A stretch of 64,000 nucleotides of DNA from Solanum dulcamara (Eukaryota > Streptophyta > Magnoliopsida > Solanales > Solanaceae), in contig NC_077242.1 in the NCBI RefSeq assembly GCF_947179165.1, positions 36,143,097 through 36,207,096 on the forward strand. Reading direction: 5' to 3'. Shown one piece after another: positions 1 through 64,000 of this stretch. Position 1 is the first letter of the stretch; the number at the start of each line of letters is the position of its first letter. The translations under genes were made by a program, and so were the position numbers. The notes under the pieces are model-generated. The model searched no databases. It was not told where the DNA came from and saw only the letters and a list, made by a program, of their open reading frames with translations.

Positions 1-1348
1 CCTTCACCTTACTCGCATGGAAACATGGAAATCATATACAAAATTACTTCTTAATGAAATCATAAATAGGAAAAGCTCACAGTGCATAAGATAAAGGGGT
101 CTCCAAACTCAATTTACAACTACGATAACAACTGTATATATATAATCATTTCAATCACATTCATATATCTTAAACATTTGAAAATCTATAGACCATCACC
201 ATGTCTTTCCAACCTTTTCACAAAATCATACCATACCTTAATATGAGATTTAAACATTTGAATACTAGTCTTATCAACGACGAGTTTCATGCTTGAAAAT
301 AGAGAAAAAAGGAGCCTTTACATACCTTGATTTAAGTCCTTTAATATACTACCATAGCTAAATTATCCCTTGATCCTTCAATATAAAACAACAATCATTG
401 AAAATCTAAATTTAAAAAGCTAAAAAACACATCCGAGTCTTGTCGTCAATTCAACAAACACATGATGGGCGTAAACTCAAAAGACATCTAAATCAATCGG
501 TGTTGTTAGTATTCAATCCTTCAAATCTCTAACCGTAGTATAATTCACTTATATGAATCCAACACATCACCCAAAACCTACCATATCACTCCACAAACTC
601 CCTCCTCTCCAAATACATCAATCACAATGCAAGAAACTTGGGCTCACGACTTTCTTTTACCATCCCTGAGTCCTACCCGTGAATATAGCTAGAACATCAA
701 GAATATCACATACATGAGAGTAGGTAACATAAGTGAATCCTAGACTTGGTTGAAGAACAACACTTGATTCTTTGTTGATTCTTGCCTAGGGCTTTAGGAG
801 AGGAGCGGGATTGAAGAAAAAGCAAGGGAAAGCTTCAACAATGTCTTAGGAACAATGTTTAATGAATTCTATACACAAAATTCTGATTTATAAACATTAG
901 ACCAACTTAACATGTGCTATTTTTGGTCTCTGTGTAGTTTGTAGTAAAACATGCATATCTTTTTACTCCTAGGTCGTATTGATGAGATGATTTATTTGTT
1001 GGAAACTAGACTCAAATATATTTAATTGTATATGTAGTAGGCCTTTTAACTCTTTATATACATGGAGATATTCCCATCCAAAGTCAGACTATATATGAGA
1101 TCATATGAAATAGTCCATCATAACATGACCTTCAACTTGTCATATTGTTCCATGGATTTCTTTGGCCTCCAACCTTGGTATAACACTTATGGTGATGCAC
1201 TATAAATAATAATTAATATGATCACCCATTTAAAATCTTATTTTCTGCACAACTCATCAACAACCTATGTAAGGCAAAAATATATTCTTTGGCGCGTACG
1301 TCTTTAAGTGTAGTGCGTTAGTCGCCTTAAAATATTTAGTGTGTTACA
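1..1348 (-). repeat. LTR fragment, family E (minus strand)
   Basis: On the minus strand this stretch begins at 1348 with TGTAACACAC, a typical gypsy-type LTR start. A TATAAAT box lies at 886-892 (minus), followed by a pyrimidine-rich leader. It is non-coding throughout. The far end lies outside the window, so neither length nor partner LTR can be established. The call rests on the terminal motif and the promoter layout only; it could be another kind of repeat. Confidence 0.4.
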
Positions 1349-1549
1349 TTTTTGACATGAAAATCAACTCCATTAATCGATTCGGCTCCTGACCCCAACG
1401 ACCGATTTTAGATCCAACCCGATGATCGATTTGGAATTTGACCCCAATCTCCAACCTGAAAGCTGACCTCGACTTCCGATCCAAGAATCAACATTTGAAC
1501 TAGAATCCAACCCTCGATTCTACTTTCAAATCAAAATTTGATATTTTTT
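1349..1549. other. Non-coding, short pyrimidine-rich repeats
   Basis: There is no gene here. A loosely repeated motif of the form GACCCCAA / GATCCAACCC / CGATT recurs several times between about 1390 and 1520, suggesting a decayed tandem repeat. It directly precedes the G-rich minisatellite and may belong to the same unclassified repeat. Confidence 0.35.
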
Positions 1550-2360
1550 GAAATTAATTTTTAATTTTTTTGTTTTGTTGGGGGGGGGGGGAGATGATAG
1601 GGGGTCAGGGTAGGATAAGAAAAATAAAATTTCTAAAAATTTGAAATATTTTTCAAAAATAAACTTTTAAAGGGTTGGGGGTATGGGGTGAGGTGGGGAG
1701 GGGGGCTGATAGGGGTGTCAAGATAGAAATGGGGCAAAAAAATGAAATTTTTAAAATTTAAAATATTTTTTCAAAAATAAACTTTTAATTTTTTTTGGTG
1801 GGGTTAGGGCTTGGAGGGGCTGACATGGGGGTAGGACAAGGGGTTGGGGTAAAAAAATGAAATTTTCAAAATTTGAAATATTTTTCAAAAATAAAATTTT
1901 AATTTCTTTTGGGGTGGGGGGTGGAGGATAGTGGTGAGGTGGGGGAGGGGGGAGCTGGTAAGGGGGTCGAGTGAGGAATGGGGTAAAAAAATAAAATTTT
2001 CAAAATTCCAAATATATTTCAAAAATAAACTTTTAAACTTTTTTGTTGGGGAGAGGATGGGGGATGGTATTGGGGTCGGGTAAAAAATAAAAATTTTAAA
2101 AATAAATTTTTAATTTTTTTATTTTTTGTGTGTGAAGGGGCGGGGGGTCGTGGTGGTAGGGGTGGTCAGGGGTAAGGGTGGGGGAATTGAATTTTTTAAA
2201 AACAATTTTTTAAAATTTTAATTTTTCTTGGAGGGTGGGAGGGCTAGGGGCTGGTTTGGGATTAAGAGTAAAATTTTCTGAAAATTTTAAAAAGTTTTAT
2301 TTTTTTGGATTGGTAGGGTCGGGGTGCGGGTGGGGTAAAAAATTTATTTTTAATTTGAGG
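1550..2360. repeat. Degenerate G-rich/A-rich minisatellite
   Basis: About eight imperfect units alternate a G-rich half (runs of GGGG with GGTGGGG-type words) and an A/T-rich half whose core reads AAAATTTGAAATATTTTTC followed by AAAAATAAACTTTTAA. A/T cores recur near 1625, 1745, 1860, 1990, 2090, 2185, 2270 and 2338, so spacing falls from about 120 bp to about 70 bp. Open frames over it are low-complexity and not credible proteins. Confidence 0.75.
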
Positions 2361-2399
2361 TTTGAGGAGAGTTTTGAAAAATGTTTTCCTTATTTTTTG

Positions 2400-2535
2400 G
2401 AGGGAAGTCATTTTACTTAAATTTGAGGAAAATAAGTTAATTTGGAAAATATTTTTCAAAACTTTCAAGCAAACCAAACATGAGAAAATAACAAAATATT
2501 TTTCGGAAAATATTTTCCGTCATACCAAACACACT
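2400..2535. repeat. Palindrome-rich repeat end
   Basis: A perfect 16-bp palindrome, CGGAAAATATTTTCCG, lies at 2504-2519. A related imperfect copy (GGAAAATATTTTTC) lies near 2443. The sequence then reads CATACCAAACACACTC, a phrase familiar to me from dispersed solanaceous repeats. It looks like the terminal part of the repeat that includes the minisatellite, but no matching inverted end was found on the left. Confidence 0.4.
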
Positions 2536-2749
2536 CTTACATTCTCCATAAGTTTCACACTATTATTCTTGTAAATGTCCTAGATTGTAAGATGTCTTAA
2601 AATTCTTGTGCAACCATGACTTTTCTAAGGATTTCTAAAATTGAACGCAAGAAGAGAAGTTTCTTTTCTTTCTCGCGTAGTTATGGACCATACAATTCGT
2701 TCAATTTTCAAGAAATCAAACTAAATTGATTACATTAATTATGAAGACA
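2536..2749. other. Unassigned spacer
   Basis: This is AT-rich non-coding sequence between the palindromic repeat and the integrase relic. I see no gene, RNA or regulatory structure in it. Confidence 0.5.
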
Positions 2750-3480
2750 ATAATAGAGTTGTGGGTTTCTGTTATGGATTTTGGGGGTTAGTGGGACCAG
2801 TTTTTTTCCCTTGGCAGAGTTTGAGTACAACAAAAGCTACCACTTTAGTATTCAGATGGTCCCGTTCGAGGCCTTTTATGGTAGGCATTGTCGCTCTCCA
2901 TTTGGTTGGTTTGAGTCTATAGAGCCCAGGCCGCGCGGTACAGACTTGATGCAGGAGGCCTTAGATCACCTGAGGGTGCTCCAAGATGGGCTTAGGACAT
3001 CTTAGAGGAAACACCAGAGCTATGCGGATTGTAGACGTCGACCTTTGAGATTTGCTATTGGTGACAGAGTATTCCTCAGTATATCGCCCAATAAGGGCGT
3101 GGTGAGATTTGGGAGGCGGATCAAGCTTAGCCCCAAATATATTGTCCCTTTTGAGATTTTGAGGATAATTGGCGAGGTTGTATATGAGTTAGCTTTGCCT
3201 CCGGCCTTTTCAGCTATTCATCAGTTTTCTATGTTTTGATGCTGCACCGGTATGTCCTAGAGAGTCTCATGTATTCTAGTATGATGCGGTAAAGTAAGAT
3301 AATCGTCTGAGTTATATTGAGGAGACAATAGGTATTTTGGCCAGAGATGTCAGACAGTTGCAATCCAGAGGTATTCCTATGGTTAAGGTTTGATAGAGGC
3401 ATTTTCCAGTCGAGGAGACCGATCAGGAGATATGGGCACATTTCCCTGGCTTATTTGAGCCTTCACATACTTTTTTACTC
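2750..3480 (+). pseudogene. Chromovirus integrase C-terminus and chromodomain relic (family A)
   Basis: This is the 3' end of a Ty3/Gypsy chromovirus pol gene. Readable parts, in order, are the end of the integrase core (AEFEYNKSYHFSIQMVPFEA, then FYGRHCRSPF) at about 2815-2905, the GPY/F-type module (RFAIGDRVFLSI, then IKLSPKYIVPFEIL) at 3045-3240, and a chromodomain-like tail (VRQLQSRGIPMVKV) near 3347-3390. In-frame stops interrupt it at 3003 and later. Everything 5' of the integrase core is missing, with a breakpoint near 2750. It is collinear with the family A integrase at 39300-40010 and runs into the family A LTR. Confidence 0.85.
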
Positions 3481-3518
3481 TTACTTTCACGGACGAAAGT
3501 TTTTTTAGTATTGGATGT

Positions 3519-6500
3519 TGTAATGACCCTCCAGGTCATTTTTGAAATAAAGCACTCATTTCATCTTCTAGAGCATTTCTGTAGTGACCCCAAGTCATTA
3601 ATGTCTTGCTAGCACTGACCATTCGGTCGCCTGGTTGTTTGTTTAGGTTTTAGATCCGTTTCCTGATTTTGGAACTTTTATAACTTGGAAAGGTGATTTC
3701 AGTCATTACTTTAGGTAAAAACTTAGAATAGAATTCTAACGATTCCATCAACTTCAAAATGGCCAAATTAAGCTAGTTACATGGTCGATATGAGTATCGA
3801 GGCGATCAGTACGAGTTTAGGGCCATTTGGCGCTTTAGCCCTTGAAATTTGGCTTATGGTTGACTTTGGTCAACATTTTTGGAAAACACACTCGAATGAG
3901 AATTTTGTTAGCTCAATTAGCTCTAGAATATCGAGTTTGGTCTAGAATGACCTTTCGTGCAATTCTTGAGGCTTTCGATCTCATTCCGTCCTTGTAGATT
4001 TTGGCTTTAAATGGCGTTTGGGTGTGGGACCCACTTTTTTTCAAGATGACCTCAGATGGAAATTCTGAGTGCTTCGTTGAGTCTGAAAGGTCAAATTTAG
4101 TAGGGTAGCATAGTTCATTTGCGCGCATGGGATTCCGAATGAATCTCGGGCACCCAATCTGGGACTTTAAAAATGAGAATAATCAATATGTGCTCTAGCG
4201 CACCGTATCTGATGCACCCTCACCCTATAAGACAGCCTTTTGCATAAGTTTTCTTCTAATTTCAAAGTTGTATTTCTTGAGAAATTTAAGCCCGAATTTA
4301 GTGATTCAAAGGTCTATCTTACATGAGTTTTTGTGGAGATTGTCGTGATGTAATCGGAATTGGTTGAAGACTAATCGTTTGAGGTAAATGGAAACGTTTT
4401 GCTACTGCCATTGTTGAGTTTTTAGCTAAGGATTTTGAAACAAATTTGAGACTTGATTTCTAGGGCATTAGGCTAATCTGTGTGGTTTTCTGGTGAGAAC
4501 ACATTGGCATGGTTGGAATTCATATTTGACGCTTCGTTGGAGGTAAGAATCATGATTTAACTACTGTCATAGCTCATTTTCGAGCTCCATTTTTGGAAAA
4601 TTTTGGAGGATGATTTATTGCTCATTTTGGTCCAAATTTGGTGATTCAAGAGCCTAGACTACATGATTTTTGTGAGGATCATTGTAGTGTGGTTGGTTTC
4701 AGTTACTAGGCCTTCGTTTCTGGTAATTTCTAGAATATAGTTGCTGCCCTTATTGTCCCTTTTAGTTTTAGTGGTGATTTTATGCATGTTGGTTATTGGG
4801 GGGTGTTTCAAGCCTCGAATTGTGTTCTTTTTTGGAACACAAGTTTGGAGTAGCGTTAAAGACCTTTTTATGGAGTTAGTTTCATAATTTACTGAGCGGG
4901 TCACACATTCCCCCTTTTGACTCTGAAATTTGGTCCATATCTGAATTTAGTAATTTTGGTGATAAATCAACCGTATTGACATTTGTGATTCTATGATTGA
5001 TAGCGTAAAAGAATTTTGAGGCCGTTCAGAAGGGAAAAGCTCAGGTTCCTTGAGTTGGAGCATGCATGGTCGGCCTACAAGTAGGCTATGATTTCTCCCT
5101 CTTTAGACTGAGCTTGTTTAGACATTTGTATACTGATTTGTACGTGTTTGGGGGTGTTTGGGTGTCGATCATGCTAAATTCCCAAAATTTATGTCGAAGG
5201 CTCTATTTTCGGGGAATTTAGGCTAGTTGAGCATGTCTCTTATCAAATATTGATCATCCGTACCTTGTGGCATATATTGTGTGTTTGGTTTATGTCCTTG
5301 GAAGCATGTTTGGCCTTAGTTTAGTCTTAGAGTAGTGTTGTCTCAGACTTGCATAATTTTGGTGTCGGCGGGCCTTGGAACTTCTCCGACGTCATTTCGG
5401 ACAACTTAGCTTCCTGTAGACTAATGTAGAAGACTTGAGTCTGATAGTTTTAGCCTTAGCTAGGTAGTAACACAAATTTGGAACCTTATCTCCATAATAT
5501 CCTACCATTCTATTGGTTCCGTATCACTTGGTTCTTGGTTTATAATGTCTATTCCTCGATTTTGGTTGGATGTGCTTCGGGCTGGAGTGATTGATTTATG
5601 GCGCTCGAATTGGGGTACTCCCATGAATCTTTGTTGGCCGCTAATCCTAATTCAGACTGATTCACCTCTGTTCGTGGTTCAAGTCCCCAATTCACTCCAC
5701 CGGGCGGGGTTCAAGTCCTTGCCTAAGTATTATTGCCTCGGTTGAAGTCACTGGCCTTACTTATATATGGTTTGAGTCCATCACCTCTACCATCTTGGTT
5801 TATTCCATAGCTACTTAATAGCCTTGGTTCAAGTCCATAACTACTATTACCTCGTTTCAAGTCCTTGGTCTCATTTGCACGTGGTTTAAGTCCACGATTA
5901 TCCATATCTTGATTCAATTTCTTTGTTTCTATCAAATCTCAATTCAAGTCCCTGAACCTCTTATGATTCTTCGGTTCAAGTCCTTAACTATGTTCAACTT
6001 TGGTTAAAGATTTAAGCTTACAGAATGGTTCAGTTCATGTCCGCAGAAAGTTGTGGCATTGTTGGAACTTCATCAGATTCTCTCATTTTACGTCAACTAT
6101 CTTTGCTCCTATCGGGCTTATGGGAGTCCATTCAGGTTGTTACTTTTAGAATTGTGCATGAGTGTACCCATTGGGTTTATGGGAGCTCAACGGATTTAGC
6201 TAGTTTCTCTCCTTCTCCTTGTGTGTTGAGTATGCTCGTGTACATACCTATCTTGAGTTCTTGTTTCTATCTTTGATTGTGGTTAGTTCTTGCATTTCAA
6301 TTTACTTTTACTTTCATTGCACTGTCGGCCTATGATACCTACTGGGAACCTATTTTTTTGGTACTATACTACACTTTGCATCTATTTTCATGATACAAGT
6401 CTAAGTACTAGCCATCATTATTGATCTCGAGCCAGCTGCAGTCTTAATCGGCGGTGAGGGTGAGCACTCAGTGTTCTAGATTTACCCGTCTCCCTTTGTA

Positions 6501-6809
6501 CATAAATTTTGCATGTCTTTTGCTTTTTGAGACAACCTTGTTTTTGTGGTCCACTTTTGGGACTTGTACTTATTATGTAGTAACTTTGTACATTTGACTT
6601 CCAGGTTCTAGAAGGAATCTTTTATTTATATATATTTTTGACTTGCTTCCGCTGTTCATTCATCTTACTATTATTTTTATTATTGTTCTAGTTGAATGTT
6701 TGTCTTCTGCCCTTACATCCCATTACTCACAGTTTTGGGATATGATTTGGCTTGCTTATTAAATGGTTTTAGTACGCGCCATCATGACTCAAGGATTCGG
6801 GTTGTGACA
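3519..6809 (+). repeat. Family A 3' LTR, about 3.3 kb
   Basis: It starts about 40 bases after the pol relic with TGTAATGACCCTCCAGGTC and ends with GGGTTGTGACA at 6809. The same start, with small differences, recurs at 40070, and the same end (GGGTTGTGAAA) at 25857 in front of a primer-binding site. The interior is non-coding with internal duplications (around 4290-4400 versus 4630-4740) and an array of GGTTCAAGTCC motifs. The exact first base could be up to three bases earlier. Confidence 0.75.
5676..5983 (+). repeat. GGTTCAAGTCC motif array in LTR
   Basis: GGTTCAAGTCC occurs exactly at 5676, 5708, 5826 and 5973, with diverged copies near 5740, 5770, 5854, 5882 and 5941, spaced roughly 30-60 bp. 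The core fits the Pol III B-box consensus RGTTCRANTCC. No accompanying A-box or tRNA fold is apparent, so it is recorded as a minisatellite-like repeat. Confidence 0.6.
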
Positions 6810-6889
6810 TTATAGACTTCATAAATTGATTGAGAAATGCTAGTCTAAATTGCAAATATAGATGTAGTAAAGCCTCTAAAACAAAAATA

Positions 6890-7815
6890 TATATCCAAGG
6901 AATGCAAGGGGAAGTTCTTTACATCTTACAAGGAATAAAGTCAAAATCCTTCAAAGATCTTGTTATTCTCATTCACAATATGGATCTTTAGGCATGTCCT
7001 CTGTTGAAAAGATATGATGTTGGTCTATGATGATCGCAAAGGAAAGAACAAGAAGGAACTTAAGAGATGGACAAAATTTATGCCCAAAAATGACAATAAA
7101 GAATCCATGAACGTCAACGTGTTGACTGTGAAGTTTGCTACAAAGGAAAGCAACAAGCAAAGTATGAAGGCGGTTTTTCAAGAGTGTTTAAGTCGAAAGT
7201 TGACCTTAATGGAGATGCAAGAAAAAGAATACCCATTCTTAAATTCTAACATTTCTGAATTTTTGATGACTTTCTCAAAATAAAACTCATTGAGTTGCCA
7301 GAGATTAAGCGACCTGATAAAGCTGGAAAACCTAATGACATAAATTATTGCAAGTATCACAGACTTTTAAGTCACCCTCTTGAGAAATTTCTTGTCTTCA
7401 AGGATAGAGTCATACGATTAGCTAACGAAAAGAAGATTGTCTTTGATGATGAAAAAACAAGTTCTAACCAAATCTCTATCACATTTGGCTCGCTTGATCC
7501 AGTCAAAATATTTATCTCTAAAGATCATGAAGAAGAGCCATTGAAGCAAGACAAATCCCAAGTTGATGGATACAATGATGAAGGTTGAATTCTTGTGACT
7601 AGGCGTAGATGCAACAAGACTAGTTTACAAAATGAATCATCTGAGCAACCAATTAGAAGGAGGATGGTGAGAAGATCCAAGAAGCAAAAATCAATCAAAC
7701 ATCCAAAAGAAGCAGAGGTACAAGTGCATCACCACCAAAAACTTCGACGTCCTATGACTTTAGGAGAATTCTTAGAAACTCATTCTGCACAAAGTCTACT
7801 GAAGACAATGTGAAA
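6890..7815 (+). pseudogene. E1 gag C-terminal half
   Basis: The reading starts inside gag (GMQGELLYILQGIKSKSFKD near 6903) and continues through a lysine-rich region, the block SRKLTLMEMQEKEYPF (about 7190-7235) and a zinc-like CKYHRLLSHPLEKFLVFKD segment (7350-7405) with a C-x2-H pattern. It ends in a basic region with the Tat-type phrase RRPMTLGEFLETHS (7749-7790). Frame changes occur near 7282 and 7588. The N-terminal half is absent. The assignment rests on recognising this block order in Tat-clade polyproteins. Confidence 0.75.
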
Positions 7816-7984
7816 TCATCATGTTTAAATACTAACAAAGAAGAAAAAATGAGTGAAACTTTACCAAAGACGTCTCCTATTGACAAAGCAAAAGCAACAA
7901 TAGAAATCTCATCAATGGTGTCTCCTTCACTTTCTAAAAAGACTGTTGAACCTTCTTCCCAAGAAGTACATGCATGTGATAAAA

Positions 7985-8590
7985 AATCATTTACAGATAA
8001 CGATCTTGTGTTTAGTAAAACACTACACAATTTTCCTTTGTATATGGTGGGTCATATTCTAGAGAAGAAGATAAACTGAATCTTGATAGATGAAAGATAT
8101 GGAATTAATATTCTGCCCATCCATACATTGAAGGAACTTGGCATCATGACCAACAAAATTAGTGAAAGTTGTTTGTTGATACAAGGATTCAATCAAGGGG
8201 GTAAAAGGTTTACAGGATCTATCAAGTTATAAATAAACAGGAAAAATTTGCGGTCAAGCACATAGATGCATGTGATCGATGCAAATACTTCAAATAATAT
8301 ATTTCTTGGCATATCTGGGGTACATGAGAATAAAATTGTCTCATCTTCTTACCATCAATGTTTGAAGTATCTTGAAGATGCAATTGAAAGGAAAATAGTT
8401 GCTGATGATAATCCTTTCATTAAAGTTGAGTCACACTTCTCCGCTGCAAAATTCTATTTGAAGAGTTATGTTGTGAAAGAGGCAAAACTTGACGTCACCA
8501 AATCAACCAAGTCTGATAAGCTTCCAGGCAAAAGAACTGATGTGGCTGTTGAAAAAGTCAGGTTTGATATTAAGGAACCTTGATCCATTC
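7985..8590 (+). pseudogene. E1 aspartic protease, active site broken
   Basis: The frame passes SFTDNDLVFSKTLHNFPLYM, the active-site block at 8083-8110 and the flap-region phrase LLIQGFNQGGKRF (8172-8210), then NNIFLGISGVHENKIVSS. Tat proteases normally have D-G-G or D-S-G; here 8089-8097 encodes D-E-R, so the catalytic aspartate is present but the following glycine is lost. Stops are at 8077 and 8230. The domain should have cleaved the E1 polyprotein; this copy could not. Confidence 0.75.
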
Positions 8591-9529
8591 TGAATCAAGG
8601 AAAGATTGTGTCCTCAAAAAATAAGTTGGTTTCTATATTCCACTATGTTTTGAAGGTGAAGAAAGAAGAAGGTCAATCATCTTGCATCCAAGGAAATATA
8701 CTTAAAGGGCTAACTCTTCCTATCAAATATATTGATACAATAAACTTGTCTTCGAAGCTACCGAAAAGGTTGATTTATCGAAATTCATTGCGAGATGTGG
8801 TGCTTCCTACAAGATGCACAAGAGAAGGCTTTGACCCAAATGCTTACAAATTGTTTTTAAAGGCTGGATACAACCGTAATAAGCCATCAAATTTAGGCAA
8901 AACTCCCATCAAAAGATACAACCAGGAAAGCACGCGAAGGCTTTGACTATAGCCAACCATCGCTAGTTCGCATCTCCATAAGAAGGGAAAGCAATAAATA
9001 CATCACTGTAGAAGATGAGTCTACTACCTCCAACAAAAAGCCTCCCGTCTTTTATTAAGTTGGAAAATCTAATGCAACAACTATTGTGTTATAGAGGTTA
9101 GGTCTATTGAAAATGAAGAATGACAAGTATCAGAGAAGTTACCTAAGAGTAACAATGCTTGCCTCGCCTTTGATCCAAACGGATTTCAAAAGTTTGATTC
9201 ATTCTAGAATGAGATGATGAGTGGAACTTATAGTTTTGTGTAAAGAGGAGTTGAAGGCGAAGACTCACATTGTGTTTTACACCAAAGAGCATAAGGAAGA
9301 TAAAGAAAGTGTAGGCTCCTCATATTGTGTTACAATCTATAGTGAGCATGATACCTCGCCTCAAGTGAAGATTGTTGGAGAGTTAGGAGATGCTGCATGG
9401 TGCTATCATATATTTGTCAATGACAATGATCCATAAGAAGAGAAAGATGCTAGAGATGATCCTCCATAACTTAAATAAGGAGTAAAGACCAGAATAGATC
9501 CCTTAAAGGAAGTTAACCTTGATGCTAAA
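8591..9529 (+). pseudogene. E1 protease-RT linker
   Basis: This is the long spacer typical of Tat polyproteins. The recognisable anchor is the block TREGFDPNAYKLFLKAGY (about 8818-8870), known from the same place in other Tat elements. Downstream, a diverged acidic/basic stretch (9221-9436) is open but has no recognisable fold. Stops are scattered. No independent function can be assigned. Confidence 0.6.
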
Positions 9530-10390
9530 GAAGATCCAATACCAACTTACCTGAGTTCCTTTCTAGAAGTTGATGAAGAAATTGCTTATATGGATATACT
9601 CAGAGAATATAGGGATTTCTTCACTTGGAGTTATAAAGAAATACCTGACTTGAATCCTAAAATAATAGTCCATTAATTAGCTGTCAAGAATGGTACTTAT
9701 CCTTTTAGGCAGGCCCAAAAACATTTTAGGCCTTACTTGGTTTCGTTGATCGATAATGAAGTTAACAAACTCATTGAAGCAGGCTTCATTCGTGAAGTCA
9801 AATATCCTACATGGATTTAAAGTATTGTTCTTGTGAGGAAGAAAAATGGCCAAATTCGAGTTTGTGTTGACTTTAGAGACCTCAACAATGCATGCCCTAA
9901 GGCTGAGTTTTCGCTTCCTATTCTAGAGGTGATGATTGATGATACAACTAGATACGAGGCGATGTCTTTCATGGATGGTTCAACCTGCTACAACCAAATC
10001 TGTATGGCACCAAAATATGAAGAACTCACTGCATTTGACATACCTAAAGGTATTTATTACTACAAGGTGATGCCTTTTGATTTAAAGAATGTTGGCGCAA
10101 CATATCAAAGGGCTATGCAAAATATATTTGATTACTTGCTCCATAAAATTATTGAATGTTATGTTGATGACTTGGTGATTCAGTCAAGAAAGAGGACCGA
10201 CCATTTGAAAGACTTAAGAATGGTGTTTGAGTTGTTTTGAAGATATCAACTGAGGATAAATCCATTGAAATGTGCCTTTGGAGTTACTTTTGGCATGTTT
10301 CTTGGATTTATTGTGCGACATCGAGGAATTGAGTTTAATCAAGCAAAAGTTGATGCTACTTTGAAGATGCTCGAGCCTTGAAATATTCAT
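9530..10390 (+). pseudogene. E1 reverse transcriptase (YVDD retained)
   Basis: The domain begins before ENPxI-type text (EYRDFFTWSYKEIPDLNPK near 9606-9660) and contains the fingers/palm blocks KKNGQIRVCVDFRDLNNACP (9839-9898), SFMDGSTCYNQI (9967-10002) and MPFDLKNVGATYQRAMQN (10072-10125). The catalytic box YVDD is intact at 10160-10171. The open part 9833-10240 covers 135 codons and is followed by a stop; the thumb continues as MNPLKCAFG-like text to 10380. Upstream stops at 9675 and 9819 mean it cannot be translated whole. It is the only readable reverse transcriptase in the window with both catalytic aspartates. Confidence 0.85.
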
Positions 10391-10979
10391 TAGCTATATA
10401 TTCTTCAAGTTAGCCTACTTTAGGAGGTTCATCTCGAATCTAGCTTGAAGATGCCAACTATTCAGCCATCTAATAAAAAGGGTGCTCCTTTCAAGTGAGA
10501 CCAAAAATGTAGAAATGCCTTTGAAAGTAGAAAAACATATCAAGTGAAGCCTTTAGTTCTAGCTGCCCTATAATTGAAAAGCCATTGATACTCTACAGTG
10601 CAGTACAAAAAAAGGTTTATAGGAGCCCTATTAGCTCAAGAACATAGTGAAGGCAAGTAAAAATCTCTTTATTACTTGAGTAGAATGATGACACCAAATG
10701 AGCTAAATTTTTCACCAATAGAAAAGTTGTGCTTGGCGCTAGCCTTCTCAATGCGAAAGATGAACTATTATTTTCAATCTCATATTGTTCACCTTGTGTC
10801 TAGAGAAAATCCCATCAAGTTTGTTATGTTGAAGACAAACTAGCAAGGTGGTACATCCACTTCCAACAGTTTGAGATTGTGTACATCCCTCAGACAGCTA
10901 TGAAGGGGAAAGCATTGGTAGACTTTTTGGCAGACCATCCAATACCAGATGATTGAGAGTTAACCGATAAGCTTCATGA
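10391..10979 (+). pseudogene. E1 RNase H (retroviral type), degraded
   Basis: Fragments in several frames match the first RNase H of Tat pol: LAQEHSEGK with LYYLSRMMTPNELNFSPIEK (about 10630-10725), then a block ending KALVDFLADHPIPD (10909-10952), which marks the connection to the second RNase H. Many stops and at least two frameshifts are present. The domain would have removed RNA from the RNA-DNA hybrid. Confidence 0.7.
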
Positions 10980-11530
10980 TAAAGATGCGATAGTTATTGA
11001 AATTGAACCTCCTTGGAATATGTACTTTAATGGATCTGCACATCATGGTGGATTTGGTGCTAGCATGGTATTTGTCACTTCACAAGAAGAGGTTTGACCA
11101 TTCTCTTTTACTTTGAAATAATATTGCTCTAACAATGTTGTTAAATATCAAACGTTAATACTAGGACTCGAAATAATTGTCGACATAAAGCAATTGCAAT
11201 TACAAGTCTTTGGTGACTCTGAGTTGGTGATAAATCAACGTTTGGAAAGCTATGAGGTCAAGAAGCCTGAACTATGCCCCTTATCATTGTTATGCTCAGA
11301 AGTTGATAGGATAGCTTAGACATATGACCCTCCAACATGTTCCAATGAAGGAAAATAAGAAATTTTATGCCCTAGTTACCCTTCCTTCAAATGTGACTCT
11401 TCCAAATCAGACACAAGTTACTATTTGCCAAAAATGGGTAGTACCACCACCAAATAAGAATGGATATACAAAAAATGAGCTAGAGAATCTCATCACTGTT
11501 TCTGATGCTGCAAATAAAGATTATTGACAA
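10980..11530 (+). pseudogene. E1 archaeal-type second RNase H
   Basis: The sequence reads MYFNGSAHHGGFGASMVF (11020-11073), then NNVVKYQTLILGLEI (11132-11176) and QVFGDSELVINQRLESYEV (11201-11257). The acidic residues D/E of strand 1, helix A and strand 4 would be N (of FNGS), K (of VKYQ; usually AEYQ) and D (of GDSEL), so two of three are altered. It ends with VPMKENKKFYALVTL (11340-11384). A second RNase H of this kind is known from Tat elements, which are thought to have acquired it. Confidence 0.8.
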
Positions 11531-12766
11531 CGTATTAATGACTACTTGGGTTATGGGATACTTCAAGAAAATCTAAAGAGAAGGAGTGACATTCTTCGTC
11601 GTGCGCCTCACTTCCTATACTACAACGAAACATTATATAGAAGATTATTTAAGGGAGTACTCTTTTGATGTTTGGGAGAGGAAGAAATGATCTGAGCTCT
11701 ACAAGAAGCACATTTAGGATTATGTGGATCACATTAATCTAGACCAAAACTCCACTTCCATATAAAAAGAGTGGGGTATTACTGGCCAACCATGGTGAAA
11801 GATTGCTTGGACTATGCTTGAAGGGGCAAGGCTTGCCAATTTTATGAAAACTTCATACATCAACTGCCCAAAGTGTTGCATCCAATTATTGCATCTTGGC
11901 CATTCAACGCTTGGGGATTGGATGTTGTTTGACCACTACTAATGTCTTCTGGTGGACACTTGAATATCTTGGTTACAATAGATTACTTCTTAAAATGCAC
12001 CGAAGTTGTCTCTCTTAAAGAAGTGAAGACGAAGAATATTGCAAACTTCATTTTGGTGAATATTATCTACTAATTTAGCATTCCTCACTATATAATAATG
12101 GACAATGATAAGACATTTTATAACAAGTTGATGAACAAAATTTTTGATCTCTTTAGTTTCAAGAAGCGCAAATCTTCTATGTATCATGCTGCCGTCAATG
12201 GTCTAGTTGAAGAATTCAATAAGACTCTATGCAACCGGCTGAAGAAAGTCAGCTCCAAATCCAAATGAGACTGACATAAAAGAATGGAAGAACCTTTGTG
12301 GACATATAGGACGACATACCATGCACCAACTCAAGCAACCCCATATTCTCTTGCTTTTGGAATTGATGAAATCCTACTACTTGAGCGTCAAATACCTTTC
12401 TTAAGACTTGCTATCCAAGAAGGTCTCACTGAAAAAGATATTGCTTGACTACGTCTTGCCGAGTTAGAAGCTCTTGATGAAAAAAGGCTGGAAGCTGAAC
12501 AAAATCTTGAATGTTATCAATCCTGTCTGTCTCGTTCTTTCAACAAGATGGTTTGTTTGATCTGATTCCAAGTTGGAGATCGAGTCCTTATAGTAAGAAG
12601 GCCCATTATCTCTTAACATAATTTTGGGGGAAAATTCACCTCAAAGTGGGATGGATCATATGTCATAAAAGAAGCGTATTCAAATGGTGCTTATAAGCTT
12701 GTCGATACAATTGGCATAATGATCAGTCCTATTAATGCAAAATTTCTAAAGAGTTACTACCCTTGA
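11531..12766 (+). pseudogene. E1 integrase
   Basis: The zinc-binding part shows H and C residues (QEAHLGLCGSH, then KACQFYENFIHQ) around 11705-11865. The core shows WGLDVV (11917-11934), the MDND block (12098-12109) and NGLVEEFNKTLCN (12196-12234), so D, D and E of the DDE triad are all readable. The C-terminal part carries FQVGDRVLIVRRPI (12568-12609) and FTSKWDGSYVIKEAYSNGAY, ending FLKSYYP and a stop at 12764-12766. In-frame stops occur at about 11932, 12064 and 12268. There is no chromodomain, as expected for Tat. Confidence 0.85.
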
Positions 12767-13223
12767 AGTGAGATGACACTTCTTAAGGTATGATCATAAA
12801 CTGCATGGAACTCTTAGACAGCAAGAGTATAAACTGTTCACAACACCCTAAAAAAAGTCTGCTAGGTTGAAAATCTTGAAGGAGTGGCCTAGGCAAATTT
12901 AGGACACAAAAAAAATCACTCCTGCAGAACTATGTTGTGACTTGACCCTCTTCATCGAGGTCCGTATGCGCTTAGAATTACATTCTAATTTCAATTACAT
13001 GAGTGTCAAAAAACTACATGTTCCCACTTGATCTATCACATGAAAATTAATGCTATAAGTATTCTCTCATCGAACTTCAGAATTGAACCAAATAGTGATG
13101 ACTCTATGGGGGAAAAATATTTTGAAATATGAGCATCTTCAATAAAGATTTAGGTCTTCAAATTATTCACATCAACAAGTTTGAGTCTCAATTCTACTGT
13201 ACGTCTTTGCATTTTCAAGTTTA
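12767..13223 (+). other. E1 3' non-coding region
   Basis: This is non-coding sequence after the integrase stop, of the kind that follows pol in Tat elements. A purine run CTATGGGGGAAAAAT near 13103-13117 could be a polypurine tract, but no LTR start follows it that I can recognise. Confidence 0.5.
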
Positions 13224-13480
13224 CAAGCTGGAGTCTCAAACTTAGACAAGTATTCAAGTTGAAGTCTCCATATTCAACTAAGTATGCAAGTTGAAGTCTT
13301 CAAATTCTCTAAATCTGTGAGTTGAAGCCTTCAAATCAACCAAGTATGCAAGCTAAAGTCTTCAAATTCTTTGACCCTTAAAGTTGGGGTTTCAAACCAA
13401 CCAAAGTATGCAAGTTGAAGTCTTGAACTTTTCAAGTCTTTAAGTTGGGTCTCAAATCAAACCAATATGCAAGCTGAAGC
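13224..13480 (+). repeat. 31-bp tandem repeat, E1 3' region
   Basis: The motif CAAGTTGAAGTCT and variants recur at about 13224, 13255, 13287, 13318, 13349, 13380, 13410, 13441 and 13470. This gives a 31-bp period with a more conserved 62-bp dimer (AAGTATGCAAG in alternate units). The array stops exactly where the E2 LTR begins. Confidence 0.8.
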
Positions 13481-15114
13481 CTTAAGTGGGTTGTATATGA
13501 AATGTGGGGATAATTCCATTCCGAGGACTCTAAGTATGCCTCATAATCCCCATCCACTGCTTGATGTTGGAACCCCTACAAGAGTCGAGTATTGCCTTTC
13601 AAGGCTTCCATGTGTTAAGAAGTAGTGTATGTAAGCCTATCCTTTCTTTCTCCCGAGAGGTAGTTGGCATGAAAATGAGGTTTTGATGCCATGGTTGTTC
13701 ACCGAGCCCCATAATGGGTTGAGTATAAAATGTGTACATAATAACCTCATGAAGGAAAGTGTAGACTGTGTAAAGCTTATCCTCTTCCTTCTTTTGGCAT
13801 GTCTTAGACGTAAGTAGAATATGATACAATCTCTGAGGTAATTCCACTCTTAAGTATCTCCTATTTACTTCTGGATATCGATCTCATGTAATAGATGAAC
13901 TATTTTCCTTGAAACTTCTATATGTTAAAGAGGTAACAAATGTACAGGCTCCATGTCTTAAAGACTATATGATAAAAAGTATTTTAGATTTCTTAAGCGG
14001 TTAGCATTACTTAAGTACGTGTCTAGGGTCCTCGAGATGCTAATTGATATAGTCCCTAATGGCATTTAGAGGGCACTCAAGATGACTACACTACTACTCG
14101 GGTCCTCAGACGAAAGCTTAATCTTCTTATACGGTTAAGTCTCTGATAATGTTATAAATTGCATTTGGTTACTCACTACTGTACTCATGCATACTGTAAC
14201 CCTTTTATCACCGAGTCCCGAGCCAGGTATGTAGACATGCATAGTTCATTATATTATCCATCGAGTCTCTCACTAAAGGGCTGTGTACGCTATACGAGGA
14301 CATAATACTGCAATGACATGAAAACTCATCGAGTCCCTCACTAGAGGGCCAGGTATGTATGTATGTATATAATGATGTGATGTAATATGGTGGTGATGGC
14401 ACCGGACCTATGATGGTCCTACAGATATGATTTGTCGGATCCCTGAAAGGGCCGGCTATATTGTGTAATTTGAGCATGTATACTTTTATGATTCACAAGG
14501 TACAGGTACAAGTTTCTGATTTGATATTTTACCCCTATTTCTCTATTTTAGATATGCTTCCAGTTGTACTATGTTACGTTTTAAATACTCAGTACATATG
14601 TCGTACTGACCCCCTTTCTTCGAAGGGACTGCATTTTATGCCTGCAGGTACAAATATAGGTTTCGAGAGTCCATCAGCTTAGGATTCTGCTCATCTCAGC
14701 TGGAAGAGGCTCATTTTTAGTAGAGCCTAGTTTTAGTACTGACCATGGATGTATATGACTTCTTTTGTTTATTCAGGGGTATGGCGGGGGCCCTGTCCCG
14801 CCATATGTTACCGTTAACATTTTTAGAAGTCTGCAGACATGTATATGTAGGTTGTGTATGTTAGTTTGGTTCAGTTGGGTCTACATGATGGATGGTATAT
14901 GTTATTATGTTACGGTAGCCTTGTCGGCTTGCGTACCCTTTCATGATGTGATATAAATAAGAGAAGCTATAGGTTTATGGAAATGTTATCACCCAATAGG
15001 GTTCTAATGTATGCTATTATGTTGTTTATAGTTCGACTTGACCACATCTGATAGATGTATATACAAGGGTCCAGGTCGGACCCTAATTGCGGCCTACGAG
15101 GATAGATCATGATA
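13481..15114 (+). repeat. E2 5' LTR, left half deleted
   Basis: It aligns end to end with 21082-22713 with scattered substitutions. It ends GATCATGATA, a mutated form of the TCATGACA end of the partner LTR. It contains diverged units built on CGAGTCCCTCACTAGAGGG (about 14207, 14262, 14330, 14432). The promoter half is absent, so this LTR cannot drive the element. Confidence 0.85.
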
Positions 15115-15118
15115 GAAG

Positions 15119-15130
15119 TGGTATCATAGC
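15119..15130 (+). other. E2 primer-binding site
   Basis: TGGTATCATAGC lies four bases after the LTR end. It matches the initiator-methionine tRNA complement used by chromoviruses (TGGTATCAGAGC) except for one base. Confidence 0.8.
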
Positions 15131-15306
15131 AATTTGTCCTTGGATTGTCTACAGACCGTGTCTAGTAGAGTCTTGTTTATCGGTATGTATCATGCCACAT
15201 CTATAAACAGGAGCCTACAGGACATTTTGGATGTCATATTTCCTTTATATCCAAGATCGTGTGATAGAGCTGTGTAATCAGTATAATTCCTCCCTAACGA
15301 ACTGTT

Positions 15307-15876
15307 ATGTATATGGTGATGCCGCTAAAGAGGAGATTGTTTCTGACCTCCTTTCTTGTAGGTAGGTACAGATCATGGTGGAAGATGAAAAAGTTAGCTC
15401 TAGATAGTGGAGGGGGTGCAGAGAAGGCCCTCATGGTGTATTCGAGACTGGGATCTCAGGCTCCAGGACCACGCAAAAGGAGTCTGAGCTATTCTGTTGA
15501 GACTAATCCCCCGGAGGATCCCAGTTATTCGATTGAGACCGATCCTTCAGAGGACCCTAATTATGCTGATGAGGTTGATTCCTCAAGGGGCCCAATGGCA
15601 ATTTCCCCAGAATGTTTGATGACCCGAAAAGCGGTTACGGAAGACACACCAGTTGCTCTTATGATGGAGCACTATGTTAGGCCAGCTCCTACGATAAGTG
15701 TTACCGCATATTCGAGCCTCCTATCTTGGGCGTCAGTAAACCAGTGGTTACTTGGTTACCCACGTTTTTTGGATTCAAGCGAGGAAGATGACGAGGGAAA
15801 GACAAGTAGATGGAACAAAAATGAAGATGGAGAGCATACTTTACCTCCTAGGTCACCGGGTCAAACAAGGGACTAA
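15307..15876 (+). CDS. E2 leader ORF, 189 aa, unknown function
   Basis: An uninterrupted 190-codon frame lies 176 bases after the primer-binding site, where gag would start. Residues 1-36 are basic and hydrophobic (MYMVMPLKRRLFLTS). Residues 61-96 are three 12-residue repeats: SYSVETNPPEDP, SYSIETDPSEDP and NYADEVDSSRGP, coded by 15487-15594. The C-terminal third is acidic then basic (SSEEDDEGKTSRW). I do not recognise a gag, zinc knuckle or other domain. Its openness contrasts with the stop-riddled sequence around it. It could be a leftover leader protein, a captured gene fragment or chance; start choice is simply the first ATG. Confidence 0.4.
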   Translation: MYMVMPLKRRLFLTSFLVGRYRSWWKMKKLALDSGGGAEKALMVYSRLGSQAPGPRKRSLSYSVETNPPEDPSYSIETDPSEDPNYADEVDSSRGPMAISPECLMTRKAVTEDTPVALMMEHYVRPAPTISVTAYSSLLSWASVNQWLLGYPRFLDSSEEDDEGKTSRWNKNEDGEHTLPPRSPGQTRD

Positions 15877-18569
15877 TTGGCTACAGGTACAGGAGAGTGA
15901 TAAGTAAGTTTTGTTGGCTATATGGGGTAATTTTGTCGGTTTTGTTTTGGTATAATGTAGGAAGCCCTATGCGGCTGTAATATGAAATGTGATAAACACA
16001 TGTGTATATTGGCCCTATGAGGCATTGTTGGTATTTTCTACGTGCAGGTTTTGGGATAGTAAGAAGTAAGAGGAAACTCTGCCAAAATTTTCCAAGAACA
16101 AGAAAAGAGAATGAAACATAGATTTTTAATATGTCTTGGAAGTGGATACCGAGTACCCCCATTATGTTTAACTAAAGTTGTAAGAGGTACTCTTCATGTC
16201 ATCGATAAGGGGAACCCTTTTTACTTGAGGAATTTTATTTTGGAGAAACAAAAAGCCTATCTAAGCAGTAAAGTTCAGACCACGGCATCTCCAACCATAT
16301 TTGTGCAAAAAAAAAGAGAAGCTCAGGTTGAAGGGTAAAATGTCCCGCAATTGGGTTTCACTTTCCTTGAAAAGTAACAAGCCCCCAACTCCTAGTTATA
16401 AATTGGATAAGTTGTTCATGACTCGAGGATAAACTCAGAGGGAGACCACATGAGCCAAGTATTAAGAAGTACTGTGATGTTTAAGGGATTCTAGTTTTCT
16501 TCTAACGACGGTTGGGAAGTGCTCTATGATAACAGTTTATTAATTCTCCACCAACTAATTGGAGAAAGAAATTCTAACCGAACCACCCCAGAGAGAGGTC
16601 ATGAACTGAAAATAAGTATGAACTAAAAGGGGGATACACAAGTATGAATTGAAAGGTGTGGTACAACAATATGAAGATAAGGTAAGACTGCTAGTAAGGC
16701 GCACTTGGTAGGTGTTGACTAAGTTAAAAGCCTGTGTTGGGTACACAGTAAGGGCAAGGGGCATAATGTATAAAGGAATGATGCGTGTACATAACGTCGC
16801 CTCGAAAATAATGGAACCCTTTAGGGACTAAGACGACCAACTTAAGGAATAAATAGTGCAACTTACGTTCACCCCAAGAAACCAAGGATATAGGTTGGGA
16901 TAAAGCTACTACTCTGAAACAATGTTGGAAAATCATCGTCGAAATACAAATTTTACCTAGTTAAAAGTGGAACAGCTATAAGTGTGGACTAACCTTTCAT
17001 AAAGATAAGTAGAATGTGGCCTTGGATGAGTTGTTTCCTGGGTCACACTATTCAAGTATATATTAGTAGATGAAATATCACATTATGTATAGGAAGGCTC
17101 TCGTCGCTTCGTGATGTGGCCAAGGTTCCGTCATGGATAATCAGGTTATAAAATATACAGAAAGATGGGGACATGATATAGTACGCAGTGGATTGGGGAA
17201 GGAGATTGGACGAATTTGAGGCTGGACATAGAGACATAGGGCAAGGTATAAGCAGATAAAGGTGTAAGTACCCTCTAAAGGGGGAAAGCCAATGAGAAAA
17301 TTGCAAGGGTCAGGTGAAGGCAATTGATATGGCAACATAATTAAGATGGATGTATAAACTTCAATAAGGTCCCTTGCTAAACCAAGTTAGGAAGGTCTGG
17401 AAGTCACTAATACTTGATAGAAGTTAGAATGGTATGTAAGGTAGTGTTAAGAAGTTTTTAACAAGACATTGAATGACATCATGCTAGACCAAAAGCCAAA
17501 ATGTTGGCTATAGAGTTGGTCGCGAATGATGTTGGGATAGATAAATAACCAAGAAAAAGGGATAGAAAACCTCCTATGGTAGGAGATGAGAAGAGCAAAG
17601 AGTAAATAAGGGAAAAGAAAGAAGTATAATGAAATGGGATAAGCGAGTTCTAATGTGAGTGAGATGTGTATAGTAGAGTAAACTAGGAGACGGAAAGACT
17701 ACGTCTACCTCCTACAAGTTGCATCAGAATTGTTGTACAACCTATGGGTATGTATTTATAAGCCTCAGGCTAAGTGAGTAAGTACAAGATAAAAGGAATA
17801 GGGGTTCAACAATGACAATGCAATTATGATATTTTAGGATACCCTACCGAGAAATATGAAGATAGGTTAAGCCAAACTATCGAGATGGAAGTAGTACTAC
17901 GGGCAAAGTAAGACATGGACACAATTGGACCAAAGATCTAACCCGACATCGATTATAGGGTAAGGGAGGAAACGACAAGGTAACACATGAGACCTAGCGA
18001 GACGACATTAAGATTTTTTTCAGGTTAAGTTGAACACCTTCTCATATTCTTATAAAGGTAAATGATGACACGAGATAACGAATCTAAAGTGTTACAAGCT
18101 AGGGTAAGGAAAATTGTCAAATGGTTTAAGTAAGACATGCAGAACTAGCTGGTTACTACAGAATGGCGAGCTCATATGCCAAATTCCTTTGGGATTATGC
18201 CAGCTAATGATAGAAAGAACTCAAATCGGCTATAAAGGTTACTGTATGAACGAACTTTGGAACTACTTAGTAGCCAACCCTAAGGACTAGAAAAAAAAGA
18301 AGAAGAAACCCAAAAGGTAAAGTACCAGTAAAAGTCTTCTAAAGAAGTTAAGGAGTAATACATGAGGTCCCCATAAATATTATCTTGAGTAGAGAGGCTT
18401 AAAGTACATCTAGCGCATGAATATCAGTCCAAGAAGAGGTTAGGAACACAGGCAGGTCGTAGCAATGCCTTTCACCCTCAAAACTGATAAACAGGCTAAG
18501 CGTACCACTTAAACGCTAGAAGATATGTCGTGAGCGAGTGTTGTTAACTTCGAAGATAGCTGGGATGAT
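15877..18569 (+). other. E2 internal non-coding region
   Basis: About 2.7 kb without a convincing gene. Parts are clearly homologous to the internal regions of E3 and E4: for example a block with GAGGCATTGTTGGTATTTTC and CTACGTGCAGG at 16019-16050, and a segment near 17260-17440 that precedes the 5S module in E3 and E4. The rest looks like decayed polyprotein or spacer sequence that I cannot read. Confidence 0.6.
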
Positions 18570-19200
18570 TATCTATCACTTATAAAGTTGCCTACAATAA
18601 TAACTATCACTCCAGTATTCTAATGAACCCATATAAGACTGGTAGGGCAGGATGTGTAAGTCTCTTATTGGTTGGGTCGATATTAGGCAGACTAAGCTAG
18701 TAGGCCCAGACAGGATTCAGAAAGCTATTAACTAGCAACCTAGAGTCGGCAGAAAGGATATCCAGATAATCAACATCGACATTCAGAGTTCAAGTTGAGG
18801 ATTGGGTGTTCGTAAAAGGGGCACCCAGGAAGGAAGTAATAATATTCGGCGAGAAATGGAAGCTTAGCCCAAAATACATTAGACCTTATCAAGTTGATCA
18901 TAAAAGGAACAGAGTTGCCTATAAGTTGAACTTACCATCTGATTTGGAAACTATACGCCCAGTCCATCAAGTAGGGATACTTTGCAAGGGTACTGGTGAT
19001 CTACCCAGAGTATGTCCCATAAATGATGTCCCCAAAATGGAAGAGCTATCCTGCGAGGAACAACCTATCGCCATCTTGGATCGGCAAATTAGGAAGTTAC
19101 GAGCTAAGGGCGTGACTTTCGTCAAGATATTATGGCAAAAAAAAACTAGAAAGTGGATGACCTAGGAAGTCAAATAGGAGATAAAGAGAAGATATCCGTA
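18570..19200 (+). pseudogene. E2 integrase C-terminus and chromodomain relic
   Basis: Text in shifting frames matches the end of chromovirus pol: AYNNNYHSSI near 18588, SPIGW-like text near 18670, then an open stretch at 18806-19165 with VKGAPRKEVI, KWKLSPKYIRPYQV (GPY/F module), RVAYKLNLPSDLETIRPVHQ, and the chromodomain core EEQPIAILDRQIRKLRAKGV. It ends KWMT, a stop, EVK at 19152-19174 and RRYPYLS near 19190. This gene should encode strand transfer and chromatin targeting. Stops and the absence of the catalytic core make it non-functional. The TGACCTAGGAAGTC text at 19158-19171 lines up with the 5S junction in E3 and E4. Confidence 0.85.
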
Positions 19201-19321
19201 CCTGTCTCTATATACAAAGGTAATAACCTCCTAAATGGATTGAGAGACGACGGTTATACAGAACCCCCGAAATCTTTATAGAACCCTATAAGACGAGTTA
19301 ATATTTGAGGATGAATGTTCT

Positions 19322-19335
19322 AAAGGGGAGAAAAA
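19322..19335 (+). other. E2 polypurine tract
   Basis: AAAGGGGAGAAAAA sits directly before the 3' LTR start, as needed for plus-strand priming. Confidence 0.8.
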
Positions 19336-19720
19336 TGTTATACCCCATATATTTATACCTTGAAACGTGTTCCTAACCTTCTTGAAAATGTCCATGTGAC
19401 CCCCTACTTTCCACCCACATCAAACAACTCTAAGAAAAGAAGAATGCGATACCCCGTGAGAGGAAAGGTTAGAAATCGGGCTAGAAGAGTCTGGAAGGAG
19501 TTAGAGGCCATGTAATGAGTCGTAGGAATTGACTTACCTATGTAAGCTAATAACTTAAAAGTCTTTCTTATGCCACTAGAGTACATACCAAGCTTATATA
19601 GCAAGAATTACATAGGTTCTTAAAATAAGACGAGATTACAAACCCATGTGGAAGAGGAGAGAATCACATATGGCAGCAAGAGGAGGCACCACATGGCAGC
19701 TTGGGAAAGTGACATATTAC

Positions 19721-19767
19721 AGCAGGTGACCCACCTGCTTGGGTTCAAGTAGGTGACCCACCTACTT
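19721..19767. repeat. Paired hairpins in family B LTR
   Basis: AGCAGGTG-ACC-CACCTGCT(T) at 19721-19740 and AAGTAGGTG-ACC-CACCTACTT at 19747-19767 are adjacent inverted repeats with 8-9 bp perfect stems and 3-base loops. The same pair, more diverged, is in both E3 LTRs (28934-28985 and 33958-34005). Confidence 0.7.
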
Positions 19768-19886
19768 TGGAGGTGGGCCCCACAAGGACATAAGGCAGCC
19801 TAGGAGGTATGGCATGGATACGTGGCCCAATAGAGGATGGACACATGTCACCCTTAGGGGATGACATGTGTCATATTCCAAGGCAG

Positions 19887-19903
19887 TATATATATATATA
19901 TAT
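19887..19903 (+). promoter_or_regulatory. E2 3' LTR TATA region
   Basis: A TATA dinucleotide run follows CACATGTC/ACATGTGTC motifs and precedes a purine-rich leader (AAAGAAAGAAAAGAAAGC). The same order occurs in the E3 LTRs, so it is the likely core promoter of family B. Confidence 0.55.
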
Positions 19904-22713
19904 GTTAATGACTCTTAAGTCATTTTTCAGCCAAGATATTGAACAAAGAAAGAAAAGAAAGCTTAGAGCCTAAGAGAGAGTACCTACGACAACAAGGAAA
20001 AAAAGGGTAAGTCTCCAATTTTCCTCCGTGAATTAATTATATAAGGTGTTCCTCGATCACGTGGGAATGTATATATGTACCTTAGGATGAATAATTCTTC
20101 ACTTCATCAACTTATACTTAGCCAAAAAAAGGAGGGCTACGGGTTTGGTCTCCAAAAGGTAAGCCTCCAACTTTCATTCTGTGAATTAATTATTTAAGGT
20201 ATCCTATGGTTACATAATGGTTTTTAATAGCATAAAATCACTATTTGGGGAAGCGAAGAAGTGATATAAATAGTGCACTCCATTTCAGCACATCAAGAGG
20301 TTTCCAAAGTGGTTTTTAGCGAGTTTTGGCCAATTTCGGGTAAGTAAGTTCTTTCCTTTCAACTTGGAGTTTATGGTGTTGTTATGAAGTGTATTAAATT
20401 TCATTTAGGTGGCTTTAAATATGAAAATTCCATAAATATGCTTGACGTTAGAAGCAATTTAAATTGAAGTCGTTATAATAAATTGTAGTTGAAGTAAGAT
20501 GTTGTGATTATGGTGCGCGGCTGCAAGTGTGTGGTAGGGTGTTTCAGGGATGGAACATGTCCTAAATAGGGCATGGGTGCTTATGGTTTCAGCCACATGA
20601 CCCCCCATTTTGTATAGTTAAAGGTTTTACGAAATAAAGATTAAAGACCCTATTTTGGTATCGTAATTTTAAGCAAGTTGTTTGGATCTTGTGTTGTGTA
20701 GTGTTACCATGTTTTATGTGTATATGAGCTGAAAGTTGTTATTGTTGTTTGTATGTGGTGATTAGGAATGTAATTGGGAATTCGGATACGGCATGTTATA
20801 GAGGAGGTGCTGCCCGATTTCCGGTAATGCCTTAACTAACTAAAGAACTAGTCGAGAAGACGAGCGAGAAAATGAGTTCTATGAATACTTGGGTGCAATT
20901 TAAGATGCTGAAAAGTCAAGGGTTTTTGATATTCATATTGGTTCCGTGTTGAATAGATTCAAAGGACGATGAGGCAAACATGATAAAGAGTAACCCGAAA
21001 GAGTGATGTGAAGCTTTCTGTTGGCATGTTTTTGGCATCAGTATGTAGAGCTATTCTTCTTTTCTTTTGGCATGTATTAGACTTAGGTGGGTTGTATATG
21101 AAATGTGGGGATAATTCCATTCCCAGGACTCCAAGTACACCTCATAATCCCTATCCACTACTTGATGTTGGAACCCCTACAAGAGTCGAGTATTGCCTTT
21201 CAAGGCTTCCACGTGTTAAGAAGTAGTGTATGTAAGCCTATCCTTCCATTTTCCTGAGAGGTTGTTGGCATGAAAATAAGGTTTTGATGCCATGGTTGTT
21301 CACCGAGCCCCATAATGGGTCGAGAACAAAATGTGTACATAATAACCTCATGAAGGAAAATGTAGATTGTGTAAAGCTTATCCTCTTCCTTCTTTTGGTA
21401 TGTCTTAGATGTAAGTAGAATATGATACAATCTATGAGGTACTGACACTCTTAAGCATCTCCTATTTACTTCTGGATATCGAACACATATAATAGATGAA
21501 CTATTTTTCTTGAAACTTCTATATGTTAAAGAGGTAACAAATGTAAAGGCTTCAAGTCTTAAAGACTATATGATAATAAGTATTTCGGATTCCTTATGTG
21601 GTTAGCATTACTTTAGTACATATCTAGGGTCCCCGAGATACTAATTGATATAACCCCTAATGGTATTTATAGGGCACTCAAGAGTACTACACTACTACTC
21701 GGGTCCTCAGACGAAAGCTTAATCTTCTTATACCATCAAGTCTGATAATGTTTTAAATTGCATATGGTTACTCACTACTCTACTTATGCATACTATAACC
21801 CTTCTATCACCGAGTCCTGGGTAGGTATGTAGACGTGCGCAGTTCACTGCATTATCCACCGAGTCCCTTACTAAAGGGCTGGGTACGCTATATGAGAAAA
21901 TAATACTGTAATGACATAAAAACTCACCGAGTCCCTCACTAGAGGGCTAGGTATGTATGTATATATATGATGATGTGATGTAATAAGGTGGTGATGGCAC
22001 CGAAACTATGATGGTCCTACAGATATATTTTACTGGATCCCTGAAAGGGCCGGCTATATTGTGTAATTTGAGCATGCATACTTTTATGATTCACAGAGTA
22101 CATGTACAAGTTTTTGATTTGATATTTTACCCCCTGCTTCTCTATTTCAGATATTCTTCCAGTTGCACTATGTTACGTTTTACATACTCAGTGCATATGT
22201 CGTACTGATTCCCTTTCTTTGGAGCGGATGCGTTTTATGCCCGCAGGTACAGATACAGGTTTCGAGAGTCCATCAGCTTAGGATTCTGCTCATCTCAGCT
22301 GGAAGAGGCTCCCTTTTATCGGAGCCTAGTTTTAGTACTGACCATAGATGTATATGAGTGCTTTTGTTATTTCAAGGGTATGGCAGGGGCCATGTCCTAC
22401 CATATGTTATCATTAACAGTTTTAGAAGTCTGGAGACACGTATATGTGGGTTGTGTATGTTAGTGTGGTTCAGCTGAGTCTACATGATGTATGGTACATG
22501 TTATTATGTTACGGTAGCCTTGTCGGCTTGCATGCCCTTTCATGATGTGATACAAATGAGAGAGGCTATAGGTTTATGGAAATGTTATCACCCAATAGGG
22601 TTCTGATGTATGCTATTATGTTGTTTATAGTTCGACTTGACCACAACTGATAGATGTGTATATGGGGGTCCAGGTCAGACCCCAGTCGCGGCCTTCAGGG
22701 ATGAGTCATGACA

Positions 22714-25700
22714 AGTATCGAGGTAATCAATGCAAGTTTGAGGCTATTTGGTGCTTTATCCTTTGAAATTTGGCCTAAGATTCACTTTGGTCAACATTCT
22801 TGTAAAATGCACTCAGATGAAAATTCCGTTAGTGTGTTTAGTCTTGAAATGTTGAGTTTGGTCTAAAATGACCCATAGTGTGCTTCTCGCAATTTTGGTC
22901 TAATCCCAAGGTCCATTATGTAATTTGGCTAAGAATGGTACTTGTATATGGGACCCACTTTTCATTAAAATAACCTCTTATAGAAATTTTGAATAAACTA
23001 TTGAGTCCAAAACATCGAATTTAGTAGGGTAGCATATCTCATTTGGCACACGGGGTTACGAACAAATCTCAAGCACCCCGTCAGAGAATTAGACATGCCA
23101 TACTCATTTTTAGACCAGTTGTGTCTGGTGCCATCGCTTAAGCGATCCCTGATAGCTAAAGCAACAATCGCGAAAGAGACTAAAGGGTTCCTAAAATGAC
23201 CTTGGCCCCTGGGCAGTTTTTTGCAAAAGTGACAGATGGTGGCTAAAGCGAACCCTAGTTAAAGTGATAGGGTCCTCGCTTAAGAGAGGCCTTGCTTTTT
23301 TGAGGGGTTTGCTTAAGCGGACTTTAGGGTAGCTTTTCCGATGCCTATAATTTATTTGAAGTCCTGAAATTCAGTTTGAGATCATAAGTTTAAACTCTCA
23401 TTTCTCACTCATTTTAAGGCAGATTTGGGCAATTCCAAAGGCTAGATTATGGGAGTTTTCGAGAGAAACATCATGGATTGGTCGAAATAACCTGTAGAAC
23501 CTTCCTTTGAGGAAACATGTCTTGTATAACTATTTCCCTTAGTGTTTTGGATCTTAGTTTAGAATTAGCTAAAACGACAACCGCGAAAGAGAATAGAGGG
23601 TTTCTAAAATGACCTTGGCCTCTGGGCAGGTTTTGCAAAAGTGATAGATGGTGGCTAAACCGAACCCTAGTTAAAGTGACAAGGTCCTCGCTTAAGAGAG
23701 GCCTTCCTTTTTTGAGGGGTTTGCTTAAGATGACTTCGGGGTAGCTTTTCCGACGCCTGTAATTTATTTTAAGTCCTGAAATTCAGTTTGAGATCATAAG
23801 TTTAAACTCTCATTTCTCAATCATTTTAAGGCGGATTTAGGCAATTCCAAAGGCTAGATTGTGGGGTTTTTCGAGAGAAACATCATAGTTTGGTCAAAAT
23901 TACCTGTAGAACCTTTCTTTGAGGTAAAATTTCTTGTATACCTATTGCCCTTAGTATTTTTGAGCTTAGTTGAGAATTGTTGATGCATGTCTATGTTTTT
24001 ACTGATTCGAGCCACGAATTGTGTTGTTTTTTGGAACATAAGTTCAGGGTAGCATTTAGATCCTTTGTACGAAGTTAATTTTGGAATTACCAGAGTGATT
24101 CCCGCATTTTTGATTTAGATTTCGAAATTGTTCCTTCTTTGAATTCGATACTTTTTATGTCAAAATGACCATATTAATATCGTATACCTATTTTTGATAG
24201 TGTGGCAGTATTCAGATTCTGTTAGGAAAGGGTGATTTTAGAGCGCACGTGATCGGCCTATAGGTAGGCTACAATTTCCCCTTATTTAGATTGATCTTGA
24301 GAATGTAATTATGTGTTGATTGGTTGGAATTTGGGATTGGGTAGTATTGGATCATGTTAAGCATTTAGAAATCATGTTTTAGGCTTTTTGGGGTTTTACC
24401 AGGTATTTATGAGCATGCTACTTGTTTGTTGTTTATCCATGCCTTGTGGTGTAGTTGTACGCTCGTTTTACCATCTTTTTAAAGCATGTTTGGACTTTAT
24501 TCTAGTTTTTACTCAAGCTTTCTTAGAAATACATGATTCAAACCCAATAGGACTTAATTTTTCCCCAATATCATTTGGATAATTTAGATCTTTATAGACT
24601 GGAGTAGCAGGCTTAAGTCTGATAGTTGTAGCCTTAGCCAGACAATACATTTTCTCCGATGACCTTCTAAATCTATTTTCCCAAATTTCAAGCTTCACGA
24701 GTTTCAGCAGTGACACTAGATTTTTATTTTGCTATTCAAGATTGGTTTGGGGTTCAGCTCTAAGGTTTGTATTGATTGAGTAAGTGTGGACGGTGGTCCA
24801 TGGGGTTCGGAAAATATAAATATTTGGGAGTACTTGCGATAGCTATATGGGGCACATTGTTGGGCATCTGGATTCAAGCTAGGACATTGACAACATTAGC
24901 ACTTCTGACAAGTATCCAGTTATAGAGAGGCCCGGCCTTGATCAGTCAGATCCTTATAGTGAGCATCCTGTTAGAGGTCAGACTCAGCCACTTGATACTT
25001 GATCACTTCTTGGATACTTCTTGGGAGCATCCAGTTAGAAAGGTCCAGCCTCCGTCCTATCAGATTTTACTTGACTAGGATAAGGTTTTGGTTTTACATT
25101 CTCCGATCTTTGGTTCTCAGTTTTAGATATCAGTAGTTATAGCTTTTCTGTGTACTTGTCGGGCATATGTGGGTCTATTCGGGTTTTTATTTAAACTTGC
25201 GCACGAGTAAATCTTCTAGACTTATGGGGGTTTATTTAGGTATAGTTTAGCTATATATTACTTTATTTAGATCTTTCTTCACTCATGTGCATCTTATTTC
25301 TTTTCTTTACTTTAGACTTCCACTCTTGACTGATGTTCTGTTATATTCTCTCTAATCATATCGCCTTTACTTTTCAAGCTCAGTCGGTCTATAATGCCTA
25401 TTAGGTACCTTTTGTTTTTGTACTCATACTATACTTTGCATCTATTTTCTTGATGCAAGTCTGAGCACTAGTTACCAGCATTGATTCGAGCTTGGAGTTT
25501 TCTGATTCACAGATAGGGGTTAGCACTTGGTGTTTTGTACTATTATGGTCTCTATTAGTATATATAGACCAGCATTTTACTTTTGAGAGAGGTATTGTTT
25601 CAATGTTCCACTTTTGGGACTTGTACTCTTTGATTAGTCAGCTCCTTGCTAGTGACTTCCAAGTTCTTAGAGGGATCAATTGTATATATTCAATTTGGCT

Positions 25701-25857
25701 GTCTTCCACTTATTTATGCCATTTTATGTTAGAAATGCTTATTCTTATCTAGTTTCTAGCCTTAAAACTATTACTAGCTTTTCTAAGTTACGAGTTGGCT
25801 TTTATACTAGTGGGTTATAGTAGGTGCCATCATAACCTGAGAAATTGGGTTGTGAAA
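22714..25857 (+). repeat. Family A 5' LTR, first 275 bp missing
   Basis: It starts at AGTATCGAGG, which corresponds to about 3787 in the first family A LTR, and ends GGGTTGTGAAA at 25857 (TGTGACA in the other copy). The two LTRs share the GGTCAACATT and GGGACCCAC blocks early and the AGGTACC and TTTGCATCTATTTTC blocks late, but the middle differs greatly, so they are different subfamilies. Confidence 0.75.
23154..23979 (+). repeat. 413-bp tandem duplication in LTR
   Basis: Unit 1 (23154-23566) and unit 2 (23567-23979) both run from AGCTAAA(A/G)C through ACCTTGGCC(C/T)CTGGGCAG, GAGAGGCCTT and GAGATCATAAGTTTAAACTC to the same end point. Dozens of substitutions separate them. The first family A LTR does not have this duplication in the same form. 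Confidence 0.85.
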
Positions 25858-25859
25858 GT

Positions 25860-25873
25860 TGGTATTAGAGTCC
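25860..25873 (+). other. Family A primer-binding site
   Basis: TGGTATTAGAGTCC lies two bases after the LTR end and matches the initiator-methionine tRNA complement with small changes. Confidence 0.75.
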
Positions 25874-26039
25874 TAGGTTCACCGGTCTCTCTTGTACAAA
25901 GCTAACATCTAGTAGAGTCCTGTGAATCAGTGCAAAGAAGTTAGTGACTTATCTTTGGGAGGCTACATGATGTCGTTAGTAAAATTTCCCATTTTGTCTC
26001 ACTTTTGTACAGTATGTTTCTTATTGGTTCCTTTAAATA

Positions 26040-26903
26040 TCACTTGTTTCACTCTTTCACAAGGTAACTCGCATGCGAGGCATAGCTGCTGGGGGTGATG
26101 TACGTAAGCCCACAAATAGAGCCTAGTTAGGGGTAGAGGCTGACCTAAAGTCGTGCGAGAGATGCTGCACCAACCCATTATAGAGAGGAAGCTCCTGAAC
26201 CTAAGGAGTAGCCACACAAAGCATACGCACCTCCACAACTGGTGGGGCTGGGACCAGCCTAGAAACCACCCGCACCAGTTGCAACACTAGAACTTCATGA
26301 CACACTCACCCAGATTTTGGTAGTTATAGGTGAGATGAGGTATGCACCATCTTTAGATCTAGCCCTAGCCCCACAGGGTGAGCTGTAGTAGTAGCCCAGA
26401 GGGACAACCACTACCAGCTCATATCACAGCACAATCGGGTATAGATGACGGGGTCATGCCACTGCATGAGCAGAAGATGCTTGGGGTAGCTTAGAGGCTT
26501 TCATTCTCGATGTTTATTGGAGCGACTAGGGAGGACGTCAATGATTTCTTGATTACATTCTAAGAGAAGCTTCAGTCTTTAGGCCGCATGGAGTCGAGAG
26601 GAGCCCACTTCATGGCATATTAGTTCTATAGGCCTGCCAGAAACTGGTGGCACTCATACTTGCAGTCTAGGCCAGCTGGGTCGCCTCCTGTATCTTGGCA
26701 TGAGTTCTCGAAGGCTTTCTTACCCCAATACATACCACGTAGCATTGGGGACAGGCTTCATGATTAGTTCTCTTGATTGGAACAGGGTTCCATTACCATT
26801 TAGGAGTATGAGGCGAGGTTCCATGACTCTTCCCGCTATGCCACCATGATTTTACCCATGGGAGGAGAGAGTTCATTGCTTTGTGCATGGGTTATGATAT
26901 AAA
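26040..26903 (+). pseudogene. Family A gag fragment
   Basis: Readable gag capsid text includes SMFIGATREDVNDFLITF near 26505-26560, WWHSYLQSR near 26647, SWHEFSKAFLPQYIPRS (26695-26745) and the conserved YEARFHDSSRYATMILP block (26810-26860). The same capsid block is on the minus strand in E5 (about 63360-63410). Stops are frequent and the first part is out of frame. It breaks off at 26903 where LTR C begins, so the zinc knuckle is missing here. Confidence 0.8.
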
Positions 26904-28931
26904 TGTAACACCCCTTAAACACTTTGTATATGGTGTTCCACTTCTTGACAAAAATGATACAATTTCTGTATTTTGGGCATAACTTTTTATAGGATTGTCT
27001 AAATTAGGTGATTAAAATTTCTTATAACCCCAACCTCATTACCTATAACTTTTGACTATAACTTAAGATTCGGAGGCTAATTAGGTCAAATAAATTAATT
27101 TTTCCAAGTCCTGGTGCTTTGATGAAATAGAGTATTTGTAGAAGCAAAATAATGTCTCATTGTAGGATGCTCCAATTTAGTTGATTCTTGAATAACATGA
27201 AAGGAGTCTGCTAGAGCTATAATTTATATGAAGACACCAAATCCTAACTAGGAAGTTATCTTATTCAAAGTAGCTCCGAAAAAGGGTATTCCATAAAAAG
27301 ACGAGCCATCACACCAACCATGGAAGATATAGATCTATTTGACATCACCTATAACATCAATAGTCATCTATTTGACATCACCCATGACATCACAATTCTC
27401 TATTAAATTTTCATGTTATTATTTATAATTATTTTAATTATTGTTAGATCTTTCCTTCACACCTATAAATACCCACCTTATTTCATCATTTTGTTCATCA
27501 AGCTTTCTCAAACAAATCTTCTCTATATACACTTCTTTACTCATTCTCAAATATAGTTTTAGTTTTTAGTAGTATAGAAATACTATTTTGGTGATTCATA
27601 TACTCTGGGTAGTACACAAAGAGCTCCGGCAAGGAGAAAAGGCTAGGATTCAAGTGTTCATTGAGTCCTAAGATTCTGAATAAAGCTTTAGATTTCAGGT
27701 ATGTAAGACTTCAATGAGAGTATTTCTTCCACTCTCATACCAAAAATATTTTTATTATATGATATATTATGTTAATTTATCCAATTTTCTTCAAGCTTTA
27801 CTCTAATGTATGTGGGTGCTTATCCATGGGTTCTTCCACCCATAGAGTCCAAAACTCTTTCAACTAAATTTCATGATTTCAAGTAAGATTTTGTGTTTGG
27901 GCAATTCTTATTTCTACTTAATAGCATGAATCATAGTTAAGCTAATGAGTATTGGTCTATTTTAAAGCAAAATGAGTTCATATGTATGGATTGATGGTTT
28001 GTAAGTATTTTCTCTACTTAGATCTTTAAAGGTTCTTAAAATTCATAGTGGGATATTTAAATCATAATTTTTAATTGATGGATTTCAAAGTATTTATGCA
28101 TAATTTTGTTTACATATATGTTTGAAAGTAGAAGTGATTTGAACCCACCTAGTTTTACTATGTTTTTTAATGAGGTGTTTTACTTGAAAGGTTTGACTCC
28201 AAATGAATGTTTATGAAAACAATGTCTATGATCAAAAGGGAGTCATATAAAATAAAAGAATGATGAAATGCTATGAATGATGAATTCTTTATGCAATAAG
28301 GACAATTCTTGCATATTTAAATCACCAAAGGTTTTAATAAGCTATTCCACCAAATGTGATGTTTTAAATTCTACAACTATATGCTATAACTATTTTTAAG
28401 TACTAAACTATTCCATGGGATTGACTTAACACAAAATGGGGTATTGAGATGGGATTCAGTAGGGGAATTCTAGTAGCAACCCCTTATCTCATTAACTAAG
28501 GCCAACATAGGAGCTCTTGTAGGCTTAGGCTAATGGATCCATGAAAGTACTTAAAGTTAAAGTTAAAGAATGAATGTAAAGTTAACGGAGTTCTACCTTA
28601 GGCAAGTAGACTTTCAGGACAATATAGGCGGTAATGTTGGATTCTATGTAATAGCTCACATGGTCTTAATGTCGATTATAGTCAACTTCCCACCATTGAA
28701 CATTTCAAATGCTATTTACAAGATTAATCATGCATGTATATATCCACATATGTATGATTTAAATGCTATGTAATTGATTTTTTATGCATTCACTCATTTA
28801 TGTACCTTACCTTATAAATGTCCTAAATGTTTTACATTGTATTGCATGTCTACATACTTAGTATATTCAAAGTACTAACACATAGTTTTGCTTACATGAT
28901 ATCAGCATGTAGGAACCTGTGCTCCTCCACA
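26904..28931 (+). repeat. LTR family C, 3' end missing
   Basis: It begins TGTAACACCCC at 26904 immediately after the interrupted gag frame, so its left edge is a true insertion end. It carries a TATAAAT promoter at 27464-27470 with a leader rich in CTTCT and TTCTC, and has no credible ORF. It lacks a CA end: at about 28931 it joins E3 LTR sequence in the middle of that LTR. No internal region or partner LTR for family C is present. Confidence 0.7.
27333..27470 (+). promoter_or_regulatory. LTR C promoter with duplicated TGACATCA motif
   Basis: Two 33-bp units (27333-27365 and 27366-27398) share ATCTATTTGACATCACC; the second adds another GACATCA copy. About 65 bp downstream, CCTATAAATACCC supplies a TATA box. 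A duplicated upstream element before a TATA box is a common LTR enhancer layout. Factor binding is not shown by the sequence. Confidence 0.5.
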
Positions 28932-28999
28932 TTGAAGCAAGCAGGTGACACACCTACTTGAAGCAAGTAGGTGACTCATCTACTTAGAGTGGACCCCAT

Positions 29000-29121
29000 G
29001 CTGCCACGTGGCAGCTTTGGATTGGCCGCATGATTGAGGTGGCGCCCTAGGGGGCTGCCACGTGTCACCCCTAGGGGCTTCCACATGTCACCTCCTAAGA
29101 AGGTATATATATATATATATG
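29000..29121 (+). promoter_or_regulatory. E3 LTR core promoter with G-boxes
   Basis: A perfect 16-bp palindrome, GCTGCCACGTGGCAGC, lies at 29000-29015 and contains a CACGTG G-box. A second CACGTG is at 29059-29064 (CCACGTGTCACC) and a CACATGTC follows near 29082. A TATA run is at 29104-29121. In the 3' LTR (34023-34150) the second G-box and TATA run are kept, but the first palindrome is broken. Confidence 0.6.
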
Positions 29122-31110
29122 TATTACATACTGTACATAGTTCATTCTTCAGCATTTAGAACAAAATAAAAGAAGGAAAACCCTAAGATACTAAGAGAGA
29201 AAGGTGACGGCTTTGGCCAAAGTGAAAGGTAAGCTCCAATTCCATTCCGTAAATTAATTATTTAAGGTATTCCTCATCTAAATAAAGGTGTTCAACATCT
29301 TAAATTAATTTATTAGGGCAGCAATATAGGGATGCAAACAGCCACCGAAGTTCAGTCGCAACAAGAGCTTCCAAAGCCAATTTTTAGCAAGTTTAGGAAG
29401 CCGTTCGTTAAGGTATGGTGTGGTTATCTTCTCCCATATAATGATAAGGGTTTGGAAATTTTATGAGGGTGTTAATAACATAAAGTTATGGTTTGGAGCA
29501 GCACCAAAAAGATACAAACAGTCCACTACTTTTCAGCACTCAAAGGAACTTCCGAGGCTAGGTTTTGGCTAGTTTCGGCCAATTTCGGGAAAGGTCAGAT
29601 CTTTCCTTTCAATTTGAAGTTTATGGTGTTATCATATGGTTTTTTATACATATTTTATGCTGCTTGAAGTGTAAGAACTTCATATAAGTGATGGACGTTA
29701 AAAACAAATTAAATTGGAGTCGCTATAGTTGAATTGTAGTCGAAGCAAGGTGTTGTGCTTATGGTGTGGTGCTGCAGGTTGTGGTTTTGTGTTTAAGGTC
29801 CTAAAATTATACTAAAAGGGGTGTGGGAGCTTCTGGTTGTATCCACCCAATCCCCCATTTCATATAGTTAAAGGTTTTGCAAAATGGAAACTAGAAATCC
29901 TATTTTGGTATCGTGGTTTCGCGTGAGTCATTTGCAGTTTGTGTTGTATTATGTTGGTGTGAACTGCTTATACATGTGCTGAAGGTTGACTTTGTTGGTT
30001 GGATGTAGTTATTAGGAGTGTAATTGGAAACTCGGATAGGGAATAATATAGGGGAGGTGCTGTCCAATTTCCGTTAACGCCTTAACTAGTTAAGGAACTA
30101 GTCGAGAAGGCGAGCGAGGAAATAAATGTTGTGAATACTCATAGGTAATATAAGATGCTGGAAAAGTCTAAGGTGGTTGTTATTCGTATTGATTCCATGT
30201 TAAATAGGTTTGGAGGACGACGACGTAAACGCGATTAATAGAAGTACGTAAAATGTATGTGAAGCTTTCTTTTGGCATGTTTTTGGCATAAGTATGTAAA
30301 GCTATTCCTTCTTTTGGCATGTTTTGGTATAAGTATGTAAAGCCTATCTGTTCTTTGTTTTGTGCATGTCTTAGATCTAAGTGACAAGTGATATTTGTAT
30401 GAAGCTTGGGGTGACTCTATTCATGAGCTCTGAACATGATTCATGATTCATAATTTGTGTTCACTGTTGAATGTTAAGACTCTTAAAGTAGTAAAGCTTT
30501 CATTCCTCAAGTTTTCTATATGCTGAGAAGTAGTGTATGTAAAGTTATTCTTCTTCTCTTTTGGCATGACTTAGATGTAAGTATTGTGTATATGAAGTTT
30601 AAAGTTATTCCACTCTTAACACTCTGAGGGTGGGTTAAGACTCTTGTTCACTTCCTACTGATTAGAACTCCTATAACAAGTTGAGTCATTACTTTTCAAG
30701 TCTTCCATGTAATAGGAAGTGCTGCATGTAAATCTTGTCTTTTCCTGCTTCTAGAAAGACTAGACTAAAGGTTCTATAGGACATGGATTTGGATATAGCC
30801 CCATTTATAGATTCTGGATGTAACTCATGACTTGTACCCAATTTTGAATGATAAGGGCCTTGAAGTAGTTGAACTACGACCCTTGAGCCTCCTATAGGTT
30901 GAATAGTGTTGGGATGTGTAAGCTCCTATACCTAGGGGCTCTTGAACATGCTTTACGATGATATCTAAGGGATGTTTGACATGTTACAAAGTTTTACGTG
31001 CATATATATGCATTATGATATATATATGGATCGGGCCAGATGTATCTCAGGATATTTTGCTATGTAAGGACCGGGTCATACGTTCCATGACAGATTATGC
31101 ATTATATGAA

Positions 31111-31270
31111 TCGAGCTATCGTACCTTGGCATTATTATGCATTATACGGATCGGGCCATCATACCTCGACATCATCATGTAATATCTGGATCGGGCCATC
31201 ATACCTCGGCATTATCATGTGACATATGGATCGGGCCGTCGTTCCTCGGTATGTGCTTATTGTATACATG
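31111..31270 (+). repeat. 40-bp tandem repeat in E3 5' LTR
   Basis: Four units start at 31111, 31151, 31191 and 31231 with TCGGGCCATC or a variant, each exactly 40 bp apart and containing a TACCTCGGCAT-type block. Confidence 0.8.
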
Positions 31271-32080
31271 AATCGGGTTGTACGTCCCACAGTGCTAATA
31301 ATATGTATATGCTTATCATCGTAAATGATGTGTTTGTAACACCGAGTCCTTGAGTGGGCCGGATACGGTACGTGATAATGGTATACATGACTTTATTTTA
31401 TGAGATGCAGGTATAGTACCCTATTAAATGCTATACTTGGTTTCCTCCACTCCTGTTTCAGTTGTTATCTCAGTTATGTATGCTTATATACTCAGTACAT
31501 GTATCGTACTGACCCCCCTTTCTCTAGGGGGCTGCGTTTCATGCCCGCAGGTACAAATGTTCATTTCAAAGATCCGCCAGCTTTGGATTTCTGCTCAGCT
31601 ATATTGGATGTGCTCCACTGTTTCGGAACCTAGCTTTTGGGTACTGGTCCTGCGATGTATATATTTGTTTATGCAGGGGTACGACCGGGGCCCTATCTTG
31701 CCATATGTTGTCGTTCCTATTCTTAGAGGTCTGTAGATATATGTGTGTGGGTTGTTTAAGAGTTTATTTCGGTTATGACTATGCGATATGTTATAAAAGC
31801 TATTATGTTATGGAAGCCTTATCGGCTGGCTTTCCCTTTCATGACAAGGTGCAAATGAAAGAGGCTACACGTGTATGAATATTTTATCACCCGCTGGGTT
31901 CATGTGTTTGGTTCCTATATCTAGGAGGCTATATGAACATGAAAAAGTTTTAACCCATGAAGGTTTTTGTGAGCAGTATCACGTTAAACAGAGTCCAATT
32001 TGACTACAATTGATAAATAGGTACACGGGGGTCCAGGTCGGACCCTAGTCGCAGCCCACAGGGTTGGGTTGTGACAGAAG

Positions 32081-32092
32081 TGGTATTAAAGC
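32081..32092 (+). other. E3 primer-binding site
   Basis: TGGTATTAAAGC lies four bases after the LTR end, the same spacing as in E2. It matches the initiator-methionine tRNA complement with two changes. Confidence 0.75.
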
Positions 32093-33277
32093 AGTTCGTC
32101 CTTAGAGTGTCTACAAACCATGTCTAGTAGAGTCTTGTTTATCGGTGTGTTGTGCACCACATCTATAGACAAGAGGCTACAGGATATTTAGGATGTTACC
32201 TTTCTTTCATATCTACGATCGTGCGATAGAGCCGAGTCATAGGGAATGAAATTCCTCATACTAACTTGTGATTTCAGCAGAAGGACAATATCGATAGAAG
32301 AAGGTTACTGATGATATTAGAAGTTACACAGCATGCACGTAAGCAAGGCACGAATGATAGGTGCCAGGTAAGGTATTGAATAACGACTGACAAGTAAAGT
32401 TAAAATGGAAAGGAAAAAAATAGACAGGAAAGTGCAACAGGTGCAGTTCGAGTAGACATACGAGGTAAGTCTATTTTCATACGGTTGATATTGAGCACCC
32501 TGTGTGGTTCCAGTATGATAAGATATGAATATATATGTTAGACCTGTGAGGCATTGTATGTATTTCCTGCGTGCAGGTGTTGAGATAGGGAAAAATACAG
32601 AGGAAACTCTGCCCAAATTTTCCTAGAAATTAAAGGAGAAGGAGCTACAAGGCTGTAGTATGCCTTGTCCATAATAAAAATGAGATGTGACTAAATTACG
32701 AGTAAGGCTGACCTTGAGAAATAAGTTAATGACTAAAGTGATGGTAATAGTAATAAGAAGGTCAATATGGGTATGGAAAAAGAATCTGGAAAAGACTGGT
32801 GAGACTAAGAGATGATTTAGAGATGACACCTAGATCTGGATAAAATGACATATTAAGGCACTAACTGAGTTGATACATCGGGATAAACGATGATAAGCTA
32901 AGTAATCATTGGGATGAATGGAATGTGGCTTTAAATGCACTGCTACAGTAAGGATATTACTTGAGTACCAATGTTCAAGACTGGAGTTGGTACTGTATAT
33001 TGAGGATTCTAAGCACCTCATGATTGTATTAAGGTTTCGTACAGGGGTAACCTAAAGTATAGGTGATATAAAGGAAGATATGGAAAGAGCACAGTATACT
33101 AAATAGGTTGGAAAGGACTCATATGCATTTGGAAAGTTAGAAATAAACAGACAATGACATGGATACACCCTAAAGGGGGGAAGTGGACAAGAGAAGTTCA
33201 AGCATATGAGAAAATCAACCGACGCTATCATATATAGATGGGAACACTTAAACCTCAAACGAAATCCCCTAAGGGGT
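32093..33277 (+). other. E3 internal non-coding region
   Basis: It is homologous to E4 (55562-57251, reversed) and in part to E2. A conserved block GAGGCATTGTATGTATTTCC with TGCGTGCAGGTG is at 32549-32580, followed by GAGGAAACTCTGCC. Frames here are short and differ between copies, so I see no protein. A stretch near 33220-33277 leads directly into the 5S module and is about 85 bp shorter than in E4. Confidence 0.65.
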
Positions 33278-33378
33278 GGATGCGATTATACCAGCACTAA
33301 CGGACCATATCCCATCAGAACTCTGAAATTAAGCGTACTTGGGAGAGAGTAGTACTAGGATGGGTGACCCCCGGGAAG
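33278..33378 (+). pseudogene. 5S rRNA-derived segment in E3
   Basis: It reads GGATGCGATTATACCAGCAC at its start, then CCCATCAGAACTC, TTAAGCGTACTTGGGAGAGA and GTAGTACTAGGATGGGTGAC, and stops at GGGAAG. This matches plant 5S rRNA from nucleotide 1 to about 103, in sense with the element, with about eight differences (mostly C-to-T or G-to-A type) by my recollection of the plant consensus. The internal Pol III control region is mostly kept: the C box is intact and the A box has few changes. The last 15 or so 5S bases are absent, replaced by chromodomain tail. It is not a functional 5S gene. Confidence 0.92.
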
Positions 33379-33567
33379 CGAAGGAGGAAAGGAAACACAA
33401 GTATCCATACCTATTCCCTATGTCTACAAGTAATCCTAACCTTTGGAACTCTAATATTGATTGCTCGATGAAAGTATATGTTATGGCAACGGGATAGAGG
33501 AACTCTCCATATAGTCAGTATAAGATCCGAAGGAAGGTTTTGGTTCACATTCGAGGACGAATGCTCT
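33379..33567 (+). pseudogene. Chromodomain tail fused to the 5S segment (E3)
   Basis: In frame with GAA of the 5S end, the sequence reads EAKEERKHKYPYLFP and continues to the polypurine tract. The KYPYLF phrase is the usual last block of chromovirus polyproteins (RRYPYLS in E2). E4 has the same tail as EVKMKMKHKYPYLFP. This marks the point where an ancestral pol gene was joined to 5S sequence. Confidence 0.8.
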
Positions 33568-33581
33568 AAAGGGGGGAAGGA
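33568..33581 (+). other. E3 polypurine tract
   Basis: AAAGGGGGGAAGGA lies directly before the 3' LTR start. Confidence 0.85.
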
Positions 33582-36500
33582 TGTTACACCCCATAGTTTG
33601 GTACCTTGGAACACTTCTTAAGTTTCTTAAGTTTCTGGGAAGGCTCTTAAGTTTGTTAGAAGTCATCATGTGAGTCGGATAATCTATAACGTTATGAAAT
33701 AATCCTAAGGAAAGGAGAAGGAGATACTCCATAAGAGAGAAGATTGGAAATAGGGTTACAAGAATCCGAAAGAAGTTGGAGGCTAAGTAGTGAGTCATAG
33801 GAATCGACGTACTTGTGAAAGCTATTATTTGGAACATTTTGCATACTAAGCTACTTGAGTACACATCGAGCTTAAGTAGCAAGGAACACATAGGCTCTTA
33901 AAGTAAGACGAGATTATAAAACTACGGAAGAGAGATAAGGAGATGAGGCACCAACTTGAATCAAGCAGGTGATACACCTACTTGAAGCAAGTAGGTGACT
34001 CACCTACTTGGGGTGGACCCATGCTGCCACGTGGCATATTTGGATTGGCCGCATGATTGAGGTGGCGCCCTAGGGGCTGCCACGTGTCACCCCTAGGGGC
34101 TTCCACATGTCACCTCCTAAGAAGGTATATATATATATATATATATATATGTATTACATACTGTACATAGTTCATTCTTCAGCATTTAGAACAAAATAAA
34201 AGAAGGAAAACCCTAAGATACTAAGAGAGAAAGGTGACGGCTTTGGCCAAAGTGAAAGGTAAGCTCCAATTCCATTCCGTAAATTAATTATTTAAGGTAT
34301 TCCTCATCTAAATAAAGGTGTTCAACATCTTAAATTAATTGATTAGGGCAGCAATATAGGGATGCAAACAGCCACCGAAGTTCAGTCGCAACAAGAGCTT
34401 CCAAAGCCAATTTTTAGCAAGTTTAGGAAGCCGTTCGTTAAGGTATGGTGTGGTTATCTTCTCCCATATAATGATAAGGGTTTGGAAATTTTATGAGGGT
34501 GTTAATAACATAAAGTTATGGTTTGGAGCAGCACCAAAAAGATACAAACAGTCCACTACTTTTCAGCACTCAAAGGAACTTCCGAGGCTAGGTTTTGGCT
34601 AGTTTCGGCCAATTTCGGGAAAGGTCAGATCTTTCCTTTCAATTTGAAGTTTATGGTGTTATCATATGGTTTTTTATACATATTTTATGCTGCTTGAAGT
34701 GTAAGAACTTCATATAAGTGATGGACGTTAAAAACAAATTAAATTGGAGTCGCTATAGTTGAATTGTAGTCGAAGCAAGGTGTTGTGCTTATGGTGTGGT
34801 GCTGCAGGTTGTGGTTTTGTGTTTAAGGTCCTAAAATTATACTAAAAGGGGTGTGGGAGCTTCTGGTTGTATCCACCCAATCCCCCATTTTTTATAGTTA
34901 AAGGTTTTGCAAAATGGAAACTAGAAACCCTATTTTGGTATCGTGGTTTCGAGTGAGTTATTTGCAGTTTATGTTGTAATATGTTGGTGTGAATTTCTTA
35001 TACATGTGATACAGGTTGATTTTGTTGGTTGGCTGTAGTTATTAGGAGTGTAATTGGAAACTCGGATAGGGCATATTATAGGGGAGGTGCTGCCCGATTT
35101 CCGTTAATGCCTTAACTAGTTAAGGAACTAGTCGAGAAGGCGAGCGAGGAAATGAATGTTGTGAATACTCATAGGTAATATAAGATGCTGGAAAAGTCTA
35201 AGGTGGTTGATATTCGTATTTATTCCATGTTAAATAGGTTTGGAGGACGACGACGTGAACGCGATTAATAGAAGTACGTAAAAGGTATGTGAAGCTTTCT
35301 TTTGACATGTTTTTGGCATAAGTATGTAAAGCTATTCCTTATTTTGGCATGTTTTGGTATAAGTATGTAAAGCCTATATGTTCTTTATTTTGGGCATGTC
35401 TTAGATCTAAGTGACAAGTGATATATGTATGAAGCTTGGGGTGACTCTATTCATGAGCTCTGAACATGATTCATGATTCATAATTTGTGTTCACTGTTGA
35501 ATGTTAAGACTCTTAAAGTAGTTAAGCTTCCATTTCTCAAGTCTTCTATATGCTGAGAAGTAGTGTATGTAAAGTTATTCTTCTTCTCTTTTGGCATGAC
35601 TTAGATGTAAGTATTGTGTGTATGAAGTTTGAAGTTATTCCACTCTTAACACTCTGAGGGTGGGTTAAGCCTCTTGTTCACTTCCTAGTGATTAGAACTC
35701 CTATAACAAGTTGAGTCATTACTTTTCAAGTCTTCCATGTAATAGGAAGTGCTGCATGTAAATCTTGTCTTTTCCTGCTTCTAGAAAGACTAGACTAAAG
35801 GTTCTATAGGACATGGATTTAGATATAGCCCCATTTATAGATTCTGGATGTAACTCATGACTTGTACCCACTTTTGAATGATAAGGGCCTTGAAGTAGTT
35901 GAACTACGACCCTTAAGCCTCCTATAGGTTGAATAGTGTTGGGATGTGTAAGCTCCTATACCTAGGGGCTCTTGAACATGCTTTATGATGATATCTAAGG
36001 GATGTTTGACATGTTACAGAGTTTTGTATGCACGTATATGCATTATGATATATATATGGATCAGGCCGGACGTATCTCAGCATATTTTGTTATGTAAGGA
36101 CCGGGTCATATGTTCCATGATAGATTATGCATTATATGGATTGGGCCATCGTACCTTAGCATCATCATGTAATATATGGATCAGGCCATCATACCTCAGC
36201 ATCATCATGTAATATATGGATCGGGCCATCGTACCTCGGCATTATCATGTGACATATGGATCGGGCCATCGTTCCTCGGCATGTGCTTGTTGTATACATG
36301 AATCGGGTTGTACGTCCCATAGTGCTAATAATATGCATATGCTTATCATGATAAATTATGTGTTTGTAACACCGAGTCTCCGAGTGAGCCGGATACAGTA
36401 TGTGATAATGGTATACATGACTTTATTTTATGAGATGCAGGTATAGTACCCTATTAAATACTATACTTGGTTTCCTGCATTCCTATTTTAGTTGTTATCT

Positions 36501-37105
36501 CAGTTATGTATGCTTATATACTCATTACATGTATCGTACTGACCCCCTTTTCTCTAGGGGGCTTCATTTCATGCCTGCAGGTACAGATGTTCATTTCAGA
36601 GATCTGCCAGCTTAGGATTTCTGCTTAGCTATGTTGGAAGTGCTCCACTATTTCAGAGCCTAGCTTTTGGGTACTGGTCCTATGATGTATATATTGTTTT
36701 ATGCAGGGGTACGGCGGGGCCCTGTCCCGCCATATATTGTCGTTCCTATTCTTAGAGGTCTGTAGACATATGTGTGTAGGTTGTTTAAGAGTTTATTTCG
36801 GTTATAACTATGCGATATGTTGTAAAAGCTATTATGTTGTGGTAGCCTTGTCGGCTGGCTTTCCCTTTTATGATAGGATGTAAATGAAAGAGGCTATACG
36901 TGTATGAATATTTTGTCACCCGCTGGGTTCATGTGTTTGGTTCCTATATCTAGGAGGCTCTATGCACATGAAAAAGTTTTAACCCACTGAGGTTTTTATG
37001 AGCAGTATCACATTATACATAGTCCAATTTGACTATAGTTGATAGATAGGTACATGGGGGTCCAGGTCGGACCCCAGTCGCAGCCCATGGGGTTGGGTCG
37101 TGACA
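33582..37105 (+). repeat. E3 3' LTR, complete, 3.5 kb
   Basis: It begins TGTTACACCCC and ends GGGTCGTGACA at 37105. Paired hairpins are at 33958-34005, promoter motifs at 34023-34150 and four 40-bp units at 36141-36300. The next five bases, CATGC, are the candidate target-site duplication, but the matching left flank has been lost. Confidence 0.9.
36141..36300 (+). repeat. 40-bp tandem repeat in E3 3' LTR
   Basis: Units begin at 36141, 36181, 36221 and 36261 with T(T/C)(G/A)GGCCATC. They are collinear with the array at 31111 in the 5' LTR, so the array predates insertion. Confidence 0.8.
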
Positions 37106-37530
37106 CATGCAATCTTAGATTGCTATGCTAAGACCGTTACCTTAGCCATGCTTGAAATCTCTCTTGGGTTATGGTAGGGTGCCTATAGTCACACACCGAT
37201 GGGGATTATCTCTTTTATGCAGACTCGGTGGTTGGTTGCTTCGGGGTATCTAACTTACTTGGCCTTTATACGTGATGTTAGTAGAGATAACCCTTCAGTT
37301 GACTCAGTTTCTATGGTTAGAGATTTTGTGGATGTGTTCCCTATGTACCCACCTGGCCTTCCTAGAGTGTGATATTGCTTTTGCCAAAGATTTAGAGCTA
37401 GGCACCTGATCTATTTTTATCTCACCTTATCTAATAGCACCTGTAGAGCTCAAGGAGCTTAGTTTTTAGCTTTAGAACCTTTTAGGTAAGGATTTCATCC
37501 ATACGACTGTATCTCCATGAGGTGCTCCTG
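37106..37530 (+). pseudogene. Family A protease end and RT lead-in
   Basis: Text begins AILDCYAKTVTLAM-like directly after the E3 LTR, which is normal family A sequence after the protease core, and continues through YLTYLAFIRDV, VRDFVDVFPMYPPGLP (37325-37365). E3 therefore inserted in the protease region. Stops from 37372 onward break the frame. The active-site part lies in the missing interval. Confidence 0.75.
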
Positions 37531-38280
37531 TCCTGTTTGTGAATAAAAAAGGTGGGATAATGAGGATGTGTGATGACTACAAGCAGTTAAACAAGGTGAC
37601 AATGATGAACCGTTGCCCCATGCCTCACATTAATGACCTATTTGATTAGCTTCAGGATGCCGCAGTGTTTTCTAAGATATACTTAAAATCTGGTTACCAT
37701 CACCTGAGGATTAGGGCAACAGACATCCCTAAGACCGCCTTTAGAATTGGTTATGGTCACTATGAGTTCCTTGTGATGTCTTTTGGGTTGACTAATTCCC
37801 CTGCCATCTTCATGGACTTGATGAATTGAGTATTAAGACCATATCTTGATTCTTTTGTCATTGTCTTCATTTATGACATATTGGTATACTCGCGGAGGTG
37901 GAGTGAGCATGAGCAATATTTGAGGACAGTGCTCCAGACTTTGAGAGATCAATGACTTTATGCTAAGTTTTCAAAGTGTAAGTTTTGGCTTGAGTTTGTA
38001 TTATTCTGGGGGCATGTGGTGTCCAAGGAGGGTATTATGATTGATCCGATAAAGATTGAGCCTATTCAAGATTGGGATAGGCCTACTTCTATTATCGATG
38101 TTCATAGGTTCGTCGGATTAGCGAGTTACTATAGATGCTTTATTGAGGGATTTTCTATTATTGCAACCTCGTTGAGTTGGCTGACTTTCCAGAATATTCC
38201 CTTTATATTGTTTGAAGAGTGTGAGATGAGCTTTCGGAGGCTCATAGAGTTACTTACCACCGCTTTTATTTGACTCTTGT
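37531..38280 (+). pseudogene. Family A reverse transcriptase, catalytic motif FIYD
   Basis: Blocks are [20 protein letters not shown] (37561-37620), DLFD near 37637, [15 protein letters not shown] (37670-37713), [20 protein letters not shown] (37732-37790) and the motif at 37866-37877, which reads F-I-Y-D instead of F-I-D-D. The first catalytic aspartate is thus tyrosine. The thumb continues as [16 protein letters not shown] with the connection ending near 38275. Stops at 37648 and 37827 also occur. Confidence 0.85.
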
Positions 38281-38660
38281 AGGTGAGGGCGAGGACTTCA
38301 CGATGTATTATGAAGCATCCAACATTAGTTTAGGTTGTGTATTAATGTAGTAGGACCAGGTTATTACTTATCTGTCAAGGCAACTTAAGATGCATTAGCA
38401 AAACTACCCCACTCTTGACTTAGAGTTGGTAGTGATAGTTTTCGTGCTTAAGATCTGGAGGCACTACTTGTATGGAGTTTATTATGAGATCTATACTAAT
38501 CATAGGAGTCTTTAGTACATTATGAGACAAAGGCACCTTAATTCAAGGCAGCATCGATGGATTGAGCTCCTAAAGGACTACAACCTCTCTATTCTCTACC
38601 ATCCAGGAAAGGAGAATATAGTAGTGGATTCTTTTTGGTGGCACACAGAGATAGGGTGTT
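38281..38660 (+). pseudogene. Family A RNase H
   Basis: GEDFTMYYEASNISLGCVLM (38287-38348) has glutamate where the first catalytic aspartate normally stands. [21 protein letters not shown] keeps the helix glutamate (38414-38475). IYTNHRSL has N for the aspartate of the usual TDH. HPGKENIVVDSF ends the domain near 38630. Several stops interrupt the frame. Confidence 0.75.
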
Positions 38661-40020
38661 AGCTAGTTATGCTAGTCAGACTACTTTACATTTAGATGGG
38701 GTTTTGAAATTCGATGGCCGATTATATATTCTAAAAGTTGGGGATTTAATTTAGCTGATACTTAGCGAAGTCCATGATTCCAGATATTCTATCCCTCCAA
38801 GCACAACAAAGAGGTATCATGATTTAAGGCAGCACTACTGTGGAGCGGTATGAGGAGAGATATTTCAGACTATATATCTCGTTGTTTGTGTTGCTAGCAG
38901 GTGAAGGCCGAGCATATAAGGCATGGTGGTGAGTTTCAGAGATTACCCATTTTAGAGTGGAAGTGGGAGAGTATCACCAAGGATTTCATTACTGATTTTC
39001 CTCGGACTTCTAGAGGGCTTAACAGTATTTGGGTCATATGGATCAATTGAACAAGTTAGAGCACTTCATACCATTCATACTTCCTTCAATGCCCAGAGGT
39101 TGGCTCGTATCTACATTTAGGAGGTGGTTAGTCTTCATGGTGTGTCGGTATCTATCATCTCATACAAGGCTTCACAGTTCACTTCCAGCTTTTGGAGGGC
39201 TTTCCAGGAGGAGTTGGACACCCATGTTCACCCTAACATAACATTCCACCTGCAAACTGATGGCTAGTCAGAGCATACTATTAAGGTCCTTGAGGACATG
39301 TTGTAGGCTTGTGTTTTTTATTTTGGGGGTCAGTGGGACCAATTCTTTCCTTTGGTAAAGTTTGCGTACAACAACAACTACCATTCTAGCATTCAAATGC
39401 CCCCATTTGTGGCCTTATATGGTAGGCATTGTCGCTCTCTGGATGGTTGGTTTGAGTCTATGAAGCCTAGGCCGCGTGGTATAGACTTGTTTCAGGAGGT
39501 CTTGGATTAGGTGAGGGTGATTCAAGATTAGTTCAGGATGGCTTAGAGTAGACACTAGAGTTATCCAAACCACAGGCATCGACCATTGAGGTTTGTAATT
39601 GGTGTCCAAGTATTTCTCTGAGTATCTCCATGAAGGGCGTGATGATATTTAGGAGGCGGGGCAAGCTCATCCCCAGGTATATAGGTCCTTTTAAGATATT
39701 GCGGAAAGTTGGTGAGGTTGCCTACGAGTTAGCCCTACCTCTAGAATTTCAGCTATCCACTCAGTCTTTTATGTTTTGATGCTGCACCGGTAAGTTCCAG
39801 ATGAGTCCCAAGTTTACTAGTATTATCCAATTGAGATAGATAATCGTTTGACCTTAGTGGAGGAGCCGGTGACCATTCTAGCTAGATATGTCAGACAACT
39901 GAGATCGAGAGACATTCTTATTGTTTAGGTCCATTGGAGGCACCTTCAAGTGGAGGAGACTACCTGGGAGACCGAGCAAGAGATATGAGAGGATAACTGG
40001 CTTATTTGAGATTCAGGTAC
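38661..40020 (+). pseudogene. Family A integrase with chromodomain
   Basis: The zinc-binding part starts EVHDSRYSIPPSTTKRYHD (38768-38825). Core blocks are ITDFPRTSRG near 38990, YKASQFTSSFWRAFQ (39162-39207), where the second catalytic aspartate is lost, and TIKVLEDML (39279-39305) with the glutamate kept. The C-terminal part has AYNNNYHSSIQMPPF (39366-39410), GRHCRSL, then a decayed GPY/F module and a chromodomain remnant VRQLRSRDI (39892-39917). Frame shifts are frequent. It is collinear with the relic at 2750-3480. Confidence 0.8.
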
Positions 40021-40069
40021 TTCTTAACTCTTACTTTCACGGATGAAAGTCTTTTTTAGTAGTGAATGT

Positions 40070-40139
40070 TGTTATGACCCTCCAGGTTATTTTTGCCTTA
40101 ATACCTTCTTTTCACCGTTTAGAGCATTCCTATAGTGAC
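40070..40139 (+). repeat. Start of family A 3' LTR, cut by E7
   Basis: GTTATGACCCTCCAGGTTAT to TATAGTGAC matches the first 70 bp of the LTR at 3519. The Athila LTR starts right after GTGAC. The rest of this LTR is not seen in the window. Confidence 0.8.
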
Positions 40140-41745
40140 TGATGTATCGCGTATTTATGATATTTTTGACGCTCAAAATAGTGAATTAGTGTGTGTTGTA
40201 AGCATGTTTTTGTTGATATGATGTCCATTTTGTTTATGTTGCAGGAAAACTAAGTCTCGTACAAGTTTTCATGATTCTGTGGAATACGAGCCTCATCATG
40301 AACCGTAGTGGATTGCACGGGCCATAGTGGATAGCGTAGTGATGATAAGAGAAGAAAGTTGTGCTGGAGGATTTGATGAAGTGTAACTCTACGGAACCCA
40401 CCATGGACCATAGTGCCTTGCAAGGGCCATGGTGGGTGTTGTAATGCCAAACTTGTGAAGATGTTGTTGCTGAAATTTTGGCCAAGTGTAACTTCATAGA
40501 ACCCATCAGGGCCGTGGATTCCACTATGGACCATATTGTTTGATCGTAAAGGCTGAGGGAAGAAGTTGGAGAAGTGGCAAAGGCTATCACCCCAGACTCT
40601 AGTACCGACCATATTCAGTTCCACGGGGCATGATGATTGCCCATGAAGAGATCAAAGTTTACATAGGTGAACAGACCACAGACTGTTAACTTCAGTACGG
40701 TCCGTAATGAGCCAGTGTGAAAAGTGTCTACTTAAGTTTTCCTAGTTGGTTTAGAATTTGGTTTTGTATTTCTATAAATATCCAAATTTATTTTATTTTT
40801 AGGGTTTCGGTTCTTATTTGTTTTTTGAATATTTTTTGAACATATTGAAAATTCACTCTACTACTTGTGGAGATTGATTCATGAAATATCATTCCCGTTT
40901 TCATTCTTGATTTGTGGTTTGTATGTTTAATTCAAGGTTTACTTCTTCATTCCCGTAGGTATTGATTCATGAATTCTACACAAATTCTTGTTATTTTACC
41001 TACAATTATGAGTAGCTAAGCCACAACTAGGGTTGTGGGAGCTATGACGACTTAATTAAATAGGCAAGAAGTAGAATTGATATTCATGATTTATTTTTAC
41101 ATGTATTGAGGTTTCTTCAGTTAAAAGTCTTTCTTAGTGAGTGCACACATTAAGAACTTTCTTGTATTCATTTCTTGCCAGGGACGGAGGTAGTGATTAG
41201 GAAAATAATATCACAACAGTAATTTGAAGAGTTTGACTTCTAAAGAAGGGATAAATTTCATCTAAGCTACTTGAGAACGGAATGAGATAGTACTCTGATA
41301 TCTAGAGCGACGCTTAGTAAAGCATATATTTTGAGATCGAGAGCAGATGAATGAGATATGTCTAATAAGGACCGAAAGGTGAATTAGATGTTATCTAACT
41401 CACTAGATTTTGCATGACATACATTGAACGATATCTTGAATACAAATTGCCTATTAAGTTACATATCGTGGGGATACAATCCTAGCTAAATTCTCATATT
41501 GTTCACAATATAATTGTTACTTTTCTAAAGCATCATTAAGTGATAATTAAATTAAACAACAAAACCCCTTATTTTACTTTATGCAAGTTTGTTTTGGGGA
41601 AGTAATAATTACAACTGAATAGTGATAGCTAATAGAACCTGTTTCAACCTATTTCCTATGGGTTTGACCCCAACTCTTAGTTGAGTAAAATATACTGCTA
41701 ACGACCGTCTATATCTCTTTCGATAGGTGTACTTGAGCATTATCA
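40140..41745 (+). repeat. E7 5' LTR, 1.6 kb
   Basis: It runs from TGATGTATCGCG to ATTATCA, three bases before the primer-binding site, and matches 52794-54358. It contains an 11-bp inverted repeat, ACCCACCATGG/CCATGGTGGGT, at 40396-40406 and 40427-40437, kept in the other LTR. A TATAAAT box is present at about 40770-40776. Confidence 0.9.
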
Positions 41746-41748
41746 AAA

Positions 41749-41766
41749 TGGCGCCATTGTCGGGGA
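41749..41766 (+). other. E7 primer-binding site (tRNA-Asp type)
   Basis: TGGCGCCATTGTCGGGGA matches the known Athila primer site TGGCGCCGTTGCCGGGGA at all but two bases. Confidence 0.9.
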
Positions 41767-41871
41767 ATACAACTTTGAAATGGTCTATTAGTTGCTAATT
41801 CAGTTTGTAGTTCTATATCCTTATTTTACTTTTTGTTTCTTGTTTGTTTTTTTGAAGGGAACAGATAGTGC

Positions 41872-43590
41872 ATGCCAAACACCCAAAGCTAGGGTGAACC
41901 ACTACTTCCTTATGATCTTGAGCTACAAAGGTTAATTTAAAAGATGAATGCGCAAGAGTGTGAGGCACTAAGGCTGAGGTAGCTGGCTGAAAATTAAGTC
42001 AGGGATGGTGATGACAACAAGGATAAACTCAAAGGATCTTTGTGGGGTAGAGATCAGAGAGTTGTGAACTTTGCTCTGGTTGATTATGATGCTGATATAG
42101 ATAGTACAAGAGCTACTAGAGCTATAGTCCTCTTACCACTGCCTCAGGGCGTGAGGTGCACTATAACTAGTACCATACTCCAGATGTTGAACCTAAAAGG
42201 AACATTTGGTGAAGCAACAAGTGACGATGCTAACCAACACATGATGAACTTTATTGCCACCTGTAGGTCATCTAAAATCCTTGGGGTTAGCCAATCAGCC
42301 TTACAACTACATATGTTTCCATTATCTCTATTTGGGGAAGCATTAAAAAGGCTGAATGAGCTTCCACATGGCTCAATCACCAACTGGAGAGAGTTGAGGA
42401 AAGCATTTTTGGATAGGTTTTTCACACCATCCGTGAAGTTCCAAATCAAGGATGAGATTGGTAGTCACAAGCAACTACCTACTAAAGTAGTGTATGAGAC
42501 TTGGGAGAGAATCAGGCAGAAGCTAGGTAGTGTTCAAGTCACAACCTGACCGATGATCACTTCAAGGAGGTATTCTACAAGTCTTGCAATTTTATAATAA
42601 ATCCAGTCATAGATGCAGCTTGTGGTGTTTCATTTATGGACAAGACATTTCAGGAAGCTATAATAATTTTAGATTGGCTCACAAAGAATAACAAAGCCTG
42701 GTACACTAGAGAAACTGATATAAAAGGTTTTGGCTTTCTATTTAAGATGTCAACAGAACTAAGGTGAAAGTAAGAGGAGCGTGATTAGGACACAACCCAT
42801 ATGCAGACTTATATGGATTTGTTAAATAAGTGTTTGTTAGGTGGAGGGCTTGAAAAGGTAAAATTTATGGATACTAAAAGTTGATATGATGAACCAGAGT
42901 TTGATTATGAGGAGAAAGATATGTTTTTGAATAGCCAGGGGGTTTTTGGACATAAAACTCTGGAAACCAAGGTCGGAACATTCAATGAGATAATTACTGT
43001 GACAGGACCGGTAATCGTGATCAAGGAAATTGGCAAAATAAGGATAACTTTAAGAATGATAGAATGGGGTTTATGTGCCACCAATGAATAGAGATTGGGC
43101 AGAAAATAATAGTGGGAACTATAAGCTGGAAGACATAATGAAAAAGGTCTTAAAGAAGGCTGAGGCAACTGAGTCTAGTGTCAGAGATATGCGCGGTGAC
43201 ATGACTAATATCAGTTAGTTGGTGGATTCACACTCTACCTCTATCAAGCAATTGGAACATCAGATGGATCAGTTTTAAGCAATATTTAATCAAAGGAAGA
43301 ATGGTATTTTACCTAGTGACACGGTGCAAAATCCTAAGAAAGATGGGAAATGCATGGAAGTGATAATGAGGAGTGGTAAGGTACTTCCTTACACTATTAT
43401 TGCAGGCACTAAGCAGATTAAGGATGCATCTTCTAAAGTTGATAGGTAGGTAAGGCATCAGGGAGATTAGGCAGTTATATTTGATGATGATGAGGCTAAT
43501 AATCTAGTATTAGAGCAGAAAAAGACCGAGGAGAACAATGGTACAAAGCAAACAGAGAGAGAGACCTCACCCTTAGCCATCTGTTCGCAA
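41872..43590 (+). pseudogene. E7 Athila gag
   Basis: The likely start is ATG at 41872 (MPNTQS, then a stop). The best part, 42040-42549, has the capsid blocks LQMLNLKGTFGEATSDDANQ, HMFPLSLFGEALKRLNELPH, GSITNWRELRKAFLDRFF and VYETWERIRQKLG. Downstream text (YKSCNFIINPVIDAACGVSF) and a late coiled region around 43140-43260 follow in other frames. Frame changes occur near 42545 and 42765, with several stops. I do not see a clear zinc knuckle. Confidence 0.85.
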
Positions 43591-44423
43591 TCCGCCGCCT
43601 CCATTTTCCCATAGATTAAAGAAAAAGGTTGAGGATGGAAAGTTTTTGAAGTTTATTTCAATGCTTAAGGAAATATCAGTCAATATCCCATTGGTGGAAG
43701 AGCTAAAGAAAATTCCAGGTTATGCCAAGTTCATGAAGGATTTGGTTACAAAGAGAGGATAGATTCTTTTGAGCCAGTCGATAATTTACATCACTGTAGT
43801 GCCATTGCTAAAATGTTATTGGTGGAAAAAAAGGAAGATCCGTGCGCATTCACCATACCTTGCACCATTGATGCTTATGATTTCTCAAAGGCTCTATGTG
43901 ATTTAAAAGCTAGTATCAATTTAAAGTCGCTATCCATAAATAGATAGTTGGGCTTGAGAGCCCCCAAACCGACTTCTATGTGGATGCTGATGGCGGATAG
44001 ATCTATGAAACGTCCAATAGGAATTTTGTGTGATATATTAGTGTGAGTGGGCAAGTTAATTTTTGATTTTTTCATACTAGATTGCCAAGTGGATTTTGAG
44101 GTTTCTATCAACCTGGGGAGACTATTTTTGGCGACCGACAGAGAATTGGTAGATGTAGAGCGTGGAGAACTTACACTCAGACTAGAAAAAGAAGAAGTCA
44201 AGTTTAGTGTATGTGCTCTCATGAAGCAACCAAAGGATATGATCATGATATCTGTGTTCAATATTGAGTAGAGATTGTTGTTGATGTAAAGGTTTGCTGT
44301 TGAGCCTTTAGCAGTTGTAATCATGAATTTTGATGGTGATCTATTAATAGGTATAATGAGTCTGTAAATGTTTTGCAGGGTGTCGGGTCACACACCTATG
44401 CTCCTTAGAAGCTTGATCTTGAC
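43591..44423 (+). pseudogene. E7 Athila protease
   Basis: FLKFISMLKEISVNIPLVEE (43642-43701) and IPGYAKFMKDLVTKRG lead in. The core has CAFTIPCTIDAYDFSKALCD, then D-L-K-A-S at 43900-43914 in place of the usual D-L-G-A-S, so the glycine after the catalytic aspartate is lysine. LILGRPFLAT-like text (INLGRLFLATDRELVDVERG) and ELTLRLEKEEVKFSV close the domain (44109-44205). Stops occur at 43945 and 44044. Confidence 0.85.
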
Positions 44424-45490
44424 TTGAAGAATAGGCCGACTCCACCTGCTAAACCATCCATAGAGGAGTCGCCTGTACTTGAGCTTAAAGAATTGTCAGT
44501 CCATTTGAAGTACATGTTTCTTGGTGAGCATAACACTTTGCCAGTAATTATTGCTGCAGATTTGAGTGAAGGACAGGTCACAACACTGGTGGAGGTATTG
44601 CAGAGATATAAGAAAGCTATTGGTTGGACTATTACTGATATTATAGATATTTCTCCTGGCATTTGCAATCACAAAATTCAGTTGGAGGAGGATTGCATTC
44701 CCAGTATTGAACACTAGAGGATATTATACCCACCTATGAAAAAGGTGGTAAAGAAGGAAATTATTAAGTGGTTAGATGCAGGTGTGGTCTATCCCATATT
44801 CGATAGCAACTGGGTGGGCACTATTTAGAGTGTCCCTAAAAAAGAGGTATGATAGTTGTCTCGAATGATAAGAATAAGCTAGTCCCACTTAGACAAGTCA
44901 CTAGATGGCAAGTCTGCATGGACTACAAAAAGCTTAACAAATGGACTTGGAAGGATCCTTTTCCAATGCCCTTCATAGACTAGATTTTAGATAGGTCGGC
45001 AGGTAGAGGTTAGTACTGTTTTCTGGATGGGTACTCTGGCTACAACCAAATATACATAGCACCATAGGACTAGGAGAATATGACGTTCACATGTCCTTAT
45101 GGAACCTTTACATTCAAGCGCATGCTACTTGGACTATGTAATGCTCCTGCTATATTCTAGTGCTGCATGATATCTATATTCTCTGACATGGTGGAGGGCC
45201 CTATTGAGGTATTTATGGATAATGTTTTAGTAGTAGGTGGTAATTTTAATGACTATTTATTGAATCTTAGTAGGCCTTTGCAGAGATGTGAAGAGGCCAA
45301 CCTAGTCTTAAACTGGGAAACATGTCACCCCATGGTCAAAAAGGGTATTATTCTAGGCCACAAGATTTCTAAAAAAGGGTTGGAGGTCGAAAAAGAGAAG
45401 ATAGACATGATTAAGAAACTGCCTCCCCTATCTTTATAAAGGGTGTCCGTAGCTTCCTGGGTCATGCAGGTTTTTATAGGCATTTTATCA
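44424..45490 (+). pseudogene. E7 reverse transcriptase, catalytic motif FMDN
   Basis: The N-terminal lead-in KELSVHLKYMFLGEHNTLPV and YKKAIGWTITDIIDISPGIC is open (44424-44717). Then KKEIIKWLDAGVVYPI, CMDYKKLNKWT, FLDGYSGYNQIYIAP (45019-45065), FTCPYGTFTFKRM and LCNAPAIF follow. The catalytic site at 45212-45223 reads F-M-D-N, the second aspartate being asparagine. NLVLNWETCHPMVKKG and LGHKISKKGLEVEKEKID complete the thumb. A frameshift near 44840 and several stops break it. Confidence 0.9.
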
Positions 45491-46064
45491 AGGATTTCTC
45501 TAAAATTCACACCCTTTGTGCAAGTTATTAGAGAAGGAGATAAAGTTCTACTTTGATAAGGCATGTATGAAAGCGTTTGAGTACTTGAAGGAGAAGTTGA
45601 TCTCATCCCCCGTGATTGATTCTCCAGATTAGTTTGCCCCATTTGAGATCATATGTGATGCTAGTGGTGTTGCTTTTGGGGTTGTGCTAGGGAAAAAGCA
45701 CAATGAGATCTTTTATCCCATATATTATGCTAGCAAAGTGCTAAATATAGCCCAGAAGAATTACACTGTCACCGAGCAGGAACTGTTAGCAGTGGTGTAC
45801 GTATTAAAAAAATTCAAAGAATTCCTTTTGGGTACCAAGGTGATAGTGCACATTAACCATGCAGCCTTGTGATATATGATGACCAAGAAGGATGTTAAGA
45901 CAAAGTTAATCAGATGGGTTGTGTTGCTCAAGGAATTTGATTTTGCGTTGAAAGACCACAAAGGAAGTGAAAATCAGGTAGCTAACCACTTACCCAGGCT
46001 GGAAGATGAAAATAGAGGTAAGGATGAGCTTGACATTGATGATTCCTTTCCAGATGAATAGGTT
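45491..46064 (+). pseudogene. E7 RNase H
   Basis: The sequence has FEIICDASGVAFGVVLG (45645-45695), TEQELLAVVYVLKKFKEF (45771-45824), VIVHINHAAL (45841-45870; N in place of the aspartate of TDHAAL) and ENQVANHLPRLEDE (45970-46012; N for D of ADHLSR). The first aspartate and the glutamate are kept. A stop lies at 45870. Confidence 0.85.
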
Positions 46065-47400
46065 TTGGTTCTACTCTTGATCTCATTCCTTGGTTTGCTG
46101 ATTATACTAACTATCTTGTTAGTGATGTTATGCTTGAAGATCTTAATTTCCAGCAGCGAAAGAAGATTTTATATGATATCAATAGGTACTTCTGGGATGA
46201 GCCATTTTTATTCAAGATATGTACTGAAAATGTCATCAGGAGGTGTATCCCAGAAGTAGAAATGTTAAGTATTTTGGAGGCTTATCACTCCTCACAGGTA
46301 GATGGACACAAAAGTGGGATCCGTACAATGCAAAAGATACTAAAATATGGATACTACTGGCCAACTATCTACAAAGATGCACATGAATTGGTAAAGAGTT
46401 GTGACCAGTGCCAAAGGTAGGGAAACATATCTAGGCGTCAAGAGCTACCTATGACACCAATCTTGGAAGTAGAGTTGTTTGATGTATGGGGCATTGATTT
46501 CATGGGGCCATTCATGAGCTCATATGGGATGAAGTACATTCTTGTGGAAGTTAATTATTTCTCTAAATGGGTGGAAGTTGTCTCCCTACCAGATAATGAG
46601 AGCAAAAGTATTGCTGGATTTCTATGAAGAAATATCTTTTTCAGGTTTGGGACTCCTAGGGCTATCATCAGTGATGGGGGATCCTATTTTTGCAATATCT
46701 TTTGGACTCTATTGGTGAAATATGATGTACAACAATACAAGGTAGCTACTCCATATCATCCCTGTCTAGTGGGATGGTTGAGGCGTTAAACTAAGAAATT
46801 AAGGATATTCTAGCCAAGTCTGTAAATATCAATATGACTGATTGTTCAAGAAAGCTAAATGATTCTCTATGGGCATATCAGACAGCTTTCAAAACACCTA
46901 TTAGTATGTATCCATACCATATAGTGTTTGGAAAGGCATGTCATTTGCTTGTGGAGATGGAACACAAGGCGTTGTTGTCCTTGAAAAAGTTAAACTTGAA
47001 TTCGAGTGAAGTTGCGCATATGAGACTAGATAAAATCATTGAGATGGATGAGTTTCACTTGCATTCATATGGGAGTGCTTCTCTTTACAAAGAGAGAATG
47101 AAACTATACCAGCGCCAATTTAGTATGGGGACAAAGTGTTGCTGTTTAATTCAAGACTGAGGTTGTTTCTAGGCAAGCTATGGTCAAAGTGGTCTGTACC
47201 TTTCACCATCATATAATTATCATAGAGAAGTTGAACTTGAACCTCAATATGGTCATAGATTCAAAGTGAATGGAAAGCAAATGAAGTGGTACTTGGGATC
47301 TCCTAACAAAGTGAAAGTGGTTGAAGAACTCCAATTTGATGAAGTCTGAGTAGTCAAGGAACCTGTGTAGTGCCACGATATTAAATCAGGTGCTACATGG
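46065..47400 (+). pseudogene. E7 integrase
   Basis: The H2C2 finger is complete in 46250-46420 (AYHSSQVDGHKSG, then CDQCQR). Core blocks are [20 protein letters not shown] (46485-46545), RAIISDGGSYFCN (46654-46695) and, after a one-base frameshift near 46770, SGMVEALN, so D, D and E are all readable. MYPYHIVFGKACHLLVEMEH (46909-46968) follows. The end shows FKVNGKQMKWYLG and a tail to about 47390. Confidence 0.88.
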
Positions 47401-48989
47401 TAGGCACCTCATGGGTAAAAGCTTCATAAAGTCTAAGTAGTGGAGTGACCCGCATCGTACTACGATATTAAATCAAGCATTGCTAGGGAGGCAACCCAAG
47501 GATTGTATTAGTATTAGATAGGTTAATTTTTTTTATTTGATGTTTTGATAGTGTCATAGTGTGTTTAGTGAGTGCAAGGTCTCAAAGGAGGAGAAAAATA
47601 TTTAAAAATGGCCAAGGTTTCCCACTATGGGCACCTATACGACTATATAGGGCACTATGTCCCGTGGTGGAGTGACGTGATGTGCAAAGTCTCAAGGAAC
47701 TTCAAGATTATAGGAGGGATTACGGCCCGTGAAGGACTTCATGGACTGTTTTACCATCCATGAATCCCAGGTAAGGTTCCTCACCTATGTTCAAGTCTAT
47801 AACTACAGTAGGGATTACGGCCCGTAAAGAACTTCATGGACTGTTCTGTCCTCCGTGCAACCCAGGTTAGACCCCCTCTATCTTGTCCAACTCCTATGCC
47901 ACGATAATAGAGTATGGTCCATGGTGCTCTTTATGAGTATACACCGTGGGTCATGAAGCCTAGTTGGGTAAATCTTATTTAGTCAACCCAGTTTTGACCC
48001 GGATGTAAATTACTTAGGGACTTTTTATTTATTACCCACTTCCACCAAAATTCGTGTCACTTTTCTTCTTTCCTACAATAAATCAACACAATATACACCC
48101 CTACCATTTCTTGTAGTGAAAACCCTTCCGCTTCCCAAGTATTCAAGTTGTAAATAATGATTTATTGGTGTAGTCGAGTATCCTAGTACCTTGAACTATG
48201 AGAATCAATAGTATGAAGCTTACATTGAATAAATTCAGTAAGTTTTTCTTGTCAATTTCTTTGGTTGATGTAAATTGAGAGTTGTGTCATAGTTCAGATC
48301 ATATGTGCATAATTATTAGGATAGTTTGCTTTATGTTGTGTCTGTGAATGTGCATAGTAAGTTGGGCTAGGGTAATTTGACTTCAGATAGTAGTAGTTGG
48401 AATGTGGAATTGATGCAAACTTGTATTTTCTTAACTATGAATGCCTAACTATTGAGTTGTGTATTTTAATGTGCTAAATGTTCATGAATTGGTTTAAAAT
48501 TTGGTTTTTAACTAAGGAGTTCTTTGTTAATGGCTGAACTCTGAGAGGTCAGGGAAGATGACCATCACCACGAATGGTATTGAACTTAATGATTCATGGT
48601 GGAGGCCTATTGTCTCCATTTTTGGAAGATTCTAAGTGCAGGATCACAAAAGGCATCACAGATTGTGAACTTTATCATGGGTTGCGGTGTTGTTCCGTGG
48701 TCCTAACACTTAGAAAATTTTCAGCGTACCTCCTGAGACTTAGATTCTGGAAGCCTTCATTATCCGTGAACACCTTCACGGCCTATGAAAATCCACCATG
48801 TTGAAACACTTTGAAATTTTTCTGTAAATATGAAAAACACAAAATAGTGTTTATTTTAGTTTCTGTTTGCGATCACCCTATGATAGATTGAGCGGCGTCA
48901 TTTCTTAAGGGATATTTTCATGCTTATATGAATCACGGGGATGTCTGAGCACCTATTTAAATTCATCACATCATCTTGTTAAAATACTA
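47401..48989 (+). other. E7 spacer between pol and env-position ORF
   Basis: Non-coding. The GGAGGCAACCCAAGG phrase at 47489-47503 is typical after Athila pol, and a related CGATATTAAATCA phrase is duplicated at 47379 and 47462. A 95-bp tandem repeat with GGGATTACGGCCCGT starts at 47716 and 47811. The remainder is AT-rich with no credible gene. Confidence 0.65.
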
Positions 48990-51220
48990 ACCATTTATGG
49001 CTTTCGCAGGTACCATGGTACGACCACGCACAAAGAATGATTCCTAATTGACACTCCACAACTCCGCATCCGATGAATCAAAGCATTAGTCGAAGCAAGG
49101 GTCAGGAAGTGATGCATGTCTGAGGTCTAAGTGGACACCCACATCTCTCTCCATGCTCCTTCCAAGACTAGATCCAAAGTAGCTGCCGAGGTTGAGGCCA
49201 CTCCCTCCTAGTCTAAAGAGGAGGCCACCGGCTTGGCCAATGAGGCAAACTAAGATGATGCATAATCCAAAGAGAAAGGTAGTGCTACTGGTGATTAGAG
49301 TGTTTCTAGTGATGACGATGAAAGACTGTATCCTATAGAGAGATTTGACCATGTAAAAGAAAGTGAACCAGTTGCACGCCGAAATGTTATTACTTTTTTG
49401 AGAAATAGGTGGCTTGTTCCAGGTCAATACGACATCTTTGAAAACGGCTTAACCAAATGGTCTAAAGCCTTATGTAAATGAGCCATTATGCTAGAGGTTT
49501 GGGTGGTCCTTGATAACCTCTCCTCCCTACCTGATCTTAAAGGCCTCTTTTACAAGCATCATTTTGGGTGGATGACCAAAGACATGGGATATTATGGTGA
49601 AAGTCTAGTCCAAGAGTTTTATTTGGCCTATGCTGCCTCAATGCTAAATGCTATGTCTGATGAGATATCGAAAAAGAAAAAGAGGGCCTTAGCATTAAAG
49701 AAACCACCATTTGATGAAGTCATATTCATGGAATGGTAGTGGATATCTCAAAGACAACACTCAACAAGTTCTTAAATAGTCCAAAATGCCAGATTGATGT
49801 TTAAAAAGGTCTCTATGAGCACTAACACCATAAGATTAGTGATAAGGGAAAGATGGCCTATCCAGCGGTGCAATGAATGATTATGGGATGGATTTTAAAG
49901 CATATTTCTATTGAGGGAAAACATATGTCGTGGGTCACTAATGCCAGATAACTGATTACTAAGTCTTCCCTCATATTTCCAGCTAAGTTTTAGTGGGCCA
50001 TTATCCATGCCAGTCTCCAACTGAATGCAAATGAAAACACTATTCTTCCCACATAGGCATCTCTAGTAGCTTGCATTATGGCTCGGTTTGGACTACACAA
50101 CTGTAGGCTAATTACGGTTGAAATTCAGGATTGAGCATTTAATGAGTGAGATGGACTTCTACTCCCATATCTGATCATGACGTTATGTGAGTAAGCTGGG
50201 ACAGTGGTTAATTGCCACTTTGAAAAACACATCCCAGGAATGAAGTCCATAAATGAGACACTAATAAAGGATTTGGACAACCCGTTGTACAAGACAAAGC
50301 TGGGCTAACCTATTAGGCCAGTCACTATGCCCGCAGTTCTACCTTCTCTTACTCTAGCTTCGAAGAGTGAGACTTTATGTACTCCAATAGAGGAGGCCAT
50401 AGAGTAGCCAGAGAGAGACAGCAGGTCTACCCCATCCACGCCCAAAGTTTCAGGTATGATGATCACTGTTTCTTATGCATTCCTTAAGTGATTGGTGTAG
50501 GATTAACGGTAGACACGGGTGTTGGTTGATCAGGTAATTGAGAAACTACCTAGGGTGATCAAGACATAGATACAGGAAGAGGTTACTCAGATTCGCATTG
50601 AGCTCCGGTAGGAGGTGACACTAATTTAGGGTCGCATTGATGGACTTGAGGCCTAATTACTACTCAGAGTCATTGTCTAGGTAATAAGGAGACTGCTTCC
50701 TTATGGGCACAATTGGCTACCTTATGAGAGGCTTTGTGTAAATTGGAAAAAAAGTCATTCTTTACTGTTCTTGTTGGTGCTACAGATACCTTGCTATAGT
50801 TGTTGTCGGCACCACCCATACTTATGCAGCTAGATGGAGTATGGGGATCCATTTCAGCACCCGAGTTTGATAAAAAGGGAAAGGGAAAGAAATGGTAATA
50901 GAGACATGATTCCCTAGATGAGGCAGGAAAGGCAAGAAGAGCAGAGAGGAAAGTTGATAAGAGAGATAGGCATACTTCCCAAAAAGAATTTCGAGGAAGG
51001 AGCTCGATATGCAGCAAATTGAGGCTGTGAGAGATAGAGTGTCAACTACTAGAGTCACTCTCTCTAATACTGATTTGATCCCCACTCCAACTGGGACAAT
51101 AAGTGAGGTGCTCCCGAGCACACTTCCTACTATGGGCGATGTCCCTTCAGGGGAGCCTACATCATTAAGTACACCGGCCAACATTAGTGTCCCTACACAA
51201 CCACTGAGTGATGCCTAGGG
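48990..51220 (+). pseudogene. E7 env-position ORF (plant transposon protein-like)
   Basis: An ATG at 49015 follows TTTATGGCTTTCGCAG, a plausible splice acceptor. Decayed text includes FDHVKESEPVARRNVITFLR (49348-49407), WLVPGQYDIFENGL, YGESLVQEFYLAYAASMLNA (49591-49650), a block near 49870-50280 (MSWVTNAR, MARFGLHNCRLITVEIQD, HFEKHIPGMKSINETLIKDL), and a C-terminal Ser/Thr/Pro-rich tail, 51009-51218. It resembles proteins annotated in nightshade genomes as putative plant transposon protein; I see no transmembrane segment, so an envelope role is not supported. Stops and frameshifts are many. Confidence 0.65.
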
Positions 51221-52763
51221 CATCGGAGGTATGATTACTTCCCTTGTAGTTATTATTGAGTCCTTTGACGTGTAATTGAGAACAATGCACTCTTTTTTGA
51301 TAGGGGGTGGGGCATCCTGGTGCTTAGAGTTTTTGTTGCCATGTTTCTTTTCTCTCAAGCATATATCTAGTAGAACTGGCATGTCTAGGATTATTGTTAT
51401 GTAAATTCAAGAGTCTATAGAAGTATATAATAGCTTGTGAAAAAAAGGAGTTGAATTAAACTTCAATGACTCCCAACTAAATTTTTTATGAAATAATATG
51501 TGATTGATCTGGCTTGTAAAAACTGACTTGTTAGGATCTTTATAGGACATTGTACATATTGACTTGTCGATAATGCTAGCTAGAACGTGACTGGTTTGAT
51601 TAGTACTGAATAGTATAATATATGTGCCATGTGTGTGTGAGCTTAACTACTTAGTTCAAACAATGCATCTGTAAGCTAGAACTTGCCTAGTTTGTCTTAC
51701 TGAAATGATTGAATACCTTGATTAGGACATGATCATAGGCCTTTGTTGATAATGAGCCACTTACCTTAAATTTAACCTACCAAATAAAATTGTACCCTTT
51801 AAACCAAAGGTTTGAGCTTGAATAAACTTTTTCTTTCATTAACCAAAATTCACCTTCCCTTTTTGTCTATGAATCCAAATTTTGGTCTTGGTCCCTTCAT
51901 GGACAATGTGTGCATCAACTTAGGCTAAAATCCTAAGCTTAGGGTGGCTACTATAAGGAGAATCAGCTTGTGAATCTTTATGTTGGCCCTGGTCCATCCT
52001 AGGAGATTATGCACTTCATCTCAAGACAATAGCCTAAGTTGAGTGGCTACTATAAGGAAAAACAACACAATTAGAGTATGAAAAGAATGGTGGAATGAGA
52101 AGAAAAGAAGAGTATGGGTTGTGGCCACACATGAAAAAGAAAATAAATGCAAAAATGAGTTATAAAAGAAGAAAAATAAGATTGAATAAAGGCAAAAACC
52201 ACTCTCGAGAAGAAAGAATGAGGAAATAAGGGAGCAACAAGAGTTTGGGGGGTTGAAAACAAGTAGCTAAGTCAAAAGTAGCATTTGAAAGGGTAAACTA
52301 GTCATTTTTATCCTAAATGTACCCTATCTAAGCCCGAGCCTATGTTACAAGCCTAAAAAGTCCTATTGTGATCCTAAAAAGGTTATTCAAGAGTTGAAGT
52401 ATTGAAAATAAGGGCAAACATATGGTCTTTACTTTTGCATTGTTTGAATGACTTTTGAGAATGCGAGTAGTTTTGTTCCAGTCTTTATTTATCCTTTATA
52501 CACTGTGTGAGAGACTTCTTTATTGTGAGTGAATTATGATTATATTGTTGAGTTGCTATATTGCTTAGTACATTGTTAGTTGCATTTGTTTGGTTGACTG
52601 TGAGTAGTGTTATATTGTAACTCGATCCTTGTGAGTTAATTGGACTGGCAGTATATTGCACAGTTGAGAATGAGTCATGGTTGATGAGATTTGCTCCTAT
52701 ATATCTATCCTATAGGCATTTGTATTTGCGTGTCGTGTTATTTTGTTTTGTGTCATTGCTTGA
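51221..52763 (+). other. E7 3' non-coding region
   Basis: About 1.5 kb with no gene. A GCCTAAGTTGAGTGGCTAC phrase near 52031 repeats a similar one near 51940. Purine-rich runs around 52080-52250 give open minus-strand frames that are low-complexity and not credible. Confidence 0.6.
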
Positions 52764-52793
52764 GGACAAACAATGGATGTATGTTGAGGGTAT
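52764..52793 (+). other. E7 polypurine tract region
   Basis: GAGGACAAACAATGG and GTTGAGGGTAT precede the LTR. The order matches the Athila phrase with GAGGACAAGCA and TTTGGGGGTA, in weakened form. Confidence 0.6.
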
Positions 52794-54358
52794 TGATGTG
52801 TCGCGTATTTACGATATTTTCAACACTCAAAGTAGTGAATTAGTGTGTGTTACAAGCATATTTTTGTAGATATGATGTGCGTTTTGTTTATATGGCAGGA
52901 AATCTAAGTCACACATGAGTTTTGATTATTTTGTAGGTCTGAGTACTGTTTGGCTGAGGACTGAGGAATACGAGCCTCACCACAGACCGCAGTGCCTTGG
53001 CTGAGCCATGGTAGTTGGCATAGTGATGATAACGGAAGGAAGCTGTGCTGAAGGATTTGATGAATTGTTACTCTATGGAACCCACCATGGATCATAGTGC
53101 CTTATAGGGCCATGGTGGGTTTCGTAATGCCAACCTTGTGAAGATGTTTTTGCTAGAATTTTTGCCAAGAGTAACTTCACAGAACCCTTCACGAGCCTTA
53201 GAGTCCACTACGGACCATATTATCTGATCGTAAAGCTGAGGGAAGAAGTTAGAGAATTAGCAAAGGATATCACCACGGACTCTGTTATGGACCGTATTCA
53301 GCACCACGGGGTATGATGAGTGCCCGTGAAGAGATCAAAGTTTACACAGGTAAAGAGGCCAAGTTAAATACCACAGAAGAATGACCACGGATCGTTAACT
53401 TCAGTATGGTCCATAATGACCCAATGTGAAAAGTGTCGACTTAAGTTTTCCTAGTTGGTTTAGGATTTGGTTTTTTACTTCTATAAATACTCAAATTTAT
53501 TTTATTTTTAGGGTTCCTCATTTCATTGGTTTTTTGATTATATTGTGATCATATTGAAGGTACACTCTACTACTTTTGGATATTGATTCTTGAAATATCA
53601 TTTCAGCTTTTATTCTTGATTTGTGGTTCGTCTTAAGGTTTACTTCTTTATTCGTATAGGTATTGATTTTTGAATTCTACACAAATTCTTGTTCTTTTAT
53701 TTATAAATATGAGTAGCTAAGCCCATAACTAGGGTTGTAGGAACCGTGATGACTTATTAAATAGGAAAGAAGTAGGATTGATATTCGTGATTTGTTTTTG
53801 CATATATTGTAATTTCTTCAGTTATACGTCTTTTTTAGTGAGTGCACGCACTGAGAACTTTCCCGTATTCATTTCTTGCCGGGAGGGAGGTAGTTATGAG
53901 GAAAATAATATCACAACAGTAATTCGAAGAGTCTGACTTTGAAAAAATAGATAAACTTCATCTAAGTTACTTAAAACCGGGAGGTGATAGTACTCTGAGA
54001 TCTAGAACAAGTTTTAGTAAAGCGTACATTCTGAGACTGAGAGGAGATAAATGAGATACATCTAAGTAGGACTGAAAGGTGAATTAGATGTTACCTAACT
54101 CGCTAGATTTTGCATGTAATATATTGAATGATTTCATGATTACAAATTGTCTATTAAGTTACATGTCGTGGGGAACACAATCCTAGCTAAATTCTCATAT
54201 TGTTCACAGTATAATTTTTAGTTACTTTGCTAAAGCATAATTAAGTGATTATTAAATTAAACAATAAAACCCCCCATTTTACTTTATTCAAGTTTATTTT
54301 TAGGAAGTAGTAATTACAACTGAATAGTGATAGCTAATAGAACTTACTTTAACCTATT
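52794..54358 (+). repeat. E7 3' LTR, last 85 bp missing
   Basis: It starts TGATGTGTCGCG and follows the 5' LTR until AACCTATT at 54358, where E4 LTR sequence begins. The inverted repeat ACCCACCATGG/CCATGGTGGGT is at 53080-53090 and 53110-53120. Both LTRs are moderately diverged. Confidence 0.88.
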
Positions 54359-55257
54359 GCTCCAAACCATAAATTTACATTAAAATTACCTTCATAACAT
54401 GATGGTATACCCTAGATAATTAATTCACGGAATGAAATCGGAGAACTTACCTTTTTTCTCTCTAAATCTGTGGCCTTCTCTCTCTACCTCTCTAGTTTCT
54501 TCTCTTCCATTCTTTCTCTAGAACTTTGTAGAAAGAATGGTTGTTTGGATAAGAATCATCATAAAACACATATATATAGGCCACCTTAGGGGTGACATGT
54601 GTCAATCCCTAAGTGGTGACACATGTCAATCCCTAAGTGGTGACACATGTCAAGCCCTAAGTGGTGACACATGTCAAGCCCTCATTGGGCCAATGCATCA
54701 CCTCCTCCAATTCGGGGATGCCATATGGAATGTGGGGACCACCCCTTGCTCCAGCGTCTTACATATGGCACTCTCTCATGCTGCCATGTGGCACTCTTTC
54801 ATGGTGACACATGGCACTCTCTTTTCCCCCTCGTGGGTTCGTAATCTTATCTTACTTTACGAACCTATGTAATCCTTGCTACGTAAGCTTGGTATGTACT
54901 CCAGTAGCTTAAGTATGTAAGATTTCCAAGTTGGTATCTTACATAAATACGTTGAGTCCTACGACTCATTATTCGGTCTCCAACTTATTCTGGATTCTTA
55001 TAACTCTATTTCCAATCTTCTCTACTATGGGGTATCGCATTCTCCTTTCCTTAAAGTCGTTTGATAGAGTTATAGATTACCCGGATCACATGGTAACTCT
55101 TAAGAAGCTTAATAGTTCTTAAGAAGTCTTAAGAAGCTTTAAGAAGCTTTAAGAAACCTTAAGAAACTTAAGAGGCTTACGATCCTTCCATGGAATTTAA
55201 GAGCCTTTCAAGAGACTTAAGAATGCGTTCCAAGGTACAAAAGTATGGGGTGTAACA
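54359..55257 (-). repeat. E4 3' LTR, outer 2.1 kb missing
   Basis: On the minus strand it starts TGTTACACCCC at 55257 and matches 60166-59351. The cut at 54359 is internal to the LTR and meets a cut in the E7 3' LTR. Confidence 0.88.
54590..54685 (-). repeat. 24-bp promoter repeat, four copies
   Basis: Units starting GGTGACA on the plus strand at 54590, 54614, 54638 and 54662 are exactly 24 bp apart. On the minus strand they carry TGACATGTGTCACC and sit about 12 bp upstream of the TATA run at 54570-54578. Confidence 0.85.
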
Positions 55258-55270
55258 TCCTTCCCCCTTT
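55258..55270 (-). other. E4 polypurine tract
   Basis: On the minus strand AAAGGGGGAAGGA directly precedes the 3' LTR start. It is almost the same as in E3. Confidence 0.85.
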
Positions 55271-55459
55271 AGAACATTCGTCCTCGAATGTGTACCAAAA
55301 CCTTCCTCAAGATATTATACAGACCATATGGAGAGTTTTTCTGTTCTACTGCAATAACATATACTTCCATCGAGCACTCAATATCAAAATTCCAAAGGTT
55401 AGGATTACTTGTAGACGTAGGGAATAGGTATGGATACTTGTGTTTCATTTTCATTTTCA
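55271..55459 (-). pseudogene. Chromodomain tail fused to the 5S segment (E4)
   Basis: The minus-strand frame reads MTPWEVKMKMKHKYPYLFPT and stays open almost to the polypurine tract. MT-WEVK is the usual chromodomain text (KWMT, stop, EVK in E2), and here it is spelled partly by 5S bases (GGTGACC-TTGGGAAG). Confidence 0.8.
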
Positions 55460-55561
55460 CTTCCCAAGGGGTCACCCATCCTGGTACTACTCTTGTCCAA
55501 GCACGCTTAACTTCAAAGTTCTGATGGGATCCAGTGCGTTAGTGCTAGTATGATAGCATCC
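55460..55561 (-). pseudogene. 5S rRNA-derived segment in E4
   Basis: On the minus strand it reads GGATGCTATCATACTAGCAC at its start, then ATCCCATCAGAAC, GTTAAGCGTGCTTGGACAAG and GTAGTACCAGGATGGGTGAC, and stops at GGGAAG. It covers the same 5S nucleotides (1 to about 103) as E3 and is also in sense with its element. The two copies differ at roughly 14 sites, most private to one copy, so they share an old common origin. The A box is nearly perfect; the C box has one change. Confidence 0.92.
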
Positions 55562-57251
55562 ATCCCTTAAGGTCTCCACCAATGGTTCCTCACACGGTCT
55601 CAGAAACCGCGGCTTCTATCTGTTTATTGCTGGCCTCAAGATCTATCCAACCCTTATAGAATCTCATTTGAAGTTTAAGCGTTCCTATGTACATATGATA
55701 GCGACAGTTGATTTTCTCTTACACTTGTATTTCTATTGTCCGCTTCCCTCCTTTTATGGTGTAACCATGTCATTCTCTATTTATTTTCCACTATCCGTAC
55801 GCATATGATTCTGTTCCAACACATTTGTCATACTGCACCATGCCTACTCCTTCTGTTAGATCATCTATACTTTAGGTTGCCCCTAAACGAAATCTTAGTA
55901 CAATCATGGGTGCTTAGAATTCTTGATAAATAGTACACACTCTAGTCCAAGTACTGGTACTCGAGTCATATAACTAATATAGTAGTTTAGCCGAAGCCAC
56001 ATTTTATTCATCCTAATCAGTGTGTCCCTAGTGCTTATAATTGTGTCCGATTCTCCATTCGGGGGCACCTATACTCTGATGACACGTGTTTCTAGCTATG
56101 CAATAACACTATCTTAATCCCAGTGAATGCCACTTGTTCCTTTGATATTTTTACAATTCCTCAGTTGTTTTGCAATTTCTATTCCCTATCCTCGAGGGAT
56201 CCCACTATTTTCTAAAGTGAAGGTACATATACACAATACCCCTTTTTGCTTCATGAGCTTTCATCCTTATCGTGTACCCGATGCTAACTCCTAATCTTAC
56301 TCACAATTACATTCTTTAGTTACTTCTTTACTAGGATCTACGTACTTCCATGATGATCCTCATTATATTCACATGATATTCTGCTCATGGTCAATCCCGG
56401 AGGGTAATATTTCTTAACTTTTATTCAAAACTCTTACTCTGGGTTAATTCCACCTAGTGTAGCAAGAGTACTTAACCCCATATCCTTCTTCGTCATTCTC
56501 ATCCTTAATACCTCGAAGGATATCTTAAGACATTCATATCCATCACCATTCTTCTCACCATATCAGTATTGACCTTCTAATTACCACCCATACCGCAATA
56601 ACTCATTTTCCAAAGTCAGATATACTCCTAGTTTAGTCGGATCTCATCGTTACCGTGGATACAATCTTTCAAGATATACTATAACCTTATATCTCATTCT
56701 CTTTTTATTTCCAAAAAATATTTCAGCAACGTTTCCTCTATATTTCTTACTATCCCAAACCAGCACTCAAGAAATACCAACAATGTCTCACAAGGCCAAT
56801 ATATATATATTCATATCACAGCCACACAGATCCCCCAATATCAACAACAGTATAAAATGATTGACTTACCTCGTATGTCCAAGTTGAACTACACCCATTA
56901 CACTTTCCTGTCTACTTTTCCTTTCAATTTTCAACTTTGAATTTCATTTATGTTTCAATCTTCTTACCTTATCCAGCATGCCTCTTTCGCACCATTACTT
57001 ACTTGTATACTGTGTAGCTTCTAATATCATACCATCGCTTTCTTCTGTCGATGTCGTTCTTCAGCTGAAATCAAAGATTAGAAAAAAAAGAATTTTATTT
57101 CCTATGGCTTGGCTCTATTACACGATCTAAGACAAGAAAGAAAGATAACATCCTAAATATCCTGTAGCCTCCTGTTTATAGATTTGGTGCACCACACACC
57201 GATAAATAGGACTCTACTAGATATGGTCTATAGACATTCTGAGAACCAAAC
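55562..57251 (-). other. E4 internal non-coding region
   Basis: It is homologous to E3 32093-33277. Next to the 5S module it keeps an extra 85 bp, whose minus-strand reading FYKGWIDLEASNKQIEAA is open but of unknown meaning. The block with GACATTGTTGGTATTTCTTG near 56770-56795 corresponds to the conserved block in E2 and E3. No gene is recognisable. Confidence 0.65.
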
Positions 57252-57264
57252 CTCTCTGATATCA
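57252..57264 (-). other. E4 primer-binding site
   Basis: TGATATCAGAGAG on the minus strand lies four bases after the LTR end, the spacing seen in E2 and E3. Confidence 0.75.
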
Positions 57265-57268
57265 CTTT

Positions 57269-60166
57269 TGTCACGATCCAACTCCGTAGGCCGTGATTGG
57301 TGCCCGAGTTAGGCACTCATACGTACCCTTATCCCCACTTAGCGTGTGAGCAAAATAAACAAAAGTAGAAATCCAAAAGGGGTCACTAAAGAGCGCATTA
57401 GAACAAATATAGCACCAGAGGTCCGTTAAGGCCATCACAGAACACAAAGCCCAAAATATACATACATAACCCACATCACACGTCTACAAACCTTTACAAA
57501 ATGATAGCCTAGTTATATGATGGGACAGGGCCATGTCGTACCCTTAACCAACATGTACAAATGTACAATAGAAAAGTTATTACCAAAATTGGGCTCTAGA
57601 CAATAGAGCACTGCCAACCAACAGGGTGGATGTCCTAAGATAGCGAATTAGCAAACCGAGCGTCTGTACCTGCGAGCATGTAATGCATCCCTCGAAGAAA
57701 GGGAGTCAGTATGGATAATGTACCGAGTATGTAAAGCATGGACTGTAATAGGTAAAGCCATTACCAGAACAGAAGGTGCAAAAATGGGCAAAATATCTAG
57801 AATATCAAAATGCTTTTCATAACCACAGATAATGTATGCATAAAAATATATGCCATATCCGGCCCCATTATGGGACTCGATGAACAAATCGTGGTCATCG
57901 CCCCATCACTGGAGCTACAGCACATCATAACTCCAGAGTAGGGAATATCTCCATAATAGATCATATCATATCATATGGTAATATCAGATCATATCATATC
58001 ATATGGTAATATCAGATCATATCATATCATATGTGTACATGGCATATCATAACTCCACAATTCAAACCCATGTACAGGGCTTACCAACCCCTCACATTGG
58101 GGCACGACGAACGATGCAGAGAAGTATGCACGATAACAAAACTTGACCCAGGCTCAGTGAAGGAAGCATTGAGGCATCCACGAGTGGATTAGTGAGAAAC
58201 TAAATGCACTTTAAATCATGTTTGAGACTTGATAGAGTTAACAAAATGAGCTATTATTCAAAAATGAAGACAAGAGTCATATCAAGTACCTTTTAAATGT
58301 CACTATGAGTTATATCAAAATAGAACTTTTGGAATCATATACACGTATCTAGGCACGATAAAATATCCTTTGGAAAATCAAGAAGTTGGCCATCCTAGTG
58401 GCTTTACCAATAGGAACTTCCTTGGAATCATATAAAAGTCATATACTTGTTTCATAAAAACCATGCCAAAAAGGAAGATTAGCTTTATATACTTATGTCA
58501 AAACATGCCAATAGAAACAAGGGTTAGCTTTACATACTTATGACAAAGAATGCCAAAAGAAGGAACGGTTAGCTTTACATACATCTTACGGATTACTCCT
58601 AATACGTTCACCTCGTTGTCTCTTGAACCTATTTAACATGAAATTAATACTATGGTTAATGAACTTTCAGTTTCAAATTACAACTCTACGACAAAGTCTC
58701 CATAGAGGTCATTTCCTTATCCATTTCCCTCGACTAGTTCATTACTAGTTCCTAAGTTACCAAAAATCGGGCAGTATCTCCCCTATAACTTTAATATCCC
58801 TGAGATTTTAACTCGGACACCATGTCAACAACCATACCAAAAAAAATAACTAGAAGCATATATACAAGTAAATCACTTCAACATTACTCAATACAACTCC
58901 AAACCAGTATCTCAAAACTACGATATCAAATTAGAGTTTTTAACCTTTATTTTATAAAATTTTTAACCATACCAAACGGGGGGTGGGGGGGAATCATGTG
59001 GATGAAAAAAGAAGCACCCACACCCTTTTTAGAAAACTTTCCATCGCTGCAACACACAACCAAACCAGCTGCAAATGCAGCATCACAATCACAACACACT
59101 ACTCGACTTCGATTTAGCTATTATAACAACTTCAATTTAGTTTGTTTCTAATGTCAAGCATCCTTATGAAAAATTTCCACTTTCAACCTCATTCAACACA
59201 TGTAACATACCTCATAACATAATCATAAACTCCAGTTCTAAAGGGAAAACTTTACCTTACCCAAAACTCGCCAAAACTTACCGCAACTCGCCTTGGAATT
59301 TCCTTTAGCGCAGCTGAAACTTCGGGGCTGTTTGTTAACATTTTGGGGCTGCTCCAAACCATAAATTTACATTAAAAATACCTTCATATCATCATGGTAT
59401 ATTCTAGATAATTAATTCATGGAACGAAATTGGAGAACTTACCTTTTTCCTATCCAAATCCGTGGACTTCTCTCTCTACCCCTCTAATTTCTTCTCTTCC
59501 TTTCTTTCTCTAGAACTTTTTAGAAAGAATGGTTGTTTGGATAAGAATGATCATAAAACATATATATATAGGCCACCTTAGGGGTGACACATGTCAAACC
59601 CTAAGTGGTGACACATGTCAAGCCCTCATTGGGCCAATGCATCACCTCATCCAATCCGAGGCTGCTATGTGGCATGTGGGGCCCACCCCTTGCTCCAGCT
59701 TCTGCCATGTGGCACTCTCTCATGCTTCCATATGGAACTCTCTTTCCTCCTCATGGGTTTATAATCTCATCTTACTCTACGAACCTATGTAATCCTTGCT
59801 ACGTAAGCTTGGTATGTACTCTAGTAGCTTAAGTATGTAAGATTTCCAAGTTGGTAGCTTACATAAATATGTCGAGTCCTATGACTCATTATTCGGTCTC
59901 CAACTTGTTCTAGATTCTTATAACTCTATTTCCAATCTTCTCTACTATGGGTAGCACATTCTCCTTTCCTTAGAGTCATTTGATAGCGTTATAGATTACT
60001 CGGATCACATGGTAACTCTTAAGAAGCTTAATAGTTCTTAAGAAGTCTTAAGAAGCTTTAAGAAACCTTAAGAAACTTAAGAGACTTACGATCCTTCCAA
60101 GGAACTTAAGAGCCTTTCAACAGACTTAAGAATGTGTTCCAAGGTACAAAAGTATAGGGTGTAACA
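57269..60166 (-). repeat. E4 5' LTR, complete, 2.9 kb
   Basis: On the minus strand it runs from TGTTACACCC at 60166 to GGATCGTGACA at 57269. The TATA run is at 59560-59571 with two 24-bp repeat units at 59583-59630. A 28-bp repeat with ATCATATCATATCATATGG starts at 57958, 57986 and 58014. Confidence 0.9.
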
Positions 60167-60700
60167 TAAACCAACTACAAAATCCATAGCTATATGCTCC
60201 TACTTCTACTCTTGAATAGGTAGTCGTTGGGTGAAACCACCTAGCCTCTGATGCTCGAACTTAACATGCTGACAGTTCAAGCACCTAGTCATAAAAACTG
60301 CAATGTCCAGCTATATCCTATACCACCAGTAATGTTGTCATAGTCTCAATACATCTTCTCCACATCGAGATAAATGGAATATCTGGAACAATGGGCATCC
60401 TCAAGGATGAGTTTGACTAAATCTCCAAGTCTAGGAACACATATATGACCCTCAATCCTCAAAATGCCCTCCGGATCTAAGGTAGTCTTCCTAGCCCCTC
60501 CACAAAGTATCTTATCATAAATCATTCTCAGTTATGGGTCCTCAAACTGTTGTGCCCAAACCTTTTCCATCAAGAAAGACCTAGCCACTACACAAGTATG
60601 TACCCTTCCAGGCTCAATATTATTAAGAAGAACTATTTGGTTAGTTAAGGACTGAATGTCCTAAGCTAAAGGCCTCTCCTCAACTGATAAGAAAACCAAA
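60167..60700 (-). pseudogene. E5 integrase N-terminal part
   Basis: Minus-strand text in several frames includes a degraded zinc-binding part and KFEHQRLGGFTQRLPIQEWK, a stop, EHIAMDFVVG (60170-60290). This leads into the first catalytic block, where E4 is inserted. The remaining core, GPY/F module and chromodomain are absent. Confidence 0.75.
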
Positions 60701-61069
60701 CTCCCCATACTCACCGCCTTCAAGTTCAAAGCATTTGCTACTACATTTCCCCTGCCCGGGTGATAGAGAATAGTGATATCGTAGTCCTCAGTAACTCCAA
60801 CCACCTGTGCTATCTCAAATTAAGATCTTTCTGGCTGAAGATGTACTAAAGACTATAGTGGTTAGTGTAGATATCACAATGGACTCCATACAAGTAATGC
60901 CTCAAAAAATTTTATGCGACGACTACCGCCGCCAACTCTAAATCATGGGTGGGATAGTTCCGCTCATGCACTTTCAGCTTCCTAGAAGCATATGCAATAA
61001 CTCTACCCTACTGTATCAGAACGTACCCCAAGCCAACAATTGAAGCATCACAATACACTGTAAACCCGT
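60701..61069 (-). pseudogene. E5 RNase H
   Basis: Minus-strand text reads YGFTVYCDASIVGLGYVLIQ, then [30 protein letters not shown] and YTNHYSL. The first aspartate and the glutamate are kept; TDH is TNH. Stops are present. Confidence 0.8.
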
Positions 61070-61363
61070 ACTCCTCGATAGAAAGAGTAAGAATTGGAGT
61101 TGAAGTCAAACAGGCTTTGAGCTTCAGGAATCTCACCTCACACTCATTAGACCACTGGAAAGGAATATTCATCTGAGTCAATCTGGTTAAAGCACTACAA
61201 TAGAAGATAACCCCCTACTCCTCGACAGAAAGAGTAAGAATAGGAGTTGAAGTTAAAAAGGCTTTGAGCTTCAGGAAGCTTACCTTACACTCATCAGACC
61301 ACTGGAAAGGACCATCCATCAGAGTCAATCTGGTCAAAGCACTGCAATAGAAGATAACCCCTT
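61070..61363 (-). repeat. 147-bp tandem duplication inside E5 pol
   Basis: Units 61070-61216 and 61217-61363 both run from ACTCCTCGA(T/C)AGAAAGAG to AGAAGATAACCCC. On the minus strand each spells LTRL, a variable stretch, then W(T/S)(D/N)EC-V-FLKLKA-LTSTPILTLS-EE. The period is exactly 49 codons. The units differ at about a dozen sites. Confidence 0.9.
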
Positions 61364-62180
61364 CACAAACAATTTATAATACCCTGCCAACCCGATAAAA
61401 CTAAAAACCTTGGTTGGAAAGAAAGTCCTAGCCCAATCACAAACTGCTGCTATTTTTGTCGGATCTACCATAATTCCATCTTTGGACACCATGTGCCCTA
61501 GGAATGCCACATACTCGAGCCAAAATTCAAAATTAGTGAATTGTTAATATAATTGCTGATCCCACAAGGTCTGAAGTACTATCCTCAGGTGATGCTCATG
61601 CTGCTCTCTGCTCCTAGACTAGACTAGAATGTCGTGAATGAATACAATAACAAAGGGGTCCAAGTAGGGCCTGAACACAAGGTTTATCAAATCCATGAAT
61701 GTTATGGGGACATTAGTCAACCCGAAAGACATGACTAAGAACTCATAGTGTCTGTATTAAGTCCTAAAGGCAGTCTTAGGGATATCTAATTCCCTAATCC
61801 TCAACTAGTGATACCCTAACCTTAAGTCTATCTTAGAAAACACTGCTGCACCTTGGAGCTGGTCAAATAAGTCATCAATCCACGGCATCGGGTACCTATT
61901 CTTGATGGTCACCTTATTCAGCTATCTGTAATAAATACACATACGCAAGGTACCATCTTTTTTTTTTATGAACAGAATAGGAGCACACTAGGGAGACACA
62001 CTTGGCCTGATAAAACCCTTATTTAGGAGGTCCTGGAGCAGCACCTTAAGCTCCCTCAACTCAACAAGTCCATTTGATATGGTGGAATAGAGATTGGCTG
62101 TGTACCCAGCTCAACATCAATTCCAAAATCTATATCACGCTCAAGAGGAAGACGAGGTAGACAGTGGGAAATGCATCAGG
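61364..62180 (-). pseudogene. E5 reverse transcriptase, catalytic motif FIHD
   Basis: Minus-strand blocks are [55 protein letters not shown] and [20 protein letters not shown]. The catalytic site at 61631-61642 reads F-I-H-D instead of F-I-D-D. GHMVSKDGIMVDPTKIAAV follows. Several stops break the frame. Confidence 0.85.
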
Positions 62181-62186
62181 AAACTC

Positions 62187-62772
62187 TCAGACCACCAGAG
62201 TAGAATAAATAGAAAGAGTGTCAACACTAGTATCACTAACATAAGCAAGATTGGCTAGACACCCCTTTCCCACTAACCAAAGAGATCTAAAGAAATATAT
62301 CACACTACATAGTAAATGACTAATTGTACCTACCCACTCAATTTGGGGAATACTGGGCAAACACAAGGTAACGATCTTGGTGAAGAAATCCAAAACCATA
62401 TGATGAGTAGACAACCAATCCATGCCCATAATCAAGTCAAAGTGTACAATATCTAGAACAATTAGGTCTTCTCTAGTATCGTACCCCATGATAGTCACTA
62501 CACATGATCGATACACTCGATCCACTACTAAAAAATCACCTATGGGGGTACCCAAACATATAGGCACAAGCAATGGCTCATATAAAATATACCATCGAGT
62601 AGCATAGCGAACACACATATGAGTAAGTGGACCTCAGATCAAATAAAGCATAGACAGTCTGAGGAGAGACAGAGATTGTGCCTATGATGAAGACATCTAA
62701 TGTCTCCGTGTATAGCCTACCCGAAAAAGCATATATGTGACTACGTCCACCTCTACCACCTGCCCAGCCCAC
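62187..62772 (-). pseudogene. E5 aspartic protease, active site broken
   Basis: The minus-strand frame has VYALFDLRSTYSYV at about 62610-62655; D-L-R at 62632-62640 replaces the normal D-x-G. After a frame change it continues IGDFLVVDRVYRSCVVTIMG, LIVLDIVHFDLIMGMDWLS and HHMVLDF, the usual family A protease end. The stop is at 62187. Confidence 0.82.
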
Positions 62773-62799
62773 CTGGGGCCACTCTTATTACCCTAAGAA

Positions 62800-64000
62800 T
62801 CACCTCTGCCACCCTACACACTCTCTCTGGATGGCTAAATTGGGGCCCTAGGGGCCCAAACCTGCTAACCCTATAGACCCTACTGACTCTGGCATCGACG
62901 ATGGATAATAGTAGGACACTCATTGGAAAAGTGACATATCATACCACACTTATAGAACAACCCCCTGAATGAACTTCTCTGTGATATCCTAGTTAAACCC
63001 GAATGACCACCATGGCTTGAATTGCTAGAAGTCTAACCCCAAGAAGACTGACCCAAAGTTTTGCCGCTCTAACCACTGAAACCCATTGACCCACCATCGG
63101 TAAGTTGTAAGGCTTCCTGAACTGGTCTACTAGGTGGATACTGCTGCCAATGGCCTCTATCAAAAGAACCCCTACTATGTGACTGGCGTCCATTGAAACT
63201 GTACTGGCAGTGAGGCCTCATATAGCTTCAATAGTATGGGCATGATCTATTATCTGCAAGAACGAAAATCCTAATGTAACCATCTGCTCTGTAATGAACC
63301 TTAAAGTAATAGATGACCCCATGACAAACTGACGTACCCTCTTCTTTTCTATCGCCAAAATAATGGTAGCATACCTAGAGAGATAGTGGAACTGAGACTC
63401 ATACTCTATGACCATCATCCCTCCCTATACTAGCACTGTGAACCCTTAAATTAAGGGGTACATACTTGTCCAAGAAAGCCTCAGAGAACTAACTTCATGA
63501 CATCGGTGGGGATCCTGCAGGTCGGCAGCTAAGATAAGATCTCAACCACTAATTTGCTGGTCCATCTAGCTGGAAACTAGTGTAATCAACCCCGTGGAAC
63601 TCCACCAATCTATGGTGATGCAACCTCTCCTGGAAACTAACTAGAAACTCATGGGCATCCTCGCTTGTGGAACTTGAGAACTTGGGAAGGGCCTATCTGA
63701 TAAACCTCTATAACATCTTCTGCTCCTCTGCGGTCATAATCGGCCTAGCTGACATGTGTTGAACAACCGGAGGGATAGGCTGAATCACAAAATGAGAAGC
63801 TGTGGTAGTAGATGTAAGATTAGGCTCTGATCATACTATGCCCTATCCTATCCCAAAGTCTGTGCATCCTCTTGGACTTAAGGTCTGGATGAAGTGCTAG
63901 GCAGTGTCACTGCTTGGGACATACCCTTCAAAAAGTTGATGATCTTTGCTATAGTATCCTATAACACTAGCGTGGCCATGAATCCAGGTGGAGGCTGGGT
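62800..64000 (-). pseudogene. E5 gag with altered zinc knuckle
   Basis: The capsid block YESQFHYLSRYATIILAIEK lies at about 63345-63405 and QMVTLGFSFLQIID follows. A Gln/Ser-rich linker leads to a zinc knuckle near 62920-62965 reading F-Y-K-C-G-M-I-C-H-F-S-N-E-C, where the first cysteine of C-x2-C-x4-H-x4-C is phenylalanine. The N-terminal part runs off the window. Multiple frames and stops are present. Confidence 0.82.

Follow-up and report, generated by a model that had tools for sequence, protein, structure and literature searches.

An internal 5S rRNA module in a family of long-LTR retroelements of Solanum dulcamara

How does a piece of 5S rRNA come to lie between the LTRs of a long-LTR retroelement, and does it do anything there? 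The question is raised by positions 33278-33378 of a 64-kb stretch of Solanum dulcamara DNA (the window, meaning the whole stretch of 64,000 nucleotides that we analysed). Two elements in the window, here called E3 and C, have such a module at the same site. The best overall explanation is that they are members of a LARD-type family, non-autonomous and derived from chromoviruses, that captured a 5S sequence in sense orientation, a reading to which we give a probability of about 0.7.

The 5S module and its carriers in the window

A cmscan search of the window against 4227 Rfam families returned two matches to RF00001 (5S rRNA), one at 33286-33386 on the plus strand (46.5 bits, E 1.6e-6) and one at 55440-55561 on the minus strand (65.3 bits). 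Both exceed the gathering score of 38. No other RNA in the 64-kb window scored above its gathering score, and no third 5S match appeared at permissive E values up to 5. The reference for alignment was L029, a 5S gene from the array on contig C7 of this genome. The first-pass annotation had described the segment in E3 as matching 5S rRNA from its first nucleotide to about nt 103 and had proposed a covariance check with RF00001; the covariance score and the blastn alignment both bear this out. The features of the two carriers and of a relative, A, are as follows.

28932-32076, plus strand: 5′ LTR of E3, with about 374 bp missing at its 5′ end; ends ..TGTGACA
32077-33277, plus strand: E3 internal sequence upstream of 5S; no sense stop-to-stop frame of at least 75 aa in the ORF lists
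32081-32092, plus strand: PBS-like site of E3, TGGTATTAAAGC, with 2 mismatches to the pattern
33278-33378, plus strand: 5S module of E3; blastn match to nt 1-102 of the L029 5S at 91.2%, lacking a single base near nt 95
33379-33564, plus strand: remnant of the pol 3′ end of E3 (..KHKYPYLFP..) and tail, from similarity to chromovirus pol
33565-33581, plus strand: polypurine tract of E3, TCTAAAGGGGGGAAGGA, directly preceding TGTTACACCCC
33582-37105, plus strand: 3′ LTR of E3, from LTR self-alignment
60166-57269, minus strand: 5′ LTR of element C, from LTR alignment
57268-55258, minus strand: internal domain of element C, 2.0 kb, with a PBS-like site from 57264
55561-55459, minus strand: 5S module of element C; blastn match to nt 1-103 of the L029 5S at 91.3%
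54358-55257, minus strand: 3′ LTR of element C, broken off at 54358; 84% to 59350-60167
13478-22713, plus strand: relative A, with LTRs at 13478-15112 (partial) and about 19336-22713 and a degenerate pol
18770-19162, plus strand: integrase C-terminal SH3 (Tf2-1-like) remnant of relative A (PF24626, E 4.1e-14)

The module of E3 lies in sense orientation within an internal domain of 1.5 kb, 186 nt upstream of the polypurine tract. Its orientation and internal placement were as annotated: the 5′ LTR, which matches 33956-37105 at 94.8% identity over 3153 columns, ends at 32076, the PBS-like site follows at 32081-32092, and the 3′ LTR begins at 33582. The absence of any sense frame of at least 75 aa from the internal domain of E3 likewise agrees with the earlier description of the sequence before the module as non-coding. 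We take the initiator-Met form of the PBS to be TGGTATCAGAGC; GGTATCAGAGC stands at the PBS in other copies, e.g., L016 and L010.

The background of these elements is chromoviral, as the first-pass annotation had proposed. The pol remnant of E3, taken with the polypurine tract and the start of the LTR, is 76-77% identical over 222-223 nt to the pol 3′ ends of four elements elsewhere in the genome (L081, L085, L086 and L087), and relative A has an SH3 remnant of integrase. The internal domains of E3 and C share three aligned blocks (73%, 75% and 85%). Two stretches of E3, 32077-32240 and 32534-32643, are common to relative A (81% and 80% by blastn), and the PBS-proximal blocks of A are common to both E3 and C. 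cmscan found no 5S above the gathering score in A. Instead, the SH3 remnant of A occupies the place of 5S in E3 and C, just upstream of the codons that are joined to 5S in those two elements, and the claim that integrase sequence has been lost there stands. A scan confined to ORF pieces of the window gave no Pfam match to a chromodomain in those pieces. A decayed antisense 5S sought in A (17501-17900) was not shown, the alignment score being 22 against a 95% point of 23 in shuffles.

Several other features lie near these elements. Two tandem MIR8024-like hairpins at 13226-13435 on the minus strand (46.2 and 39.1 bits; gathering score 57.3) adjoin the cut LTR end of element A. MIR8024 being of tomato origin, these sub-threshold matches would fit the earlier annotation's assignment to a nightshade, which is plausible. 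An LTR-like start of another element, TGTAACACCCC, lies at 26904, to the left of the truncated 5′ LTR of E3. Another long LTR element occupies 40140-54358; it has an LTR pair 81% identical, an 11-kb internal domain and remnants of gag (PF03732) and of the integrase H2C2 domain (PF17921), and it adjoins the cut 3′ LTR of C at 54358.

The family in the genome and among known elements

We searched the genome from which the window comes (942 Mb, 32 contigs) for the module joined to its flanks, as the earlier annotation had suggested. With 33200-33600 as the query, 40/40 scored places (the best 40 of 3167 candidates, E3 included) align across flank, 5S and flank at 90-100%. With element C as the query, where the best 40 of 5490 candidates were scored, we obtained C itself, 39 further places (87-91%) and a fragment. 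Because both queries contain 5S, both lists of places favour 5S-bearing copies. An exact 3′-junction pattern matched the genome 82 times (43 on one strand, 39 on the other; the reversed control matched 0 times) and is present in 23 of 60 aligned copies, which suggests a family of some 200 or more copies, a rough figure from a biased sample. The genome-wide RF00001 search had 28662 candidates, and its best 47, all but one of which lie on C7, give no family count. A scan of viral contigs for the 3′ junction gave 0 matches.

Two LTR subfamilies, E3-type and C-type, carry the module in this genome. The first-pass annotation was right that E3 contains 5S; it does not mention the second carrier in the window, and E3 is part of a dispersed family with at least two subfamilies rather than one odd element. 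The two differ next to the module: E3-type copies are without some 75-84 bp upstream of it that are present in C-type copies, between two TAAGGG-TGGAT repeats. Non-coding sequence does precede the module in E3, as annotated, but that 5′ flank is secondary. Since this stretch is missing from E3-type copies, the C-type 5′ junction (in C, CTTAAGGGAT followed by GGATGC) is more likely to be the older of the two.

Copies were sampled from both subfamilies. For the E3-type, 38/39 other places were taken, 20 as stretches of 9.9 kb (L009-L028) and 18 as short ones; for the C-type, 20/39 were taken as short stretches, 5 of those 20 also as stretches of 8.5-8.6 kb. Self-comparison detected an LTR pair in 18/20 E3-type stretches (the exceptions are L013 and L023). 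In 14 measured copies the ends of the LTR-pair alignments give internal domains of 1446-1576 bp and LTRs of 3.0-3.8 kb. LTR divergence in these copies (K2P) is 0.030-0.079, and at a substitution rate of 1.3e-8 per site per year the insertion ages are about 2-6 My. Among the five long C-type stretches, the LTR pair is complete in L091 alone (about 2.95 kb, 90.8%), and the remaining four are partial or rearranged. Around the 14 measured E3-type copies and L091, 5-bp target duplications are perfect in 8/15 cases, match at 4 of 5 bases in 5/15 and are undefinable in 2/15. Thus, the elements moved as units, with 5S inside. At one locus, L011, two units of about 5.0 kb, each with a 5S module, are repeated in tandem. 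A near-perfect, solitary 5S gene-like sequence (L031, C6:35274099-35274217, 108.5 bits) lies about 0.9 Mb from the window and outside the C7 array; its 5S nt 2-3 are altered and its upstream flank is T-rich.

Elements of this kind fit the LARD class, whose core domain between the LTRs encodes no protein and which are assumed to be mobilised in trans (PMC7215508). The 5S family has two LTRs, a PBS, a polypurine tract and 5-bp target duplications, the internal length is uniform in 14 copies, and the internal domain of E3 is free of longer sense frames. It differs in the captured rRNA, which is absent from the LARD description in that paper. The sharing of a pol 3′ tail with L081 and L085-L087, together with the SH3_Tf2-1 match in A, ties the family to chromoviruses. 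The related chromoviruses are presumably of the lineage named Tekay/Del-type; the likeness lies in the style of PBS and polypurine tract, the TGTTACACCCC LTR start, the pol 3′ end and the integrase SH3 of the relatives, and the difference in the gag-pol frame, which is absent from the internal domain of E3.

The closest known parallel is Cassandra, a non-autonomous plant TRIM with 5S-derived sequence in its LTRs (PMC10853983, PMC7215508), which is 565-860 bp long and whose RNA starts within its 5S (PMC10886601). Both are non-autonomous plant LTR retrotransposons with host 5S-derived sequence spanning the internal control region. However, Cassandra as described has 5S in both LTRs, whereas the E3/C family has a single copy, internal and near the polypurine tract, in an element whose length is about 8 kb and whose LTRs measure about 2.9-3.5 kb. 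Membership in Cassandra/TRIMp3 was rejected on two counts. The family's 5S match is internal in the window and in 20 E3-type and 5 C-type loci (the one other match belongs to a sibling element in L013), and the sizes of the measured LTRs (3.0-3.8 kb) and internal domains (1.45-1.58 kb) are not those of an element under about 1 kb. Ajax also is an LTR element with a truncated 5S, but it is a nemertean TRIM of 421-434 bp, hence from an animal, with the 5S in its LTR and reduced to the promoter boxes (PMC10886601). SINE3 elements have a 5S-derived head but are mobilised by non-LTR elements and are without LTRs (PMC10886601).

In the literature covered on Cassandra, Ajax and the 5S-headed SINEs, the 5S lies in an LTR or a SINE head. 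The annotation had known of no described family with this layout, and within the open-licence literature covered (passages of PMC10886601, PMC10853983, PMC7215508, PMC7076952, PMC4524691, PMC12222929 and PMC7025596; Repbase, supplements and subscription papers lie outside this search) we found no internal 5S in a long-LTR element either. The layout is therefore provisionally new relative to Cassandra and Ajax. Repeat libraries may already contain a relative without a name: in potato, 9 of 688 unknown repeat families are reported to match Rfam RNAs, 5S among them, with no further description of the 5S match in that passage (PMC4524691).

Origin of the module

The two ends of the module suggest how it was acquired. 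On the 5′ side it begins with the very first nucleotide of 5S, and apart from 3 matching bases the aligned rows show no gene spacer upstream of it. At the other end, C-type rows have 5S nt 1-103 followed by, e.g., GAAAGAGGAAATGAAACACAAGTATCC in L054, which read by eye in the pol frame gives WEVKEEMKHKYP, as in the pol 3′ end of relatives. The 3′ junction of the module falls within the last codons of chromovirus pol. To see these codons in relatives, we used the integrase remnant of A as a query, scored the best 150 of 37842 candidate places, some with open frames of up to 1627 aa, and read 20 pol 3′ ends. In 10/20 of them, the longest word shared with 5S is nt 94-104 or part of it (8-11 nt, CCTGGGAAGTC), and its position is homologous to the 5S-pol transition of the family. 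In the other 10/20, the longest shared word is a different one. The number of shuffles (of 100) that reached the observed word length was 0 for L070 and L072, 1 for L074 and L078, 8 for L076, 30 for L080 and 8-13 for L081 and L085-L087. Of these pol ends, the four most similar to the family (L085, L086, L081 and L087, from places with open frames of 266-1615 aa) have a 9-nt word; since 8-13 of 100 shuffles reach that length, length alone is modest evidence for these four, and it is the position that counts.

We propose that reverse transcriptase, copying the RNA of an element from its 3′ end, would have passed through the pol stretch CCTGGGAAG(T) and, at this identity, switched onto a 5S rRNA molecule. 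Minus-strand synthesis would then have run off the 5S rRNA at its 5′ end (nt 1) and returned to the element RNA further upstream, with loss of the integrase region. A switch at the shared word and a run-off at nt 1 would account for both junctions and for the loss of integrase in one step. The family would have spread with enzymes supplied in trans, probably from relatives with frames of up to 1615 aa. We consider it likely, from the junction sequences, that the module arose once and in this manner, the 5S apparently being acquired by accident during copying of the element. As for the point of return on the element RNA, no parent sequence was found for the 5′ junction.

An acquisition at the DNA level, in which a fragment of a 5S gene, a 5S-derived SINE or a piece of a Cassandra LTR was inserted or recombined into the element, has a published counterpart, because insertion of a SINE3 into an LTR is the origin proposed for the 5S of Cassandra and Ajax (PMC10886601). 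We regard it as unlikely here. The exact start at nt 1 with no upstream gene spacer beyond the 3 matching bases, the word shared with pol at the other end and the missing integrase region all argue against it, and inspection by eye of the junctions in the aligned rows revealed no SINE tail, poly(A) or target duplication around the module. A search for an empty site, with the two flanks joined without 5S as the query, yielded no 5S-less ancestor among the 40 places scored (the best 40 of 3440 candidates, E3 included). In 37/40 a near-full second match lies at a 5S-sized distance, 1 has a partial match, 1 has none, and 1 is contiguous. The contiguous place (L100, C6:33828030-33828150) was ruled out as an empty site: 5S nt 1-78 are lost, but nt 79-103, the portion with box C, are kept (24/25 bases), so it is a deletion derivative.

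A sibling family related to A has a 5S of its own. Besides its E3-type element, L013 contains an opposite-strand stretch related to A (77.7% over 1543 columns), in which L013:1343-1457 is a nearly full-length antisense 5S (58.6 bits). A query with this antisense 5S matched 5S and its neighbour at 40/40 scored places (the best 40 of 3513 candidates, L013 included), and 5 of the 39 others that were read (L095-L099) contain 5S from nt about 4/7 to 111/116 at 82-86%. The 5S piece, its orientation and its site are all different from those of the E3/C module, and thus 5S was probably captured independently at least twice in this element group.

Probable constraint on the module and its possible function

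If the module was captured by accident, has it since been kept for a purpose? Between the two subfamilies it has diverged little. Net divergence is 0.006 for 5S nt 1-94, compared with 0.089 upstream and 0.030 downstream. In permutations that treat sites as independent and ignore relatedness among copies, p is 0.0015 when both flanks are the reference and 0.0065 when only the downstream one is. The contrast persists without CG and CHG sites (p 0.009) and in 50/50 random halves. For nt 50-94 against the downstream flank alone it is weaker (p 0.078), and strongly differing sites are 11/237 in the flank and 1/94 in the module (Fisher p 0.19). Within nt 1-94, more than half of the copies differ from the host gene at nt 47 in both subfamilies and, in the E3-type, also at nt 67, but nowhere else. 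Since the flanks have diverged by 3-9% and the module by 0.6%, the module is probably constrained between subfamilies, although the copies were picked from the top of similarity rankings and the constraint statistics may be biased toward window-like copies. Recombination between subfamilies could be partly behind the low net divergence on the 3′ side.

Within subfamilies, we compared per-site variation with the expectation from methylation context (CG, CHG, CHH, A/T) over a 0.5-kb region in 39 E3-type and 21 C-type rows. The whole module has 0.77 and 0.84 of the expected variation in the two subfamilies, and the box C region (nt 80-94) has 0.48 and 0.45. Box A (0.99 and 0.79) and the intermediate element (1.14 and 1.13) are at most slightly more conserved than context predicts. 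In the 0.5-kb region, no 27-site window of the E3-type set varies less than nt 68-94 (p 0.00045); in the C-type set this window comes second (p 0.028), but its count of variable sites is not low there (p 0.46). When 21 E3-type rows are compared over the whole internal domain, variation is lowest in a 27-site window that lies outside the module (32700-32726). The next lowest is nt 66-92, within the module, and nt 68-94 rank 15th of 1497 overlapping windows. Taken together, individual copies decay, but the lineages that went on transposing seem to have hardly changed the module.

We lean towards the view that the module has been retained in transposing lineages through some function. The opposing view is that it is a passive hitch-hiker, captured in a single template switch and without function, whose slow divergence reflects sampling, recombination or a young 3′ part, and we put this at somewhat less than an even chance. 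It gains from the whole-module variation within copies, which is not far under expectation, from the free decay of much of the module in single copies and from the lack of a 5S-like fold. It fits less well with the net divergence of 0.006 against 0.030 and 0.089 on the two sides, and with majority differences from the host gene at only 1/94 sites in the C-type and 2/94 in the E3-type.

What might such a function be? The retained nt 1-103 span the whole Pol III internal control region, and the promoter boxes are present in the module. A-box, IE and C-box are the names used in the 5S context (PMC10853983). The leading candidate role would act at the DNA level: the retained control region, through box A, the intermediate element and box C, would recruit TFIIIA and Pol III, with a short RNA or an open locus as the putative outcome. 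The low variation of nt 80-94 speaks for this role. In E3, in C and in 20/20 loci, moreover, a TTTT begins 259-261 nt downstream of 5S nt 1, just upstream of the polypurine tract (C, L013 and L022 have an additional, earlier TTTT). Pol III starting at 5S nt 1 and stopping at this TTTT would be predicted to make an RNA of about 262 nt. On the other hand, neither box A nor the intermediate element shows clear conservation beyond what context predicts, and the same TTTT is found in related pol elements (at least L081 and L085-L087), so we rejected the idea that it evolved as a terminator for the module. Because the predicted RNA is without PBS and LTR, it would not be a transposition template, unlike that of Cassandra. 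We consider this role possible but rather doubtful.

The other candidate role would act at the RNA level. The module within the Pol II genomic RNA could mimic 5S rRNA and bind TFIIIA and L5 for export or packaging, for which the P5SM exon of plant TFIIIA is a precedent. The near fixation between subfamilies of nt 1-49, outside the promoter boxes (Da 0.003), speaks for such a mimic. Yet the E3 and C modules, each folded with a few flanking bases as a 108-nt sequence, fold neither like 5S nor better than shuffles (z 1.11 and 0.63; genuine 5S, z -1.66), which led us to reject a 5S-mimic fold, and we take the 3′ partner strand of helix I to be missing from the module, which also counts against mimicry. 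This role seems to us improbable, less to be preferred than recruitment of TFIIIA and Pol III to the DNA, and each of the two ranks below the absence of any function. The full proposition, that a chromovirus-derived LARD captured 5S by template switching and that purifying selection has since maintained it as a functional module for TFIIIA, Pol III or 5S-binding proteins, is accordingly put forward here only as a tentative one.

The 5S family bears on how LTR elements gain small-RNA promoters. Both ends of the captured piece, the run-off at nt 1 and the likely switch point in pol, are kept in many copies, and the capture can therefore be read. The family also offers a test of 5S factors acting on an internal site. 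On the practical side, 5S annotation and 5S-based clustering of repeats in such genomes will include retroelement copies. If the full proposition is true and the antisense capture was independent, then LTR elements would repeatedly have acquired Pol III-type signals by capturing 5S, with no need for a SINE intermediate.
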